Source: Actinacidiphila alni (lineage in GTDB: Bacteria > Actinomycetota > Actinomycetes > Streptomycetales > Streptomycetaceae). Taken from it: a stretch of 64,000 nucleotides of DNA. The translations under genes and the position numbers were made by a program. The DNA lies in the NCBI RefSeq assembly GCF_900112845.1, contig NZ_FONG01000006.1:124001-188000 (forward strand). Direction: 5' to 3'. The notes beneath the pieces were generated by a model. That model worked only from the letters and a program-made list of their open reading frames with translations, was not told where the DNA came from and ran no database searches. Positions 1 through 64,000 of the stretch are shown one piece after another; position 1 is the first letter of the stretch; the number at the start of each line of letters is the position of its first letter.

Positions 1-772
1 GCAACCGGCTCGCCAGCCAGCGGCCGTGGGCGTAAGGCACCATCCGGTCCTCGGCGCCCTGCCAGACCGAAACCGGAGGCTCGACGGCGCCGAGATCGAA
101 GCCCCAGTCGCCGACGAAGGCCAGGTCGTCGTCGCGCCAGCCGGCGATTCCGCTGGACACGGCCGCCCGGAACATCGCCGCCGTGTACTCGGCGAACTCG
201 TCGGTGAGCGCCTCGCGGTCCACGTCGGACACCAGATCGCCCAACGCGGCCGCGATCTGGCCGGCTTGCACCTCGGCCAGGCCGGGGACCTGAGCGTTCA
301 GGAAGGCGGTCAGAGGCCCCTCGCCGGCCGCGGCCGCACCGAACTCCTCGATGTTCTCCGCGCCCATGCCGCCCAGCCAGTCGAGGCCCTCGGCGCCGTG
401 CGGGGCGACACCGGCCACCGTGGCGGCGGCGAGGCACCGTCCGGGCAGCAGCGCCGCGCAGGCCAGGGCGTGCGGGCCGCCGCCGGACCAGCCGACGGTC
501 AGGAACCGGTCGGCGCCCAACTCGTCCAGGACGGCGGCGACATCGACGGCCACCGCGGCGACCGTACGGCCGGGCTGCGGCGACGAACCGGCGTATCCGG
601 GCCGGCTGTGGACCACGACCCGCAGCCCATGCCGCACAGCGGTCGCGACCATCGGCTCGAAGAGCACCGCCGCGGACGGCGTGCCGTTGTGGAGCACCAG
701 GGGTGTGCCGTCCGCGGGACCGGCCACCACGTATTCCAGCGTCCGGCCGTCGTCGAGGTGGAGGTTCGTCAT
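1..772 (-). CDS. Alpha/beta hydrolase (partial; 3' end beyond left edge)
   Basis: The reverse strand reads openly from an ATG at 772 to the window edge, about 257 codons. The product begins MTNLHLDDGRTLEYVVAGP, the usual start of alpha/beta-hydrolase fold proteins. It has an HNGTPS oxyanion-hole-like segment and a nucleophile elbow GWSGGG. Near the edge it has the segment SVWQGAEDRMVPYAHGRWLA, where the catalytic Asp is normally found; the catalytic His would lie outside the window. The family hydrolyses esters or related bonds in the cytoplasm, and the substrate cannot be told. It is transcribed away from the SARP gene across a roughly 1 kb gap and may lie outside the gene cluster. Confidence 0.85.
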   Translation of the reverse strand, partial: MTNLHLDDGRTLEYVVAGPADGTPLVLHNGTPSAAVLFEPMVATAVRHGLRVVVHSRPGYAGSSPQPGRTVAAVAVDVAAVLDELGADRFLTVGWSGGGPHALACAALLPGRCLAAATVAGVAPHGAEGLDWLGGMGAENIEEFGAAAAGEGPLTAFLNAQVPGLAEVQAGQIAAALGDLVSDVDREALTDEFAEYTAAMFRAAVSSGIAGWRDDDLAFVGDWGFDLGAVEPPVSVWQGAEDRMVPYAHGRWLASRL

Positions 773-1820
773 AGGGACGAACCTACGTCAGAAACGCGCA
801 GACCCGCCGGGGGCGGGCTCCCCCGGCACACCGCCCAGCGCGTCACGGCGGGTCGCCCTCGTCGACCTTGCGAGAGTGTCGGGGCTCCCGGCGGATCGGG
901 CCGCCGGGAGGGTGTTGCCGGGCGGCACGGGAACCCCGCCGCACTGCCACTCGGGGCCGGTATTCGGCGATGTCGTCCACTACCGGGCGGGGAACAACCG
1001 GGACGGCATTCCGGTGCGCTTCGTGGCGATCATGATGTACGGGCATGATGTGCGGGACGGCAGGCCGGCGCTCCTTTTCGTGGACGACGGCGAACCGCGC
1101 GAGCGGCGGCGTCCGCGGGTACCGCGCCCCGCGAACGCCCGCTTCCGAGGCGTACGGACGGGACGGGCGCGCGGCGAACGGGACCGGAGCATATGCCGAA
1201 TAGGCGCGATTGCCGAAGAGCACTGTCCGATTGTGAACACTCGGTAAAGGATCATTTCGGAAAACCCGCGCGGGATTCCGCGCGAAGAAGCCGGTAACTG
1301 AAATTTCATCGGCATCCGGGTGTCCACAGCACTCATCCGGGGGCGGAAAATTGGCGGTTTGCCGTGGTGGGGGCGGGGTTGCGGCCGGAGAACGGCGGAG
1401 TGCGCGGCGGCGGACGGGCCGCCCCAAGGGGGACATAACCGATTTGTGTCCGCCGGGTCACCGCGCGTAGCGAAATGGCGGCCGAGGCGGCCGCACGGGC
1501 GGATGCGGCGAGGCGGGACGGGGCGGAAGCAGGCGGGACACCAACGGTCGGTACGCGGGCGGTGACTGTCACGAGAGGGCCGCCGCCGCCGGGAGAGTGA
1601 CACGCTCACGTCACACCCGCCTCACTCGCCTCATTACTTCTCCCGATAATCAGCGGTACACGCTTTGACCGTCTTGATTTGTGGTGCGCAATCAATCAGA
1701 ATTCGTCCAATTGAGCAGCGCCGAGGGTAACTAATAGAGGCCGCACCACCGACCAGGGCCTCGTACGGCGGAGCATCGGACTCGTCCGCTCCGCTACGGA
1801 TAGTAGTCGGGGGTAAACCG
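773..1820. other. Intergenic region between divergent hydrolase and SARP genes
   Basis: This stretch of about 1.05 kb holds no convincing gene: the open frames are Arg/Pro-rich without recognisable motifs. It contains two islands of lower GC (about 1190-1320 and 1630-1740) that probably carry divergent promoters. A TTGACC hexamer at 1665-1670 and TTGATT at 1674-1679 precede weak -10-like sequences upstream of the SARP gene. A short hairpin (CGCGCGG at 1267-1273, CCGCGCG at 1278-1284) lies in the first island. Promoter assignment is a guess. Confidence 0.4.
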
Positions 1821-4800
1821 TTGGAGTTCTGCATACTCGGGCACCTAGAAGTCTCTGCGAACGGGCGCCCGGTGCAGCTCGGCGGTGCGCGGGAGCGGAC
1901 TGTCCTGGCGATGCTGCTGCTGGAGGCCGGGCATGTGATCCCGGTGGAGCGCCTCATCGACGCGGTGTGGGGCGACGACCCGCCGGCCACCTCGCGCGGG
2001 CAGATCCAGATCTGCATCTCCAACCTGCGGCGCCGGATCCTGGCCGGTGGCGGCGAGGACCTGATCGAGACCCGCAGGCCCGGCTATCTGCTGCGGGTAC
2101 CGGCCGGGACGCTGGATCTGCACCGCTTCGAGACGGAGGTGCTGGAGGGTCAGGCCGCGCTCGCGGCCGGTGATCCGGCGGGATCCGCACGGATTCTGCG
2201 CGAGGCGCTCCACCTGTGGCGCGGACCCGCGCTCGCCGATGTGGACAGCACCCTTGTCCAGCAGGGCGTGGGCCGGCTCAACGAGCGGCGGCTCGCGGTG
2301 CTCGGCGAAAGTCTGAAGTCCGGTCTGATCGCGGGTGAACAGCACCGGCTGATCGGTGAGTTGACATCGCTGACGGCCGAGTATCCGCTGCACGAGCACT
2401 TCAGGGCGCTGCTGATGATCGCGCTCTACTCCGCCGGCCGGCAGGCGGAGGCGCTGGACGCGTACCGCAAGGTGCGCGAGGTACTCCAGAGCGAACTGGG
2501 CATCGACCCGGGCACCGAACTGCGCAATCTGCACCGGGCGATGCTGGCAGGAACGTTTTCGCTGCCGGGCGCGAGCCCCGATACGACGACGTCCCCGGCC
2601 ACGTCACCGTCGTCCGCACCGTCGTCGGCCGCGTCGCCGTCCTCGGCCGCGGCACCAGGAACGCACGCGGCCCCCGGCCGGGACGACGGCGGCCGGAGTC
2701 ACGACGAGCACGGCCGCGACGACCGGTACGGCGGCGAATACGGCGGTGCGCCCGGTGGTGCGCTCGGCGGTGAGTACGCCGACGGCTACGGGGACGGTTA
2801 CGGCGACCGGGACCATCGCCGCCGGGCCGACCGGGACCGGGATCCGTACCAGGGCCGCGAGCCGGAGCGGGACCACGGTGCCGAAAGTCCCGCCGGGGAC
2901 GCCGGGTCCGGCCGGCCCCGTACGGCCCACGCCGCGCCCGGGAGCGCCGCCGACGCCATGTCGGGACCGCCCGCGCCACAGCAGCCGCAGCACCACACCC
3001 CGGCGGAGGAGCCCAAGCGCCGCGCCCCGAGCCTGCTGCCCGCCGACATCCCCGACTTCACCAGCAGATCCGAGACCGTGGACGCCATCGTGCGCCAGGT
3101 CGGCGCCGGCGACGAACGGCTGCCGGGCGACCAGGCGGTACGGGTCTGCGTGATCGTCGGCCAGGGCGGCGCGGGCAAGACGACGCTCGCGGTGCATGTC
3201 GCGCACCTGCTCACCCCGGACTTCCCCGACGGCCGGCTCTTCGCGCATCTGCGGGTCGGCGACCGCCCGGCGAATCCGTCCGACATCCTGGAGCGCTTCC
3301 TGCGTGCGCTCGGCGTCGTCGGCCCGAGCCTGCCCAAGTCGCTGGAGGAACGCGCAGAACTCTTCCGGGACCTGGTCAGCGGGCGGCGCGTCCTGGTCGT
3401 GCTGGACGACGCCATGACGGAGCGTCAGGTCGGCTGGCTGCTGCCGGGCAGCGCCGACTGCTCGGTGATCGTCACCAGCCGGCAGCGGCTCACCGGGCTG
3501 CCGAGCGCCGGCCGGGTGGAGATCGGCGCGCTCAGCGAGCGCGGCGCCGCGGCGCTGCTCGCGCGCTACATCGGCGAGGACCGGGTGGTCGCGGAGGCCG
3601 AGAGCGTCGCCGAACTCTCCCAGCTGTGCGGCCGGTTGCCGCTGGCGTTACGGATCTGCGCGGCGCGGCTGGCGGCCCGCCCGCACTGGAGCGTCGCCGA
3701 CCTCGTGGACCGGCTGCTGGACGAGTCCCGCAGGCTGGACGAGCTGAACCACGGCGAGATGCAGGTCAGGGCCAGCATCTCGCTGACGTACGACAGCCTG
3801 CCGGACGACGCCCGGCTGCTCTTCCGCCGGCTCGCGCTGCTCGACGTGCCCAACTTCGCGGCCTGGGTGGGCTCTCCGCTGCTCCAGGTCGATGTACTGC
3901 GCGCGCAGGAGGCGCTCGAAGTGCTGGCCGAGGCGTATCTGATCGACGCCACGCCGGGGCCGGGCGGCCATGTCCGCTACAGCTTCCACGACATCATGCG
4001 GCCGTTCGCGCAGGAACGGCTGGCGGAGGAGAGTTCGGAGGAGCGGCTGGGCGCGCTGGAGCGGTGGCTGGGCGCGATGCTGTCGCTGACCGGTGAGGCG
4101 CACCGCCGCGAATACGCGGGCGGTTTCCTGGAACGGCGCAGCCCGGCGAGCCGTTGGCGGCTGCCGGACCGGCTGGTCGACCGGCTGCTGTCCGACCCGC
4201 TGTCCTGGTACGAGCAGGAGCGCACCTCGATCGTGTCGGCGGTGCGGCAGGCGTCGGCGGCCGGTCTTGTCGAGCACTGCTGGGACCTGGCGCTCAGTTC
4301 CGTCACGCTCTTCGAGGCGCATTCGTACTTCGGCAACTGGCGCGAGACGCACGAGATCGCGCTGAAGGCGTCCTGCCGGGCGGGCGACCGGCACGGCGAG
4401 GCGGCGATGCGCTATTCGCTGGGCTCGCTGCACATGTTCGAGCAGAGCACGGACCCGGCGATGCGGCAGTTCGAGCGGGCGCACGCGCTCTATCTCGAAC
4501 TCGGCGACGAGCACGGCGCGGCGCTCGTGCTGCGCAACATGGCCTACCTGGACCGGCTGACCGGTGACATCGCCTCGGCGCAGCGGCGCTGGGAGGAGGC
4601 GCTCGGTGCCCTCCAGGTCGCGGGCGATCGCATCGCCGAGGCGCATGTGCTGCACAACATGGCGCAGGTGCACGTCGACTGCGGTGAGACGGCCACCGCG
4701 CTGCGGCTGCTGGAGCGCGCCGAGGCGATCTGCCGCGAGGTCGGCAACCGCCGGGTGACCGCGCAGGTGCAGAACCGGCTGGGCGCGCTGCATCTGCGCG

Positions 4801-5372
4801 CGGGCCGGCTCGACGACGCGTACGCCGCCTACACCAGCGTGCTGGACAGTGTCCGCGCGACGGGCGACCGGGTCGGCGAGTGCTATGCGATGCTCGGTCT
4901 CGCGACGGTCGACCTGCGGCGCGGCGAACCGGGCGCGGCGCGGGCGATGCTCACCGAGGCGCTGGAGCTGGCGGTGGGCGCCGGGGCGCGGATGGTGGAG
5001 AGCCGGATCGCGCTGGCGCTCGGCGAGGCACTGCTCACCTCGGACCTGGACGCGGCGCCGGAGTACGTGGAGCGCGCGCTCACCGGTTTCGAGGCGATCG
5101 GCGCGACGCTGGACAAGGCGCGCGCGCTGGTGCTGCGCGGCCGGGTGCACGCGGCGGCGGGCGACGCGCGGGGCGCCAAGGACGACTGGCAGGCCGCGGC
5201 CGGGATGCTCTCCGGGCTGCGGACGGAAAAGGGCGGCGTGGCGCTGGTCGAGGAGGTCCGCCGGCTGCTCGGCACACTGGCCGACGGGGGTGCGGCGGGC
5301 GTGACGGCGCCTGACCGGCTGATGGTGGAAGCGGCCGGATCGGTGGACGTGGCAGGCGCGGAACTGCTCTAG
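1821..5372 (+). CDS. Large SARP-family activator (winged helix-BTAD-NB-ARC-TPR)
   Basis: The 1183-residue protein starts at TTG 1821 behind a G-rich ribosome site; the MEFCILGHLEVSANG start matches the family. Residues 1-95 form the OmpR-type winged-helix DNA-binding domain and about 100-245 the bacterial transcriptional activation domain. A disordered Gly/Asp/Arg/Pro-rich linker runs to about 400. An NB-ARC ATPase follows, with P-loop GQGGAGKTT near residue 448 and the signature GRLPLALR near 605, then C-terminal TPR repeats (about 850-1130). This is the AfsR-like architecture, a pathway activator that binds direct repeats near promoters. Codon 610 (3648-3650) is TTA, the rare leucine codon read by bldA tRNA, so translation is probably developmentally gated. 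It is the likely activator of the PKS genes, which is inferred from position. Confidence 0.93.
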   Translation: MEFCILGHLEVSANGRPVQLGGARERTVLAMLLLEAGHVIPVERLIDAVWGDDPPATSRGQIQICISNLRRRILAGGGEDLIETRRPGYLLRVPAGTLDLHRFETEVLEGQAALAAGDPAGSARILREALHLWRGPALADVDSTLVQQGVGRLNERRLAVLGESLKSGLIAGEQHRLIGELTSLTAEYPLHEHFRALLMIALYSAGRQAEALDAYRKVREVLQSELGIDPGTELRNLHRAMLAGTFSLPGASPDTTTSPATSPSSAPSSAASPSSAAAPGTHAAPGRDDGGRSHDEHGRDDRYGGEYGGAPGGALGGEYADGYGDGYGDRDHRRRADRDRDPYQGREPERDHGAESPAGDAGSGRPRTAHAAPGSAADAMSGPPAPQQPQHHTPAEEPKRRAPSLLPADIPDFTSRSETVDAIVRQVGAGDERLPGDQAVRVCVIVGQGGAGKTTLAVHVAHLLTPDFPDGRLFAHLRVGDRPANPSDILERFLRALGVVGPSLPKSLEERAELFRDLVSGRRVLVVLDDAMTERQVGWLLPGSADCSVIVTSRQRLTGLPSAGRVEIGALSERGAAALLARYIGEDRVVAEAESVAELSQLCGRLPLALRICAARLAARPHWSVADLVDRLLDESRRLDELNHGEMQVRASISLTYDSLPDDARLLFRRLALLDVPNFAAWVGSPLLQVDVLRAQEALEVLAEAYLIDATPGPGGHVRYSFHDIMRPFAQERLAEESSEERLGALERWLGAMLSLTGEAHRREYAGGFLERRSPASRWRLPDRLVDRLLSDPLSWYEQERTSIVSAVRQASAAGLVEHCWDLALSSVTLFEAHSYFGNWRETHEIALKASCRAGDRHGEAAMRYSLGSLHMFEQSTDPAMRQFERAHALYLELGDEHGAALVLRNMAYLDRLTGDIASAQRRWEEALGALQVAGDRIAEAHVLHNMAQVHVDCGETATALRLLERAEAICREVGNRRVTAQVQNRLGALHLRAGRLDDAYAAYTSVLDSVRATGDRVGECYAMLGLATVDLRRGEPGAARAMLTEALELAVGAGARMVESRIALALGEALLTSDLDAAPEYVERALTGFEAIGATLDKARALVLRGRVHAAAGDARGAKDDWQAAAGMLSGLRTEKGGVALVEEVRRLLGTLADGGAAGVTAPDRLMVEAAGSVDVAGAELL

Positions 5373-5850
5373 CCGATGGCCGGTTGGCCCGCCACCTGCG
5401 GTAACCACCTCATCCCGTAAGGGAGTTGGTGCGCGGGCGTGGGCGTACGGCTGTGGCGTGTCGACGTACGGGGGATGCGCTCCCGGCGCGCTGCGCCCCG
5501 GCAGGGGTGGCCTGCCGGGTCGGCGCTGTCTCCGGTCGGCACGTAGCTGCCCGCCGACCGGGCGTCGTGGAGCGGGAGTTGCCCAGGCGCGGGCAGGATT
5601 CGCCGGAGTTTCCGGGTGCGCGGGAGCCGCGGGCATGCGATGCCCGGTGCGCGGAACACGGGGGTGGTGCCGGATCTCCGACGGAGTGGAACACCCGATA
5701 ACACGGGTTTCGGGAAGCGACGTCTCGCCGGGACGGGCCGGGCGCCGTACGAAAGGGGCTCATCCGGCCGACCGAGCGGCGGTCGTCGTCAGGTGCTGCG
5801 GGGTGGTGCGGTGCTGCGGGTCCTGCGGCGGTGCGCGGTGGTGCGGGAGG
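5373..5850. other. Intergenic region with terminator between convergent genes
   Basis: The 478 bp between the SARP stop and the end of the convergent small-peptide gene show no credible gene. A perfect 9-bp hairpin lies at 5497-5519. A 14-base string TCGACGTACGGGGG at 5461-5474 recurs at 8252-8265. Confidence 0.4.
5497..5519. terminator. Perfect hairpin, probable terminator
   Basis: CCCGGCAGG (5497-5505), loop GGTGG, CCTGCCGGG (5511-5519). It sits about 125 bp after the SARP stop and between convergent genes, so it fits a factor-independent stop of the U-less type common in actinomycetes. Confidence 0.5.
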
Positions 5851-6054
5851 TCAGTCCCAGATGGTGTTGTCGGTGGAGACGGTGGGCGTCGGGGTCGGGG
5901 CGGCGGCCGGGTTGGTGCCGTCGACCCGCACGACCGCGGTGTGGTGCTGGGTCGGCGTGCTGTCCGCGGAGGCGACCGCGACGGTGACACCGCCGGCGAC
6001 GGCGACGAGCAGGGCGGCGGCGGTGATGCTGCTGCGGAAGGCGCGAACCGTCAT
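5851..6054 (-). CDS. Small exported peptide of unknown function
   Basis: This encodes 67 residues from ATG 6054, chosen because GGAG sits 8 bases upstream. The product begins MTVRAFRSSITAAALLVAVA and continues with another Ala/Val/Gly-rich stretch ending ASA. That is a classical Sec signal peptide: basic N-terminus, hydrophobic core of about 18 residues, likely cleavage after ASA near residue 30. The predicted mature part, about 37 residues, is Thr/Pro/Asp-rich, has no Cys, and ends TDNTIWD. I recognise no family. It is divergent from the hydroxyisourate-hydrolase-like gene. Confidence 0.6.
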   Translation of the reverse strand: MTVRAFRSSITAAALLVAVAGGVTVAVASADSTPTQHHTAVVRVDGTNPAAAPTPTPTVSTDNTIWD

Positions 6055-6364
6055 GATGCCATCTCCAAGTCTGGGGTGGCCGCCGGTCGTTGTGTCCGTC
6101 GGCCTCGATGACTTCATGGTTCGGTGGACCGCTTTCGGTCCGTCCTCGCCCGGCTATCACGTCCGCTATCGCGCCGCTCTCGCCGGCCGGCCGCGGGGCG
6201 GCGCAGGTCATGGCTTCGACGACGCCCTCTCGTCCCGCCATCGTTCCGCTATCGTCCGGGCCGCGTGGACCGATGGCCGGACGATAGGGCCCTCCCCCAC
6301 CGTCGTGGGCACCGACGCGCGCCCGCCGCCAAGGGGCGCGTCCCGAACACCGAGGCAGGACCCC
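6055..6364. promoter_or_regulatory. Divergent promoter region with spaced GCTATC-type repeats
   Basis: This region lies between the small exported peptide (-) and the hydrolase-like gene (+). GCTTTC starts at 6131, GCTATC at 6153 and 6165, and GCTCTC at 6176, giving spacings of 22, 12 and 11 bases. SARP proteins bind heptamer direct repeats at about 11-bp or 22-bp steps, so these may be SARP sites. A perfect 11-bp inverted repeat also occurs (CTATCGTCCGG at 6249-6259 with its complement at 6277-6287). Function is inferred from spacing only. Confidence 0.35.
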
Positions 6365-6697
6365 GTGAGTCTTAGCGTGCACATCGTGGACAGTGCGTTC
6401 GGCGTACCGGCCGCGGACGTCGATGTCCAGCTGCGCCACGCCACCGGGGACGACTGGCGCGAGCTGGTCCGCGGCCGTACCGGCGCCGACGGCCGGCTGG
6501 CCGTGCTCGGCGACCGGGACGTCCCGCCCGGCGTCTACCAGGTGATCTGCGACCTGGACGCGTACTACGCCGCCCTCGGCGCGCTGCCCCTGAACCCCAG
6601 GGCCGTCGTCGAATTCCGGGTGAGCGAGTCCGACGCCGACATGCATCTGTCGATCGTCGTGTCCGCGCACTCCTTCATGAGCTATCGCGCCGCCTGA
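6365..6697 (+). CDS. Transthyretin/5-hydroxyisourate hydrolase-like protein, divergent active site
   Basis: The 110-residue product starts at GTG 6365 with AGGA just upstream. The N-terminus LSVHIVDSAFGVPAADVDV, the TGADGRL segment and the overall length match 5-hydroxyisourate hydrolases, the tetrameric transthyretin-fold enzymes of urate breakdown. Of the catalytic residues, His6, Arg44 and His94 are present. The C-terminal signature YRGS is YRAA here (107-110), and the HVPLL strand is HLSIV. No other purine-catabolism gene lies nearby, so a urate role is unlikely; it may act on, or bind, a cluster intermediate. Fold assignment is good and function unknown. Confidence 0.75.
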   Translation: MSLSVHIVDSAFGVPAADVDVQLRHATGDDWRELVRGRTGADGRLAVLGDRDVPPGVYQVICDLDAYYAALGALPLNPRAVVEFRVSESDADMHLSIVVSAHSFMSYRAA

Positions 6698-6698
6698 A

Positions 6699-8105
6699 TC
6701 AGCCCTGCGCCAGGGCAGGTTCGCGCGGGAAGAGGCTCACCTCCAGTTCCGCGCCGCCGCCGTCGGCCGCGTCCGCCGCATCCGCCGCGTCCTCCAGGAG
6801 TCGGCCGACCGTGCCGTCGGGTGCGGTGACCGCGCGCCGCGCCCCGAGGACGACGGTCCGCAGGACGGCCCCGATCTCCCGCTCGCCGAGCAGATCGGGG
6901 TCGGCCCGTACGGTCAGCTCCACCCAGTTGGCGCCGTCGCCGTTGACCCGGAGATAGAACGGGTGGCCGGCGTTGCGGGCCGGCGGCGTCCACGTCAGCG
7001 TCGCATCGGGCGCCTCCTCAAGGGATGTTGACGGTACGTCAGGGCCCGCGGCGGGCTCCGTCACGTAGTTGAACCAGCAGTCGTGGACGAAGAGCGAGCC
7101 GTCCTCGCCGGGCGCTTCGGCCGCGAGCCGCTCGACGGCGTCCACGTCGTAGCTGCCGTGCCGGTAGGCGAGCAGCGAGCCGAGGTGGGTGCGCTTGAGG
7201 AAGCCGGACAGCGGCGCGTCCAGGTCCACCGAACACACCAGTGGGATCAGCTGGTTCATGGTGCTGACGATGGACTGCCAGCGCGGGTCGAAGCGGTTGG
7301 CGCACATCAGGCTCAGGGTGATCCGGCGGCGCGCCAGCACCCCGGACAGGGCCGCGCCGGTCAGCGCGGTCAGCACGCTCTGCGGCGAGACGCGGTGCAG
7401 GGCGGCGGCCTCCCCGACCAGCACGGCCAGCCGGTGCGAGCGCAGGGTCGCCTGGACGCGGCGTTCGTCGGGGCGCGGCGGGAGCGCGGGCAGATTGCTC
7501 AGTGGGCCGCCCGTGAGCAGCTTCTTCCAGTACTTCTCGGCGCCGCGGCGGTGGGCCGCCCATGCCTCGCCGTGCTGGAGTCCGGCCAGTTCCCGCGGCG
7601 CGGCGCCCGGGCCGCGGCCGTCGCCGGCCGCCGCTCCGGACGCCAACTCCACCAGCTGCGACTGGAGTTCACGGATCGCCCAGACGTCCACGACCATGTG
7701 GGACATCGACACGGCCAGATAGCGGGGCCGGCCCGCGGCGCTCATCAGTGTGGCGTGCCAGCCGGGATCGCCGACGACGGGAAAGGCCCGCGCGTACAGC
7801 TCGCGCAGCACCCGGGCGCCGTCCTCGGCCGTCACCGACGGCAGGTCGAGGCGCTCAAGACGGACCGGCACGTCGGGGTGGACGCGCTGGAAGGGCAGCC
7901 CGTCGGCGCCGATGTGGAAGGTCGTGCGCAGGCTTTCGTGCCGCCGCACCAGGACGCGCAGCGCGTTGTCGATCGCGGCGGCGTCCAGGCCCGTGACGTC
8001 CCACAGCGCGGGGACATTGACCTCCATCAGCCGGTCGGCGGCGAAGGTCTCGATCGAGCGCCAGGTCGACAACTGGCCGAAGGTGAGCGGGGCGTCGACG
8101 GGCAT
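6699..8105 (-). CDS. Free-standing NRPS condensation-domain protein
   Basis: The 468-residue product starts at ATG 8105 behind GGAGGGACC. It is a single condensation (C) domain: the N-terminal FGQLSTWRSIE, the C2-like RRHESLRTTF near 55-64, and the core SHMVVDVWA (135-143) in place of HHxxxDG. The catalytic second His (136) and structural Asp (140) remain. A later GSLFVHDCWFNYV segment corresponds to the C5 region. The family condenses an acyl or peptidyl thioester with an amine or alcohol. No A or carrier domain is attached, so it probably works in trans, for example to acylate or release the polyketide. It is preceded on the same strand by the Cys-rich peptide ORF at 8302-8388. Confidence 0.85.
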   Translation of the reverse strand: MPVDAPLTFGQLSTWRSIETFAADRLMEVNVPALWDVTGLDAAAIDNALRVLVRRHESLRTTFHIGADGLPFQRVHPDVPVRLERLDLPSVTAEDGARVLRELYARAFPVVGDPGWHATLMSAAGRPRYLAVSMSHMVVDVWAIRELQSQLVELASGAAAGDGRGPGAAPRELAGLQHGEAWAAHRRGAEKYWKKLLTGGPLSNLPALPPRPDERRVQATLRSHRLAVLVGEAAALHRVSPQSVLTALTGAALSGVLARRRITLSLMCANRFDPRWQSIVSTMNQLIPLVCSVDLDAPLSGFLKRTHLGSLLAYRHGSYDVDAVERLAAEAPGEDGSLFVHDCWFNYVTEPAAGPDVPSTSLEEAPDATLTWTPPARNAGHPFYLRVNGDGANWVELTVRADPDLLGEREIGAVLRTVVLGARRAVTAPDGTVGRLLEDAADAADAADGGGAELEVSLFPREPALAQG

Positions 8106-8165
8106 GGTCCCTCCGTGACATCGGGTGGGGCGGAGTGAGGTGGCGAGGTGGCGGCGCGTGATGTG

Positions 8166-8195
8166 ACGTGCCGGTGCCGGACGTGCCGGTGCCGG
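8166..8195. repeat. Two perfect 15-bp tandem repeats
   Basis: The unit ACGTGCCGGTGCCGG occurs at 8166-8180 and 8181-8195, followed by ACGTGA. It lies in the leader of the condensation-domain gene, between that gene and the small Cys-peptide ORF. Confidence 0.6.
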
Positions 8196-8301
8196 ACGTG
8201 ACGTGGTGGCACGTCGCGGTGGTATGTGGCGGGTGGCCCGCGCCGCACCCGTCGACGTACGGGGGGAAGGGGCGACGGGCGCGGCGCGTGGACGTGACGG
8301 C

Positions 8302-8388
8302 TCAGCGGCAGACGGTGCCGCGGGCGTGGCTGACGGCCGTGCAGACCACACGGGTGCAGGACTCCCGCGTACAGACCACCTTGCGCAT
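8302..8388 (-). CDS. 28-residue Cys-rich peptide ORF with near-perfect ribosome binding site
   Basis: On the reverse strand the ATG at 8388 is preceded by GGAGGAGGTGACACGT, so AGGAGGTGA pairs almost perfectly with 16S rRNA at ideal spacing (8 bases). The product has 28 residues: MRKVVCTRES for 1-10, then four Cys in total at 6, 11, 16 and 27 (CX4CX4CX10C), a VVCT motif twice, and a basic C-terminus ending VCR. The condensation-domain gene follows 196 bp downstream on the same strand. It may be a bioactive or precursor peptide, or a regulatory leader ORF sensing cysteine or arginine for the downstream gene. I recognise no family; translation looks likely and function is unknown. Confidence 0.55.
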   Translation of the reverse strand: MRKVVCTRESCTRVVCTAVSHARGTVCR

Positions 8389-8842
8389 ACGTGTCACCTC
8401 CTCCCGTACTCCTCGGTCCGGGGTTTTCCCGGTGCCGGCCGCATACTCCCGGGCCGCACCGGACTCCGTGTCCCCGGCGGCTTTTCGCCGCAGTACACAC
8501 TTATCCACGGGCCGCTTCTCCTTGTCCATACGCGCGCGTTGGCATCAAGTTCCGGGTATTCCCTGCCACCGCGTACGGGCCGAAGTTCCTTGACCCGGAA
8601 GGTGCGCGGGGGCCACGCTTCTGCCATGCCCGCAGCAGCCGGGACCCGCTGGTGAACACCACAACGGCCGGGCCGGCGCACTGCGCGACCAGCTTTCCCG
8701 GCAGTTTTCCCGACAGCTTTCCCGTACGGCCACGGCACGCGGGAAACGAATTCCTCGGAACCGTGCACGGCAAAAGCACCACGTGACACCGAGCAATTCC
8801 CAGAAGTGCGCTCAGGAATGTCCGATCCTTGAAAGGTGGGTC
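8389..8842. promoter_or_regulatory. Divergent region upstream of the first PKS gene
   Basis: This region of about 450 bp separates the minus-strand Cys-peptide gene from the first PKS start and probably holds the promoter of the long PKS transcription unit. It contains three 12-bp tandem repeats at 8690-8725 and a 10-bp palindrome CCGTGCACGG at 8761-8770. No strong -35/-10 pair is obvious, and no coding frame with family resemblance is present. Confidence 0.4.
8690..8725. repeat. Three 12-bp tandem repeats upstream of PKS genes
   Basis: CAGCTTTCCCGG (8690-8701), CAGTTTTCCCGA (8702-8713) and CAGCTTTCCCGT (8714-8725) are head-to-tail with two variable positions. They lie about 120-150 bp before the first PKS start codon. 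Tandem sites like this suit a dimeric or oligomeric regulator; this is inference. Confidence 0.5.
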
Positions 8843-11800
8843 ATGTCCGCTTCGACTGAACGGTCTTCGGCCGCGGAGCCGGTCGCCGTCATCGGCATGT
8901 CCTGCCGGCTGCCCGGCGCACGGGACCCCGAGGAATTCTGGCGGCTGCTGAGCGAGGGCCGGGAGGCCGTCGCCGAGGCGCCGGCGGACCGGCGTCCCGC
9001 GGACGGCACCGGCCGGAACAGGCGCGGCGGATATCTCACCGATGTCGACCGTTTCGACGCGGGCTTCTTCGGGCTCTCGCCGGCCGAGGCCGCGGCGATG
9101 GACCCGCAGCAGCGGCTCGTCCTGGAGCTGGCGTGGGAGGCGATCGAGCACGCCCGGATCGTCCCGTCGGCGCTGCGCGCCACCGCGACCGGTGTCTTCA
9201 TCGGCGCGATGAACGCCGACTACGTCATGGTCCACGACCGGCTCGGCGCCGCGGGCCTGAGCCGGCACAGCGTCACCGGCACCCACCGCAGCATCATCGC
9301 CAACCGGGTCTCCCACCTGCTGGAACTGCGCGGCCCCAGCCTCACCGTCGACTCCGGCCAGTCCTCGGCGCTGGTCGCCGTCCGGCTGGCCTGCGAGGAA
9401 CTGCGGCGCGGCACCGTGCGGCAGGCGCTGGCCGGCGGCGTCAATCTCAATCTGCTGGCCGAGGCCGACCAGGCGCTGGAGCGGTTCGGCGCGCTGTCGC
9501 CCGACGGCCGCTGCCGCCCCTTCGACAGCCGCGCCAACGGTTATGTGAGGGGCGAGGGCGGCGGCGCCGTCCTCCTCAAGCCGCTGTCCGCCGCGCTCGC
9601 CGACGGCGACACCGTGCACTGCGTGATCCTCGGCGGCGCCGTCAACAGCGGTACGGGCGAGCATCTGACGGTGCCGGACGCCGAGGCGCAGCGCGATGTC
9701 GTCCGGCTCGCCTGCCGGGACGCGGGTGTCGCGCCCGCCGATGTCGGCTACGTCGAGCTGCACGGCACGGGGACGGCGGTCGGCGACCCGGTCGAGGCGG
9801 CCGGGCTCGGCGCCGCGCTGGAGACCGACAGCCGTACAGCGGACGGCGGTTCGCCGCTGCTGGTCGGCTCGGCCAAGACCAATGTCGGCCACCTGGAGGG
9901 CGCGGCGGGCATCGTCGGCCTGCTGAAGGTGGCGCTCGGCCTGAGCCGCGGCGCCCTGCCGGCCACCCTCAACTTCCTTGCCCCGCCCCCGGAGATCGCG
10001 GCCGGACAGCCCGGCATCAAGGTGGTCACCGAGGCCCGGCCCTGGCCGGCCTCCTCCGACGGCCGCCCGGTCGCGGGCGTCAGCGCCTTCGGCATGGGCG
10101 GCACCAACTGCCACCTGATCCTGACGACGGCGCCCAGCGCCGTATCGGCCGCCGACTCCACGCCGGACGAGGCTTCCGAGAAAGACGACGAGACCGCCGC
10201 GCCGACACCCTGGCTGGTCTCGGCCCGCACGACCGGCGCGCTCGCCGCCCAGGCGGAGAAGCTCGCCGCGCACCTGGCCGCGCGCCCCGGCGTACCGGCC
10301 CGGGACGTCGCCCTGTCCCTGCTGCGTACGCGGACGGCTTTCGAGCACCGCGCGGTCGTCCTCGGCGCGGGCCGGGACGAACTGACCGCGGGGCTCGCCG
10401 GGTTGGCTGCGGGACGGCCGGGGCGGGGCGTCGTCACCGGGCGGGTCGTGGCGGACGGCGCCGGCCTGGTCTTCCCCGGCCAGGGCTCCCAGTGGCCGGG
10501 CATGGCGCGCGAACTCCTGGACGTGCCGGGCCCGTTCGCGGACCGGATCGCCGAGTGCGCCCGCGCGCTGGCCCCGTTCGTCGACTACGACCTGCTGGAC
10601 GTCGTGCGCGGCGCGCCGGGCGCGCCCGGCTTCGACCGGGTGGACGTGGTGCAGCCGGCGCTGTGGGCCGTGATGGTCTCGCTGGCGGAGGTGTGGCGCG
10701 CGGCGGGTGTCGAACCGGCCTTCGTCATGGGTCACTCGCAGGGCGAGATCGCCGCCGCGACCGTGATCGGCGCGCTCACCCTGGACGACGCCGCCCGGGT
10801 GGTGGCGCTGCGCAGCCAGGTGCTGCGGCAGGTCACCGGCGGCCGGATGCTGTCGGTGGCCGCGCCCCGCGAGGTGGTCGAGGCGCGCATCGCCGGCTAC
10901 GACACGGTCAACGTCAGTGTCCTCAACAGCCCGCGCTCCACGGTGGTTTCCGGCCCGCTGGAATCGCTGATCGAGCTGGCCGCGGCCTTCGAGGGCGACG
11001 AACTGCGCACCAGCGTGGTGAAGATCGACTACGCCTCGCACTCCCCCGCCGTGGACATGATCCGCGAGCAGGTGCTCGACGTGCTCGCGCCGATCCGGCC
11101 CGTCTCCGTCGCCACCCCCTTCTACTCCTCGCTGGCCGGCGGCCGGGTCGAGGACACCGCGACGCTCGACGCCGACTTCTGGTACCGCAATCTGCGGCAC
11201 GCGGTGCGCTTCTCCGACGCGACCCGCGCCGCGCTCGCCGACGGGCACGGCCTGTTCGTCGAGTGCAGCCCGCACCCGGTGCTCGGCCACGCCGTCGAGG
11301 AGACCGCCGAGGACGCCGGATACGACGCGGCGGCCGTCGGTACGCTGCGCCGCGCGGAAGGCGGCCCCGAGCAGGTGCTGCGGGCGCTGGCCGGTGCGTA
11401 CGTACGGGGCGCCGCCGTCGACTGGTCGCCGCTCGCCGCGCCGGCCGGGGCCAGGACGACGGACCTGCCGACGTACGCCTTCCAGCGCGAACGGCACTGG
11501 CTCGGCGGCGGCCCGATCCTCCGCGAAGCGGCGCCCGCCGCTGCCCCGCGCACTCCCCGGGCGCCGCGCCCCGCCGCCCGTAGCGGTGGCGCCGCCCGCA
11601 CCGCCGAGGCCGTACGCGCCCTGGTCACCGCGAGCGCGGCCGCGGTCCTCGGGCACGCCGACGGCACGGCGATCGACCCGCGGCGCAGCTTCAAGGACCT
11701 GGGGCTCGACTCGCAGGGCACCGTCGAGCTGCGCAACCGGCTCAAGGACGCCACCGGTCTGCGGCTGCCGACGACGCTGCTCTTCGAATTCCCGACGCCG

Positions 11801-14800
11801 AAGCGGCTCGCGGAGCGGCTGGCGGAGCTGACGGCGGAGGCGGGTGCGGAGGACGCTCAGGACCCCGCGGACGCTTACGCCGAGGCCGACGGCGAGTTCA
11901 GCGAGACCATCGAGGCCGCCGACACTCCCGACGCCGCCGAGAACGACAGCGCGGAACCGATCGCCATCGTCGCGATGAGCTGCCGCTACCCCGGCGGTGT
12001 CAGCACCCCCGAGGAGCTGTGGCAGCTCGTCGCGGCCGGCGGCGACGCGGTCACCGGACCGCCCACCGACCGCGGCTGGGACCTGGACGCGCTGCTCGGC
12101 GCGGGCCCCGACCGGCCCGGCGCGCTGACCACCACGGGCGGCGGATTCCTGCACGAGGCACCGGAGTTCGATGCCGCCTTCTTCGGGATCAGCCCGCGCG
12201 AGGCACTGGCCATGGACCCGCAGCAGCGGCTGCTGCTGGAAACCTCCTGGGAGGCCGTCGAGCGCGCGGGCATCGACCCGGCCACGCTCGCCGGGCAGCC
12301 GGTCGGCGTCTTCGTCGGCTCCATGGCGTCCGACTACGGCCCGCCGCTGCACCGGCCCAACGGCGGCGGCGACGGCCACCTGCTCACCGGTACGGCGCTC
12401 AGCGTCATCTCCGGCCGCATCGCGTACACCCTGGGTCTGCGCGGCCCTGCGCTGACCGTCGACACCGCCTGCTCGTCCTCGCTGGTCGCGGTGCACCTGG
12501 CGGTACGGGCGCTGCGCGGCGGCGACTGCCCGCTGGCGCTCGCCGGCGGTGTGACGGTGATGTCGACGCCCGGCAATCTGGTCGAGTTCAGCAGGCAGCA
12601 CGGGCTGGCCGCCAACGGCCGGGCCAAGGCGTTCGCCGCGGACGCCGACGGCACCTCCTTCTCCGAGGGCGCCGGGGTGCTGCTGCTGGAGCGGCTCTCG
12701 GACGCCCGCCGCAACGGCCACCCCGTCCTCGCCGTCATCCGCGGCACCGCCGTCAACCAGGACGGTGCGAGCAACGGCCTGACGGCCCCGGACGGACAGG
12801 CCCAACGCGCCCTCGTACGGCAGGCGTTGGCCGACGCGCGGCTGACCGCCGACGACATCGACGCGATCGAGGCGCACGGCACCGGCACCGCGCTCGGCGA
12901 CCCGGTGGAGGCCAACGCGCTCATCGACACCTACGGGGCCGCGCCGGAGGACGGCGACCCGGCCGGCACACGGCCGGTCTGGCTCGGCTCGGTCAAGACC
13001 AACATCGGGCACACGCAGGCCGCGGCCGGCGTGGCCGGTGTCATCAAGATGGTTCAGGCGCTGCGCCACGAGACGCTGCCGCGCACCCTGCACGCCGACG
13101 AGCCGACACCGCGCGCCGACTGGGACGCCGGGCGGATCAGGCTGCTGACGCGGGCGCGGGACTGGCCGCGCGGCGAGCGGGTCCGCAGGGCCGCCGTCTC
13201 CTCCTTCGGTATCAGCGGCACCAACGCGCATCTGCTGGTCGAGGAACCGGCCGCCGCCGACGTCGACATGACGAGCCGTCAGGAAACTGTGGCGGACGAC
13301 CTGGTGGCGTGGCCGGTCACCGCCCGCACGCCCGAGGCGCTGCGGGAGCAGGCCGGACGGCTCGCCGGGGCGACGGACGGCCACCGCACGGCGGACGTCG
13401 CCCGCACTCTCGCCGGACGCTCGGTCTTCGAGCACCGCGCCGTCGTCCTCGGTACGGACGCCGGTGAGCTGGTCGCGGGGCTGCGCGCCCTGGCGGACGG
13501 CACGGCGGCGGACGGCACGGTGACCGGTACGGCCAGGGGCCGGGCCCGTACCGCGCTGCTCTTCACCGGGCAGGGCGGCCAGCGGCTCGGCATGGGACGC
13601 GAACTGCACGCCGCCTTCCCGGAGTTCGCCGCCGCCTACGACGAGATCTGCGCCGCCTTCGACCCCTATCTGGACCGGCCACTGCGCGATGTGCTCTGGG
13701 CGGAGCCGGACGGACCGGACGCGGTGCTGCTGGACGAGACCCGCTACACCCAGCCCGCGCTCTTCGCCTTCGAGACCGCCGCGTGGCGCCTGCTGCGTTC
13801 GCTCGGCGTCGAGGCGGACGTCGTCGCCGGGCATTCGGTCGGTGAATACGCGGCGGCCTGCGCCGCCGGGGTGTGGCGGACGGAGGACGCCGTACGGCTG
13901 GTGGCCGCGCGCGGCCGGCTGATGCAGGAACTCCCGCGCGGCGGTGCGATGTTCGCCGTCGCGGCGAGCGAGGCGGAGATCCGCGGCACGCTGGCGGAAC
14001 CGGCGTACGCCGCACGGGCGGTGGGCCTGGCGGCCGTCAACGGGCCGGTCAGTTGCGTGATCTCCGGCGAGGAGGCGGCCTGCGAGGCGATCGCCCGGCA
14101 GTGGGCGGACGCCGGCCGCCGCACCAAGCGGCTGACGGTCAGTCACGCCTTCCACTCGCCGCTGATGGAGCCGATGCTCGACGCCTTCCGGCGGGAGATC
14201 GCCGCGACGGCGCTCGCCGAGCCGGACCTGCCGTACGAACCGGCGCTCGGCGCCGGGCGGTCCTGGACCGATCCCGCCTACTGGGTGGACCAGATCCGCG
14301 ACGCGGTGCTCTTCGCGCCCGTGGTGGACCGGCTCGCCGGCGCGGGCACGGGCGTGCTGGTCGAGGTGGGGCCGCGGGCCGTGCTCACGCCGATGGCCCG
14401 GGAGAGCCTGGCGGGCCGGGCCGGCACCGTCGTACCGCTGGTGCGGCGCGGCCGGGACGAGCGGGAGTCGCTGCTGCGCGGGCTCGCCGAGGCGTTCACC
14501 GCCGGTGCGGCCGTGGACTGGGCGGCGACCGCCCCGGGCGGCGCGCGGGTCGAGCTGCCCACCTACGCCTTCGACCGGCGGCGCTTCTGGCTCACCGACG
14601 GCGAGGCGGACGGCGCCGGGACGACGGCCCGCGGTTCGCTGCTGCGCCGCGCGACCGCCGTGGCCGCCGACGGTGGCCAACTGCTCGGCGGGCGGCTGTC
14701 GTTGCGCTCCACGCCGTGGCTGGCCGATCACGCCATCGGCGGCACGGCTGTGGTGCCCGGCACGGCCTTCGTCGAGTGCGCGCTCCAGGCCGCCGAGCTG

Positions 14801-17758
14801 GCCGGTGCCGACGCGGTCGGCGGGCTGACGCTGCTCGCGCCGCTCGCGCTGCCGCCGCTGGGCGCGGTGGAGGTCCAGGTCGCGGTCGGCGGCGAGGACG
14901 CGGACGGGCGGCGCGCGCTGACCGTGCACGCCAGGCCCGCCGACGACGCGGACGCGCCGTGGACGGCGCACGCCACCGGTCACACCACGGCCGCCGCCGA
15001 GGACACGGCGGACGGCGGCTGGGCCGCCGTCTGGCCGCCCGCCGGCGCCGAGGCGGTCGACCTCACCGACCTCTACGGGCGGCTCGCCGCCGCCGGTTAC
15101 GGCTACGGTCCCGCCTTCCAGGGCCTGGCCGGGGCGTGGCGCGCGGACGGCGACCTCTACGCCGAGGTGCGGCTGCCCGAGCACGTACGGCAGGCCGCCG
15201 GGGACTTCGCCGTCCACCCCGCGCTGCTGGACGCGGCCCTGCACATCCTCGTCCTGGACGCCCAGGACACGCCCGGCGGTGGCCGTCCGGTCCCCTTCTC
15301 CTTCACCGGCGCCGCCGTGACCGCCACCGGGGCGGACGCCCTGCGCGTACGGCTGACGGCGGCGGACGCGCCCGGCGACGGCGTACGGCTCGCGCTCGCC
15401 GACACCACCGGCCGCCCGGTCGGCGAGGTCACCGTCGCCCTGCGCAACGCCCCGGAGGGCTTCGGCCTCCCGACCTCCCCCGCCGACACCGGCCTCTACG
15501 ACCTGACCTGGCACCCCGCCGGCCTCGCCCCGTCTCCCTCGGACGACACCCCCTGGGCAGTCCTCGGCACGGGCCCGACCGCCGAAGCGGTCACCACATC
15601 CCTCCGCACCACCGGCCGCCCCACGACCCTCCTCCCCGACCTGCGGTCCGCCACCCCGGCCCCGGCGGTCCTGGTCGTGCCGACCCCGGAGGCGTCGGGC
15701 TCCGCGCCCGCGCCGAACAGCGACGGCACCCGGCCCGCTCCCGACGGCGCCACAGCCGCCGGCCTGACCCCCCAGGGCCCCACGCCCACGTCGACCGAGA
15801 TCGGCGACCAGGCCGCGTCCGGCGGATCGGCGACCATGCCGACCCCGGCGGCGACCGACAGCGCGCCCGCACGGCGGGCGGACGGCGGCGAGATCGGCGA
15901 CGTGCCGGACGCCGTGCGTCATGTGCTGCTGGGGGCGCTGGAGTTGATCCGGCGCCGCGCCACCGATCCGGCGCTGGCCGGGACGCGGGTGCTGTTCCTC
16001 GCCGACCCCGACACGCTGACCGGCGGCGCCCTGTGGGGGCTGGTCAGGTCGGCCCAGACCGAACACCCCGACGCTTTCGCGCTGTCGGACGCCACCGGTA
16101 CCGACGCGGCCGAATGGCCGCTGCTGGCAACGGCGTTGGCCCACGACGAACCCCAGTCGGCGGTCCGCGACGGCGCCCTGCTCCTCCCCCGCCTCACGGT
16201 CCGCGCGGCGGACCCGGCCACCGGCGCGGCCGACGACGCCCCCCTCCCCGGCGGCTCCCGGCCCGCCGACGCCCACGCCCACGCCACCGATCCGGCCCAC
16301 CCCGCACCCGCGCGAGCAAACGCCACCGACGCCCGGGACACCCGGCCCGGGGGCCGCCGCCTCGGTGACGGCACCGTCCTGATCACCGGTGGGACCGGCG
16401 GTCTCGGCGGGCGGCTGGCCGCGCATCTGGTCGCGCGGCACGGGGTGCGGGATCTGCTGCTGGTGTCGCGGCGCGGCCCGGCCGCGGAGGGCGCCTGGGA
16501 ACTGGCCGCCGGGCTGGAAGCCGCCGGAGCCAGGGTCCGGGTCGCCGCGTGCGACGTGGGCGACCGGGCGGCGCTGACGGCGCTGCTCGCCTCGGTGCCG
16601 GCGGACCGGCCGCTGACCGGGGTCGTGCACACCGCCGGTGTGCTCAAGGACGGTGTGGCCGCGCAGTTGGACGGCGATCGGCTGGCGGCGGTGCTGCGGC
16701 CGAAGGCCGACGCGGCCTGGCTGCTGCACGAACTGACCGCGGACCTCCCGCTGGCCGCCTTCGTGCTCTACTCCTCCGTCGCCGGGGTGCTCGGCACGGC
16801 GGGCCAGGCGGGGTACGCCGCCGCCAACGGCTTCCTCGACGCACTGGCCGCGCACCGCAGGGCGGCGGGGCTGCCCGCGACTTCGGTGGCGTGGGGCCTG
16901 TGGTCCGACGAGGCCGGGATGGCCACCGCCCTCACGGCGGTGGACCAGGCGCGGCTCGCCCGGATCGGCACCCTGCCGCTGGACCAGGAGCACGGACTCG
17001 CCCTGTTCGACGCGGCGTTGGCCGCTGATCCGGCCGACGGCCGTACGGTGGCGGCCCGTTGGGACCTGGCGGGGCTGCGGTCCCGCGCCGCGTCCGGCGC
17101 CGCCGCCGTACCGCCGCTGCTGCGCGGCCTGGTGCCGGCGCCGCGCCCGGCCCGTGCCAGGACGGCGAAGGCCGCGAGCATCACCGCACAGACCGCGACC
17201 CCCGCCGCCGGCGGCATCGCCGAGCGCCTCGCGGGCCTGGACCCGGACGCGGCGCACGCCGTGCTGGTCGACCTCGTACGGGACCGCGCGGCCGTCGTCC
17301 TCGGCCACGACCGGGCCGACCGGATCGAGACCGACCGCCCCTTCACCGAGCTGGGCTTCGACTCGCTGGCCGCCGTGGAGCTCCAGGAGGGCCTGGGCAG
17401 GCTGACCGGCATCCCGCTCCCGGCGACCCTCACCTTCGACCACCCGACCGTCGACGACGTGGCCGCCCGGCTCGCCGTCGACCTGGCGCCCGCCGTTCCG
17501 GCCGCCGCCGTACCGGACACCGGCCGGCCCTGGGACGCCCTGGACTCGGCGCTGTCCGCCCTGCTCGACGGCGCCGACCGGGAGACCCCGGCCGACCTGA
17601 CCCGTACCGAGGAGCTGCTGCACGCGGCACTGCGCCGCCTGCACGAGAGCGGCCGTACCACCGGCTCCGACCGGCCGCAGAGCGCGGCACTCCCCGACGG
17701 CGGCCTGGAAACGGTCTCCGACGAGGACCTCTTCGACTTCATCGACAACCAACTCTGA
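8843..17758 (+). CDS. Type I PKS: KSQ-AT-ACP loading module + KS-AT-DH-KR-ACP module 1
   Basis: The 2971-residue protein starts at ATG 8843, behind GAAAGGTGGG; a GTG 20 codons earlier lacks a ribosome site. Loading module: KS (12-430) has Gln173 where the catalytic Cys belongs (DSGQSS), which marks a KSQ decarboxylase. Its AT has Ser632 in GHSQG and a YASH motif at 730-733, predicting methylmalonyl-CoA and so a propionyl starter. ACP Ser is 957. Module 1: KS from 1038 with Cys1210 (DTACSSS); AT with Ser1665 in GHSVG and HAFH at 1768, predicting malonyl-CoA; DH with His1963 (HxxxGxxxxP) and Asp2130; KR with TGGTGGLG, Tyr2658 and an LKD motif, B-type-like; ACP Ser2841. The C-terminal [12 protein letters not shown] is a docking segment for the next protein. 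Product after module 1: a 2-enoyl thioester. Confidence 0.96.
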
Positions 17759-17837
17759 GCCCGGTAACGGCCCCCCGATCCCCACTCCCGCCTCCGGCAT
17801 TCGCGACGACGACTTCTCGTACTGAAGGGACACGGCT

Positions 17838-20800
17838 ATGGCAAGCGAAGAGCGGCTTCGCGAATATCTGAAGAAGGTCGTCGGCGACCTGAGCGACGCC
17901 CGGCAGCGGCTGACCGAGGCCGACGACCGGGAGCACGAGCCGATCGCCGTGATCGGCATCGGCTGCCGCTACCCCGGCGGGGTGGCCGCCCCCGAGGACC
18001 TGTGGGAGCTGGTGGACTCCGGCACCGACGCCACGAGCCCGTTCCCGACCGACCGCGGCTGGGACCTGGACAAGCTCTTCGACCCGGACCCCGACACCCC
18101 CGGCACCAGTTACAGCCGCCGCGGCGCCTTCCTGCACGACGCCGGCGACTTCGACGCCCCCTTCTTCCGGATCAGCCCGCGGCACGCGCTGAGCACCGAC
18201 CCGCACCACCGGCTGTTCCTGGAAGCGACCTGGGAGTCCTTCGAGCGGGCCGGTCTCGACCCGGCGACGCTGCGCGGCAGCGACACGGGTGTGTGGGCCG
18301 GGATGATGTACGAGTTCTACTCGGCGCGCTTCCTGGGCGGCGTGCCCGAGGAGGTCGACGGCTCGCTGCTGGTGGCGAGCACGCCGAGCATGCTGTCCGG
18401 CCGGGTGTCGTACAGCTTCGGCCTCGAAGGCCCCTCGGTCACCCTGGACACCGCCTGCTCCTCCTCGCTGGTCGCGGTCCACCAGGCCGTGCGGTCGCTG
18501 CGCGGCGGCGAGTGCTCGCTCGCGGTGGCGGGCGGCGTGACGGTGATGGCCGAGCCCGATCTCTTCGCGGAGTTCTCCCGGCAGCGCGGCCTTGCCCCCG
18601 ACGGGCGGTGCAAGCCGTTCTCGGCGGACGCCGACGGCACGGTGTGGGGCGAGGGCTGCGGTGTCCTGCTGCTGGAGCGGCTGTCGGACGCGCGGCGCAA
18701 CAACAGGCCGGTGTACGGCGTGATCCGCGGCACCGCCGTCAATCAGGACGGCGCGAGCAACGGCCAGACCGCGCCCAACGGCCGTGCCCAGGAACGGGTG
18801 ATCGCGCAGGCGCTGGCCGACGCGCGGCTCGCGCCCCGCGACATCGACGCGGTCGAGGCGCACGGCACCGCGACCCCGCTCGGCGACCCGATCGAGGCGA
18901 ACGCGCTGCTGTCGGCGTACGGCAAGGACCGGGACGCCGAACGGCCGCTGCTGCTCGGCTCGATCAAGTCCAACATCGGGCACACGCAGGCCGCGGCCGG
19001 CGTCGGCGGCATGATCAAGATGATGCTGGCGATGCGGCACGGCAAGCTGCCGCGCACCCTCAACATCGGCACCCCGACCCCGCGCGTGGACTGGTCGACG
19101 GGCACCGTACGGCTGTTGACGGACGAGGAGCCGTGGCAGCCGCGGACGGACGCGCCGCGCCGGGCCGCCGTGTCGTCCTTCGGGATCAGCGGCACCAACG
19201 CGCACGTCATCCTGGAGGAGCCGGTCACCGACGACGTGCCGGTCACCGACGACGCACCGGTCACCGACGACACACCGGCCGCCGGCGAGGCTTCGAGTGC
19301 CCCGCTGGCGTGGGTGCTCAGCGCCCGCGGCGCCGACGCGCTGCGCGGCCAGGCCGACCGGCTCGGCCGGCATGTCGCCGCCGACCCGGCGCTGCGCCCG
19401 GTCGACGTCGCCTACTCACTGGCCACCACCCGGGTCCGCTTCGACCACCGCGCGGTGGTCGTCGGCCGCGACCGGGACGAACTCCTGGACCGGCTGGACG
19501 GTTTCGCGCACGGCAGGGACGGCTCGCCGGTCACCGCGGGCGTCGCGTCCGGCACCGCCAGGACCGTCTTCCTCTTCACCGGACAGGGCGGCCAGCAGCC
19601 GGGCATGGGCCGCGGACTGTACGAGGTCTTCCCGGTCTTCGCCGCCGCGCTGGACGAGGTGTGCGCGGCGCTCGACCCGTACCTGGACCGGCCGCTGCGC
19701 GAGGTGATGTGGGCGCAGGGCGGCACTCCGGAGGCCGCGGAACTGGACCGGACCTGCTACACGCAGCCCGCGCTCTTCGCCTACCAGGTGGCCGCCTTCC
19801 GGCTGCTGGGCTCGCTGGGCCTGGCCCCCGACCGGGTCGCGGGGCACTCCGTCGGCGAGATCGCCGCCGCGCACGTGGCCGGCGTCTGGGATCTGGCGGA
19901 CGCCGCCCGTATGGTCGCCTGCCGCTCCCGGCTGATGCAGCAACTCCCCTCCGGCGGCGCGATGTTCGCGATCTCCGCGACGGCCGAGGAGGTCGCGGGG
20001 ACGCTCGCGGGCAAGGAGCACCTGGCGCAGATCGCCGCAGTCAACAGCCCCGGTGACGTGGTGGTCTCCGGCGACGAGGAGACGGCCGCCGCCGTCGCCG
20101 CGCACTGGGCGGAACAGGGCCGCCGCACCAAGCAACTGACGGTCAGTCACGCCTTCCACTCGCCGCTGATGGAGCCGATGCTCGACGCCTTCGGGGCGGA
20201 GCTGGAACGGATCACCTTCCGGCAGCCGGTGCTCGGCCACGCCGTCAACCTCGGCGCGGACCGGGAGTGGACGGACCCCGCGTACTGGACCGACCAGGTC
20301 CGCAGGGCCGTCGGCTTCGCCGACATGACCGCCCGGCTGGACGCGGCGGGCACCGACGTCTACCTGGAGATCGGGCCGCGCCCGGTGCTCTCCGGCATGG
20401 TCCGCGCCTGCCTGCCCGACAGCAAGGCCGTCGTGACCGCCGTCGCGCGCCGCACGCTGCCCGAGCCCGAGGGGCTGCTGACCGCGCTCGCCGAGGCGTA
20501 CGCAGCCGGCGCGCCCGCCGACTGGAGCGCCGCCGCCCCCGGCGGCCGGCCCGTGGAGCTGCCCACCTACGCCTTCGACCACAGCCGCTACTGGCTGCTG
20601 CGCACCCCGCCGCGCGCCGACGCGCAGGCGCTCGGCCTGACCGAGCTGGCGCACCCGCTGCTGAACGCGGCCGTCACCGTCGCCGACGGCGGCCTGGTCG
20701 CGACCGGCCGGCTCACCGCCGACGAGCTGCCCTGGCTCGCCGACCACGCCGTGGCCGGCGCGGCGATCGTGCCGGGCACCGCGCTGCTCGACATGGTCGT

Positions 20801-23336
20801 GGAGGCCGGGGTGCGGGCCGGTTACGACCGGGTCGAGGAGCTGACTTTCGAGGCGCCGATGCCGCTGCCGGTCACCGGCGCGCTGGACCTCCAGGTCACC
20901 GTCGGCGCCGACGGATCGGTCGGGGTGCACGCCCGGCGGTCCGGCGAGGAGGGCTGGACCCGGCACGCCGCGGGCAGCCTGGCCGCGGGACCCGGCGACC
21001 CGGACGGCTGCGCCTGGGCCGCCGCGTGGCCGCCCGCCGGTGCGACACCGGTCGACCTGGACGCCGTCTACGAGCGGCTGTCCGGCCTCGGTTACGGCTA
21101 CGGCCCGGCCTTCCGCGGACTGCGCGGCGCCTGGCGGACCGCTACCGAACTCTTCGCCGAGGTCGAAGTCCCGGACAGCGCCCGCACCGAGGGCTTCGGG
21201 CTGCACCCGGTGCTGCTGGACTCGGCCTTCCACCCCTACGCGGCCGAGGGCGAAGGGGACGAGCTGCGGCTGCCGTTCGTCTTCCGCGGGGTCCGTCCCG
21301 CCGCCGTCGGCGCGTCCGCGCTGCGGGTCCGTATCGTCACCGAGAGCGCCGACCAGCTGTCGCTGACCGCCGCCGACGAGAACGGCGGACTGGTCCTGGA
21401 GGCCCGCGACATGCGGGTACGGGCCGTCCCCGCGGCCGCGATGCGGGCGCTGGCGGGCAGCGCGGCGGCCCCCGAGGGCTACTTCGGCCTGGAGTGGACC
21501 GAGACGCCGCTGACCGCCACAAGTCCCGGCACCTGGGCGGCGCTCGGCGCCCCCGTCGCCGAACTCCCGCTGTACGCCGACGCCGACGCGCTGGCCGCGT
21601 CCGGGGCCCGGCACGATCACGTACTCCTCGACTGCGAGGCGCTCTCCGTCACGGCGGGCGCCGAACTGCCGGACGCCGTACGGGAGGTGACCGGGCAGGT
21701 GCTCGGGCTGCTCCAGCGGTGGGCGGCGGAGCCGGCCTTCGCCGCCTCCCGGCTGGTGCTCGCCCTCGACCCCGGTTCGCTGCGCACCGCGGGTGTGTGG
21801 GGTCTGGTGCGGGCGGCGCAGGCGGAACACCCCGGGCGTTTCCTGCTCGCGGGCGCCGCGGGCGGCATCGGCCCGGTGCTGGCCGGGCAGAGCCGGGCGG
21901 GCGCGCTGCTGGCCGCGGCGGCCGACGCCGACGAGCCGCAGGTGCTGCTCGCCGACGGCGGCCGGGTGCTGGTGCCGCGGGTCGCCCGCCGGGTGCCCGC
22001 GCCCGCCGTGGAGCCGGCCTTCGGTGACGGCACGGTGCTGGTCACCGGCGGTACGGGCGCGCTGGGCGCGCTGGTGGCGCGCCGGCTGGTCGGGCGCTTC
22101 GGCGTACGGCACCTGCTGCTGACCTCGCGGCGCGGCCCCGACGCCCCGGGCGCGGCCGAACTGGCCGCGGAGCTGGGCGAGTCGGGCGCCAGCGTACGGA
22201 TCGCGGCGTGCGACGCAGCGGACCGCGCGGAGCTGACCGCGCTGCTGGCCTCGGTGCCGGACGCGCATCCGCTGACGGGTGTGCTGCACGTGGCCGGGGT
22301 GCTGGACGACGGGCTGCTCGCGGGCCAGTCGCCGCAGCGGCTGGCGGCGGTGCTGCGGCCCAAGGCGGACGCGGCCTGGCTGCTGCACGAGCTGACCGCC
22401 GGCCTGCCGCTGGCCGCCTTCGTCCTCTTCTCCTCCGTCGCGGGTGTGCTGGGCAACGCCGGGCAGACCACGTACGGCGCCGCCAACACCTTCCTCGACG
22501 CGCTCGCCGTCCACCGCAGGGCGGCCGGGCTGCCCGCGGTCTCCGCGGCCTGGGGCCTGTGGTCGACGGCGGGCATGGGCGCCACGCTCAGCGCCGCCGA
22601 CGAGGCGCGGCTCGCCCGGATCGGCGTCGCGCCGCTGGACGAGGCGCAGGGCACCGGCCTGCTGGACACCGTGCTCACCGACCCCGACGCCGAGGCCGCC
22701 GTCGTGGCGTCCCGCTGGAGCCTGAGCGGGCTGCGCGGCGCGCTGGACTCCGGCGAGCGGATCCCGCAGATCCTGCGCGGCCTGGTCCGCGCCGGCCGGC
22801 GCACCGCCGAGGGCGGCGCCCGGCAGACCACGGGAAGGACCGGGGGCGGGCTGGCCACGGCGCTCGACGGTCTCACCGGCGATGCCGCGACGCTCGCGGT
22901 CGTCACCGCCGTACGCCGCCATGTGGCCGCGGTCCTCGCGCACGGCGCGCCGGACTCCCTCGACCCCGACCTCCCCTTCATCGACCTCGGCTTCGACTCG
23001 CTGACCGCGGTCGAACTGCGCAATCGGCTCCAGGCGGACTCCGGTCTCGACCTGGCTCCGACGCTCGTCTTCGACCACCCGACCATCGGCGCGCTGGCCG
23101 GGCATCTGGCCGCCGCGCTGGTCCCGGCCCCGAAGGATGACGTGAGTGCCATGGAAGAAGCCCTCGCCCGGATCACCGGCGAACTCAGCTCGGCGGCGCC
23201 CGCGTTGCGGGACCGCATGGTCGTAGCCCTCCAGGAGGCCCTGGGCCGCCTCGGGGTGCCGATGGAATCCCCCACCGCGGCGCTGGACGGGGCCTCCGAC
23301 GAGGAGATCTTCGCCTTCATCGACGCGCAGCCCTGA
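17838..23336 (+). CDS. Type I PKS module 2: KS-AT-DH-KR-ACP
   Basis: The 1832-residue protein starts at ATG 17838 behind GAAGGGA. An N-terminal docking coil ([15 protein letters not shown]) matches the preceding PKS C-terminus. KS Cys207 lies in DTACSSS. The AT has Ser671 in GHSVGE and HAFH at 771-774, predicting malonyl-CoA. DH carries His970 ([12 protein letters not shown]) and Asp1128 (LLDSAFHP). KR has TGGTGALG, the B-type LDD motif and Tyr1546. ACP Ser1721 lies in GFDSL. The C-terminal [12 protein letters not shown] is a docking segment. With all domains intact it should add a second double bond, giving a 2,4-dienoyl chain. The 79-bp gap to the preceding gene fits one transcript. Confidence 0.95.
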
Positions 23337-23455
23337 GCGCGGGCCGAGCGCGTGCCCGGGTTCCGGCCCGGGCACGGCCCCGGCCACCGCGTACCGCGCA
23401 TCCCCGTCCACGAACCGGTTCACCCATCGGCTGAGGAAAAGGCAGAGGCAGGAAG

Positions 23456-26400
23456 ATGGCAGGCGAGGACAGACTCCGCGAATACCTCAAGAAGGCCACG
23501 GTCGACCTGGGTGACGCCAGGCGCCGGCTGGCCGAGGCACAGGCGCAGACGCACGAGCCGATCGCGGTCGTCGGCATGTCGTGCCGCTTCCCCGGCGCCG
23601 GTTCGGTCGACGCCTACTGGGACCTGCTCGACCAGGGCAGGTCCGCGGTCCTGGACGAGGTGCCCGGCGGGCGCTTCGACCTGACGCCGCACGTCGAGAA
23701 CGACGGCGTCTACACCACGCGCGGCGCGTTCCTGGAGGACGTGGCGGGCTGGGACGCGCAGTTCTTCGGCAGCTCCCCGCAGGAGGCGCTGCGGATGGAC
23801 CCGCAGCAGCGGCTGCTGATGGAGCTGACGTGGGAGGCGCTGGAGGACGCGGGCACACCGCCGCCGAGCCTGGCCGGCAGCCGCACCGCGGTGATGGTCG
23901 GCTTCTCCGACATCCTCCAGTACCTGCGGCTGGAACAGGCCGACGAGGGCCAGGGGGTGCTGCGCGACCCGTACGGCGGGCAGGGCGGTTCCGCCAGTGT
24001 CGTGGCCGGCCGGCTCGCGTACCACTTCGACCTGCGCGGCCCCGCGGCCACGCTGGACACCGCCTGCTCGTCGTCGCTGGTCGCGGTCCACCAGGCCGGT
24101 ACGGCGCTGCGCCGCGGCGAGTGCGACCTCGCGGTGGCCGGCGGCGCCTTCCTGCTGCTGCACACCGACATGTACGTCAACGCCTGCGCCACCTCGATGC
24201 TCGCGCCCGACGGGATGTGCAAGACCTTCGACGAGAGCGCCGACGGCTATGTGCTCGGCGAGGGCGCGGGGGTCGTCGTCCTGGAGCGGCTGTCCGACGC
24301 CGTACGGGCCGGGCACCGGGTGCACGCCGTCATCCGCGGCAGCGCCGTCAATCAGGACGGTCGCAGCAACGGCCTGACCGCGCCCAGCCGGGGCGCCCAG
24401 GTGGACGTCATCCGGCGGGCGCTGACCGCCGCGCGGGCGACACCCGACGACATCGCCTACGTCGAGGCGCACGGCTCCGGCACCAAGCTCGGCGACGCCA
24501 TCGAACTGGGCGCCCTCACCGATGTGTTCGGCCGCCGGCCGGAGGAACGCCCGCTGCACGTGGGCGCGGTGAAGACCAACATCGGCCACACCCAGGCCGC
24601 CGCCGGCATGGCGGGCCTCATCAAGGCCGTGCTCGCCCTCAAGCACCGCACGGTGCCCCGCAACCTCAACATGACCACGCCCTCCGAGACCGCCCTCGCC
24701 GCGGGCGCCCTCCGCCCGGCCGCCGGTCCCCGTCCGCTCCCGGCGGACGAGACGCTGCCGCAGCTGGTCGGCGTCAGCTCCTTCGGCTGGTGCGGGACGA
24801 ACGCGCACGTGGTGCTCGGCGCGGCGGACGGGACGGGTCCGGCGTCCGCGCCGGGCGCGGGGGTGACGGTCGGCGGTGCGGAGAAGGCCGCCGGTGCCAA
24901 TGATTCGGACGGCGGCCCGTCGCCGCGCGAGGCCAACGCCCTTTCAGGTGCAGCCGGTTCGGGTGCCGCGTTCGGTGCACCCGAACTGCTGCCGGTGTCC
25001 GCCGCCGACCAGGACGCGCTCGGGGCGCGGCTGACGGCGCTGGCCGGGGCGGCCGGCGGGACCGGACTCGGGGACCTGGCGTACACCTTGCAGAGCGGGC
25101 GGGCCGGGCTGGAATTCCGCCGGGCCGTGGTGGCCGACGACGCCGCCGGGGCCGCGGCGGCGATGGCGGACGGCGGCCCCGGGGTACGGCGGGTGAAGGG
25201 CCGGCCGAAGGTCGCCTATCTGCTGCCCGGCACCGGCGACCACTACCGGGGCATGGCCCGCGAACTGCACGGTACGGAACCGGTGTTCGCCGCCGCGGTC
25301 GAGGAGTGCCTGGGTCTGGCGGCGGAGCGCTGCGGCGCGGACCTGCGCGAGGCGCTGCTCGGCGAGGTCGAGCAGGCACCCGCGGGCGGCGGCTTCATGA
25401 CGCGGCCCGGCAGCGGTCCCGACCCCGCCGACGACCCGGACAGCCACGCCGAGATCGCGCACCTGTCGCTGTTCACCGTGGAGTACGCGCTGGCGCGGCT
25501 GCTGGCGGACCGCGGGGTGCGGCCGGATCTGCTGATCGGCTACAGCCTCGGCGAGTACGTCGCCGCGACGCTGGCCGGGGTCTTCGAACTCTCCGACGCG
25601 CTGGGGCTGGTGGCCACCCGTGCCCGGCTGATCGAGGCGGCGCCCGCGGGCCGGATGCTCGCGGTGGCCGCCGACGCCGAACGGGTCGCGGCCGAACTGG
25701 CCGCCTGCGGCGCCCCGGTGGACGTCGCCGCCGCCAACGGCCCCACCATGACGGTGGTCAGCGGCGCGCCCGAGGCGGTGGAGACCGCCGCCCGACACCT
25801 TGCCGAACAGGGCGTCGCCGCACGGCAGTTGCGCTCAGCGCACCCCTTCCACTCGGCGCTGCTCGCACCGGCCCGCGAGGCGCTGGCGGCGGCTGTCGCC
25901 GCCGTCCCGCGGCAGGCGCCGCGCGTCACGGTCGTCTCCAATGTCACCGGCGCCCCGCTCACCGCCGAGCAGGCCGCCGACCCCGGCTACTGGGCCGACC
26001 ACCTGACCAGCCCGGTGCGCTTCGCGGACGGCCTGGCGGCCTGCGCGGAGCTGGGCGTGGACGGCTATGTGGAGCTGGGCCCGGGCCAGACGCTCGGCGG
26101 TCTGCTGCGGCAGAACGACAGCGGCGCCGCCGTCACCGTGCTGGGCACCCTCCCGGCCCGGTGGTCGGCCGGCGGCGTCTGCGACGACCGCACCCGGCTG
26201 CTGGAGACCTGCGGCCGGCTGTGGGAGCTGGGCGTGGCCCTGGACTGGGCGGCGCTGCGCGGCGACCGGCCGGGCACGCTGGTCGGGTTGCCCAACTACC
26301 CCTTCCAGCGCACCCGTTACTGGCCGCGTACGGGTACGGGTACGGCTTCGACCACTGCGGCGGCCGGTACGCCCGGCGCCGTACGGCCCGACGACTACTG

Positions 26401-28564
26401 CTACGCGCCGTCCTGGCAGCAGGACGTCACCTCGCCCGCGCCGGTCGCCGCAGAACCGACCGCGCCCGTGCTGGTGTTCGGCGAGGGCGACGGCACCGGT
26501 TCCGTCGGTTCCCGCCTCGCGGACCTGCTGGCGGCCGACGGCGCACCCGTCACCGAGGTAGTGCCCGGAGCCGGCTGGCGGCGCGAGGGGCGCCGGGTCG
26601 TCATCGACCCGGCCGACCCCGAGCAGTACCGCCGCGTCGTCGCGGAGGCCCAGGCCGGTACGGAGGGGCCGCTGCGCGTCGTCCACCTGTGGAGCCTGCG
26701 CGAGCCCGCCCGTACGCCGCTGTTCGCGGACGACGCCGAGCTGGTCCGCGCGGTACGGCTCGGCTTCGACAGCCTGCTGCTGACCGTGCAGGCGCTCGCC
26801 GGTCCCGCTGCCGAGCGCGGGGTGCGGCTGCTGACCGTGACCGCGGGCGCCGCCCAGGTGCACGGCGGCGACTGCACCGCGCCGGACCGCGCCCTGGCCC
26901 ACGGCTTCGCCCGTATCGCCCACGCCGAACAGCCCGGCACCGCCTGGCGCGGCGTCGACCTCGACCCGGCCTCCCCCGCCGGCCTCTCGGCCGCCCACCT
27001 CGCCGAGGAGGTCGCCCACCGCGACTGGCACCCCGCCGACCCCGCCACCACCCCGTCCCTGATCGCCTGGCGCTCCGCCCGCCGCCACCTGAAGGACTGG
27101 CGCCTGGTGCCCCTGCCCGCGCCCCCCGCGGGGACCGACACCACGACCTCGATCGCGGCAGGGGCCGACCGTACGAGCGGCACCACGCCCCCGGCCGGGA
27201 CCGGCCGCACGGCCGACCGCACGCCCGCGAACTTCGTCCGCGCCGACGCGACCACCGGCGCCACAGGTCCGGTTGACGCCACCGGCACCGTCCCGGCCGG
27301 GGCCGACCGCACGCAGGACGGCACGCCCGGCGGCAGCGCCGGCGCCTTCCCCGTCCGCGCCGACGGCGCGTATCTGGTCACCGGCGGGACCCGCGGTCTG
27401 GGCCTCGGGGTGGCGCGGGAGCTCGTACGGTCCGGGGCCCGGCGGCTGGCGCTGGTCGGGCGGACCGATCTGCGGGCCGCCGCGGTGGCGGAGCCGGACG
27501 GGGCAGCGGCGCAAAGTCTGCGTGACGTCGCGGAGTTGGAGGCGGCGGGCGCCGAGGTGCTGCTGCTGACCGCGGACGTCGGCGAGCCGGCGCAGCTGCG
27601 GGCGGCGGTCCGGGCGTGCCGGGAGCGGTTCGGCACGCTGACCGGTGTGCTGCACGCGGCGGGTGTCGCGGCGGGCGGCATGGCCGTACGGCTGACGCCC
27701 GCGACCGCCCGGAAGGTGCTGGCGCCCAAGGTGCTGGCGATGGGCCCGCTGGCCGAACTCGTCGGCCCGGGAACACCGGCCGAGCAGCGGCCCGAGCTGA
27801 TCGTCCTCTACTCCTCCGCCGTCAGCGTCTTCGGCGGCCTCGGCGAGGGCGACTACAGCGCCGCCAACACCGTCCTGGACGCCTACGGCGCCGCGCTCGC
27901 CGACGCCGCCGCGCCCGCCACGCGGGTGCTGAGCGTCGCCTGGGGACCGTGGCGGCACGACGCCTGGCAGGCCGAGGCGGGCGGCGGGGCACTGGCCGAG
28001 CGGGTGCGCGAGCACCGCGCGGCGTACGGCTTCTCCGAGGCCGGCGGCAACGCCCTGCTCGGCCGTCTTGCGGGCGCCGCCCGCGGCAGCCTGATGGCGG
28101 TGCGGATGCCGATCGCCGAGGGGCTGCGCGAGTGGGCGGGCCTGACCGACCTGGACGCGCTGGTCGCGGCGGGCACGCCCGCCGACACCGAACGGCCGCG
28201 CTTCCCGCGACCGCGGCTGCGGACCGAATTCGCGGCCCCGCGCACCGAGTTGGAGACGGTGATCGCCGACAGCTGGGGTCGCCACCTCGGCATCGACGGC
28301 ATCGGGGTGCACGACCCGTTCTTCGACCTGGGCGGCAACTCCCTGGTCGGCATGGCGATGGTCGCCGACATCGAGAAACGGCTCGACCGCAGGATCGCCC
28401 CGGCCGTCCTGTTCGAACACCCCACGGTCGCCGCCTTCGCGGCGGCACTCGACGGCGGTACGGCCCGGCCGACCGCCACCACCACAGCACGCGACTCCGG
28501 CCTCGCCCGGGGCGAGAGACGGCGCCGCGCCCGCGGTGCCCAGCCTTCCACGACCCGGAACTAG
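23456..28564 (+). CDS. Type I PKS module 3: KS-AT-KR-ACP
   Basis: The 1702-residue protein starts at ATG 23456 behind GAGGCAGGAAG. It has an N-terminal docking coil like the previous PKS, KS Cys204 (DTACSSS), an HGSGT variant of the HGTGT motif, and KTNIGHT. The AT differs from modules 1-2: LLPGTGDHY replaces the GQGxQ start, the active site is GYSLGE with Ser697, and HPFH lies at 796. Such motifs occur in PKS-NRPS and aminopolyol systems and predict malonyl or a malonyl-like unit. There is no DH. KR has TGGTRGLG and Tyr1467 but AAGG instead of LDD. ACP Ser1629 lies in LGGNSL. The C-terminus is basic (RGERRRRARG) with no recognisable docking helix. It should leave a beta-hydroxyl. Confidence 0.93.
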   Translation: MAGEDRLREYLKKATVDLGDARRRLAEAQAQTHEPIAVVGMSCRFPGAGSVDAYWDLLDQGRSAVLDEVPGGRFDLTPHVENDGVYTTRGAFLEDVAGWDAQFFGSSPQEALRMDPQQRLLMELTWEALEDAGTPPPSLAGSRTAVMVGFSDILQYLRLEQADEGQGVLRDPYGGQGGSASVVAGRLAYHFDLRGPAATLDTACSSSLVAVHQAGTALRRGECDLAVAGGAFLLLHTDMYVNACATSMLAPDGMCKTFDESADGYVLGEGAGVVVLERLSDAVRAGHRVHAVIRGSAVNQDGRSNGLTAPSRGAQVDVIRRALTAARATPDDIAYVEAHGSGTKLGDAIELGALTDVFGRRPEERPLHVGAVKTNIGHTQAAAGMAGLIKAVLALKHRTVPRNLNMTTPSETALAAGALRPAAGPRPLPADETLPQLVGVSSFGWCGTNAHVVLGAADGTGPASAPGAGVTVGGAEKAAGANDSDGGPSPREANALSGAAGSGAAFGAPELLPVSAADQDALGARLTALAGAAGGTGLGDLAYTLQSGRAGLEFRRAVVADDAAGAAAAMADGGPGVRRVKGRPKVAYLLPGTGDHYRGMARELHGTEPVFAAAVEECLGLAAERCGADLREALLGEVEQAPAGGGFMTRPGSGPDPADDPDSHAEIAHLSLFTVEYALARLLADRGVRPDLLIGYSLGEYVAATLAGVFELSDALGLVATRARLIEAAPAGRMLAVAADAERVAAELAACGAPVDVAAANGPTMTVVSGAPEAVETAARHLAEQGVAARQLRSAHPFHSALLAPAREALAAAVAAVPRQAPRVTVVSNVTGAPLTAEQAADPGYWADHLTSPVRFADGLAACAELGVDGYVELGPGQTLGGLLRQNDSGAAVTVLGTLPARWSAGGVCDDRTRLLETCGRLWELGVALDWAALRGDRPGTLVGLPNYPFQRTRYWPRTGTGTASTTAAAGTPGAVRPDDYCYAPSWQQDVTSPAPVAAEPTAPVLVFGEGDGTGSVGSRLADLLAADGAPVTEVVPGAGWRREGRRVVIDPADPEQYRRVVAEAQAGTEGPLRVVHLWSLREPARTPLFADDAELVRAVRLGFDSLLLTVQALAGPAAERGVRLLTVTAGAAQVHGGDCTAPDRALAHGFARIAHAEQPGTAWRGVDLDPASPAGLSAAHLAEEVAHRDWHPADPATTPSLIAWRSARRHLKDWRLVPLPAPPAGTDTTTSIAAGADRTSGTTPPAGTGRTADRTPANFVRADATTGATGPVDATGTVPAGADRTQDGTPGGSAGAFPVRADGAYLVTGGTRGLGLGVARELVRSGARRLALVGRTDLRAAAVAEPDGAAAQSLRDVAELEAAGAEVLLLTADVGEPAQLRAAVRACRERFGTLTGVLHAAGVAAGGMAVRLTPATARKVLAPKVLAMGPLAELVGPGTPAEQRPELIVLYSSAVSVFGGLGEGDYSAANTVLDAYGAALADAAAPATRVLSVAWGPWRHDAWQAEAGGGALAERVREHRAAYGFSEAGGNALLGRLAGAARGSLMAVRMPIAEGLREWAGLTDLDALVAAGTPADTERPRFPRPRLRTEFAAPRTELETVIADSWGRHLGIDGIGVHDPFFDLGGNSLVGMAMVADIEKRLDRRIAPAVLFEHPTVAAFAAALDGGTARPTATTTARDSGLARGERRRRARGAQPSTTRN

Positions 28565-28576
28565 GAGGACGGATCC

Positions 28577-31500
28577 ATGCCACGCATACCCACCGAGGTG
28601 TCACCGATGGACATCGCCATCGTCGGCCTCGCAGGGCGGTTCCCCGGCGCCGCCGACGTCACGGAACTCTGGTCCGCGCTGCGCGACGGCCGCTCGGGCA
28701 TCACCCGCTTCACCGACGACCAGCTGCGCGCCGCCGGTGTGACGCAGGAACTGATCGACGACCCCGCCTACGTCAAGGCGGGCGCCCGGATCGACGGGAT
28801 CGACCGCTTCGACGCGGACTTCTTCGGGATCAACCCGAAGGAGGCGCAGATCCTCGACCCGCAGCACCGACTCTTCCTGGAGCACAGCTGGCACGCGCTG
28901 GAGGACGCGGGCTGCGACCCGGCGAGCTTCGACGGCTCGATCGGTGTCTTCGCCGGCTGCGCCATCAGCACGTATCTGACCCGGAACGTGGCGCCGTCCG
29001 GCATCGGCCGCAGCGTCGGCGAACTGACCGTCGGCCTGGCCAACGACAAGGACTCCCTCACTCTGCGGGTCGCCCACACCCTGGGCCTTTCCGGCCCGGC
29101 CTACGGCATCCAGAGCTACTGCTCGACGTCCCTGGTCGCGGTGTGCGCCGCCGCCACCAGCCTGGCCGCCTTCGAGTGCGACCTCGCGCTGGCCGGCGGC
29201 GCCGCGATCGGCGTCCCGGACGACACCGGCTACCTGTACCAGCCGGGCGGCATCAGCTCCCCGGACGGCGAGTGCCGCGCCTTCGACGCCTCGGGCCAGG
29301 GCAGCCTGGTCGGCAACGGCGTCGGTGTGGTGGCGCTGCGCCGGCTGTCCGACGCGCTCGACGACGGCGACCAGGTGTACGCGGTGATCCGCGGCTGGGC
29401 CGTCAACAACGACGCGGGCCGCAAGGTCGGTTTCACCGCGCCGGGCGTCAGCGGCCAGGCCGAGGTGATCGCCGAGGCGCTCGCCGCGACCGGTCTCGAA
29501 CCGGAGGACATCGACTACATCGAGGCGCACGGCACCGGCACCGCGCTCGGCGACGCGGCCGAACTGGCCGCACTCCAGCAGGTGTTCGACGGCAAGGAGG
29601 TGCTGATCGGCTCGGTCAAGACCAATGTCGGGCACCTGGACCGCGCGGCCGGTGTGACCGGCCTGATCAAGACGGCGCTGTCGCTGCACCACGGTGAGAT
29701 CCCGGCGACCCGCAACTACACGGCGCCGAACCCGCAGTTGGAGTCCGGTTCGGCCCGGCTGACGGTGCTGACGGAGCGTCACCCGTGGCCGCAGGGCGAG
29801 CGGGTGCGCCGGGCGGGCGTCAGCGCTTTCGGTATCGGCGGCACCAACGCCCATGTGATCCTGGAGGAGGCGCCGCCGCTGGCCGCCCGCAGCGGTGAGC
29901 CCGGCGCGGGCCGCCGCAGCGAGCTGCTGGTGTGGTCGGCGCGGACCGCCGAGGCGGCCGACGAGGCGACCGCCAATCTGACGGCGCACCTGGACACCGT
30001 GGACGACGCGGACACCACGCTCGGCGCCGGTCTCGCCGATGTCGCCTACACGCTCCAGACCGGGCGGCGGCGCTTCGCGCACCGGCGCGCGCTGGTCGCG
30101 GACTCGGCGGCCGGCGCGGCGCGCGAGCTGCGTGCCGGGTCCGCGATCGGGCGGGCCGACGGTACGACGGAGCGCCCGGTCGCCTTCCTGCTGACCGGCA
30201 CCGCGGAGCCGTATCCGGCCGCGGCGGCCGAACTCTACGACTGCGAGCCGGCGTTCCGGGCCGCGCTCGACGAGTGCCGGGCCGCCGCCCAGGCGGTCGG
30301 CGGCGCGCCGCTCGCCGGGCTGCTGGCGCCCGACCGGACCGGCGGCGGCGACCAGGACGGCCACCGTGCCTTCGCCGTCGGCTACGCGCTCGCCGCGCTG
30401 GTCCGCTCCTGGGGCGTCGAGCCGGGTGCCGTTCTCGGGCACGGGGTCGGCGAATACGTCGCCGGGTGCCTGACCGGGGTCTTCTCCCTCCAGGACGCCT
30501 TCCGGCTGCTGCGGCTGCGCGCCGAGGGCGGCGCGGGTGACGCGATCGCGCTCGCCGCGCCCACCACGACGCTGCTCTCCGCCGCGACCGGCGGCGCCCT
30601 CACCGCGGCCGAGGCCACCGACCCGGCGCACTGGACCGGCCCGCGCTCCGGCGGGGACGACGGGCGCGACGCCGCCTTCGACGCGCTGCTCGCGCTCGGC
30701 GACCACGCGCTGCTGGAAATCGGTGACGGCTCTCTCGGGGACGCCCTGCGCGCCCATGTCTCCTTCACCGCCGGCCACGGCGACCTCCTGGTCCCCGCGG
30801 TCCCCGGCGGCGACGACCCCCGCGAGGCGGGCACCGTCCTCGCCGAGGCCATCGGCCGCCTCTGGCTGACCGGCGTCGACATCGACTGGTCCGGCTACCA
30901 CCAGGGCCGCGACGTGCTCCGCACGAAGCTCCCCGGCTACCCCTTCCAGCGTTCCCGCTACTGGATCGACGCCCCGACCGCTGCCGCTCAGGCCCCCACG
31001 ACCCCGACCCGCACTGTCGCCTCAGCCGGCAACGTCACTACGGCGCCGGACTCGGCGGACCACGTCCAGCTGCTGGACCGGGTGTGGACCCCTGCGGGGG
31101 GCAGCTCCACTACGGCCGAGCCGAAATCGGCCGGTGGGCCCGTCACCGGGCGGTTCCTGGTGTACGCGGACGCGGGTGGGGTTGCCGATGCGCTGGCCGG
31201 GCGGCTGCGGGGCAGCGGCGCCGAGGACGTGACCGTACGGTCGGGTGCGGGTGCCGGTGCGGGTGATGTTCCCGACGGGGACGGTCAGTTGACCGTGGTC
31301 GTGCTGTCCGCGCTGGACGCGGACGGGGTGGACGCCGATCCGGCGCGGGTCGTGCTGGATGTGTCGCGGGTGATCGCCGCGCATGGCGACGCCGCCGGGG
31401 TCGTCGTGGTGACGCGCGGCGGGCAGACGGTTGGTGCGGGCGAGCGGGCGGTGCCCGCGCAGGCCGCGGTGGCCGTGCTGCCGGTGGTGGCGGGGCAGGA

Positions 31501-34500
31501 GTACCCGGGGCTCGACGCCCGGGGCATCGACCTCGACCCGGCGGACGGCCCGGCGGAGGCGGCGGCGCAGGTCGCGGCCGAACTCGCCCTGGCCGAGGGC
31601 CCGGTGCTCACCGCCTACCGGGGCGGACGGCGCCACACCCCCGGCTACCGGCCGCTCGACAGCGCCGACAGCGGCACGGCCGCGGATGCCCCGGTCCGGC
31701 CGGGTGGCGGGACCGACGCCGTCGCCGACGACACGGCCGTGGTCGTGCCCGGCGGAAGCTACCTGATCACCGGCGGCCTCGGCGACGTGGGCCTGATGGT
31801 CGCGGAGCACCTGATCCGCGACGGCGCCGGGCGCGTGGTGCTGGCCGGCCGCACCGGCCTGCCGGCCGACCCCGCCGACCCGCGCCGCCAGGCGGTCGTC
31901 CGGCTGCGCGCCCTCGGCGCGGACGTCGAGGTCGCCCGGCTGGACGTCACCGACGCCGACGCCGTGAGCGCCCTGCTCGACGCCGAGGGCACCGCGACCG
32001 GCTTCGTGGCGGGCTTCGACGGCATCGTGCACGCGGCGGCCGACACCTCCGAGGACACCTTCCTGCCGCTGAGTGCCCTTCAGGACACCACGGTGGCACG
32101 GCACTTCGGGGCCAAGTACGAGGGCGCGCGTGTGCTGCGCGCCGCCGTCGACGGGCTCGCGGCCGACCACGCGCCGCGCTGGGTGCTGCTGTTCTCGTCC
32201 ACCTCCGCGCACCTGGGCGGCCTGGCCTTCGGCAGCTACGCGGCGGCCAACGCCGCCCTCGCGGCCCTGGCGGGCCCGGGCACGGGCCCGACCCGCTGGA
32301 CGTCGGCCGCCTGGGACACCTGGGCGCCGACCCTGGCCAGGGTCGAGGGCCGCACGGGCGCGTCGATGGCGGCGCACGCGATGACCGCCGAGCAGTCGCT
32401 GACGGCGCTGGACCGTGCGGTGGCCCAGCCGCTGCCGTCCGTGGTCGTGGCGGCCGGCGGCCTGACCGACCGGCTGCCCTCCCGGCCGGTGCCGGTCACC
32501 GCGGACGCGGGCGGTACGGGCGGTACGGGCGGTACGGACGACGCGGCCCCGGTGGCGTCCTTCCCCCGGCCCGACCTGCCGCAGCCGTACACCGCGCCGC
32601 TGACCGCGACCGAGCGCGAGCTGTGCGCGCTGTGGACGCAGACGCTCGGCGTCGAACCGGTCGGCACCCGCGACAATTTCTTCGACCTGGGCGGCAGTTC
32701 GCTCTTCGCCCTCCAGATGCTGGCGACCGTCAAGACCCGCTTCGGGGTGACCGTGCCGACGGTGACGCTCTTCGAGGCACCGACCGTGCACCGGCTGGCC
32801 GCCGTCCTGGACCAGGACAAGGCGCCGGCCAAGGCGCCCGCCCCGGCCCGTACGCAGTCGCCCGCACCGGCCCCCGCGCCCGTCGCGGCGCCGGCCCCGG
32901 CACCCGTACCGGCTCCGGCAGCTCAGGCTCCGGTTCCGGCTCCGGCGCCCGTCCCCGTGTCCCCGCAGCCCGTCGCCGCCCCCCGGCCGGTCGACGGCCC
33001 GGAGACCCCCGACCTGGACCGCCGTATCGCCGTCGTCGGCATGGCGGGCCGCTTCCCCGGCGCGGGCGACATCGCCGCCTTCTGGCGGAATCTGTGCGAC
33101 GGCGTGGAGTCGATCCGCTTCTTCACCCCGGAGGAACTGATCGAGGCCGGTGTCGACCCGGAGACGGTCAACGACCCGGAGTACGTGCCCGCGCGCGCCG
33201 TGCTGGACGACATCAGCGGCTTCGACGCCGGCTTCTTCGGGATGAGCCCGCGGATGGCGGCGCTCACCGACCCGCAGCAGCGGCTGTTCCTGGAGGTCTG
33301 CTGGGAGGGCCTGGAGCACGCGGGCTACGCCAACGAGGCGTACCGCGACCGGATCGGCGTGTTCGGCGGCTCCAACCTGAGCACGTACCTGTTCGGCATG
33401 ACCTCGCAGCTCGCCGCGGGCGACATCAGCCCGTACGAGATCATCATGAGCAACGACAAGGACGCGCTGACCACGTCCGTGTCGTACCTGTTCGACCTGC
33501 GCGGTCCGAGCGTCGCGGTGCAGACCTTCTGCTCGACCTCGCTGGTCGGCGTGCACCTGGCGGTGCAGAGCCTGCGGTCCGGCGAGTGCGAGATGGCGCT
33601 CGCGGGCGGGGTGTCGATCAGCGTCCCCGACCGGGTGGGCCACCGCCGCCAGCAGGGCGGCATGGAGTCGCACGACGGCCATGTGCGGACCTTCGACGCG
33701 CAGGCCAGCGGCTCGATGTTCGGCGACGGCGCGACCGTCGTGGTGCTGAAGCGGCTGTCGGACGCGCTGCGCGACGGCGACACCGTGCACGCGGTGATCC
33801 GCGGCTCGGCGATCAACAACGACGGCGCCCTGAAGGTGGGTTACACCGCGCCGAGCGTGGCCGGGCAGGCCCGTGTGGTGCAGGACGCGCTCGCCGACGC
33901 CCGGGTGCGCCCGGAGGACATCGGCTACGTCGAGGCGCACGGCACGGCGACCCCGATCGGCGACCCGATCGAACTGACCGCGCTGAACCGGGCGTTCGGC
34001 CCGGCCGGCGGCCCGGCGAGCATCCCGATCGGCGCGGTGAAGACCAACATCGGTCACCTCAACCACGCTTCGGGCACCGCGGGACTGATCAAGACGGTGC
34101 TGACCGTACGCGAGCGGGCCGTTCCGGCGACGCTGCACTTCACCGCGCCCAACCCGCAGATCGACTTCACCGACAGCCCCTTCTACGTCAACACGGCGCT
34201 GACCGAGTGGCCCGAGCGGGACGGCAGGCCGCGGATCGCCGGACTCAACTCGCTGGGCATGGGAGGCACCAACGTGCATGTGGTCGTGGAGGAGCCGCCG
34301 TCCCGGCGGTCGGGTCCGGGCGGCGCCGCGGGCGGCAGGCGGCACCACTTCCTGCCGGTCTCGGCCCGTACCGGGGACGCCGCCGATCAGGCGGTGCGCA
34401 ATCTCGGCGAGCACCTGGCCGCCACGTCCGGCGCCGCCGTCGCCGATGTGGCGTACACCCTCCAGGTCGGCCGCAAGACCTTCGAGCACCGCAGGGCCAC

Positions 34501-37500
34501 GGTCGTCTCCGGCGTCGAGCAGGCCGTGACGGCGCTGGCCGGCGAGGACGACGGCGCGCCGCTGACGGGCCGGGTGGAGACCGCGCACGGCCGCCCGGTG
34601 GCGTTCCTCTTCGCCGGGGTCGGCGAGCAGTATCCGGGTCTGGTCGGTGAACTGCACCGGCACGAGCCGGTGTTCCGCGCCGAGCTGGACCGCTGCCTGG
34701 CGCTGCTGGCCCCGCACCTGCCGGGCACCGACCTGGCGGGGCTGCTGACCGGCGACCGGCCGGGCGGCGGCATGGACCTGGCGGCGCTGCTGGGCCGGGC
34801 GACCGGCGCGGCCGACGACCGGGCCGCGGAGCTGGAGCGCACCGAGGTGGTGCAGCCGCTGCTGTTCGCGGTGGACTACGCGCTGGCCTCGACGCTGCTG
34901 GCCTGGGGCGCGACGCCGTCGCTGATGCTCGGCTACAGCCTCGGCGAGTACGTCGCCGCGTGCCTGGCCGGGGTGCTGTCGCTGGAGGACGCGCTGGCGC
35001 TGGTGGCGTACCGGGCGAAGCTGATCTCCGGGGTGGAGACGGGTTCGATGGCCGCGGTGCCGCTCGCGCCCGAGCAACTGCGCGACCGCTACCGGCTGGA
35101 GGCGCGCGGCCTGGACATCGCCGCGGTCAACGGCCCGCAGACCGTCGTGGTGGCCGGCCCGTCCGACGCGCTCACGACGCTCGCCGCCGACCTGGAGCGG
35201 GACGGTGTGCCCAGCCGCGCGCTGCGCACCACGCACGCCTTCCACTCCCGGATGCTGGCGCCGGTCGCCGACGAACTGACCACCTGGGTCGCGGAGAACA
35301 TCACGCTGCGGGCGCCGAAGCTGCCGTACCTGTCGAATGTGACCGGCGGTGTCGCCGACGCCCGGCTGGTGCGCGACCCGGCGTACTGGGCGGCGCACAT
35401 GTGCCAGCCGGTGCGGTTCGCGACGGCGGTGGAGACGCTGCTGGCCGACCCGGAGCTGGCGATGGTGGAGATCGGTCCCGGCCAGTCGCTGGGCGCGATG
35501 GTGCGCGGGGCGGGCTGCCCGCCGCAGCGCTGGCCGATGATCACCGCGACGCTGCCGGCGCAGAGCGACCCGCGCCCGGCCGACCTGGTGCTGACCGAGG
35601 CCGTCTCCCGGCTCTGGCTGACCGGTGTCGACCTGGACTGGGCGGCCTACAACGGCCGTTCGCCGCGCACCGCGGAGCTGCACGGGGACACCGCGCCCGG
35701 CAGGGTGCCGCTGCCCACGTACCCCTTCCAGCGGCAGCGCTACTGGATCGAGCAGACCCCGCTGATCGGTGCGAAGAAGGCGCCGCAGGCCGTCACCGCG
35801 TCGGGCGCCCCCGGCGTGCCGGCCACCTTCGAGGACATCGACCGGGTGCCGAAGCTGCCGGAGGAGCAGTGGGTGTGGCAGCCGGTGTGGCGGCAGACCG
35901 CCGTGCCGGCGACCGCGGGGAAGCAGCCCGCGAGCTGGCTGGTCTACGCCGACGGGTCCGAAGCCGACGCCGTACTGGACGAGTTGGTGCGGACGGCGGC
36001 GGCCGAGGAGGCGACGGTCAGTGTGGTCAGGCCGGGCGCCGGCTGGTCGGTGGACCCGGCGACGGGTTACACGGTGCGGCCGGGCAGCGCGGGTGACGCC
36101 CAGGCGGTGCTGCGCGATCTGAAACAGCGCGGGCTCGCCCTGGAGCGGGTGGTCCATCTGTGGACGCTCGCCGAACGGCCGGGCGGCACCGACGAGTCCG
36201 TGGCGTACGGTCTGCACACCTTGGTGGCGCTGACCCGCGCGGCCGGTGAACTGGGCGCTGGAGACTGGCAGTTGGACATGGTCACCGCGGGCGCCCATCA
36301 GGTGCTCGACGGCTCCGAGGTACGCCCGGAGGCGTCCACGCTGATCGGTCCGACGCTCGTGGTGCCGCTGGAGTACCCGAACGTCACCACCAGACTGCTC
36401 GATGCCGAGCCGGACACCCCGGCCGCCGCGATCGTCGCCGAACTGCGCAGGCCGCGTACGGACGCCGCCGTCGCGCTGCGCGGCAGCAGGCGGTGGGTGT
36501 GCGGGTACGACCTGCTGCCGGCGCCGGACGACGAGAGCGCCGCGGCGGTGCTGCGCGAGCGCGGGGTCTATCTGATCACCGGTGGTCTGGGCGGTATCGG
36601 CCTGGGCATGGCGGAGCACCTGGCCCGTCAATGCCGGGCCAGGCTGGTGCTGTTCGGCCGCAGGGGCCTGCCGCCGCGCGAGCGGTGGGAGGGCATCGCC
36701 GCGGGCACGGAGCCGGCCGAGGAGGCCGTACGCGACCGGGTGCGGCGCGTGCTGGCCGTCCTGGAGCTGGGCGCGGAGATCGAGATCGTGACGGGTGACG
36801 TGGCGAGCGCGGACGACGTCCGGCGTGCCGTTGACGTGGCCGGCGAGCGGTTCGGCGCGCTGCACGGCATCCTGCACACCGCCGGTGTGCCCGGCACCGG
36901 TCTGATCCAGTTCAAGGAGGCCGACGACTCCGAGATCGTCCTCGCGCCGAAAATTGCCGGCGTCCGGGCTATGGACAAAGCACTACGTATCGGTCAACCT
37001 GATGAGGTCGCACTGGACTTCCTGGTCCTGTTCTCCTCGATCACCGCGGCCACCGGCGGCGGCCCGGGCCAGGTCGACTACTGCGCGGGCAACGCGTACC
37101 TCGACGGGTACGCCGCCCAGCAGGCCGCGGCCGGCCGGCGGATCCTCTCCGTCGACTGGGGCGAGTGGACCTGGAACGCCTGGGACTCGGGCCTGTCGGG
37201 TTACGACGAGGGTCTCCAGAATTTCTTCCGCGCACACCGCGCCGCCTTCGGCATCAGCTTCGCGGAGGGCTGGCGGTCGCTGCTGCGGGCCCTGGCCTCC
37301 GGCGAGTCCCGGGTCGTGGTCTCCACGCAGGACCTGCCGACGATGGTCAGCTACAGCACCGGCTTCACCGTCGAGGCCGTGATGGCCCCGGCCGACGGCG
37401 CCGGTCAGGCAGGCGACCGGCACCCGCGGCCCGAGCTGCTGACGCCGTACCGCGAGCCGGCCGGACCCACCGAGGAGAAACTGGCCGCGGTGTGGGGCGA

Positions 37501-37780
37501 CATGCTCAAGCTCGACAAGGTCGGCGCCCGCGACAACTTCTTCGAACTCGGCGGCAATTCCCTGCTCGGCATCGCCCTGCTGGCCGCGCTGCGCCGGGCC
37601 TTCGAAGGCGCCGAACTCCCCCCGCACATCCTCTACGAGGCCCCGACCGTCGAGGCCCTCGCCAAGGTCGTGGACGGCCCCGCCGCGGACGCGGCGCCCG
37701 TCCCGGAGCCCGACGGCCAGGAGCAGGCGCGGCTGCGCCGCTCCGGTCTGAAGACCGCCGCCCGGCGCCGCCGGAGCTGA
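28577..37780 (+). CDS. Type I PKS modules 4-5: KS-AT(dead)-KR-ACP + KS-AT-KR-ACP
   Basis: The 3067-residue protein starts at ATG 28577; its ribosome site GGAGG overlaps the preceding stop. Module 4: KS Cys182 (YCSTSL). The AT is shortened to about 210 residues, its active-site Ser is replaced by Gly623 (GHGVGE), and the HAFH region is missing, so it cannot load itself. KR has TGGLGDVG and Tyr1221; ACP Ser1375 lies in LGGSSL. An Ala/Pro linker of about 60 residues follows (about 32820-33005). Module 5: KS Cys1652 (FCSTSL); AT Ser2121 (GYSLGE) with HAFH at 2220; KR Tyr2835 (VDYCAGN); ACP Ser2995 (LGGNSL). It ends in a basic tail (AARRRRS) and has no thioesterase. Both modules should yield beta-hydroxyls, and module 4 needs extender supply in trans. 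Confidence 0.94.
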   Translation: MPRIPTEVSPMDIAIVGLAGRFPGAADVTELWSALRDGRSGITRFTDDQLRAAGVTQELIDDPAYVKAGARIDGIDRFDADFFGINPKEAQILDPQHRLFLEHSWHALEDAGCDPASFDGSIGVFAGCAISTYLTRNVAPSGIGRSVGELTVGLANDKDSLTLRVAHTLGLSGPAYGIQSYCSTSLVAVCAAATSLAAFECDLALAGGAAIGVPDDTGYLYQPGGISSPDGECRAFDASGQGSLVGNGVGVVALRRLSDALDDGDQVYAVIRGWAVNNDAGRKVGFTAPGVSGQAEVIAEALAATGLEPEDIDYIEAHGTGTALGDAAELAALQQVFDGKEVLIGSVKTNVGHLDRAAGVTGLIKTALSLHHGEIPATRNYTAPNPQLESGSARLTVLTERHPWPQGERVRRAGVSAFGIGGTNAHVILEEAPPLAARSGEPGAGRRSELLVWSARTAEAADEATANLTAHLDTVDDADTTLGAGLADVAYTLQTGRRRFAHRRALVADSAAGAARELRAGSAIGRADGTTERPVAFLLTGTAEPYPAAAAELYDCEPAFRAALDECRAAAQAVGGAPLAGLLAPDRTGGGDQDGHRAFAVGYALAALVRSWGVEPGAVLGHGVGEYVAGCLTGVFSLQDAFRLLRLRAEGGAGDAIALAAPTTTLLSAATGGALTAAEATDPAHWTGPRSGGDDGRDAAFDALLALGDHALLEIGDGSLGDALRAHVSFTAGHGDLLVPAVPGGDDPREAGTVLAEAIGRLWLTGVDIDWSGYHQGRDVLRTKLPGYPFQRSRYWIDAPTAAAQAPTTPTRTVASAGNVTTAPDSADHVQLLDRVWTPAGGSSTTAEPKSAGGPVTGRFLVYADAGGVADALAGRLRGSGAEDVTVRSGAGAGAGDVPDGDGQLTVVVLSALDADGVDADPARVVLDVSRVIAAHGDAAGVVVVTRGGQTVGAGERAVPAQAAVAVLPVVAGQEYPGLDARGIDLDPADGPAEAAAQVAAELALAEGPVLTAYRGGRRHTPGYRPLDSADSGTAADAPVRPGGGTDAVADDTAVVVPGGSYLITGGLGDVGLMVAEHLIRDGAGRVVLAGRTGLPADPADPRRQAVVRLRALGADVEVARLDVTDADAVSALLDAEGTATGFVAGFDGIVHAAADTSEDTFLPLSALQDTTVARHFGAKYEGARVLRAAVDGLAADHAPRWVLLFSSTSAHLGGLAFGSYAAANAALAALAGPGTGPTRWTSAAWDTWAPTLARVEGRTGASMAAHAMTAEQSLTALDRAVAQPLPSVVVAAGGLTDRLPSRPVPVTADAGGTGGTGGTDDAAPVASFPRPDLPQPYTAPLTATERELCALWTQTLGVEPVGTRDNFFDLGGSSLFALQMLATVKTRFGVTVPTVTLFEAPTVHRLAAVLDQDKAPAKAPAPARTQSPAPAPAPVAAPAPAPVPAPAAQAPVPAPAPVPVSPQPVAAPRPVDGPETPDLDRRIAVVGMAGRFPGAGDIAAFWRNLCDGVESIRFFTPEELIEAGVDPETVNDPEYVPARAVLDDISGFDAGFFGMSPRMAALTDPQQRLFLEVCWEGLEHAGYANEAYRDRIGVFGGSNLSTYLFGMTSQLAAGDISPYEIIMSNDKDALTTSVSYLFDLRGPSVAVQTFCSTSLVGVHLAVQSLRSGECEMALAGGVSISVPDRVGHRRQQGGMESHDGHVRTFDAQASGSMFGDGATVVVLKRLSDALRDGDTVHAVIRGSAINNDGALKVGYTAPSVAGQARVVQDALADARVRPEDIGYVEAHGTATPIGDPIELTALNRAFGPAGGPASIPIGAVKTNIGHLNHASGTAGLIKTVLTVRERAVPATLHFTAPNPQIDFTDSPFYVNTALTEWPERDGRPRIAGLNSLGMGGTNVHVVVEEPPSRRSGPGGAAGGRRHHFLPVSARTGDAADQAVRNLGEHLAATSGAAVADVAYTLQVGRKTFEHRRATVVSGVEQAVTALAGEDDGAPLTGRVETAHGRPVAFLFAGVGEQYPGLVGELHRHEPVFRAELDRCLALLAPHLPGTDLAGLLTGDRPGGGMDLAALLGRATGAADDRAAELERTEVVQPLLFAVDYALASTLLAWGATPSLMLGYSLGEYVAACLAGVLSLEDALALVAYRAKLISGVETGSMAAVPLAPEQLRDRYRLEARGLDIAAVNGPQTVVVAGPSDALTTLAADLERDGVPSRALRTTHAFHSRMLAPVADELTTWVAENITLRAPKLPYLSNVTGGVADARLVRDPAYWAAHMCQPVRFATAVETLLADPELAMVEIGPGQSLGAMVRGAGCPPQRWPMITATLPAQSDPRPADLVLTEAVSRLWLTGVDLDWAAYNGRSPRTAELHGDTAPGRVPLPTYPFQRQRYWIEQTPLIGAKKAPQAVTASGAPGVPATFEDIDRVPKLPEEQWVWQPVWRQTAVPATAGKQPASWLVYADGSEADAVLDELVRTAAAEEATVSVVRPGAGWSVDPATGYTVRPGSAGDAQAVLRDLKQRGLALERVVHLWTLAERPGGTDESVAYGLHTLVALTRAAGELGAGDWQLDMVTAGAHQVLDGSEVRPEASTLIGPTLVVPLEYPNVTTRLLDAEPDTPAAAIVAELRRPRTDAAVALRGSRRWVCGYDLLPAPDDESAAAVLRERGVYLITGGLGGIGLGMAEHLARQCRARLVLFGRRGLPPRERWEGIAAGTEPAEEAVRDRVRRVLAVLELGAEIEIVTGDVASADDVRRAVDVAGERFGALHGILHTAGVPGTGLIQFKEADDSEIVLAPKIAGVRAMDKALRIGQPDEVALDFLVLFSSITAATGGGPGQVDYCAGNAYLDGYAAQQAAAGRRILSVDWGEWTWNAWDSGLSGYDEGLQNFFRAHRAAFGISFAEGWRSLLRALASGESRVVVSTQDLPTMVSYSTGFTVEAVMAPADGAGQAGDRHPRPELLTPYREPAGPTEEKLAAVWGDMLKLDKVGARDNFFELGGNSLLGIALLAALRRAFEGAELPPHILYEAPTVEALAKVVDGPAADAAPVPEPDGQEQARLRRSGLKTAARRRRS

Positions 37781-37904
37781 CCACCCGTCAGCAGCACGGC
37801 AGCGCAACCCCGTACGGCACCACCCGCACCAGGCCCCGCGCACCGCGTGCGGTCGAGCACACCCGAAAACAGCCAGCACAAACCACCAAGGAAGCGGAGA
37901 GATC

Positions 37905-38756
37905 ATGACCGTCGTAGGAGTCGTCGGTGCCGGGGTCATGGGCATCGGAGTCGCACACAATCTCGCCCAGTCCGGTTACGAGACCGTCCTCGTCGACATC
38001 GACGAGCAGATCCTCACCGACGCCAAGGCGGCCATCAGCCGCAACTGCCGGCTCAGCCGCCTGATGGGCGGGCCGGCCCTGGACCCCGACGAGATCCTGG
38101 GCCGGATCACCACCGCCGTCGGCGTCGAGGCGCTCGCCAAGGCCGACTTCGTGATCGAGAACGTCACCGAGAACTGGGACATCAAGCGCGAGGTGCACGC
38201 CGAACTGGACCGCGTCCTCAGCCCCGAGGCGGTCGTGATCGTCAACACCTCCGCGATCCCGATCACCCGGGTCGCCGCCGTCGGCAGCCACCCGGAGCGG
38301 GTCGTCGGGGTGCACTTCATGAACCCCGTGCCGGCCAAGCCGGTCGTGGAGCTGATCCCCGGCTTCCACACCGCGCAGGAGACCGTCGAGGTCACCCGCC
38401 AGCTGCTCAGCGGCATGGGCAAGAAGGCGGTGGACGTCAAGGACGCCTCCGGCTTCGTCTCCAACCGGGTGCTCATGCTCACCGTCAACGAGGCCGCCTA
38501 CCTCGTGCACGAGGGCGTCGCCACCGCCGAGTCGGTGGACGAGGTCTTCCGCGGGTGCTTCGGGCACCCGATGGGTCCGCTGGAGACCGCCGACCTGATC
38601 GGCGTCGACACGATCCTCTACAGCGTCGAGGTGCTCTACGAGCACTACGCCGACAGCAAGTACCGGCCCTGCCCGCTGCTCAAGCAGATGACCGACGCCG
38701 GACTGCACGGCCGGAAGACCGGCCGTGGCTTCTACACCTACGACAACAAGGGATGA
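37905..38756 (+). CDS. 3-hydroxyacyl-(ACP) dehydrogenase, FkbK/ZmaG-like
   Basis: The 283-residue product begins VVGVVGAGVMGIGVAHNLA, a Rossmann GxGxxG NAD site. It contains VTENWDIKREVHAEL and the active-site region VGVHFMNPVPAKPVVELIPG of 3-hydroxyacyl-CoA dehydrogenases. In methoxymalonyl- and hydroxymalonyl-ACP pathways this enzyme (FkbK, ZmaG) oxidises the C3 hydroxyl of glyceryl-ACP to an aldehyde. It heads the cassette dehydrogenase-ACP-acyl-CoA dehydrogenase-FkbH, which strongly supports that role. It starts 124 bp after the PKS, with a purine-rich ribosome site. Confidence 0.9.
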   Translation: MTVVGVVGAGVMGIGVAHNLAQSGYETVLVDIDEQILTDAKAAISRNCRLSRLMGGPALDPDEILGRITTAVGVEALAKADFVIENVTENWDIKREVHAELDRVLSPEAVVIVNTSAIPITRVAAVGSHPERVVGVHFMNPVPAKPVVELIPGFHTAQETVEVTRQLLSGMGKKAVDVKDASGFVSNRVLMLTVNEAAYLVHEGVATAESVDEVFRGCFGHPMGPLETADLIGVDTILYSVEVLYEHYADSKYRPCPLLKQMTDAGLHGRKTGRGFYTYDNKG

Positions 38757-38761
38757 CGACC

Positions 38762-39022
38762 ATGTCCGAGTACACCACCGCCCAGACCCAGATCCTCTCC
38801 TTCATCGAGGCCCGCTTCCCGCAGGCCAGCATCGAGACCGGCCAGGACATCTTCTCCCTCGGCTACATCAACTCGCTCTTCGCGATGGAGCTGGTGATGT
38901 TCATCGAGAAGACCTTCGGTCTCACCATCCCCAACGACGAGCTGCGCATCGACAACTTCCGCACCGTCGAGGCCATGGCGGACCTGGTGGCCCGCAGGAG
39001 CGTCCCCGTCTCCGTCGACTGA
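38762..39022 (+). CDS. Acyl carrier protein for hydroxymalonyl unit, FkbJ/ZmaD-like
   Basis: An 86-residue carrier protein. ATG 38762 is preferred over ATG 38753, which touches its own ribosome site. The phosphopantetheine Ser sits in LGYINSLFAMELVMFIE, the hallmark of carriers that hold glyceryl and hydroxy- or methoxymalonyl groups. It lies between the FkbK-like and FkbI-like genes with almost no gap. Its expected cargo is glyceryl-S-ACP loaded by the FkbH-like protein. Confidence 0.93.
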   Translation: MSEYTTAQTQILSFIEARFPQASIETGQDIFSLGYINSLFAMELVMFIEKTFGLTIPNDELRIDNFRTVEAMADLVARRSVPVSVD

Positions 39023-39032
39023 GGAGCCAGAC

Positions 39033-40199
39033 ATGACGAGCTTGACCGCGGCGCCGCCCGTACAGGCGGCGCCGGCGGGGGCCCGGATCGACCGGGACTC
39101 CGTACGCGCGTTCGTCGACACCCACATCATGCCGGTGGCCGACGCGTACGACCGGCGGGGCGCGGTCCCCGAGGAGATTCAGGAGCGGATCGGCGAGGCG
39201 GGCCTGTGGGCCCCCTTCTACCCGGCCGCACTGGGCGGCCAGGACCTTGACCTGGTGACGCTCGGCCAGGTGCACGAGGAGGTGGGCCGGGGGTGTTCCT
39301 CGGTCCGGTCGCTGCTCACCGTGCACACCATGCTGTCGTGGGCGCTGCTCCGCTGGGGCAGCCCCGCCCAGATCGAGCAGTGGGCGCCGTCGCTGGCCAC
39401 CGGCGCGGTGCGCGGCGCCTTCTGCCTCTCCGAGCCGGCCGGCGGCGGCAGCGACACCGCCGGCATCCGTACCACCGCCGTCCAGGAGGCCGGCGGCTGG
39501 CGGCTCAACGGCCGCAAGAAGTGGATCACCGGCGGCCAGCGTGCGGATCTGTTCCTGGTGTTCGCCCGCACCGAGACCTCCGTGATCGCCCTGCTCGTAC
39601 CGCGCCGGTCACCCGGCGTGCGGGTGATCCCGCTGGAGGACGTGCTCGGCACCCGGGCGTCGCTGATCGCGGAGCTGGAGTTCGACGACGTGCGGCTCGG
39701 CCCCGACGCACTGCTGGGGCCCAGCTCCTTCGCCTCCGGGATGGTGCTCAGCGGCACCCTGGACCTGGGCCGTTTCTCGGTCGCGTCCGGCTCGGTCGGC
39801 ATCGTCCAGGGCTGCCTGGAGGCGTCGGCCTTCTACACCGCGCAGCGCACCGTCGGTGGCAGCAAGCTCCGTGAACTCCAGCTCATCCGGGCGAAGTTGA
39901 CGGACATGGTGACCGATGTACGGGCCGCCAGGCTGCTCTGCCACCAGGCCGGACTGCTCAAGGACGCCGGGGACCCGGCGACCATCATGGCCACTTGGGT
40001 CGCGAAGTACTTCGCGTCGACCGCGGCGGCCCGGCACTCCACGGAGGCCGTACAGATCCACGGCGCCAACGGAATGAGCGCCGACTTCCCGGTGGCACGT
40101 CTGTACCGGGACGCGAAGGTCATGGAAATCATCGAGGGCAGCAACGAGATCCAGCGGATCACGATCGCTGACGAGGCGTACCGGGAGTGGGCACTGTGA
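39033..40199 (+). CDS. Acyl-CoA dehydrogenase, FkbI/ZmaE-like
   Basis: A 388-residue flavoprotein from ATG 39033 behind GAGGAG. It shows the acyl-CoA dehydrogenase signature AFCLSEPAGGGSDTAG, the substrate-loop Trp region KKWITGGQ, and IIEGSNEIQRITI near the C-terminus with the catalytic Glu retained. In the hydroxymalonyl-ACP pathway FkbI-type enzymes complete oxidation of the C3 aldehyde on ACP to the carboxylate. The stop overlaps the next start (GTGA), so translation is coupled. Confidence 0.93.
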   Translation: MTSLTAAPPVQAAPAGARIDRDSVRAFVDTHIMPVADAYDRRGAVPEEIQERIGEAGLWAPFYPAALGGQDLDLVTLGQVHEEVGRGCSSVRSLLTVHTMLSWALLRWGSPAQIEQWAPSLATGAVRGAFCLSEPAGGGSDTAGIRTTAVQEAGGWRLNGRKKWITGGQRADLFLVFARTETSVIALLVPRRSPGVRVIPLEDVLGTRASLIAELEFDDVRLGPDALLGPSSFASGMVLSGTLDLGRFSVASGSVGIVQGCLEASAFYTAQRTVGGSKLRELQLIRAKLTDMVTDVRAARLLCHQAGLLKDAGDPATIMATWVAKYFASTAAARHSTEAVQIHGANGMSADFPVARLYRDAKVMEIIEGSNEIQRITIADEAYREWAL

Positions 40200-41302
40200 G
40201 CACACTGACGCAACCGCTGGCCACCGCGCCGGCCACGGATCCGGCGTCCGCGCCGGACCCGTACCGCAAGCCCAAGCAGGGCAAGATCAAGTGCGTGGTC
40301 TGGGACCTGGACAACACGCTGTGGGACGGGGTGCTGCTGGAGGACGGCGACGTCACGCTGCGCCCCGGGGTGGTGGAGCACATCCGCCGCCTGGACGGCC
40401 TCGGCATCCTGCACTCGATCGCGAGCAAGAACGACCACGACACGGCGGTCGCGAAGCTGCGCGACTTCGGCATCGAGGACCTGTTCCTGTACCCGCGGAT
40501 CGGCTGGAACGCCAAGTCGGAGTCGGTGAAGCAGATTTCGGCGAAGCTCAACCTGGGTCTCGACGCCTTCGCGTTCGTCGACGACCAGGACTTCGAGCTG
40601 GCCGAGATGGAGTTCTCGCTGCCCGAGGTCACCCGGGTCAACGCAGCTGACGTCGACACCGAGCTGCACAGGACCGAATTCCGGCCGCGGTTCGTCTCCG
40701 ACGAGTCGGCGCAGCGGCGCGGGATGTACCAGAGCCAGCTCGCCCGCGACGAGGTGGAGGGCGACTTCGTCGGCACCAACGAGGAATTCCTCGCCAGCCT
40801 GGGCATGACCTTCACCATCGCCCCGGCCGCCCGCGAGGACCTCCAGCGCGCCGAGGAACTCACCATCCGCACCAACCAGTTGAACGCCACAGGCCGCACC
40901 TACTCCTACGACGAGCTGGACGAGCTGCGCGAGTCCCCCGACCACCTGCTGCTGGTCGCCACGCTCACCGACCGGTTCGGGTCCTACGGCAAGATCGGTC
41001 TCGCGCTGGTGGAGACCGGGCAGCCGGACTGGCAGCTGCACATGATGCTGATGTCCTGCCGGGTGATGTCCCGCGGTGTCGGCTCCGTGCTGCTCAGCCA
41101 CATCATGGAGCGCGCCGCGGAGGCCGGCGCGGGCCTGCGGGCGGACTTCGTGGAGACCGGCCGCAATCGGATGATGCAGATCACCTACGCCTTCAGCGGT
41201 TTCCGCGAGGTGGCGCGCGAGGGCGACCGGCTGGTGCTGGCGGCCGACCTGGAGCAGATCCAGCCGCTGCCGGGCTATGTCGACGTCCGGGTGACGCGGT
41301 GA
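40196..41302 (+). CDS. FkbH-like glyceryl-ACP synthase (HAD superfamily)
   Basis: A 368-residue protein. GTG 40196 is chosen over GTG 40187 because GGGAG lies 8 bases upstream and it overlaps the preceding stop. The HAD motif VVWDLDNTLWDG supplies the phosphatase Asp pair, and the C-terminal half (RTNQLNATGRTY, RVMSRGVGSVLL) is the GNAT-like domain typical of FkbH. FkbH takes 1,3-bisphosphoglycerate, dephosphorylates it and loads D-glyceryl onto its ACP. With its three upstream partners it completes hydroxymalonyl-ACP synthesis. No O-methyltransferase (FkbG) lies in the window, so the unit is likely unmethylated. Confidence 0.94.
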   Translation: MSTLTQPLATAPATDPASAPDPYRKPKQGKIKCVVWDLDNTLWDGVLLEDGDVTLRPGVVEHIRRLDGLGILHSIASKNDHDTAVAKLRDFGIEDLFLYPRIGWNAKSESVKQISAKLNLGLDAFAFVDDQDFELAEMEFSLPEVTRVNAADVDTELHRTEFRPRFVSDESAQRRGMYQSQLARDEVEGDFVGTNEEFLASLGMTFTIAPAAREDLQRAEELTIRTNQLNATGRTYSYDELDELRESPDHLLLVATLTDRFGSYGKIGLALVETGQPDWQLHMMLMSCRVMSRGVGSVLLSHIMERAAEAGAGLRADFVETGRNRMMQITYAFSGFREVAREGDRLVLAADLEQIQPLPGYVDVRVTR

Positions 41303-42141
41303 CCACGGCGGTGCGGGCGGCGCCCAGCACGGCCTGGCTGCCGTTCGCGGAGCAGCCCGGCTGCGACGGTGTGCGGCTGTACTGCCTGCCGCACGCCGGG
41401 GGTTCGGCCTCGGCGTACCGCTCCTGGTTCGGGCGGCTCGGGCCGGTGTCGGTCCGCCCGGTCCAGCCGCCCGGCCGGGAGACCCGGCTGCGCGACACCC
41501 CGTACGACCGGATGGACCGGCTGGTGCCGGACCTGACGGACGCGGTGCTGGCCGACACCTCCCCCGACGGGGGGACGCGGCCGTACGCGGTGTACGGGCA
41601 CAGCCTGGGCGCGCTGGTCGGCTTCGAGCTGGTGCGGGAGATCCGGCGGCGCGGCGGTCCGATGCCGGTGCACCTGTTCGTGTCGGGGTGCGCGGCGCCC
41701 GACCTCCAGGAGGACGGTGAGCCGCCGGTCGCCGGGATGACGCAGGATCAGGTCGTGGCGCTGCTGCGGCGGATCGGCGGCACCCCGGAGTGGATGCTCA
41801 CCGACCCGACCGTGCTGCGGATGATCCTGCCGCCCTTCGTCGCGGACTTCTCCGTCCGTGATTCCTACTCCTACGAGCCGCTGCCGCCGCTGGACGTGCC
41901 GATCACGGCGCTGGCCGCGACCGACGACCCGCGGGCCGGCACCGCCGACGTGGCGGGCTGGCGGGACCAGACCACCGGGCGGTTCACCACGCACACGCTG
42001 ACCGGCGGGCACTTCGCGGTGCTGGAACAGGCCGCGGTCACCCACCGCTATGTCGACCGGGCGCTGCGCGGCGCGTTCGGCCCGCAGTTGCCGGGCCTGT
42101 CGGCAACGGACGCCAGGGAGGCACCAGTTGCTCACCACTGA
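41299..42141 (+). CDS. Type II thioesterase
   Basis: A 280-residue alpha/beta hydrolase starting at GTG 41299 in a GTGA overlap with the FkbH-like gene. It shows LYCLPHAGGSASAYRSW near residue 30, the nucleophile motif VYGHSLGALVGFELV, a C-terminal catalytic His in GGHFAVLEQ and a candidate Asp in ATDDPRAG. This is the discrete editing thioesterase family of PKS and NRPS clusters, which removes stalled or misprimed acyl groups from carriers. It is the only thioesterase in the window, so it could also take part in release; editing is the more usual role. Confidence 0.94.
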   Translation: MTTAVRAAPSTAWLPFAEQPGCDGVRLYCLPHAGGSASAYRSWFGRLGPVSVRPVQPPGRETRLRDTPYDRMDRLVPDLTDAVLADTSPDGGTRPYAVYGHSLGALVGFELVREIRRRGGPMPVHLFVSGCAAPDLQEDGEPPVAGMTQDQVVALLRRIGGTPEWMLTDPTVLRMILPPFVADFSVRDSYSYEPLPPLDVPITALAATDDPRAGTADVAGWRDQTTGRFTTHTLTGGHFAVLEQAAVTHRYVDRALRGAFGPQLPGLSATDAREAPVAHH

Positions 42142-43687
42142 CTGTGTGCGCCGCCCGGCGTACGAGGGGACGCGCCGGCCGCCGGGCGCGGCGGTCCCCG
42201 CGGGCCGCACCCTGACCGACTGGTTCCGGCACGGCCTGGCGCTGGACCGTTCGGCGCGGGCGCTGCGCGTCGGCGCCGAGTCCATGGACTACGGTCAGCT
42301 CGAAGAGCTGGCGCTGGCGCTCGCCGGGACGGTCGTCGCGGCGGTGCCCGGCGGCCGGCCCCGCCGGGTGGGCCTGCTGGCCTCCCGTACGGTGACCGCC
42401 TACGCGGGGCTGCTGGCCGCGCAGTTCGCGGGCGCGGCGGTGGTGCCGCTGCACCCCGGCTTCCCGGCCGACCGCACCGCCCGCATGATCGGCGCCGCGG
42501 GCCTCGACGCCCTGATCGCCGACGAGCGCGGCGCGGCCGTCCTGCCGGAACTGGCGTCCCTGGAGGGCGTGTTGGACGGCATCCCGGTGGTCACCGGGCC
42601 CGGCGGCCCGCCGCTGGAGCAGCCGCTGCCGACGCTGCCCGACGACATCGCCTACATCCTGTTCACGTCCGGTTCCACCGGTACGCCCAAGGGTGTGCCC
42701 GTCCTGCACCGCAATGTCGACGCCTATCTCCGTTTCGTGCACGACCGCTACGGATTCCACAGCGGGGACGTGTTCTCGCAGACCTTCGACCTCACCTTCG
42801 ACCTGGCGATGTTCGACCTGTTCACCGGCTGGGGCAGCGGCGGGACGGTGGTGAGCGTGCCGCCGACGGCGTACGCGTCGCTGGAGCGGTTCGTCGCCGA
42901 GCAGGGCATCACGGTGTGGTTCTCCGCGCCGAGCCTGGTGTCGCTGCTGCGCCGACGGCCCCGGGGGCTGCCCGCGGGCAGCATGCCGAGCCTGCGCTGG
43001 AGCCTGTTCTGCGGGGAGCCGCTGCTCGCGCACGACGCGGCGGACTGGCTCGCGGCGGCGCCGGGTTCCATGGTGGAGAATCTCTACGGCCCGACCGAGC
43101 TGACCATTTCGTGCAGCGTGCACCGCTGGGATCCGGCGACCTCACCGGACTCCTGCGTCAACGACGTGGTGTCGATCGGCGTCCTGCACCCGGGGATGCG
43201 CGCCCTGCTGCACGAGCAGGCGGCGGACGGCACCGGTGAACTCTGCGTCACCGGCGACCAGATGTTCCCCGGCTATCTCGACCCGGCCGACGACGAGGGC
43301 CGCTTCCTCGACCAGGACGGCGAACGCTGGTACCGCACCGGTGACTTGGTGCGCTATCTGCCGGGCGGCGAGCTGGCCTATCTGGGCCGGCGCGACCACC
43401 AGGTGAAGATCCACGGGGTGCGGGTGGAGCTGGCCGAGATCGAATGGGCGCTGCGCAAGGTCGACGGCGTCAAGGAGGCGGTGGCCGTCGCGGTGGACGG
43501 TGAACTGACCGCCTTCCTGCTCGGCGAGGAGCGGCCGCCCGCGGCGCTCGCCGAGGACCTGGCGGCGTTCCTGCCGCGCGCGCTGGTCCCGCGCCGCTTC
43601 GTGCGGGTCGAGGAATTCCCGCTCAACGCCAACCGCAAGGTGGACCGCAAGGCGCTCACCGCGCGGGCCGCGGCGGACGCCCGGTGA
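42128..43687 (+). CDS. Free-standing amino acid adenylation enzyme
   Basis: A 519-residue A domain. TTG 42128 is chosen because GGGAGG lies 6 bases upstream; its first codons overlap the thioesterase end. Core motifs: A3 FTSGSTGTPKGV, A4 FDLTFDLAMFDLF, A5 NLYGPTE, A7 YRTGDLV, A8 GRRDHQVKIHGVRVELAEIE and A10 NANRKVDRKAL with the catalytic Lys. No carrier is attached, so it must load a separate ACP. Its place after a ZmaG/D/E/FkbH-type cassette recalls zwittermicin ZmaJ, which activates serine for aminomalonyl-ACP. I could not derive a firm substrate code from the sequence, so serine is only a hypothesis. Confidence 0.9.
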   Translation: MLTTDCVRRPAYEGTRRPPGAAVPAGRTLTDWFRHGLALDRSARALRVGAESMDYGQLEELALALAGTVVAAVPGGRPRRVGLLASRTVTAYAGLLAAQFAGAAVVPLHPGFPADRTARMIGAAGLDALIADERGAAVLPELASLEGVLDGIPVVTGPGGPPLEQPLPTLPDDIAYILFTSGSTGTPKGVPVLHRNVDAYLRFVHDRYGFHSGDVFSQTFDLTFDLAMFDLFTGWGSGGTVVSVPPTAYASLERFVAEQGITVWFSAPSLVSLLRRRPRGLPAGSMPSLRWSLFCGEPLLAHDAADWLAAAPGSMVENLYGPTELTISCSVHRWDPATSPDSCVNDVVSIGVLHPGMRALLHEQAADGTGELCVTGDQMFPGYLDPADDEGRFLDQDGERWYRTGDLVRYLPGGELAYLGRRDHQVKIHGVRVELAEIEWALRKVDGVKEAVAVAVDGELTAFLLGEERPPAALAEDLAAFLPRALVPRRFVRVEEFPLNANRKVDRKALTARAAADAR

Positions 43688-43740
43688 CGACCGGCCGCCA
43701 CGGGACGGCGGAGCCGGGCGTGCGCCACGCACGCGGAGGG

Positions 43741-43769
43741 CGGCCGACGCGGAAGGTCCGCGACGGCCG
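43741..43769. terminator. Bidirectional terminator candidate between convergent genes
   Basis: A 12-bp inverted repeat with one mismatch (43741-43752 and 43758-43769, loop AAGGT) lies in the 147-bp gap between the adenylation gene and the convergent fifth PKS gene. A smaller perfect hairpin (GCGTGC at 43718-43723, GCACGC at 43729-43734) precedes it. Confidence 0.5.
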
Positions 43770-43834
43770 CCCCGGCGGCTCTCCACCCGCGACGGGCACG
43801 GGCGTCCTGCGCTCTGCTGTGACGGATCGGCGCA

Positions 43835-46800
43835 TCAGCTCCCGATGAAACGCGCGAGACGGCGGACGGTGGGGTGTTCCAGCAGGTCGGTCGCGGCGAG
43901 ATCGCCGGGGAAGGCCGCGCGGACGCGCGCCGAGAGCTGGATGGCGATCAGCGAGTGGCCGCCCAGTTCGAAGAAGTCGTCGTTGGCGCCGACTCCTTCG
44001 ACCCCGAGCACCGCCCCCCAGATGTCCGCGAGCACCGCCTCCGTGCCCTCGGCGGGCTCGGCGTACGGCGTCAGCAGCTCCGGCCGCGGGTGACGTTCCC
44101 CGTCGTCGGCGGCGCGCTGTCCTGCCGACGTGCCGTCGCCGGTCACCCACTGGGCGAGCCGCGGCGCCAACGGCCCCGAGGAGATCACCACGTGGGCGAA
44201 CCGGTCGGCCCCGGCGAGCGCCCGCTCCAGGATCGTCAGGCCCTCCTCCGGCGCCATCTCGTACGCCCTGACCGTCGGATTGTGGTGCGCCTCGAGGCGC
44301 TCCGCGTCGATCGCCCAGGTGTCCCAGTCGACGGTGACCCAGCGGCCCTCGCCGCGCAGCCGCGCCCTGCGGGTGTACGCGTCCAGCGCCGCGTTGGCCG
44401 CCGAGTAGGGGCCGAGCGCGATGCCGCCGAGCACCGCGGACACCGACGACAGGGTGATCCTGCGGTCCGTGGCCCGCTCCCCCAGCACCGCCTGGAGGGT
44501 GTGGAAGCCGGCGACCTTGGCGTGCAGATGGGTGGCGCAGGTGTCCCGGTCCGACAGGTGGGCGAGCTTGAACCAGCTCTGGTCCTGCACACCGGCCGCG
44601 TGCACCACGACGTCGATACCGCCGAAGCGCTCGTCGGCCGCCGTGACGACCGCCCGCATCGCGCTCTCGTCGCCGACGTCGGCGCCGATCGCGATGACCT
44701 CGGCGCCGCGCGCCTCCAGGTCCAGCACGTTCCTGATGTGCCGGGCGACCCGGTCCTCACCGGCCGACAGCTCCGACCAGCGCTCGCGCGGCGGGAGTTG
44801 GCTGCGCGAGGTGAGCACCAGACGGCAGCCGTAGCGCTCGGCGAGGTGCCGGGCGAGTGCCAGGCCGACGTCGCCGAGGCCGCCGGTGATCAGGACGGTC
44901 TCGCCGGCCCGGAACACCGGGCGCTCCGGGTCGGTCTCCTCCAGCGGGTGCTGCTGGTAGGTGCGGGTCCACAGGTCGTCGGCGCGTACGGCGGCCGGGC
45001 CCAGGTGCGGGTGCACGATCGCGGCCAGCGTCTGGTCGGTCGCCGCGTCGGAGACGGCGCCCTCGACGGGGTCCAGGTCGAGGTGGCGGCAGGACAGTTC
45101 GGGATTCTCCTGCGCGATGGTGGGGGCGAGCGCGGCGAGCGCCGCGTGCTCCGGGTGCCGCAGGTCGGCGCCCGCGACGGTGGCCGCGCCGCGCGTCAGC
45201 AGCGTCAACTGCGCCTCGGCGGGCTGCGGATCGGCGGCCAGCGCGCCGACCAGGGCGAGCGCGGAGTGCATGCCGCGGTCCTGCTCGGCGGTGAAGTGCG
45301 CGGTGCCGTCGCCCTCCGGCGAGGCGAGCGAGAAGCCGTGCACCAGGGTGCGCGGTGCGACGAACTGGCCCGCGAGCAGCTCTTCCAGATCCTCCTTGCT
45401 GTCCACCCGTACGGTGAAGTCCCCGGCGTCGTCCTGCCCGAATTCCGTCCCGGGCCTGGCCGTCACCACTTCGGCGCCGGCCCGCGCCAGCCGGCGCACC
45501 AGCGCCTCGCCGCGGTCCTCCGCGGCCAGCACCAGCCAGGGACCGGCGGCGCGCAGCCGCTCGTCCAGGTCGCCGGTGGGCAGCGGGCGCTGCTGCCACG
45601 CGGGCAGGTACGTCCACTGCGCCAGGTCGTCCACCCGGCCCTCGACCTGCGGCTGTTCGCCGCGGGCCTTGGGGCGCGGCGCGACCCAGTAGCGGCTGCG
45701 CCGGAAGGGGTAGGTGGGCAGTTCGACGCGGCGGCCCTCGCCCCGGTGCAGCGCGGCCCAGTCGATCTCCGCGCCCGCCAGCCACAGCCGTCCGACGGTG
45801 CCGATCAGCCAGTGCGCCGCCGGTACGCCGTCGGGGCCGGGCGGCAGGCCGACCGTCTCGTACGGTCCCGGGTCGGTGTCCTCGGCGCCCTTGACGCGGA
45901 CGCCGATCGCCCGAAGTCCCCGCTCCAGTACGGGAATCGGCCGGTCGCCACCGCTCTCGACGGCGCCGGGCAGCAAGGTGGCCGCCGCGTCGGCGAGTTC
46001 GGTCCGCCACTGAGGTGAGAGGCCGTCACCTTCGGTCAGTCGTACGGCGGGGCCGCGTGTGGTCGTCTCGCCGTCCACCCAGCGGGCGGGGTCGGCGAGC
46101 GCGGCAACCGCGTCCGCGAGGTCGTCGCAGACCACGAAGCGGCGCAGCGCGAAGTGGCCGCGCGAGACCTGGAGGGTGAAGGCGACGTCGGCGACGTCGA
46201 GTTCGGGGTGCGCGACGAGGTGGGCGCGCAGCCGCTCGGTGACGTCGTCCAGGGCGGTCCGGTCGCCGGCCGAGAAGGCCAGCAGCTGCGGGCCCGCGGC
46301 GGTGGTACGGGCCGGGCGCGGCGGTGCCTGCTCGATCACGACATGTGCGTTCGTGCCGCCCAGGCCGAAGGAGCTGATGCCCGCGCGGCGCGGTTCCGTG
46401 CCCTCGGGCCACGGCTGGTTCTCCGGCAGGACGGTGAAGCGGTCGGCCGCCGCGGCCAGTGCCGGGTTGGGCCGTTCGAAGCCGGGGATGGCCAGCTTCA
46501 CACCGTCGCGGACGCTGAGCGCGGCCCGGATCAGTCCGGTCACGCCGGACGCCCGGTCCAGGTGGCCGACGGCCGGCTTGGCCGAGCCCAGCACGATCGG
46601 GGTCTTCGGTGTCGCCTGGAACACCCGTGCCATCGCGGCCAGTTCGATGCCGTCGCCGAGTCCGGTGCCGGTGGCGTGGCACTCCACGTAGCCGACCGAC
46701 TCGGGCTTGACGTCGGCGACATTGAGCGCGGTGCGGATCACCGCGGCCTGGCCGTCGACGCCCGGCGCGGTGTAACCGACGCGCTCGCGCCCGTCGTTGT

Positions 46801-47683
46801 TGACCGCGGAGCCCAGGATGACCGCGTGGATCACGTCGCCGTCGGCGAGTGCGTCGGTCATCCGGCGCAGCGCGACCACACCGACGCCCGCGCCCATCAC
46901 GGTGCCGTCGGCCGCCGCGTCGAAGCTGCGGACCGTGCCGTTCGGCGAGGTGATGCCGCCGGGCTCGTACCGGTATCCGGCCGGGTGCGGCAGCGGCAGG
47001 AAGGCGCCGCCGGCCAGCGCCAGGTCGCTTTCGAAGGTCAGCAGGCTCTGGCAGGCCAGATGCACCGCGACCAGCGACGTGGAGCAGAAGGTCTGCACGC
47101 TCAGGCTCGGCCCGCGCAGGCCGAGTTTGTACGCGACCAGGCTGGTCAGCGAGTCGCGTTCGTTGCCGACCGCGACGAGCAGGCCGCCGCCGGGTTCGTC
47201 CACGACGTGCGCGACATTGTCCAGCAGGTAGTCGGGGAAGGCCGAGCCGCCGAAGACGCCGACCTGTCCGGGCGGCCCGACCGGCGGATAGCCCGCGTTC
47301 TCCAGCGCCTCCCAGGCGCATTCCAGGAAGAGCCGGTGCTGCGGGCCCATCGTCTCGGCCTCGCGGGGCGAGAAGCCGAAGGCGGCGGCGTCGAAGTCGG
47401 CGAGGCCGTCGACCGGGCCGCCGACCCGTACGTAGTGGGGGTCGGCCGCGGCCTGCGGTGAGATGCCGGCCGCGGCCAGCTCCTCGTCGGTGATCTCGCG
47501 CAGACCGCTGACGCCCGCGAGGGTGTTGCGCCACAGCGTGGCCACGTCGGGGGCGCCGGGGAAGCGGCCGGACATGCCGACCAGGGCGACCGCGGAGTCG
47601 TACACGTCGTAACCGTCGTCGGGATCCGGGCCGTTGACGATGTCGGCGCCGGGGGTATCAGGGGTATCAGGTGTGCCGGGCAT
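43835..47683 (-). CDS. Type I PKS module lacking AT: KS-KR-ACP
   Basis: A 1282-residue protein from ATG 47683 behind GGAGCGATC. KS Cys200 lies in FCSTSL; the His motifs are variants, HATGT and KPAVGH, with both His kept. Between the KS end and the post-AT linker (PTYPFRRSRYW) only about 200 residues occur, against roughly 420 in a normal module. The GxSxG and HAFH regions are absent, so there is no acyltransferase. KR has TGGLGDVG, SSVSAVLGG and Tyr1093 (GPYSAAN). ACP Ser1244 lies in LGGHSL. It resembles modules 3-5 in style, is encoded opposite to them and has no docking coil or thioesterase. Its extender must arrive in trans. It may be the last module, but order is not fixed by gene order. 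Confidence 0.93.
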   Translation of the reverse strand: MPGTPDTPDTPGADIVNGPDPDDGYDVYDSAVALVGMSGRFPGAPDVATLWRNTLAGVSGLREITDEELAAAGISPQAAADPHYVRVGGPVDGLADFDAAAFGFSPREAETMGPQHRLFLECAWEALENAGYPPVGPPGQVGVFGGSAFPDYLLDNVAHVVDEPGGGLLVAVGNERDSLTSLVAYKLGLRGPSLSVQTFCSTSLVAVHLACQSLLTFESDLALAGGAFLPLPHPAGYRYEPGGITSPNGTVRSFDAAADGTVMGAGVGVVALRRMTDALADGDVIHAVILGSAVNNDGRERVGYTAPGVDGQAAVIRTALNVADVKPESVGYVECHATGTGLGDGIELAAMARVFQATPKTPIVLGSAKPAVGHLDRASGVTGLIRAALSVRDGVKLAIPGFERPNPALAAAADRFTVLPENQPWPEGTEPRRAGISSFGLGGTNAHVVIEQAPPRPARTTAAGPQLLAFSAGDRTALDDVTERLRAHLVAHPELDVADVAFTLQVSRGHFALRRFVVCDDLADAVAALADPARWVDGETTTRGPAVRLTEGDGLSPQWRTELADAAATLLPGAVESGGDRPIPVLERGLRAIGVRVKGAEDTDPGPYETVGLPPGPDGVPAAHWLIGTVGRLWLAGAEIDWAALHRGEGRRVELPTYPFRRSRYWVAPRPKARGEQPQVEGRVDDLAQWTYLPAWQQRPLPTGDLDERLRAAGPWLVLAAEDRGEALVRRLARAGAEVVTARPGTEFGQDDAGDFTVRVDSKEDLEELLAGQFVAPRTLVHGFSLASPEGDGTAHFTAEQDRGMHSALALVGALAADPQPAEAQLTLLTRGAATVAGADLRHPEHAALAALAPTIAQENPELSCRHLDLDPVEGAVSDAATDQTLAAIVHPHLGPAAVRADDLWTRTYQQHPLEETDPERPVFRAGETVLITGGLGDVGLALARHLAERYGCRLVLTSRSQLPPRERWSELSAGEDRVARHIRNVLDLEARGAEVIAIGADVGDESAMRAVVTAADERFGGIDVVVHAAGVQDQSWFKLAHLSDRDTCATHLHAKVAGFHTLQAVLGERATDRRITLSSVSAVLGGIALGPYSAANAALDAYTRRARLRGEGRWVTVDWDTWAIDAERLEAHHNPTVRAYEMAPEEGLTILERALAGADRFAHVVISSGPLAPRLAQWVTGDGTSAGQRAADDGERHPRPELLTPYAEPAEGTEAVLADIWGAVLGVEGVGANDDFFELGGHSLIAIQLSARVRAAFPGDLAATDLLEHPTVRRLARFIGS

Positions 47684-47692
47684 GATCGCTCC

Positions 47693-48448
47693 TCACAGCA
47701 GGTGGCTGCGGCCCCAGCCGCGGGACAGTCGGTAGGTGGCGAAGGCCCCGCAGACCAGGCCGATCGCCAGGCAGACCAGCGCCGGGCGGACCATGCCGGA
47801 GGCGTCGCCGCCGATGGCGGCCCGCAGCAGGGACATCGCCCAGTAGCCGGGGGACGCGGGCGCGATGTGCTGGGCCCAGGCGGGCATCAGGCTCACCGGC
47901 ACCAGGGCGCCGCCGAGCGCGCTGACCAGCATCGCGCCCAGGTCGGAGACCATGCCGAGGTCGCCGCGGCTGCGCACGATGGTGGCGAGCGCCGAGCCGA
48001 GCGCGAGCAGGGTGAAGCCCCACACCGCGACGGCCAGCATGATCCAGCCCATCGTCGGCGGCACCGGCAGGCCGATCACCAGGCAGCCGAAGATCAGCAG
48101 CACGCACTGCTGGAGCAGCAGGATCACAAAGGCCGGCAGCGTCTTGCCGAGCAGCAGTTCGGCGCGCGAGGAACGGGTCACGCGCAGCCGGTCCCAGGTG
48201 CGCCACTCGCGCTCGACCATGATCGAATTGCCGACGATGGAGAGGGCGAAGACGGAGAACATCACCAGCGGTCCGGTGACCGCCTGGAGGGTGCCGCTCT
48301 TGAGGGCGGTGACGTACAGCGGCTTGAAGACCAGCATCAGCAGCATGGGCATCACGATGTAGCTGATCAGCTGGCCCGGGTCGCGCAGCCGCAGCAGGGT
48401 GTTGTGCTTGGCCATCAGGCCGGTCCGGTAGAGGGCGTCAGTCGCCAT
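47693..48448 (-). CDS. ABC-2 type transporter permease
   Basis: A 251-residue membrane protein with about six hydrophobic segments, for example LISYIVMPMLLMLVF and WIMLAVAVWGFTLLALGSAL. A cytoplasmic loop carries EREWRTWDRLRVT, as in DrrB-like permeases. Its start overlaps the ATPase stop by 11 bases and it ends 9 bases before the fifth PKS, so the three genes are probably one transcript. It likely forms an exporter for the cluster product with the adjacent ATPase, giving self-resistance. Confidence 0.93.
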   Translation of the reverse strand: MATDALYRTGLMAKHNTLLRLRDPGQLISYIVMPMLLMLVFKPLYVTALKSGTLQAVTGPLVMFSVFALSIVGNSIMVEREWRTWDRLRVTRSSRAELLLGKTLPAFVILLLQQCVLLIFGCLVIGLPVPPTMGWIMLAVAVWGFTLLALGSALATIVRSRGDLGMVSDLGAMLVSALGGALVPVSLMPAWAQHIAPASPGYWAMSLLRAAIGGDASGMVRPALVCLAIGLVCGAFATYRLSRGWGRSHLL

Positions 48449-49376
48449 CGAGCACCGCCAGGGATCGGTAGAGGTCGTCGAGATCGGGCTTGCGGACGTC
48501 CACCGAGACGACCGGCTGCCCGGTGTCGGCCAGCAGCCGCATCAGAGCGGCGGTCGGGTCGGTGGTCGACTCGTGCAGTTCGGTGCCGTCGGCGAGGGTG
48601 ACGCGCACCTCGCCGGGCAGGCCCTCCAGGAGCTGGGCGCTGGTGCCGCGGGCCACGACGCGGCCGCGCTTGGCGACCGCGAGGGTCGCCTCCAGTTCGG
48701 TGAGTTCGGTGAGGTAGTGGGTGGTGTAGACGACGGCGGCGCCGTCGGCGGCGCGCAGCTTCACCGCGTCCAGCAGCGCCTGCCGGGTCTCCGGGTCGGC
48801 GCCCGCGGTGGGCTCGTCGAGCAGCAGCAGGGCGGGGCGGTGGATCATCGCGACGGCCGCCTGCGTACGGCGCTGCTGGCCGCCGGACAGGACGCCGGCC
48901 GGGCGGTCGAGGAATTCGGTCAGCCGCAGGGCGGCGGTCAGTTCGTCGATCGCGTCGGTGAGCGCCTTGCGGCGCAGGCCGGACAGGCCGCCGAACAGTT
49001 TCAGGTGCTCGCGGACGGTGATCGGCGGGTACAGCGCGATGTTCTGCGGCGAGACGCCGATCCGGCCGCGTGCCTTCGCCGGCTCCTCGCCGCCGATGAG
49101 CGCGGTGCCGGAGTCGGCCCTGATCAGCCCGGAGACGATCTCGACGAACGTCGACTTGCCCGCTCCGTTGTGCCCGACCAGGCCGACGATCTCGCCCGGC
49201 CGCGCCGTCAGGTCGAAGCCGTCCAGCGCCTGCACGTCGCCGTATCTCTTGCTGAGCCCGGCCACCTCCAGCATCGCCCGCCCGGCCCTGGCCTTGCCGC
49301 GGCCCACCACCGGCAGAGCCTTGGGCGCCGGTTCGTCCTCACGTCCCGCCGGCGGCGCGGGAGTCCTCAAGCTCAT
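48438..49376 (-). CDS. ABC transporter ATPase (DrrA-like)
   Basis: A 312-residue ATPase from ATG 49376, chosen for GGAGGA upstream and the ATGA overlap with the small preceding ORF; the frame continues upstream without further support. Walker A GHNGAGKST (68-76), signature LSGGQQRR, Walker B LLLLDEPTAGAD and H-loop YTTHY are intact. A 35-residue Pro/Ala-rich N-terminal extension precedes MLEVAGLSKRYG. It should energise the permease encoded directly downstream. Confidence 0.94.
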   Translation of the reverse strand: MSLRTPAPPAGREDEPAPKALPVVGRGKARAGRAMLEVAGLSKRYGDVQALDGFDLTARPGEIVGLVGHNGAGKSTFVEIVSGLIRADSGTALIGGEEPAKARGRIGVSPQNIALYPPITVREHLKLFGGLSGLRRKALTDAIDELTAALRLTEFLDRPAGVLSGGQQRRTQAAVAMIHRPALLLLDEPTAGADPETRQALLDAVKLRAADGAAVVYTTHYLTELTELEATLAVAKRGRVVARGTSAQLLEGLPGEVRVTLADGTELHESTTDPTAALMRLLADTGQPVVSVDVRKPDLDDLYRSLAVLDGD

Positions 49377-49672
49377 TGCTCCTCCAGGGAATCGGTGTGC
49401 TGGGTGCGACGGATGAGGGTCTCGGCGTAGGCGCTGCCCGCCGTGGGGTACGTCCGCTGTGCGCGGCCGACGACGTCCGCCGCCGGGCGCCCGGGCCGTA
49501 CGGGCCCGCGGACCGGCCACTCCGGCAACCCGGGCCCGGCCGGGCACACCGTGACCGGCGTGGGCGCCACGGGCCGGACCGACAGCGGCAGGCAGCCCAC
49601 GCCCGTCGAGATGTCCGACGAACCCGCGGCGGGCGGTGGCGTCAGGTGAGCGCGCCGCAGGCGCGGGGTCAC
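49373..49672 (-). CDS. Translationally coupled 99-residue protein of unknown function
   Basis: A GTG at 49672 overlaps the SARP stop (GTGA) and is preceded by GGAGGAGCT. The frame runs 99 codons to a stop that overlaps the ATPase start (ATGA). Coupling at both ends argues that it is translated. The product is basic and Pro/Arg/Val-rich (for example PVAPTPVTVCPAGPG), with two Cys, no signal peptide and no membrane segment, ending HTDSLEEQ. I recognise no family. It might instead be a degraded tail of the regulator. Confidence 0.5.
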   Translation of the reverse strand: MTPRLRRAHLTPPPAAGSSDISTGVGCLPLSVRPVAPTPVTVCPAGPGLPEWPVRGPVRPGRPAADVVGRAQRTYPTAGSAYAETLIRRTQHTDSLEEQ

Positions 49673-52314
49673 AGCTCCTCCACGGATTCGGTGCGGCGGC
49701 GGGTCGGGAAGGGGGCGGCGGGGCGCTGGCGCGGTGCGGGGGTGCGGGCGGCGGCGCGGGCCGCGGCCGGGGTCGCGGGGGTGGCGCCGGTGCTGGCCGC
49801 CAGGCCGTAGCGGCGCTGGGTGGCCGGGGTGGCGGTGCCCGTGGTGCGGGCCGGGGCCGTGGCCGGGGCGGGGCGGCCGGGGCGCGAGGCGCGGCCGTCG
49901 GCGGGCTGCGACGTCTCGCGGGCGAGCCGCCCCAGCGCGACGGCCGCCGCCTCGTACCAGGACGCGGCGCCGAGCCGTTCGAAGACGCCGAGCGCGCCGC
50001 GCAGCCGTGCGGTGGCCTGCTCGTAGCGGCGCTCGCGCAGGTCGAGGGTGCCGAGCGAGTACAGGATCGCGGCCTCGCCGAGGGAGTCGCCGGCCTTGCG
50101 GGTCGCGCGCAGCGCGTCGGTGCCGACGGTCCGCCAGTCGTCGTGCGCCCGCTGGACGGCGGCCAACAGGCCGACGGAGACGGCCAGTTGCCAGCACGCC
50201 TCGGTCTCGCCGATGTCGCCGGCCTGGCGTACGGCGGCCAGCAGCGTCTCGCGCTCGGTCGCGTACCACTCGCCGGTGTCGCTGAGCACGGCCCGCAGCA
50301 CGGGCAGGTCCATCGGCCAGCGGGTGGGGTGCTGCTGCTCGGCGGCCGGGGTGCCGCCCTGCCGCAGCAGCGCCTCGTCGGCGAGGGTGAGCCAGGCGCC
50401 GAGCATCCGCCGGCGCGGGGTCCGCTCGTCGTGCTCGTCGGCGAGCGCGGCCAGGCACTCGGCGGCGTGCAGCCGGACCAGGCCGCCCATCCGGTAGCGG
50501 GCGGTGACGCCGCTGCCGCCGACCAGGTCGACCAGCCGCGCGTCGGCGAGCGTCTCCAGGACGTCCACCGCCGCGGCGGGCGCCGCGTCGAGCAGCGGCG
50601 CCGCCGTCCACGCGGGGAATTCCGCGGTCGGCAGGCCGCCGAGCCGGGCGAACAGCCGTTGCGCGGGCGCGTCCAGCAGGTCGTACGTGCCGCGCAGCGC
50701 CGCCCGTACGTCCTGGCCCTGGTGGGACAGCTCGTCCAGCCGGCGGCGCTCGTCGCGCAGCCGCGCGGTGAGCTGGCCCAGGCTCCAGTGCGGCCGGGCG
50801 GACAGCCGGGCGGCGGCGGCCCGCAGCGCCAGCGGCAGCCCGTCGCACAGCTCGGCCAGTTCGATGGCCTCGCTGGGCTCGGCGGCGACCCGCTCGCGCC
50901 CGGTCATGGCGGCGAGCAGTTCCACCGCCTCCGGGATCGCCGGCACCGCCACGTCGACGGTGTAGGCGTCGGCGGGCGCCGACAGCCGGGTCCTGCCGGT
51001 GACCAGCAGCCCGCAGGTGGGCGCGCCGGGCACCAGCGGGCGCAGCAGCGTCTCGTCGGCGACGTCCTCGACGACCACCAGCATCCGCCGCTCGGCGAGC
51101 GCGCTGCGGTAGAGCGCCGCCCTGCCGTCCAGGCTCTCCGGCACGGCGGTGCCGGTGAAGCCAAGGGCGCGCAGGAAGCGTTCGAGGACGTCGGAGACCT
51201 CGCGCTGCCCGGCGCCCGCGGGCAGCCTGGCGTAGAGCTGGCCGTCGGCGAAGGCCGGGGCGAGCGCGTGCGCGGCCTCGATCGCCAGCGCGGACTTGCC
51301 GACGCCCGCGCAGCCGGTGATCAGCGCCATCGGCGCGGCGGCGCCCGAGAGGCTGTCGGCCAGTTCGGCCAGCACCTCGGTGTGGCCGGTGAAGTCGGTG
51401 AGCCGGGCCGGGAGCATCCGCGGCAGCGGCAGCGGCGCGGTGCCGTCCAGGGTGACGGGCGCCTCGGCCTCGGGCAGGTCCAGATCGGCGGAGCCGTTGA
51501 GGATGGCCCACTCCAGGCGCAGCAGCACCGGGCTGGGCTCCAGGCCGAGTTCCTCGATGAAGGTGCGCCGGGTGCGGTGGTACGCCGACAGCGCCTCGGC
51601 CTGCCGCCCGCAGCGGTAGAGCGCGGTCATGAGCTGCACGGCGGGGCGCTCGCGCAGCGGGAATTCGGCGGCCAGCGCGCTGATCTCACCCAGCACCTCG
51701 TGGTGCAGGCCGAGCCGCAGCTCCGCGTCCAGGCACTCCTCCAGTGCCTCGAAGCGGCGCTCGGCGATCCGCACCAGCTTCGTCTGCACGACGGGGCTGT
51801 CCACCTCGGGCAGCGGATCGCCGTTCCACAGGTCGAGCGCCTCGCGGAAGGCGGTACGGGCGGCCGCGGGCCGGCCGTCGGCGGCGGCGAGCCTGCCGCG
51901 CGCGGCCAGTTCGTCGAAGACGTGCAGATCCAGCTCACCCGCGGCCAGGTCCATGGTGTAGCCGAGGCCGCCGCTCATCCGGATCCGCTTGCCGAGCCCG
52001 GCGCGCTCCATCCCCTGCCGCAGCGCGGAGACCGCGGTCTGCACCTGCGAGCGTGCGGTGGCCGGCGGGGTGCCGCCCCAGACCGCGTTCACCATCGTCT
52101 CCAGACCGACACCGTGGCCGGTCTCCAGCAGCAGCAGCGCCAGCACGATCTGCTGCCGCCGGGCCGTGACCGCCATGGGCTGCGACCCGCGCACCTCCAG
52201 CGGGCCGAGCACCCGGAACCGTATGCCGGCGCCCGACGGCGCGTCGCCGGGCGCCGGCGGGTCCGCGGTGGGGTCCGCCGTGCTCCCGGCGGGGAGGGGT
52301 GATGCGATCGCCAT
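49669..52314 (-). CDS. SARP-family regulator with NB-ARC domain
   Basis: An 881-residue protein; ATG 52314 is chosen for GGAAGG 9 bases upstream. The DNA-binding winged helix begins IRFRVLGPLEVRG (about 30-125), followed by the BTAD (about 130-280) and an NB-ARC ATPase with P-loop GCAGVGKSAL and signature CDGLPLALRAAAARL. Only a short helical repeat region follows, then an Ala/Pro/Thr-rich basic tail. It is thus shorter than the 1821-5372 regulator and lacks a full TPR array. It is a second likely cluster-situated activator. No TTA codon was seen. Confidence 0.92.
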   Translation of the reverse strand: MAIASPLPAGSTADPTADPPAPGDAPSGAGIRFRVLGPLEVRGSQPMAVTARRQQIVLALLLLETGHGVGLETMVNAVWGGTPPATARSQVQTAVSALRQGMERAGLGKRIRMSGGLGYTMDLAAGELDLHVFDELAARGRLAAADGRPAAARTAFREALDLWNGDPLPEVDSPVVQTKLVRIAERRFEALEECLDAELRLGLHHEVLGEISALAAEFPLRERPAVQLMTALYRCGRQAEALSAYHRTRRTFIEELGLEPSPVLLRLEWAILNGSADLDLPEAEAPVTLDGTAPLPLPRMLPARLTDFTGHTEVLAELADSLSGAAAPMALITGCAGVGKSALAIEAAHALAPAFADGQLYARLPAGAGQREVSDVLERFLRALGFTGTAVPESLDGRAALYRSALAERRMLVVVEDVADETLLRPLVPGAPTCGLLVTGRTRLSAPADAYTVDVAVPAIPEAVELLAAMTGRERVAAEPSEAIELAELCDGLPLALRAAAARLSARPHWSLGQLTARLRDERRRLDELSHQGQDVRAALRGTYDLLDAPAQRLFARLGGLPTAEFPAWTAAPLLDAAPAAAVDVLETLADARLVDLVGGSGVTARYRMGGLVRLHAAECLAALADEHDERTPRRRMLGAWLTLADEALLRQGGTPAAEQQHPTRWPMDLPVLRAVLSDTGEWYATERETLLAAVRQAGDIGETEACWQLAVSVGLLAAVQRAHDDWRTVGTDALRATRKAGDSLGEAAILYSLGTLDLRERRYEQATARLRGALGVFERLGAASWYEAAAVALGRLARETSQPADGRASRPGRPAPATAPARTTGTATPATQRRYGLAASTGATPATPAAARAAARTPAPRQRPAAPFPTRRRTESVEEL

Positions 52315-52376
52315 GTCCGTCAGCCTTCCTTGCAGCGTGGGGCTCGCGGGGCCGGTGCCGCCGCGGCGGGGTGGAG

Positions 52377-53720
52377 TCAGATCAGGACTTCGTGGGGTGC
52401 CGGGTGGCCGAGGAAGCCGACCGGACTGGCCGTCAGGCCGTAGGCGCCCGCCTGGAACACCGCGACGAGGTCGCCGATCTCCGCGTGGGGCAGTGACACG
52501 TCCTTGCCGAGCAGGTCGAGCGGGGTGCACAGGCAGCCGACCACGTCCACCGTCTCGGTGGCCGGCCCGGTGGCAGAACCGGCCACCGCGATCGGGTAGT
52601 TGCGCCGGATGGCCCGGCCGAGGTTGCCGGTGGCGGCGAGCTGGTGCTGGAGGCCGCCGTCCACGACGAGGAAGGTGGTGCCGCGCGAGACCTTGCGGTC
52701 CACGACGCGGGTCAGATAGACGCCGGCCTCGCCGACGAGGTAGCGGCCCAGTTCGATGACGGGCCGGACCTGCGGGAAGGCCGGGCGGATGGCGGTGTCG
52801 AGGAGCTTGCCGAGGTTCTCGCCGATCGGGCCGAGGTCCAGGGCCCGGTCGCGGGCGGCGTAGGGGATGCCGAAGCCGCCGCCGAGGTTGAGGTAGCGGA
52901 CGGGTGCGGGCGCGTGGTCCGCCAGGCCGGTGACCAGGTCGACGGTGGCGCGCTGGGCGGCGCAGATGCTCTCCGCGTCGAGATTCTGCGAGCCGGCGAA
53001 GACGTGGAAGCCGTGGAAGTCCAGGCCGGCCGCGCCGATCGCGGCCAGCAGCTGCGGTGCCTGCTCGGCGTCCACCCCGAACTGCTGCGGCCCGCCGCTC
53101 ATCTTCATACCGGAACCACGTACGGCGAAGGGCGGGTTGACGCGCAGCGCGACGCGGGCGGTGATGCCGAGCTGTTCACCGGCCAGGCGGACCCTGGCCA
53201 GTTCGGTGGCCGACTCCAGCTCGATCAGGACACCGGCGGCGACGGCCTGCCGGATCTCGATGGAGGTCTTGCCGGGCCCCGCGAAGCCGATCCGTTCGGC
53301 GGGGACGGTGGTGTCGAGCGCGCTGAGCATCTCACCGGCCGACGCGACGTCGAGTCCGTCGACGAGGCCGCTCATGTGGTGCAGCAGCGCGGGCATCGGA
53401 TTGGCCTTGACGGCGTAGTTCAGCTCCACGCCGTCGGGCAGCGCCGACCGCAGCTCGGCGACCCGGCGGCTGATCAGCCCCCGGTCGTAGGCGAAGAAGG
53501 GGGTGGAGCCGACGCGTTCGGCCAGCCGCGCGACGGGCACGCCGCCGACCGCCAACTCGCCGTCCACGACGGCGAACCGGCCGTGCCGGCCGAAGCCGCC
53601 GAAGGCGTCCGGGTCGGCCGCGGGGTGTACGGGGGCGGCGGCTTCCTCTACGTGTGCCGCCGGTACATGTGCCGGTACGTCCGCCGCCGGGGTGGCCGTC
53701 CCGGTGCCCGCGCCGCTCAT
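52377..53720 (-). CDS. PLP-dependent decarboxylase (fold type III, DAP/Orn decarboxylase family)
   Basis: A 447-residue protein starting in an ATGA overlap with the ligase gene. The PLP Lys105 lies in NYAVKANP. GGGFGIPY forms the phosphate loop, and Cys398 lies in GCLCTPLDLLGKD. QAGAYG near the end is typical of the family. The first 40 residues are an Ala/Pro/His-rich extension. These enzymes decarboxylate D- or L-amino acids such as diaminopimelate, ornithine or arginine. With its partner ligase and ACP it resembles the trio annotated as exosortase-A-associated. In vicenistatin-type pathways a related enzyme (VinO) decarboxylates an aminoacyl-ACP, so it may make an amino-bearing acyl-ACP here. 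The substrate is unknown. Confidence 0.88.
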   Translation of the reverse strand: MSGAGTGTATPAADVPAHVPAAHVEEAAAPVHPAADPDAFGGFGRHGRFAVVDGELAVGGVPVARLAERVGSTPFFAYDRGLISRRVAELRSALPDGVELNYAVKANPMPALLHHMSGLVDGLDVASAGEMLSALDTTVPAERIGFAGPGKTSIEIRQAVAAGVLIELESATELARVRLAGEQLGITARVALRVNPPFAVRGSGMKMSGGPQQFGVDAEQAPQLLAAIGAAGLDFHGFHVFAGSQNLDAESICAAQRATVDLVTGLADHAPAPVRYLNLGGGFGIPYAARDRALDLGPIGENLGKLLDTAIRPAFPQVRPVIELGRYLVGEAGVYLTRVVDRKVSRGTTFLVVDGGLQHQLAATGNLGRAIRRNYPIAVAGSATGPATETVDVVGCLCTPLDLLGKDVSLPHAEIGDLVAVFQAGAYGLTASPVGFLGHPAPHEVLI

Positions 53721-55315
53721 CGGGTGCCCTCCACGGTCTTGCGCAGCTCGACCCGGTCGAATTTGCCGTTGACCGAGCGGGGCAGCACGTCCAGGACGAC
53801 GGTGCGGCGCGGCAGCATGTACGGCGGCAGCTCGCGGGCGAGCACCTGGTGCAGCCGCGCGGTGTCGCAGGCCCCGGCGACGACCAGCACGACGTGCTGG
53901 CCGAGCCGTTCGTCGCCAACGCCGAGCGCGACCGCCTCGGTGGCCAGGCCGCTGGCATACACGGCCTCCTCAATCTCGGTGGGGCTGATCCGGTAGCCGG
54001 AGGACTTGATCATGTCGTCGGTGCGGCCGACGAAATACAGGAAGCCCTCCTCGTCGCGGTAGACGGTGTCGCCGGACCAGACCGCCAACTCCGTTCCGCC
54101 GTACGGGACGGCGCCGGGGACCGGGCGGAAGCGTTCGGCGGTGCGCTCGGCGTCGTTCCAGTAGCCGAGGGCCACCAGCGCGCCGCGGTGCACCAACTCG
54201 CCGTGCTCGCCCGGCTCGCAGGGCGTGCCGTCGGGGCGGAGCACCATGATCTCGGCGTTGGGGATGGCCTTGCCGATGGAGTCGGGGCGGCGGTCGGCCT
54301 CGTCCGGGTCCAGGTAGGTGGAGCGGAATGCCTCGGTCAGCCCGTACATCAGATACGGCCGGGCCTGCGGGAAGATCTCGCGCAGCCGCCCCAGGGTGGC
54401 GCGCGGCATCCGGCCGCCGGTGTTGGCGAAGTACCGCAGCCGCTCGGTGGCGTCCTGCGGCCACTGCTGGGCGGTCAGTTGCAGCCACAGCGGCGGTACG
54501 CAGGTCAGCGCGGTCACACCGTGCCGGGCACACAGCCGTACGACCTCGCGCGGCAGCAGGTAGTTGGTGAGCACCAGGTGGGCGCCGGTGATCAGGGTGG
54601 TGGTGAGCTGGCTGAAGCCGGCGTCGAAGCTGAACGGCAGCGCGGCCAGTACGACGTCGTCCTCGGTGTGCCCGAGGTAGGAGGCGACGCTCTCGGCGCC
54701 GGAGAGCAGATTGCGGTGCGAGAGGACGACGCCCTTGGGGCCGCCGGTGCTGCCCGAGGTGTAGAAGACGGCGGCCACATCGGTGTCGACGACGGCGTCC
54801 GCGCCGGGCACCGGGAGCGGTCCTTCGGCGCGCAGCCGCTCCCACGGCACCGCGGTCCAGCGGTCGTCGGCGGGCAGTACGGTGCCGGTGTCGCCGATCA
54901 GCACCAGGTGGCGGACGGTGGTGTCCGGCGGCAGCGCCGCGCGGACCGTCTCAAGACGCTCGGCGGTGGTGATCAGCGCGGTCACGTCGCAGTCGGTGGT
55001 GATACCGGCCAGGTGGCGGCCCTTGAAGAGCGGGTTGACGGGGACGAAGACGGCGCCGGCCGCGGAGGCGGCCAGCATCGACACGACGGTCTCGACGCGC
55101 TTCTCCGCGTAGACGGCGACCCGGTCGCCGCGCCGCACGCCCAACGCGTGCAGGCCGTACGCCACTTCGGCGACCTGCCGGGCGAGTTCGCCGTAGCTGA
55201 CGGTGCGGTCCTTGAACGTCAGGGCGGGGCGGCGGGCCGCGCCGCGCGCGATCAGCCGGTCAAGTCGGGTCAGCGGCGCGGCGGCCTGCCGCGCGGCCAT
55301 CGTCGGCTCGGTCAT
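53717..55315 (-). CDS. Acyl-CoA/acyl-ACP ligase (AMP-forming)
   Basis: A 532-residue adenylate-forming enzyme with FYTSGSTGGPKGV, MYGLTEAFRSTYL, GRTDDMIKSSGYRISPTEIEE and the catalytic Lys in SVNGKFDR. The family activates a carboxylate with ATP and loads it on CoA or a carrier. It lies 7 bases after the ACP gene and overlaps the decarboxylase, so ACP, ligase and decarboxylase likely work on one substrate: activate, load, decarboxylate. It resembles the ligase annotated with exosortase-A loci, although no PEP-CTERM gene is present here. Confidence 0.9.
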   Translation of the reverse strand: MTEPTMAARQAAAPLTRLDRLIARGAARRPALTFKDRTVSYGELARQVAEVAYGLHALGVRRGDRVAVYAEKRVETVVSMLAASAAGAVFVPVNPLFKGRHLAGITTDCDVTALITTAERLETVRAALPPDTTVRHLVLIGDTGTVLPADDRWTAVPWERLRAEGPLPVPGADAVVDTDVAAVFYTSGSTGGPKGVVLSHRNLLSGAESVASYLGHTEDDVVLAALPFSFDAGFSQLTTTLITGAHLVLTNYLLPREVVRLCARHGVTALTCVPPLWLQLTAQQWPQDATERLRYFANTGGRMPRATLGRLREIFPQARPYLMYGLTEAFRSTYLDPDEADRRPDSIGKAIPNAEIMVLRPDGTPCEPGEHGELVHRGALVALGYWNDAERTAERFRPVPGAVPYGGTELAVWSGDTVYRDEEGFLYFVGRTDDMIKSSGYRISPTEIEEAVYASGLATEAVALGVGDERLGQHVVLVVAGACDTARLHQVLARELPPYMLPRRTVVLDVLPRSVNGKFDRVELRKTVEGTR

Positions 55316-55322
55316 CGCCGGC

Positions 55323-55622
55323 TCACTTCTCGCCGTCGGACTCGGCGGCCGCGGCGTCCGGCTCGACGAATTCGGCGACGGTCGCCCACAGCGAGCCGAC
55401 CGTCGCGAACGTCTCCTCGGTCAGCAGCTCGTCGTCCAGCTCGACCCCGAAGTGGTCCTCCAGGTCCGCGAGAAGCTGGACGACGCCCATCGAGTCCAGT
55501 CCCAGCGCGGCCAGATCCGCGTCCGGCGACAGTTCGTCGCCCTCGGCGTACGGCAGTCGGGGCAGCAGTACGTCCTGAAAGGTGCGCGGAATCTTCCGCA
55601 TCTCCCGCGTCGTCTCGGCCAT
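55323..55622 (-). CDS. Acyl carrier protein (ligase/decarboxylase partner)
   Basis: A 99-residue carrier from ATG 55622. The phosphopantetheine Ser is in LGLDSMGVVQLL, followed by the acidic helix DLEDHFGVELDDELL. The C-terminus is an acidic Ala/Glu tail. It is the first gene of a tight minus-strand group with the ligase and decarboxylase, and should carry their acyl or aminoacyl intermediate. Confidence 0.93.
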   Translation of the reverse strand: MAETTREMRKIPRTFQDVLLPRLPYAEGDELSPDADLAALGLDSMGVVQLLADLEDHFGVELDDELLTEETFATVGSLWATVAEFVEPDAAAAESDGEK

Positions 55623-55971
55623 GGCGGTCGGTCCCCTTGTCTTCTCGCCTCGTCTCCCGGCGCGTCCGTCTCCGTCCGCGTCCGGGGCGCGGGGTCCGCC
55701 CGCGCACAGCGATTACTTGACCGCCGGTCCCTCTCGAACCGCCATCGCCGCGCTCTCGCCGCCGGCCGCGGACGGGCGTCGCGGGGGCCTTCGGCGGCGG
55801 TGCGGGCAAGCGGGCCGATAGCGGTTCGATAGTCCGCCGGGAGCGGGTATCGGCGGGCCCGGCCGGGCGGTGAGAACGGCGTGATGGCGGCCCGACGCAC
55901 CATGGGCGGAACACATACGGAACCCGACCCGCCGCGGCACCGCGTTGATACACGAAGGGGAGGAACCCTCC
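55623..55971. promoter_or_regulatory. Divergent promoter region with CGATAG direct repeat
   Basis: This region separates the minus-strand ACP-ligase-decarboxylase group from the plus-strand LuxR-type gene. CGATAG occurs at 55816-55821 and 55827-55832, exactly 11 bases apart, the spacing expected for SARP-type operators. The same hexamer family, as GCTATC, recurs at 6153-6170. No gene fits in this stretch. Confidence 0.4.
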
Positions 55972-57057
55972 ATGCTCACGGGGATATCGGACCTCGCGCC
56001 GACACCGGACCGCCCGCCCGAGTACCCGCTGCCCGCCGTCCACGACCGGCACCACGCGGCCGACGGCCACGACAGCGGCGACCTCGTCGCGGTGTACCAG
56101 TACGCGACCCGGCGCGGCGCCGTCACCCCGGGCTCGATCGAGCTGGTCGCCCTCGAACTCGGCCTGTCCGCCGGGGAGGTCTTCTCGGCCGCCGCCCGGC
56201 TGGTCGAACTGCGGCTGCTGCGCACCGACGAGGTCGGCGGCACCGGCCTGGTGCCGGTCGACCCGCACTCGGCGGCGACGCTGCTGACGTCGCCGATCGA
56301 ACGGGCCATCCTGCAACAGCGGGAGCTGGCCGACCGGCTGCGCGCCCGGATCGATTCCATCGCCGGCGGACCGAGCGGTGCCGACGGGCCGCTCGGCGTC
56401 ATGGACACCGTCGAGGGCGAGGCGGAGATCCGCGGTCTGCTGCGGCTGGCCGCCGTCGACTGCCGGACCGAGGCGATCGTGCTGCGGCCCGGCCACGACG
56501 AACGGATCGCGCCGGACGACCTCTTCGACGCCTGCTACGACGCGCTCGGGTCCGACACGGACGTACGGGTGCTCTCGCCGCACCGCGACCGGGCCGATTT
56601 CGCGTCCCGGGCCCGCGCGAAGAAGCTTGCCGAGCGGGGGGCGGCGATCCGTACGATCCGGTCCGTGCCGCAGACGGCGGTGGTCTTCGACCGGGCGCTC
56701 GCGGTGGTCGTCACCGCGGGCGAGAACGGCGGCCCGCCGACCGCGCGGCAGGTCCGTGACGAGACGATGATCCGGTGCATGGTCGACATGTTCGACCTGC
56801 TCTGGGACGGGGCGGCGCCGTTCGCCCTCGACGAGGCGGGGTACGCGGAGGACATCAACGACGATCTTCAGCGGTCGATCGCGCGGCTCATGGCGCAGGG
56901 GCTGACCGACGAGGTTGTCGCGCGGCGCCTCGATATGTCCGTACGGACGTGCCGGCGCCATATCGCCGCTCTCTTGCGGAGCCTCGGGTCCGTCAGCCGG
57001 TTTCAGGCCGGCGTCCAGATCGCGCACCGCCTCTCCGCGGAGGAGGCTGCCGCCTGA
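55972..57057 (+). CDS. LuxR-type HTH regulator with TrmB-like N-terminal region
   Basis: A 361-residue protein; ATG 55972 is chosen because GGGGAGG lies about 8 bases upstream, while an earlier frame start lacks one. The C-terminal 60 residues are a LuxR-type helix-turn-helix (IARLMAQGLTDEVVARRLDM then SVRTCRRHIAALLRSLG). Residues about 45-100 look like a winged helix (VTPGSIELVALELGLSAGEV), and the middle resembles the phospholipase-D-like part of TrmB-family regulators (RTIRSVPQTAVVFDRALAVV). No receiver domain or P-loop is present. It probably controls neighbouring genes; its effector is unknown. Confidence 0.88.
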   Translation: MLTGISDLAPTPDRPPEYPLPAVHDRHHAADGHDSGDLVAVYQYATRRGAVTPGSIELVALELGLSAGEVFSAAARLVELRLLRTDEVGGTGLVPVDPHSAATLLTSPIERAILQQRELADRLRARIDSIAGGPSGADGPLGVMDTVEGEAEIRGLLRLAAVDCRTEAIVLRPGHDERIAPDDLFDACYDALGSDTDVRVLSPHRDRADFASRARAKKLAERGAAIRTIRSVPQTAVVFDRALAVVVTAGENGGPPTARQVRDETMIRCMVDMFDLLWDGAAPFALDEAGYAEDINDDLQRSIARLMAQGLTDEVVARRLDMSVRTCRRHIAALLRSLGSVSRFQAGVQIAHRLSAEEAAA

Positions 57058-57071
57058 CCTGGCCTTCTCCC

Positions 57072-57122
57072 CCGGACGCCGTGGGGCCCATCCCTGACAG
57101 GGATGGGCCCCACGGCGTCCGG
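57072..57122. terminator. Perfect 25-bp-arm palindrome terminator
   Basis: Arms 57072-57096 and 57098-57122 are perfectly complementary around a single base, starting 15 bp after the LuxR-type stop. It lies between that gene and the convergent condensation gene, and is the strongest hairpin in the window. Confidence 0.85.
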
Positions 57123-57190
57123 CACTGGGTGCCCGATGCGCCACGCGGCGCTTGCGGTGGAGGGTGCCCCTTCAGGGGCGCTGGGGGCAC

Positions 57191-57322
57191 CTCCCAGCGG
57201 TAGCTGGGGGAGGAACTGCGCGCTCAGCCCACGCGGGGCCACAGGCAAAAAACCGCCCCCAGCGGGGCAGACGCTGTTGTTTTCGCGACCACCGGCCCGG
57301 TGGGGGCTGAGCGCGCAGTTCC
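57191..57322. repeat. Streptomyces-type intergenic palindromic repeat
   Basis: GGAACTGCGCGCTCAGCCC (57212-57230) is the exact reverse complement of 57304-57322, about 73 bases on. Just before it a CTCCCAGC-GGTA-GCTGGGGGAG hairpin occurs. Such GAACTGCGCG...CGCGCAGTTCC elements are scattered through many Streptomyces genomes at gene ends. Short A and T runs lie inside. It probably acts as an additional terminator for the convergent gene. Confidence 0.6.
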
Positions 57323-57390
57323 CCGCGCCCCTAAAAACATGACTCCCGCCCTCCGCAGGAGACCTCAGCCACCGCACTCCGCAGGAGGAC

Positions 57391-59226
57391 TCACCGTTCC
57401 CCGGAGGGGGTGAGGGTGCGGGCGAGGCCCGACAAGGGGCGGGGGCCGGAGAGGTCGGTGAGGTCAAGACCTTGCCAGCCACGGGAGCGGAGGACGGAGA
57501 GGACGCGCGGCCCGCGCAGGAGACGGCCACCGGCGGCGACGTAGGAGACGTCGGAATCGACGGAGGCGAGGCCATTGACCTCGGCGACGACGGCGGCGAG
57601 GTCGGCCGCCCCCGGCGGCACCGTACCGCCGGGAGAACCGCACTCCGGGGGAAGGCCGACAAATTCGTCGGGGCAGCGCGCCCCCGGCGCACCGGGAACC
57701 GCGTCCAGGCAGTGCAGCCGCAACTCCCCCTCGGACAGCGCCCCGTGCGCCTCGACGGTGGCGAGCAGCCGCCCGCCGGCGACGGACACGACGGCGGACC
57801 GTACGGCAGGATGCGCCCGCACCACCCGTTCCGTGGCGTCGAGATCGACGGTGTCGGGCCCGAGCCGGGCGAGGCGGAGCGCGGCGGGCGGGGCGAAGCC
57901 GAAGAGGCCGGCGGCCTCGCCGAGGCGCAGGTCGGCACCGGGCTCGCGGTGCGCTTCGAGCAGCCGCGCGTACCCGCGCAGGACGCGCTCGACGCCGTCC
58001 GCGTCCATGAGAGCGGCCGTGGCGTTGAAGGCGACGGTGACGCCGTCGTCCCACTCCCCGACCCGGAGGTAGGTGTCGGTGCCCGACCGCGCCCAGGCCG
58101 TCGGCTCGGGTATCCGCAGGAAACGTTCCTTCCGCGTCCCGCAGCTCGTCCCGCCGTGGCTGAGGAAGTTGACCTCGGAGGAGGCCCGCAGCGGTGTGCC
58201 GCGCCGGAAGCCGTCGCGCGCGACGATCTCCATGACCTCGTCGTACGGCGCGTACGCGTGCTCCTGCGCGGTGTCGACGGCGCGCGCGACCCGCGCGACC
58301 ACCTCGGCGAAACCGGGGTCGCCGCCGAGGTCCACCGAGACGAGCACCGGCGAGAACATGCAGGTCATGACCGACATGCGGGGCCCGTCCTCGCGGTGGC
58401 TGGTGAGCCAGCGGAAGGTGACCGCGGGCTCCCCCGCGTACGTCGCCATGGCCACCGCGTACGCGGCCAGGTGCACCACCGAGGGCCACACCCGCAGCCA
58501 CCCGGCGATCTCGCGGACCGCGCCGAGCAGCGTCGGCGAGGTGAGTGTGGCGCCGTACGCGGCCGGTCCTTCGGGCGGGGCGGGCGTACGGCGCCGCGCG
58601 AAGGTGTCGGCGGGCAGCGCGGGCACGGTGTCCTGCCAGTACCGCAGGACCGCCGTGCGTTCCGGTGTCGGCAGCGCCTCGGCCGCCGCGAGATCGGCGG
58701 GCTGGTACGCGACCGCCGGCAGCTCGACACGGCGGCGTTCGGCGAGCGCGCCGAGCAGCGCCTCGAAGTCCCGCTGGAAGAGCTGGATGCTCCAGTCGTC
58801 GAAGGCCAGGTGGTTGAGGACCAGCGCGAGCCTGCGCGGCACGCCGCCGGTGGTGACCGCGCACGCCCTGATCGGCCACTCCCGCGCCAAGTCGAACTCG
58901 GTCACCGACATCTCGCTCACCACGGCCGCCGGCGCGGGCGTGCCGTCCTGCTCGGTGCTCGCCACCCGCAGCGGCAGCGGCCGGGGCGGTTCGACCCGCT
59001 GGCGCGGGCCGGGCGCCGCGTCCGCGTCGAAGACCGTGCGCAGCCCCTCGTGCCTGCGCACGAGATAGCCGAGCGCGGACTTCAGCCCGGCCAGCGAAAG
59101 CCCGTCCGGCAGTGGGGTGTTGACGACGATGTGCGCGTCGTAGCGGGTGCCCGCCGGCACCTGCTGGTAGCGCAGCCAGTGGTACCGCTGGCCCCAGCAG
59201 AGGTCCGCGCTTCTCACCTCGGGCAT
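57391..59226 (-). CDS. Condensation-domain protein with decayed A-subdomain and carrier tail
   Basis: A 611-residue protein from ATG 59226 behind AGGAGGGCGGG. Residues 1-450 form an NRPS condensation domain: LCWGQRYHWLRYQ, RRHEGLRTVF, and catalytic NHLAFDDW (His139, Asp143). The C-terminal 160 residues look like an adenylation C-subdomain (DATERVVRAHPAVRSAVVSV) followed by a carrier-like region (GGRLLRGPRVLSVLRSRGW). The carrier consensus GGHSL is GGRLL, so the phosphopantetheine Ser is gone. The condensation domain may work in trans on ACP-bound substrates while the tail has become structural. It is divergent from the Lys-rich peptide operon. Confidence 0.85.
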   Translation of the reverse strand: MPEVRSADLCWGQRYHWLRYQQVPAGTRYDAHIVVNTPLPDGLSLAGLKSALGYLVRRHEGLRTVFDADAAPGPRQRVEPPRPLPLRVASTEQDGTPAPAAVVSEMSVTEFDLAREWPIRACAVTTGGVPRRLALVLNHLAFDDWSIQLFQRDFEALLGALAERRRVELPAVAYQPADLAAAEALPTPERTAVLRYWQDTVPALPADTFARRRTPAPPEGPAAYGATLTSPTLLGAVREIAGWLRVWPSVVHLAAYAVAMATYAGEPAVTFRWLTSHREDGPRMSVMTCMFSPVLVSVDLGGDPGFAEVVARVARAVDTAQEHAYAPYDEVMEIVARDGFRRGTPLRASSEVNFLSHGGTSCGTRKERFLRIPEPTAWARSGTDTYLRVGEWDDGVTVAFNATAALMDADGVERVLRGYARLLEAHREPGADLRLGEAAGLFGFAPPAALRLARLGPDTVDLDATERVVRAHPAVRSAVVSVAGGRLLATVEAHGALSEGELRLHCLDAVPGAPGARCPDEFVGLPPECGSPGGTVPPGAADLAAVVAEVNGLASVDSDVSYVAAGGRLLRGPRVLSVLRSRGWQGLDLTDLSGPRPLSGLARTLTPSGER

Positions 59227-59475
59227 CCCGCCCTCCTCTGATTCCGCGTGGGTTCGACTTCCCAGGATCCGGCTCCCGGCGGAATAACGGCAGCGTTTCG
59301 CGGTGGCCGATTGTGGACGGCAAAAAGCTGCCACCGGGATTCAACCGCCCACCGCCGGGCGAGGGTTGACGGGGCAGCGGCCGTCCGGGAATCTCGGTGA
59401 TGTCGGAGAAACCTGGTCCGGCATCCGGGATCCCACCCGGGGCCCGGAATTCCTTTCACGGAAGGTGTGATTTCT
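59227..59475. promoter_or_regulatory. Divergent promoter region before the Lys-rich peptide
   Basis: The region between the minus-strand condensation gene and the plus-strand peptide. TTGACG at 59366-59371, a 17-base spacer and GAATCT at 59389-59394 form a plausible sigma70-type promoter about 80 bp before the peptide start. GGAAGG at 59460-59465 is its ribosome site. Confidence 0.4.
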
Positions 59476-59676
59476 TTGTCGTCCAAGATCGCTGTGAAGG
59501 CCGCCGTCAAGGCCGCGTCCAAGGCTGCCTCGAAGGCCGCCTCCAAGGCCGCGAGCAAGGCGGCCGTGAAGGAGTCCTCGAAGGCGGCGAGCAAGGCCGC
59601 GTCGAAGGCTGCTTCCAAGGCCGCGTCCAAGGCCGCGAGCAAGGCGGCCGTGAAGGCCGCGTCGAAGGCCGCCTGA
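59476..59676 (+). CDS. Lys/Ala/Ser tetrapeptide-repeat polycationic peptide
   Basis: A 66-residue product from TTG 59476, 10 bases after GGAAGG; a GTG at 59467 is in frame but only one base from that site. After SSKIAV it consists of four-residue units: KAAV, KAAS x4, KAAV, KESS, KAAS x5, KAAV, KAAS, KAA. It has 16 Lys, one acidic residue, no Cys and no aromatic residue. Ser is written TCC, TCG and AGC, and Ala GCC, GCG and GCT, in mixed order, so the protein pattern rather than a recent DNA expansion is conserved. It should form a long cationic helix. It heads the operon ACP, acyl-CoA dehydrogenases, GNATs. It could be an acyl-acceptor or precursor peptide, a membrane-active peptide or a histone-H1-like DNA binder; none is proven. 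Confidence 0.75.
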   Translation: MSSKIAVKAAVKAASKAASKAASKAASKAAVKESSKAASKAASKAASKAASKAASKAAVKAASKAA

Positions 59677-59720
59677 CCTCGGACTCAGTACCGTCCGAGC
59701 GTACGGCCGGCTGATCCGTC

Positions 59721-59769
59721 GCCGGCAAGGCGCCGCGACCGCCCGCGAGGCGGCCGGCGCCCTGCCGGC
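59721..59769 (+). terminator. Stem-loop between peptide gene and ACP gene (possible attenuator)
   Basis: A 14-bp arm (59721-59734) pairs with 59756-59769 with one mismatch across a 21-base loop, 45 bp after the peptide stop. Placed inside an apparent operon, it could reduce read-through or protect the upstream message, leaving the peptide in excess over downstream enzymes. Confidence 0.4.
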
Positions 59770-59851
59770 GGACCCGCCGGGCCCCGCACGGGACCCGGAC
59801 ACCGGCACCGCCGTTCGGAACCGCCCGCCCAGTAATAAAAGGGGAAGCCCG

Positions 59852-60118
59852 GTGGAACACGCCGAGATCATCGATCACCTTCAGCATTCCCTCTCCGTGA
59901 TCCTGGACCGCCCGCTCCCCGAATTCAGCGCGGACACCAGGATTCTCGAAGACCTGGAGATCGACTCCATGCGATTCGTCGAACTCCTCATGAGCCTCGA
60001 GGACACCATCGGCCTCGAAGTCGACCCGGAATCCCTCGAACCCGAGGTTTTCCAGTCGGCGGGCTCCTTTGCCGACTACATCAAAATCCGGCTCGACCTC
60101 TCCCGGGTCGCCGGATAG
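59852..60118 (+). CDS. Acyl carrier protein
   Basis: An 88-residue carrier from GTG 59852 behind GGGGAAG. The phosphopantetheine Ser is in LEIDSMRFVELL, preceded by TRILEDL, then the acidic helix MSLEDTIGLEVDPESL. It is one of three discrete ACPs in the window and sits directly before two acyl-CoA-dehydrogenase-type genes, so it probably carries the substrate of those enzymes, as ZmaH does for ZmaI in zwittermicin assembly (inference). Confidence 0.92.
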   Translation: MEHAEIIDHLQHSLSVILDRPLPEFSADTRILEDLEIDSMRFVELLMSLEDTIGLEVDPESLEPEVFQSAGSFADYIKIRLDLSRVAG

Positions 60119-60157
60119 CCGGACCGCCGACCACGGCACGGCCCAACGGAGGATTCG

Positions 60158-60766
60158 ATGAGGGACACGCTCATGGCGTGCGAAGCGGCGGCCCACGACG
60201 GCGGGTTCACGCCCGGCCTGGAGCTGGCGCTGCGCACGGTGGACACCGCCGTTCCTCCGGGACGCGTCACCGCCCTTCCGGCGGACCGGGTGCCCGCGGG
60301 CGCCGTCGTCGTGCCGCACCGCCTCGCCGCGCTGGAAGGCGTGGCCTTCGTGACCTCCGCGCCCGCCGGGCCGGAACCCGCCCACGCCCAGGGGGACCAC
60401 CGCACCGTGTTCGCCGCGCTGCTCGGCGCGGTACGGGTGGGTGTGTCCCGCAGGCTGCTCGACGACGCCGTCGCCCATCTGTCGGGCCGGGCGGCCGGCG
60501 GCGAGCCCCTGATCCGCAAACAACTCGTGCTCGGCACCGTCGCCGATGTCATCACCGCGCTCGACGCCGTACGCCAACTCCTGTGCGTCGCCCACCGCGT
60601 GCCCCGAGCGGTGACCGACGCGCACGACCGGATCACCGCGCTCGACTGGGACACCGCCAAGCTCTTCGGGGCCTCCGGCTTCCTCGCCGACGGCCCGGTG
60701 CGCGGTGCGTATGTCGGCCGGCTCGCGGCGGACTGCTGGACCGACCGGGAGGACGTACAGCCATGA
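60158..60766 (+). CDS. Truncated acyl-CoA dehydrogenase-like protein (C-terminal helical part)
   Basis: A 202-residue product from ATG 60158 behind GGAGG. Residues about 80-200 (RTVFAALLGAVRVGVSRRLL, IRKQLVLGTVADVITALDAV) resemble the C-terminal four-helix domain of acyl-CoA dehydrogenases. The N-terminal helical and beta domains, and with them most FAD and substrate contacts, are missing: half the usual 380 residues. The stop overlaps the start of a full-length dehydrogenase (ATGA), so the two may form a heteromer. The assignment is by pattern and moderately sure. Confidence 0.65.
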   Translation: MRDTLMACEAAAHDGGFTPGLELALRTVDTAVPPGRVTALPADRVPAGAVVVPHRLAALEGVAFVTSAPAGPEPAHAQGDHRTVFAALLGAVRVGVSRRLLDDAVAHLSGRAAGGEPLIRKQLVLGTVADVITALDAVRQLLCVAHRVPRAVTDAHDRITALDWDTAKLFGASGFLADGPVRGAYVGRLAADCWTDREDVQP

Positions 60767-61899
60767 TCCCCCTCGACACTCCGCTGCGGGAGCTGCGCGA
60801 GCAGTGCCGGGAGGCGGGCGCGGAACTGCGCGCGCACGCCCTGGCCGTCGACGCCGACCCGGCGGGCACCGCCCACCTCGACCTGCCGATCCTCGCGCTG
60901 GTCAGGTCCGCCTCCACGCCCAAGGATTTCCGCACCGACTCCGCCGTGGACGACGGCGGTTACTCCGACAGCTGCCTGTCCCGGGTGGTCGCGGGCGTCG
61001 AACTCGCCCGCGGCGACGCGGGGGTGCTGTGCGCCAACACCGGCCCCTCGCTGGCCGGGGTCGCCGTCGACACCCTGGGCAGCCCTGAGCAGCGCGAGCT
61101 GTTCTACGAGACCATCGCCGACGGCCGCGCCTGGACGTTCTTCGGCATGACGGAGCCGGCGCACGGCAGCGACGCGACCGCCATGGAGAGCAGGCTCGAC
61201 GCGGCGGGCGACCCCGCCGACGGTTATCTGCTGTCCGGCACCAAGCGCTATGTGGGCAACGCCTCCCGCGGCGCTATCGGCGTGGTATTCGCCCGCACCG
61301 GCCGCACCCCGCTGTCCATCCGCGGCGCCCTGATCCGGCAGCCGGCGCCCGGTTTCCACGGCGAACCGCTGGACATGATCGGGCTGCGCGGCGCCCGGAT
61401 CTGCCGGCTCGCGATGGACGAGGTGCCGGTGCCGCGCGAGATGCTGCTCGGTGCCCATCTGCCCGCCTCCCGGCGGGGGTTGTGGGGCATCAGCCGCACC
61501 TTCAACGCGATGCGGCTGCAGATCGCCGCGCTGGCGCTGGGCACCGCGCTCGGCACCCGTGACTACGTGGTCGAGCAGCGGCCCAACTGGTCGGGCCACG
61601 AGGTGATGTCGGCCCGGCTCGACGCGGCGACCGCGCTGCTGTACGAGTCCGCAGCGGCCGTGGACCTGCAACCCGACGCGGTGCGGCCGCCGTCGACGGC
61701 CAAGCTGCACATCACCGACCTCGCGGTACGCACCAGCCGGTGGGCGGCGCGGGCGCTGGGGCCCGGCGCGCTGCTGGAGCACCCGCTGCTGGAGAAGTGG
61801 AGCCGGGACGTGCTCGCCTTCGAGTTCATGGACGGCACCAGCAACATCCAGCGGCTGCACATCACCCATGACCTGTCCTCGCGGAAGGTGCGGACATGA
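60763..61899 (+). CDS. Acyl-CoA dehydrogenase
   Basis: A 378-residue flavoprotein starting in an ATGA overlap. It has FFGMTEPAHGSDATAMESRL (family signature), YLLSGTKRYVGNASRG, and FMDGTSNIQRLHITHD near the C-terminus. At the catalytic-base position, where the family has Glu (YEGTS), it has Asp (MDGTS), a conservative change that could alter activity. With the preceding ACP and the half-length partner it probably oxidises or desaturates an ACP-bound acyl group. A role analogous to ZmaI (aminomalonyl-ACP formation) is possible. Confidence 0.92.
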   Translation: MIPLDTPLRELREQCREAGAELRAHALAVDADPAGTAHLDLPILALVRSASTPKDFRTDSAVDDGGYSDSCLSRVVAGVELARGDAGVLCANTGPSLAGVAVDTLGSPEQRELFYETIADGRAWTFFGMTEPAHGSDATAMESRLDAAGDPADGYLLSGTKRYVGNASRGAIGVVFARTGRTPLSIRGALIRQPAPGFHGEPLDMIGLRGARICRLAMDEVPVPREMLLGAHLPASRRGLWGISRTFNAMRLQIAALALGTALGTRDYVVEQRPNWSGHEVMSARLDAATALLYESAAAVDLQPDAVRPPSTAKLHITDLAVRTSRWAARALGPGALLEHPLLEKWSRDVLAFEFMDGTSNIQRLHITHDLSSRKVRT

Positions 61900-62498
61900 C
61901 CACGACCACGGACATGACCGCCGCCGGCACGGGAACCGGCCTCGCGACCGGCCCCGACACATACGCCGCCGCCGATCCCTCGACGGACCTGAGCGGCGCC
62001 GCCCCGGAAGGCACCGGCTTCCGCTGGTCCGCGCGCCCGGTCACCGCGGCCGACCACGCCGCCGTACTGGACCTCTTCACCGAACCCGACTTCTACTTCC
62101 GCACCCACCGCCCCGACACCCGCCCGCAGTGGGAGGTCCTCTCGCTGCTCGACGAGGACACCCGGCTGCTGAGCGCGGACGGCCGGCCGGTGGGCCTGTA
62201 CGCCCTGGAGGTCAGCGGCGGTGAGCACGCCTGCCACTTCTTCCTGCACCTGCGGCTGACCGCCCGCCTGCGCCCGGACGCCTGGGCGTCGGCGTACCGC
62301 GAGCTGATCAGGGCGCTGCGCTGGCAGCGCGAGGTGGTCCGACTGGCCGTCGTCGTCGGCGAGTTCGACGACCGAGGGCTGACCGCCGCCCGGCTGGCCG
62401 GCTTCGCCGAGGAAGGCGTCCTGGCCGGGAACATCGTCCACGACGGGCACCGCCGCGGTTCCGTCTTCCTCTCCCGGATCTGGGAGCCCACGTCATGA
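61896..62498 (+). CDS. GNAT-like acyltransferase 1
   Basis: A 200-residue protein in an ATGA overlap with the dehydrogenase. The first 40 residues are a Thr/Gly/Ala-rich extension. The rest follows a GNAT layout: FRWSARPVTAADHAAVLDLF, HFFLHLRLTARLRPDAWASA and the helix YRELIRALRWQREV. The cofactor loop RxxGxG is not conserved (RPDAWA), so binding may be altered. GNATs move acyl groups from CoA or ACP to amines. It is the first of four adjacent GNAT-type genes. Confidence 0.7.
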   Translation: MTTTTDMTAAGTGTGLATGPDTYAAADPSTDLSGAAPEGTGFRWSARPVTAADHAAVLDLFTEPDFYFRTHRPDTRPQWEVLSLLDEDTRLLSADGRPVGLYALEVSGGEHACHFFLHLRLTARLRPDAWASAYRELIRALRWQREVVRLAVVVGEFDDRGLTAARLAGFAEEGVLAGNIVHDGHRRGSVFLSRIWEPTS

Positions 62499-62995
62499 TG
62501 CTGCGCGGATACCGGGACTCCGACCTGCCGCTGCTCAGCGGCGACTGGCTGCCGGGCGAGCTGCTCGGTCTGCCCGTGCCGGGCCGGCCCCCGCTGGCCG
62601 AACCCGCCCGGGTGCCCGCACCCCGCGATCCGGCGGAGGACGGGGCCACCGGCGAGGACGACGAACTGTGCGTCGTCCCGGGCGCCGGCTTCGTCCGGCT
62701 GGCCGCCGTGGACTGGGTGCACCGCAGGGCGCGCCTGGAGATCGGGCTGCGGCCCGGCGCGGAGGGCGGCGCCGAGCCGCTGCTGAAGGCCGCGCTCGAC
62801 CACGCCTTCCGGGCGCTGAATCTGCGCCGCGTCTTCGGCTGGGTGACACCGGCCGTACCACTGCCGTCCGGGCTGCCGCGCGACGCGCTGCTGCGCGACG
62901 CGGGCCTGGCCCCGGAGGCCGACGTCCCGCGGGCGCTGTGGCTCGACGGCCGCCCGGTGGCCCGACAGATCTGGGGAGCGACCCGCCATGGCTGA
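62495..62995 (+). CDS. GNAT-like acyltransferase 2
   Basis: A 166-residue protein overlapping the previous stop by four bases; ATG 62495 and ATG 62498 are both possible. It shows LRGYRDSDLPLLSG at the start, ARLEIGLRPGAEGGAEPLLK as the cofactor loop region and the helix DHAFRALNLRRVFGWV, a typical RimJ/RimL-like GNAT arrangement. A long Pro/Ala insertion (residues 28-55) replaces part of the usual acceptor region. Confidence 0.75.
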   Translation: MMLRGYRDSDLPLLSGDWLPGELLGLPVPGRPPLAEPARVPAPRDPAEDGATGEDDELCVVPGAGFVRLAAVDWVHRRARLEIGLRPGAEGGAEPLLKAALDHAFRALNLRRVFGWVTPAVPLPSGLPRDALLRDAGLAPEADVPRALWLDGRPVARQIWGATRHG

Positions 62996-63425
62996 CCTGA
63001 GCCTGCTCGGCACCGCCGAGGCCGCCGCGCGGCTGAGCGCCGCGCCGCAGACCGCCCGCGGCTTCCTCGGCCTCGACCCGGTCACCCAGAACGCCGCGCT
63101 GCTCGCGCGCGAGCTGACCCGTACCGGGGCGCAGGTGCTCAGCGCCGACGGCGTGCTGCTCGGCTACGCGCCCAACTCCGTTCAGCCGCGCCAGGGTTGG
63201 GTCGCCACCACGTCCGCGGATCCGGCGCCGCTGGCCGCGCTGCTTGACTTCCTGCGCACCTATCGCCGCTGCACCTCCTACGTCGCGGAGGTCCCCGAGG
63301 GCGCGCCCGCGGTGGCCGCGCTTGAGGCGTGCGGTTTCACCGGCGCGGGCCGGCTGCCCGGTCATGTCTTCCACTCCGGCGGCTACCACGACGTGCTGGT
63401 CTACAGCGCCACCCAGGAGGGCTGA
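62988..63425 (+). CDS. GNAT-like acyltransferase 3
   Basis: A 145-residue protein overlapping the previous gene by 8 bases. The C-terminal half (VAALEACGFTGAGRLPGHVF, SGGYHDVLVYSA) is the standard GNAT ending, in which a helix plus GF turn precedes the last strands. The N-terminal cofactor loop is not evident (TSADPAPLAALLDFL). It may be catalytically reduced or work with its neighbours as a heteromer. Confidence 0.7.
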   Translation: MADLSLLGTAEAAARLSAAPQTARGFLGLDPVTQNAALLARELTRTGAQVLSADGVLLGYAPNSVQPRQGWVATTSADPAPLAALLDFLRTYRRCTSYVAEVPEGAPAVAALEACGFTGAGRLPGHVFHSGGYHDVLVYSATQEG

Positions 63426-63428
63426 GCC

Positions 63429-64000
63429 ATGCCGTTCGTGACCGTCCGGCACTTCACCGAGGACGACATCCCCACCCGTACCGCCCTGTTGCGCGAGTCG
63501 CGCTTCCAGGCGAATCTCACCGACTTCGCGGTCGTCAGCGCCGACGACGCCCTGACCGCCAACCAGCGCCGCACCATCGAGCGGGAGCACGCGGTCAAGC
63601 GGATGTTCACCCTGTGCGGCAGCGGCGGCGGCACCGTCGGCTTCGCCTGGATCACCTCGATCGACTGGCCGGGCCAGACGTGCGAGCTGTCCTTCGGCGT
63701 GCTGCCCGAGTGCCGCGGCCGGTACGGCGCCGCCGCCGTCGCCGCCGCCCACGCCCACATCCGCGCGGAGTTGAACATGCGGGTGGTCGTCAACCAGGTC
63801 CTGGAGCACAACACGATGCTCGTTCCGGCCGAACTCCTCAGTGAGCAGCGGCGGGTCCGCTGCGCGTACGACTCCTACACCGTCGGCGAGTGGCGCACCG
63901 CGTGCTACTGGACCGAGAGCGAGCAGGACGTCGCCCGGCAGCGCGAGCAGGCCGCGCAGCGGCGCCGCGCGATCGCCGACCGTATCCGCACCGCGTCCGC
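63429..64000 (+). CDS. GNAT-like acyltransferase 4 (partial, runs off right edge)
   Basis: ATG 63429 lies 3 bases after the previous stop and the frame is open to the edge (190 codons). It opens with VTVRHFTEDDIPTRTALLRE. SFGVLPECRGRYGAAAVAAA carries the RGRYGAA acetyl-CoA loop, and the next helix ends NMRVVVNQVLEHN, so this is the best-conserved GNAT core of the four. The C-terminus is Arg/Gln-rich. The operon evidently continues beyond the window. Confidence 0.8.
   Translation, partial: MPFVTVRHFTEDDIPTRTALLRESRFQANLTDFAVVSADDALTANQRRTIEREHAVKRMFTLCGSGGGTVGFAWITSIDWPGQTCELSFGVLPECRGRYGAAAVAAAHAHIRAELNMRVVVNQVLEHNTMLVPAELLSEQRRVRCAYDSYTVGEWRTACYWTESEQDVARQREQAAQRRRAIADRIRTAS

What the first reader, a model, noticed from the sequence alone, without database searches (positions are those of the whole stretch)
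59476..59676. Lys-every-fourth-residue KAAS repeat peptide heads an ACP-dehydrogenase-GNAT operon
Seen: 16 Lys in 66 residues in strict four-residue steps, varied synonymous codons (TCN and AGC for Ser) showing constraint on protein sequence, a ribosome site and a candidate promoter. Known: GNAT enzymes attach fatty or polyketide chains to ribosomal peptides in goadvionin-, lipolanthine- and selidamide-type pathways. Inference: the peptide may be an acyl acceptor or scaffold for the polyketide, which would be a new polyketide-peptide system. A cationic nucleoid or membrane-active protein is the main alternative.
Basis: partly seen in the sequence, partly recalled or inferred. Interest (0 to 1): 0.78.

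Follow-up and report, generated by a model that had tools for sequence, protein, structure and literature searches.

The report
Lysine-every-fourth-residue peptide in acyltransferase cluster
A small bacterial protein made almost only of a four-residue unit with lysine at every fourth position is kept, with its lysines absolutely conserved, in seven related antibiotic-type gene clusters, always beside four acyltransferases, a carrier protein and a peptide-cutting enzyme, so it is probably a scaffold whose lysines are chemically loaded.

Summary
The ORF at 59476-59676 encodes a 66-residue peptide with 16 Lys, exactly every fourth residue. It is a conserved gene, not chance. Seven loci in two genera encode such peptides (49-97 aa, 12-24 Lys). 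All 119 lysines keep register 4, with no Arg anywhere and Ala at 118 of 119 positions two residues on, while the DNA units vary mostly synonymously. All seven loci carry the same cassette: a discrete ACP, a half-length and a full-length acyl-CoA-dehydrogenase-like protein, four tandem GNATs, a VinM/DltA-like adenylation enzyme and a tricorn-type protease. Three relatives with the ACP and dehydrogenases but no GNATs have no such peptide. In 390 sampled family genomes GNAT1 occurs only in these seven. Other four-unit KAA repeats checked are linkers or tails of larger proteins. A strong hairpin follows the peptide gene in all seven.

Best explanation: a leaderless multi-lysine acceptor acylated on Lys side chains by ACP-fed GNATs, then cut by the tricorn protease. 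The cassette association is shown; acylation and release are inferred. Its link to 'the polyketide' is weaker: two loci have a type II KS/CLF pair and no recognisable modular PKS in 60 kb. The nucleoid-protein alternative is disfavoured.

The parts
59476..59676 (+). Lysine-every-fourth-residue repeat peptide (66 aa, 16 Lys), TTG start
   Evidence: orthologues in six other loci
59460..59465 (+). Shine-Dalgarno-like GGAAGG, 10 nt before the TTG, same place in G016 and G023
59709..59778 (+). Strong GC-rich hairpin between peptide stop and ACP start; a comparable hairpin follows the peptide gene in all seven loci
59852..60118 (+). Discrete acyl carrier protein (PP-binding, DS motif conserved)
   Evidence: (PF00550)
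60158..60766 (+). Half-length acyl-CoA-dehydrogenase-like protein (C-terminal domain only)
60763..61899 (+). Acyl-CoA-dehydrogenase-like enzyme; NCBIfam hits include prolyl-PCP dehydrogenases RedW/PigA
61896..62498 (+). GNAT1: GNAT fold by prediction, no canonical CoA P-loop at the usual place
62495..62995 (+). GNAT2: weak match to GNAT/spermidine acetyltransferase models
62988..63425 (+). GNAT3: degenerate GNAT-like; below-threshold similarity to phosphinothricin acetyltransferase and to GNAT1
63429..64000 (+). GNAT4 (continues to 64019, outside the window); most conserved of the four
42050..43687 (+). Stand-alone amino-acid adenylation enzyme, DltA/VinM-like; 64-89% identical homologue in the cassette's other loci
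52377..53720 (-). LysA-like PLP decarboxylase (TIGR03099 above cut-off)
53717..55315 (-). Second AMP-forming ligase (TIGR03098 above cut-off)
55323..55622 (-). Second discrete carrier protein
57391..59232 (-). Stand-alone condensation-domain protein, divergent neighbour of the peptide gene; present in the five type I PKS-type loci

Best explanation
The peptide is a leaderless, sacrificial multi-lysine acceptor. It should fold as an Ala-rich helix or stay extended, presenting 12-24 identical side-chain amines. A stand-alone adenylation enzyme loads an (amino)acyl group on the discrete ACP, the dehydrogenase pair may desaturate it there, and the GNAT set moves it from the ACP to the epsilon-amines of the peptide. 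Because the lysine alpha-amines are buried in peptide bonds, only the epsilon-amine can react. The tricorn-type protease then cuts the loaded peptide into short pieces, releasing epsilon-acyl-lysine units for the final product. Shown here: the peptide family, its absolute lysine register, the constant gene cassette, the predicted GNAT fold of GNAT1, the conserved catalytic residues of the protease, and the hairpin behind the peptide gene. Inferred: acylation of the lysines, the identity of the acyl group, the order of steps and release by the protease.
For: Seven of seven loci with GNAT1 also have the peptide. Three relatives with ACP and both dehydrogenases but without GNAT1-4 have no such peptide, and their whole genomes have no GNAT1 match and no four-unit KAA repeat. 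All 119 lysines are in register, 118/119 Ala two residues on, 0 Arg in high-GC genomes, while neighbours change freely: this points to selection on the amine, not on charge alone. The cassette (adenylation enzyme, ACP, two dehydrogenase proteins, four GNATs, tricorn protease) is constant although the surrounding PKS machinery is not. GNAT4 and GNAT1 models are nearest to polyamine (spermidine) acetyltransferases, enzymes acting on primary amines of polycations, and GNAT1 also to SbzI. SbzI is a GNAT that takes its acyl group from a carrier protein loaded by an adenylation enzyme (PMC6331615). None of the four GNATs has the canonical CoA P-loop at the usual place. Tricorn catalytic residues S745, H746, S965, D966, E1023 are conserved in the own protein, and their motifs in the orthologues read in full. 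A strong hairpin follows the peptide gene in all seven loci, as would fit a precursor needed in excess.
Against: No modification has been observed. Repeat-rich Lys/Ala segments also occur as inert linkers. The tricorn S1 residue is Glu in the six sequences that could be read there (Asp936 in Thermoplasma; its role in basic P1 preference is from memory), which favours cutting after free lysine rather than neutral acyl-lysine, unless the acyl group itself bears an amine or free lysines remain. The seven loci are only about three lineages, so the counts are not independent. The GNAT4 model is low confidence (pLDDT 61).
Confidence: 0.47

Rival explanations
1. The acylated peptide is itself the end product: a poly-acyl-lysine (lipo)peptide, exported and membrane active. 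The tricorn protease serves turnover or immunity.
For: GNAT lipidation of ribosomal peptides on Lys or Orn side chains is known (selidamides, nostolysamides; PMC13060382). ABC and MATE exporters lie in the clusters.
Against: No leader, no core, no signal; repeat number varies from 12 to 24, which fits a scaffold better than a defined product. A cluster-encoded protease is present in 7 of 7 loci.
Confidence: 0.2
2. The peptide is a non-covalent cationic scaffold that gathers the acidic carrier proteins and enzymes of the cluster.
For: Strong positive periodicity; the ACP is acidic; the peptide is always near carrier-protein enzymes.
Against: Charge alone would allow Lys to Arg exchange, yet there are 0 Arg against 119 Lys. 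The three ACP plus dehydrogenase clusters without GNATs do without it, so it tracks the GNATs and not the ACP.
Confidence: 0.17
3. It is a nucleoid-associated or regulatory DNA-binding protein (histone-tail-like) that happens to lie in the cluster.
For: Lys/Ala-rich tails are common in actinobacterial DNA-binding proteins; one outside match is such a Lys-rich tail (L055).
Against: Stand-alone form found only with this cassette in the sampled genomes; strict single-Lys spacing without Lys pairs or Pro; no folded domain; two different cluster architectures keep it.
Confidence: 0.06
4. It is a chance or decaying repeat without function.
For: Low-complexity 12-base repeat in GC-rich DNA.
Against: Conserved in seven loci of two genera with mainly synonymous variation, aligned start codons and upstream ribosome sites.
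Confidence: 0.02

Closest known systems
Selidamides / nostolysamides (GNAT-acylated RiPPs)
   Same: Ribosomal peptide beside GNAT genes; Lys or Orn side-chain amine is the acyl acceptor in the known cases (PMC13060382).
   Different: Those precursors have leader peptides (NHLP or Nif11 type) and often lanthionine enzymes, one or few acceptor residues and, in the nostolysamide case, one tandem GNAT. Here there is no leader, 12-24 identical candidate acceptors, four single GNATs, a discrete ACP and dehydrogenases.
Goadvionins and lipolanthines
   Same: Ribosomal peptide plus a GNAT, linked in one cluster to acyl-chain biosynthesis.
   Different: Acylated at the N-terminus of a class III lanthipeptide (PMC13060382); no lanthionine synthetase was seen among the genes annotated here.
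SbzL/SbzG/SbzI carrier-protein-fed GNAT system of altemicidin/SB-203208
   Same: Stand-alone adenylation enzyme, discrete carrier protein and GNAT acting on an amine (PMC6331615); GNAT1 model matches SbzI.
   Different: The acceptor there is a small molecule, not a ribosomal peptide.
PEARL scaffold peptides (3-thiaglutamate, ammosamide type) and LysW amino-group carrier protein
   Same: A genetically encoded peptide or protein used as a sacrificial carrier for small-molecule building (from general knowledge).
   Different: Those build at the C-terminus of one peptide; here there would be many internal side-chain amines. No PEARL or LysW gene was seen among the annotated genes.
Beta-amino-acid macrolactam starter systems (vicenistatin VinN/L/O/M)
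   Same: AMP ligase, discrete carrier protein, PLP decarboxylase and a VinM-like adenylation enzyme are all present (PMC11284099).
   Different: Vicenistatin's described pathway uses neither a repeat peptide nor GNATs; no thioesterase domain was found on the PKS proteins here.

Membership tests
GNAT-acylated RiPP (selidamide type) | Ribosomal precursor beside a GNAT | tested here: met
   7 of 7 loci
GNAT-acylated RiPP (selidamide type) | Leader peptide (NHLP/Nif11) followed by a core | tested here: not met
   repeat starts at residue 3 or 4, no Pfam or NCBIfam match
GNAT-acylated RiPP (selidamide type) | Acyl group on Lys or Orn side chain | not testable with these tools
   needs mass spectrometry
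GNAT superfamily | GNAT fold | tested here: met
   GNAT1 model pLDDT 73, Foldseek E 4e-9; GNAT4 Pfam 6e-7; GNAT2 weak, GNAT3 not folded
GNAT superfamily | Canonical CoA P-loop Q/R-x-x-G-x-G/A | tested here: not met
   GNAT4 has a near form R-G-x-F/Y-G in its orthologues
Tricorn protease (S41) | Catalytic residues S745, H746, S965, D966, E1023 | tested here: met
VinM-type amide-forming adenylation enzyme | Closest solved structures are VinM and IdnL7 | tested here: inconclusive
   top chains 8k4r and 6akd; their identity as VinM and IdnL7 is from memory
Nucleoid-associated histone-like protein | Homologues in DNA-binding context | tested here: not met

The most novel reading that the evidence does not exclude
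A new biosynthetic principle: a leaderless ribosomal 'lysine comb' serves as a solid-phase-like carrier on which carrier-protein-fed GNATs build many copies of a lysine-derived building block at once, released by a dedicated tricorn protease, and shared between type I and type II polyketide clusters.
Probability: 0.35. Interest if true: 0.92.

Novelty: new variant of a known kind. Interest (0 to 1): 0.77.

Why it matters
If true, it extends ribosomal-peptide scaffolding from single-site to multi-site chemistry, gives a simple way for cells to acylate only the epsilon-amine of lysine, and offers an easily engineered comb of acceptor amines. Even if the mechanism is different, it defines a strictly periodic peptide family that marks a specific acyltransferase cassette and can be used to find such clusters. 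The papers searched here gave nothing describing it.

Tried and rejected
Whole-contig scan for the peptide returned only an unrelated proline-rich protein with a KAAS-like stretch. Four-unit KAA DNA pattern in family and order samples gave, outside the own genus, only repeats inside larger proteins; the pattern also misses divergent members such as G049 and G060, so pattern absence is weak. GNAT1 search in a class sample and GNAT4 search in a phylum sample found only the own genome. PADLOC match of the peptide to a nicking endonuclease (E 7e-5) judged low-complexity. Plasmid search empty. Literature searches for a matching system found none. Profile comparison between GNAT sets gave only weak similarity. 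No sigma-70 promoter or U-tailed terminator found. First tricorn query used a wrong frame and was redone. The role of tricorn Asp936 could not be checked in the library.

Full report
What is there. The ORF at 59476-59676 encodes MSSKIAVKAAVKAASK...KAASKAA, 66 residues with 16 lysines at every fourth position. Orthologues fix the start at this TTG, with GGAAGG upstream. Downstream follow an ACP, a half-length dehydrogenase-like protein, a full-length acyl-CoA-dehydrogenase-like enzyme and four GNAT-like proteins, the last ending 19 bases past the window. Beyond the window come a tricorn-type protease and an open frame that reads as a phosphopantetheinyl transferase; the latter was assigned by inspection only.

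Is it real. A genus search with the half-length dehydrogenase found the cluster in G016, G023, G011 and G022 besides the own genome, and a GNAT-less relative in G008, G028 and G005. The five GNAT-bearing loci all have a lysine-every-fourth-residue peptide. A search of 390 family genomes with a GNAT1 profile found these five of the genus plus G049 and G060 of another genus, and both of those also have the peptide between the condensation-domain gene and the ACP gene. Across the seven peptides 119 of 119 lysines are in register, register 2 is Ala in 118 of 119, registers 1 and 3 vary among A, V, S, I, E, T and S, V, A, T, D, and there is no Arg. 112 repeat units use 60 different DNA sequences but 18 tetrapeptides. 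This is selection on the protein.

Is it specific. A DNA pattern for four KAAx units in 395 family genomes matched eight genomes: five at this cluster, and three in an ABC transporter N-terminus, a peptidase linker and a Lys-rich tail of a DksA-like protein (the protein names are by inspection). An order sample added only linkers or tails of larger proteins. GNAT1 and GNAT4 profiles found only the own genome in class and phylum samples. The three GNAT-less relatives lack the peptide, and their genomes have no GNAT1 match and no four-unit repeat. The pattern is strict and would miss divergent peptides (it misses G049 and G060), so the GNAT-based search is the better evidence. The seven loci are about three lineages, so I attach no probability to the association.

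What goes with it. The genes common to all seven are the peptide, the ACP, both dehydrogenase-like genes, GNAT1-4, a DltA/VinM-like adenylation enzyme (window 42050-43687) and the tricorn protease. A LysA-like decarboxylase is present in all, though divergent between the two cluster types. The own, G016, G023, G049 and G060 loci share KS-KR-ACP, ligase, decarboxylase, regulator and condensation-domain genes, and the own and G023 loci show further modular PKS genes; G011 and G022 instead have a KS/CLF pair, a KAS III-like protein, a PGM1/BtrJ-like ATP-grasp enzyme, a MATE exporter and a FabV-like reductase. So the acyl source differs while the cassette stays. The modular PKS proteins carry no thioesterase domain.

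Hints on mechanism. GNAT1 is predicted to have the GNAT fold (pLDDT 73) with spermidine acetyltransferases at the top and SbzI among the matches. GNAT4 gives the same family with a weak model. SbzI takes its acyl group from a carrier protein loaded by an adenylation enzyme (PMC6331615), the same trio of parts as here. No GNAT of the cassette has the canonical CoA P-loop where it should be. The tricorn catalytic residues are intact, and its S1 residue is acidic in the six sequences that could be read there. The peptide gene is followed in all seven loci by a strong hairpin (-40 to -51 kcal/mol, each below all 12 shuffles), as would fit an abundant precursor separated from its enzymes.

Reading. 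I favour a leaderless multi-lysine acceptor loaded by ACP-fed GNATs and later cut by the tricorn protease. The lysine register and the tie to the GNATs are shown; acylation, the acyl group and the release are inference. The acidic S1 pocket is the main point that does not fit neutral acyl-lysine well. A final acylated peptide product, and a purely electrostatic scaffold, remain possible; a nucleoid protein is unlikely. Membership in a known RiPP class is not claimed, because a leader peptide was looked for and not found.

Noticed in passing
window 52377-55622 (-): AMP ligase and LysA-like decarboxylase match the exosortase-A-associated families TIGR03098 and TIGR03099 above their cut-offs, with a discrete carrier protein beside them, inside a polyketide cluster.
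   Followed up: partly
window 37905-41302 (+): 3-hydroxyacyl-CoA dehydrogenase, acyl-CoA dehydrogenase and FkbH-domain protein in a row, the usual set for hydroxy- or methoxymalonyl-ACP extender units.
   Followed up: no
window 43835-47683 (-): A KS-KR-ACP protein with no AT domain in the Pfam table, encoded apart from the main PKS genes on the other strand; kept in the own, G016, G023, G049 and G060 loci.
   Followed up: partly
L085 (G000:C37:46974-50348): A second tricorn-like gene of the own genome reads with two in-frame TGA codons; a third copy lies on C16.
   Followed up: no
L020, L021, L022: Related clusters without GNATs or peptide: KAS III-like, ATP-grasp, LysA-like decarboxylase, ACP and the two dehydrogenases, with an ornithine-cyclodeaminase-like gene (Pfam, L020), carbamoyltransferase-like genes and, in L021, a large NRPS-like protein on the other strand (by inspection).
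   Followed up: partly
window 60763-61899 (+): The dehydrogenase has Asp or Glu at the position of the catalytic Glu of acyl-CoA dehydrogenases (M-D/E-G-T), Asp in the own, G023 and G060 proteins. The role of this position is from memory.
   Followed up: no
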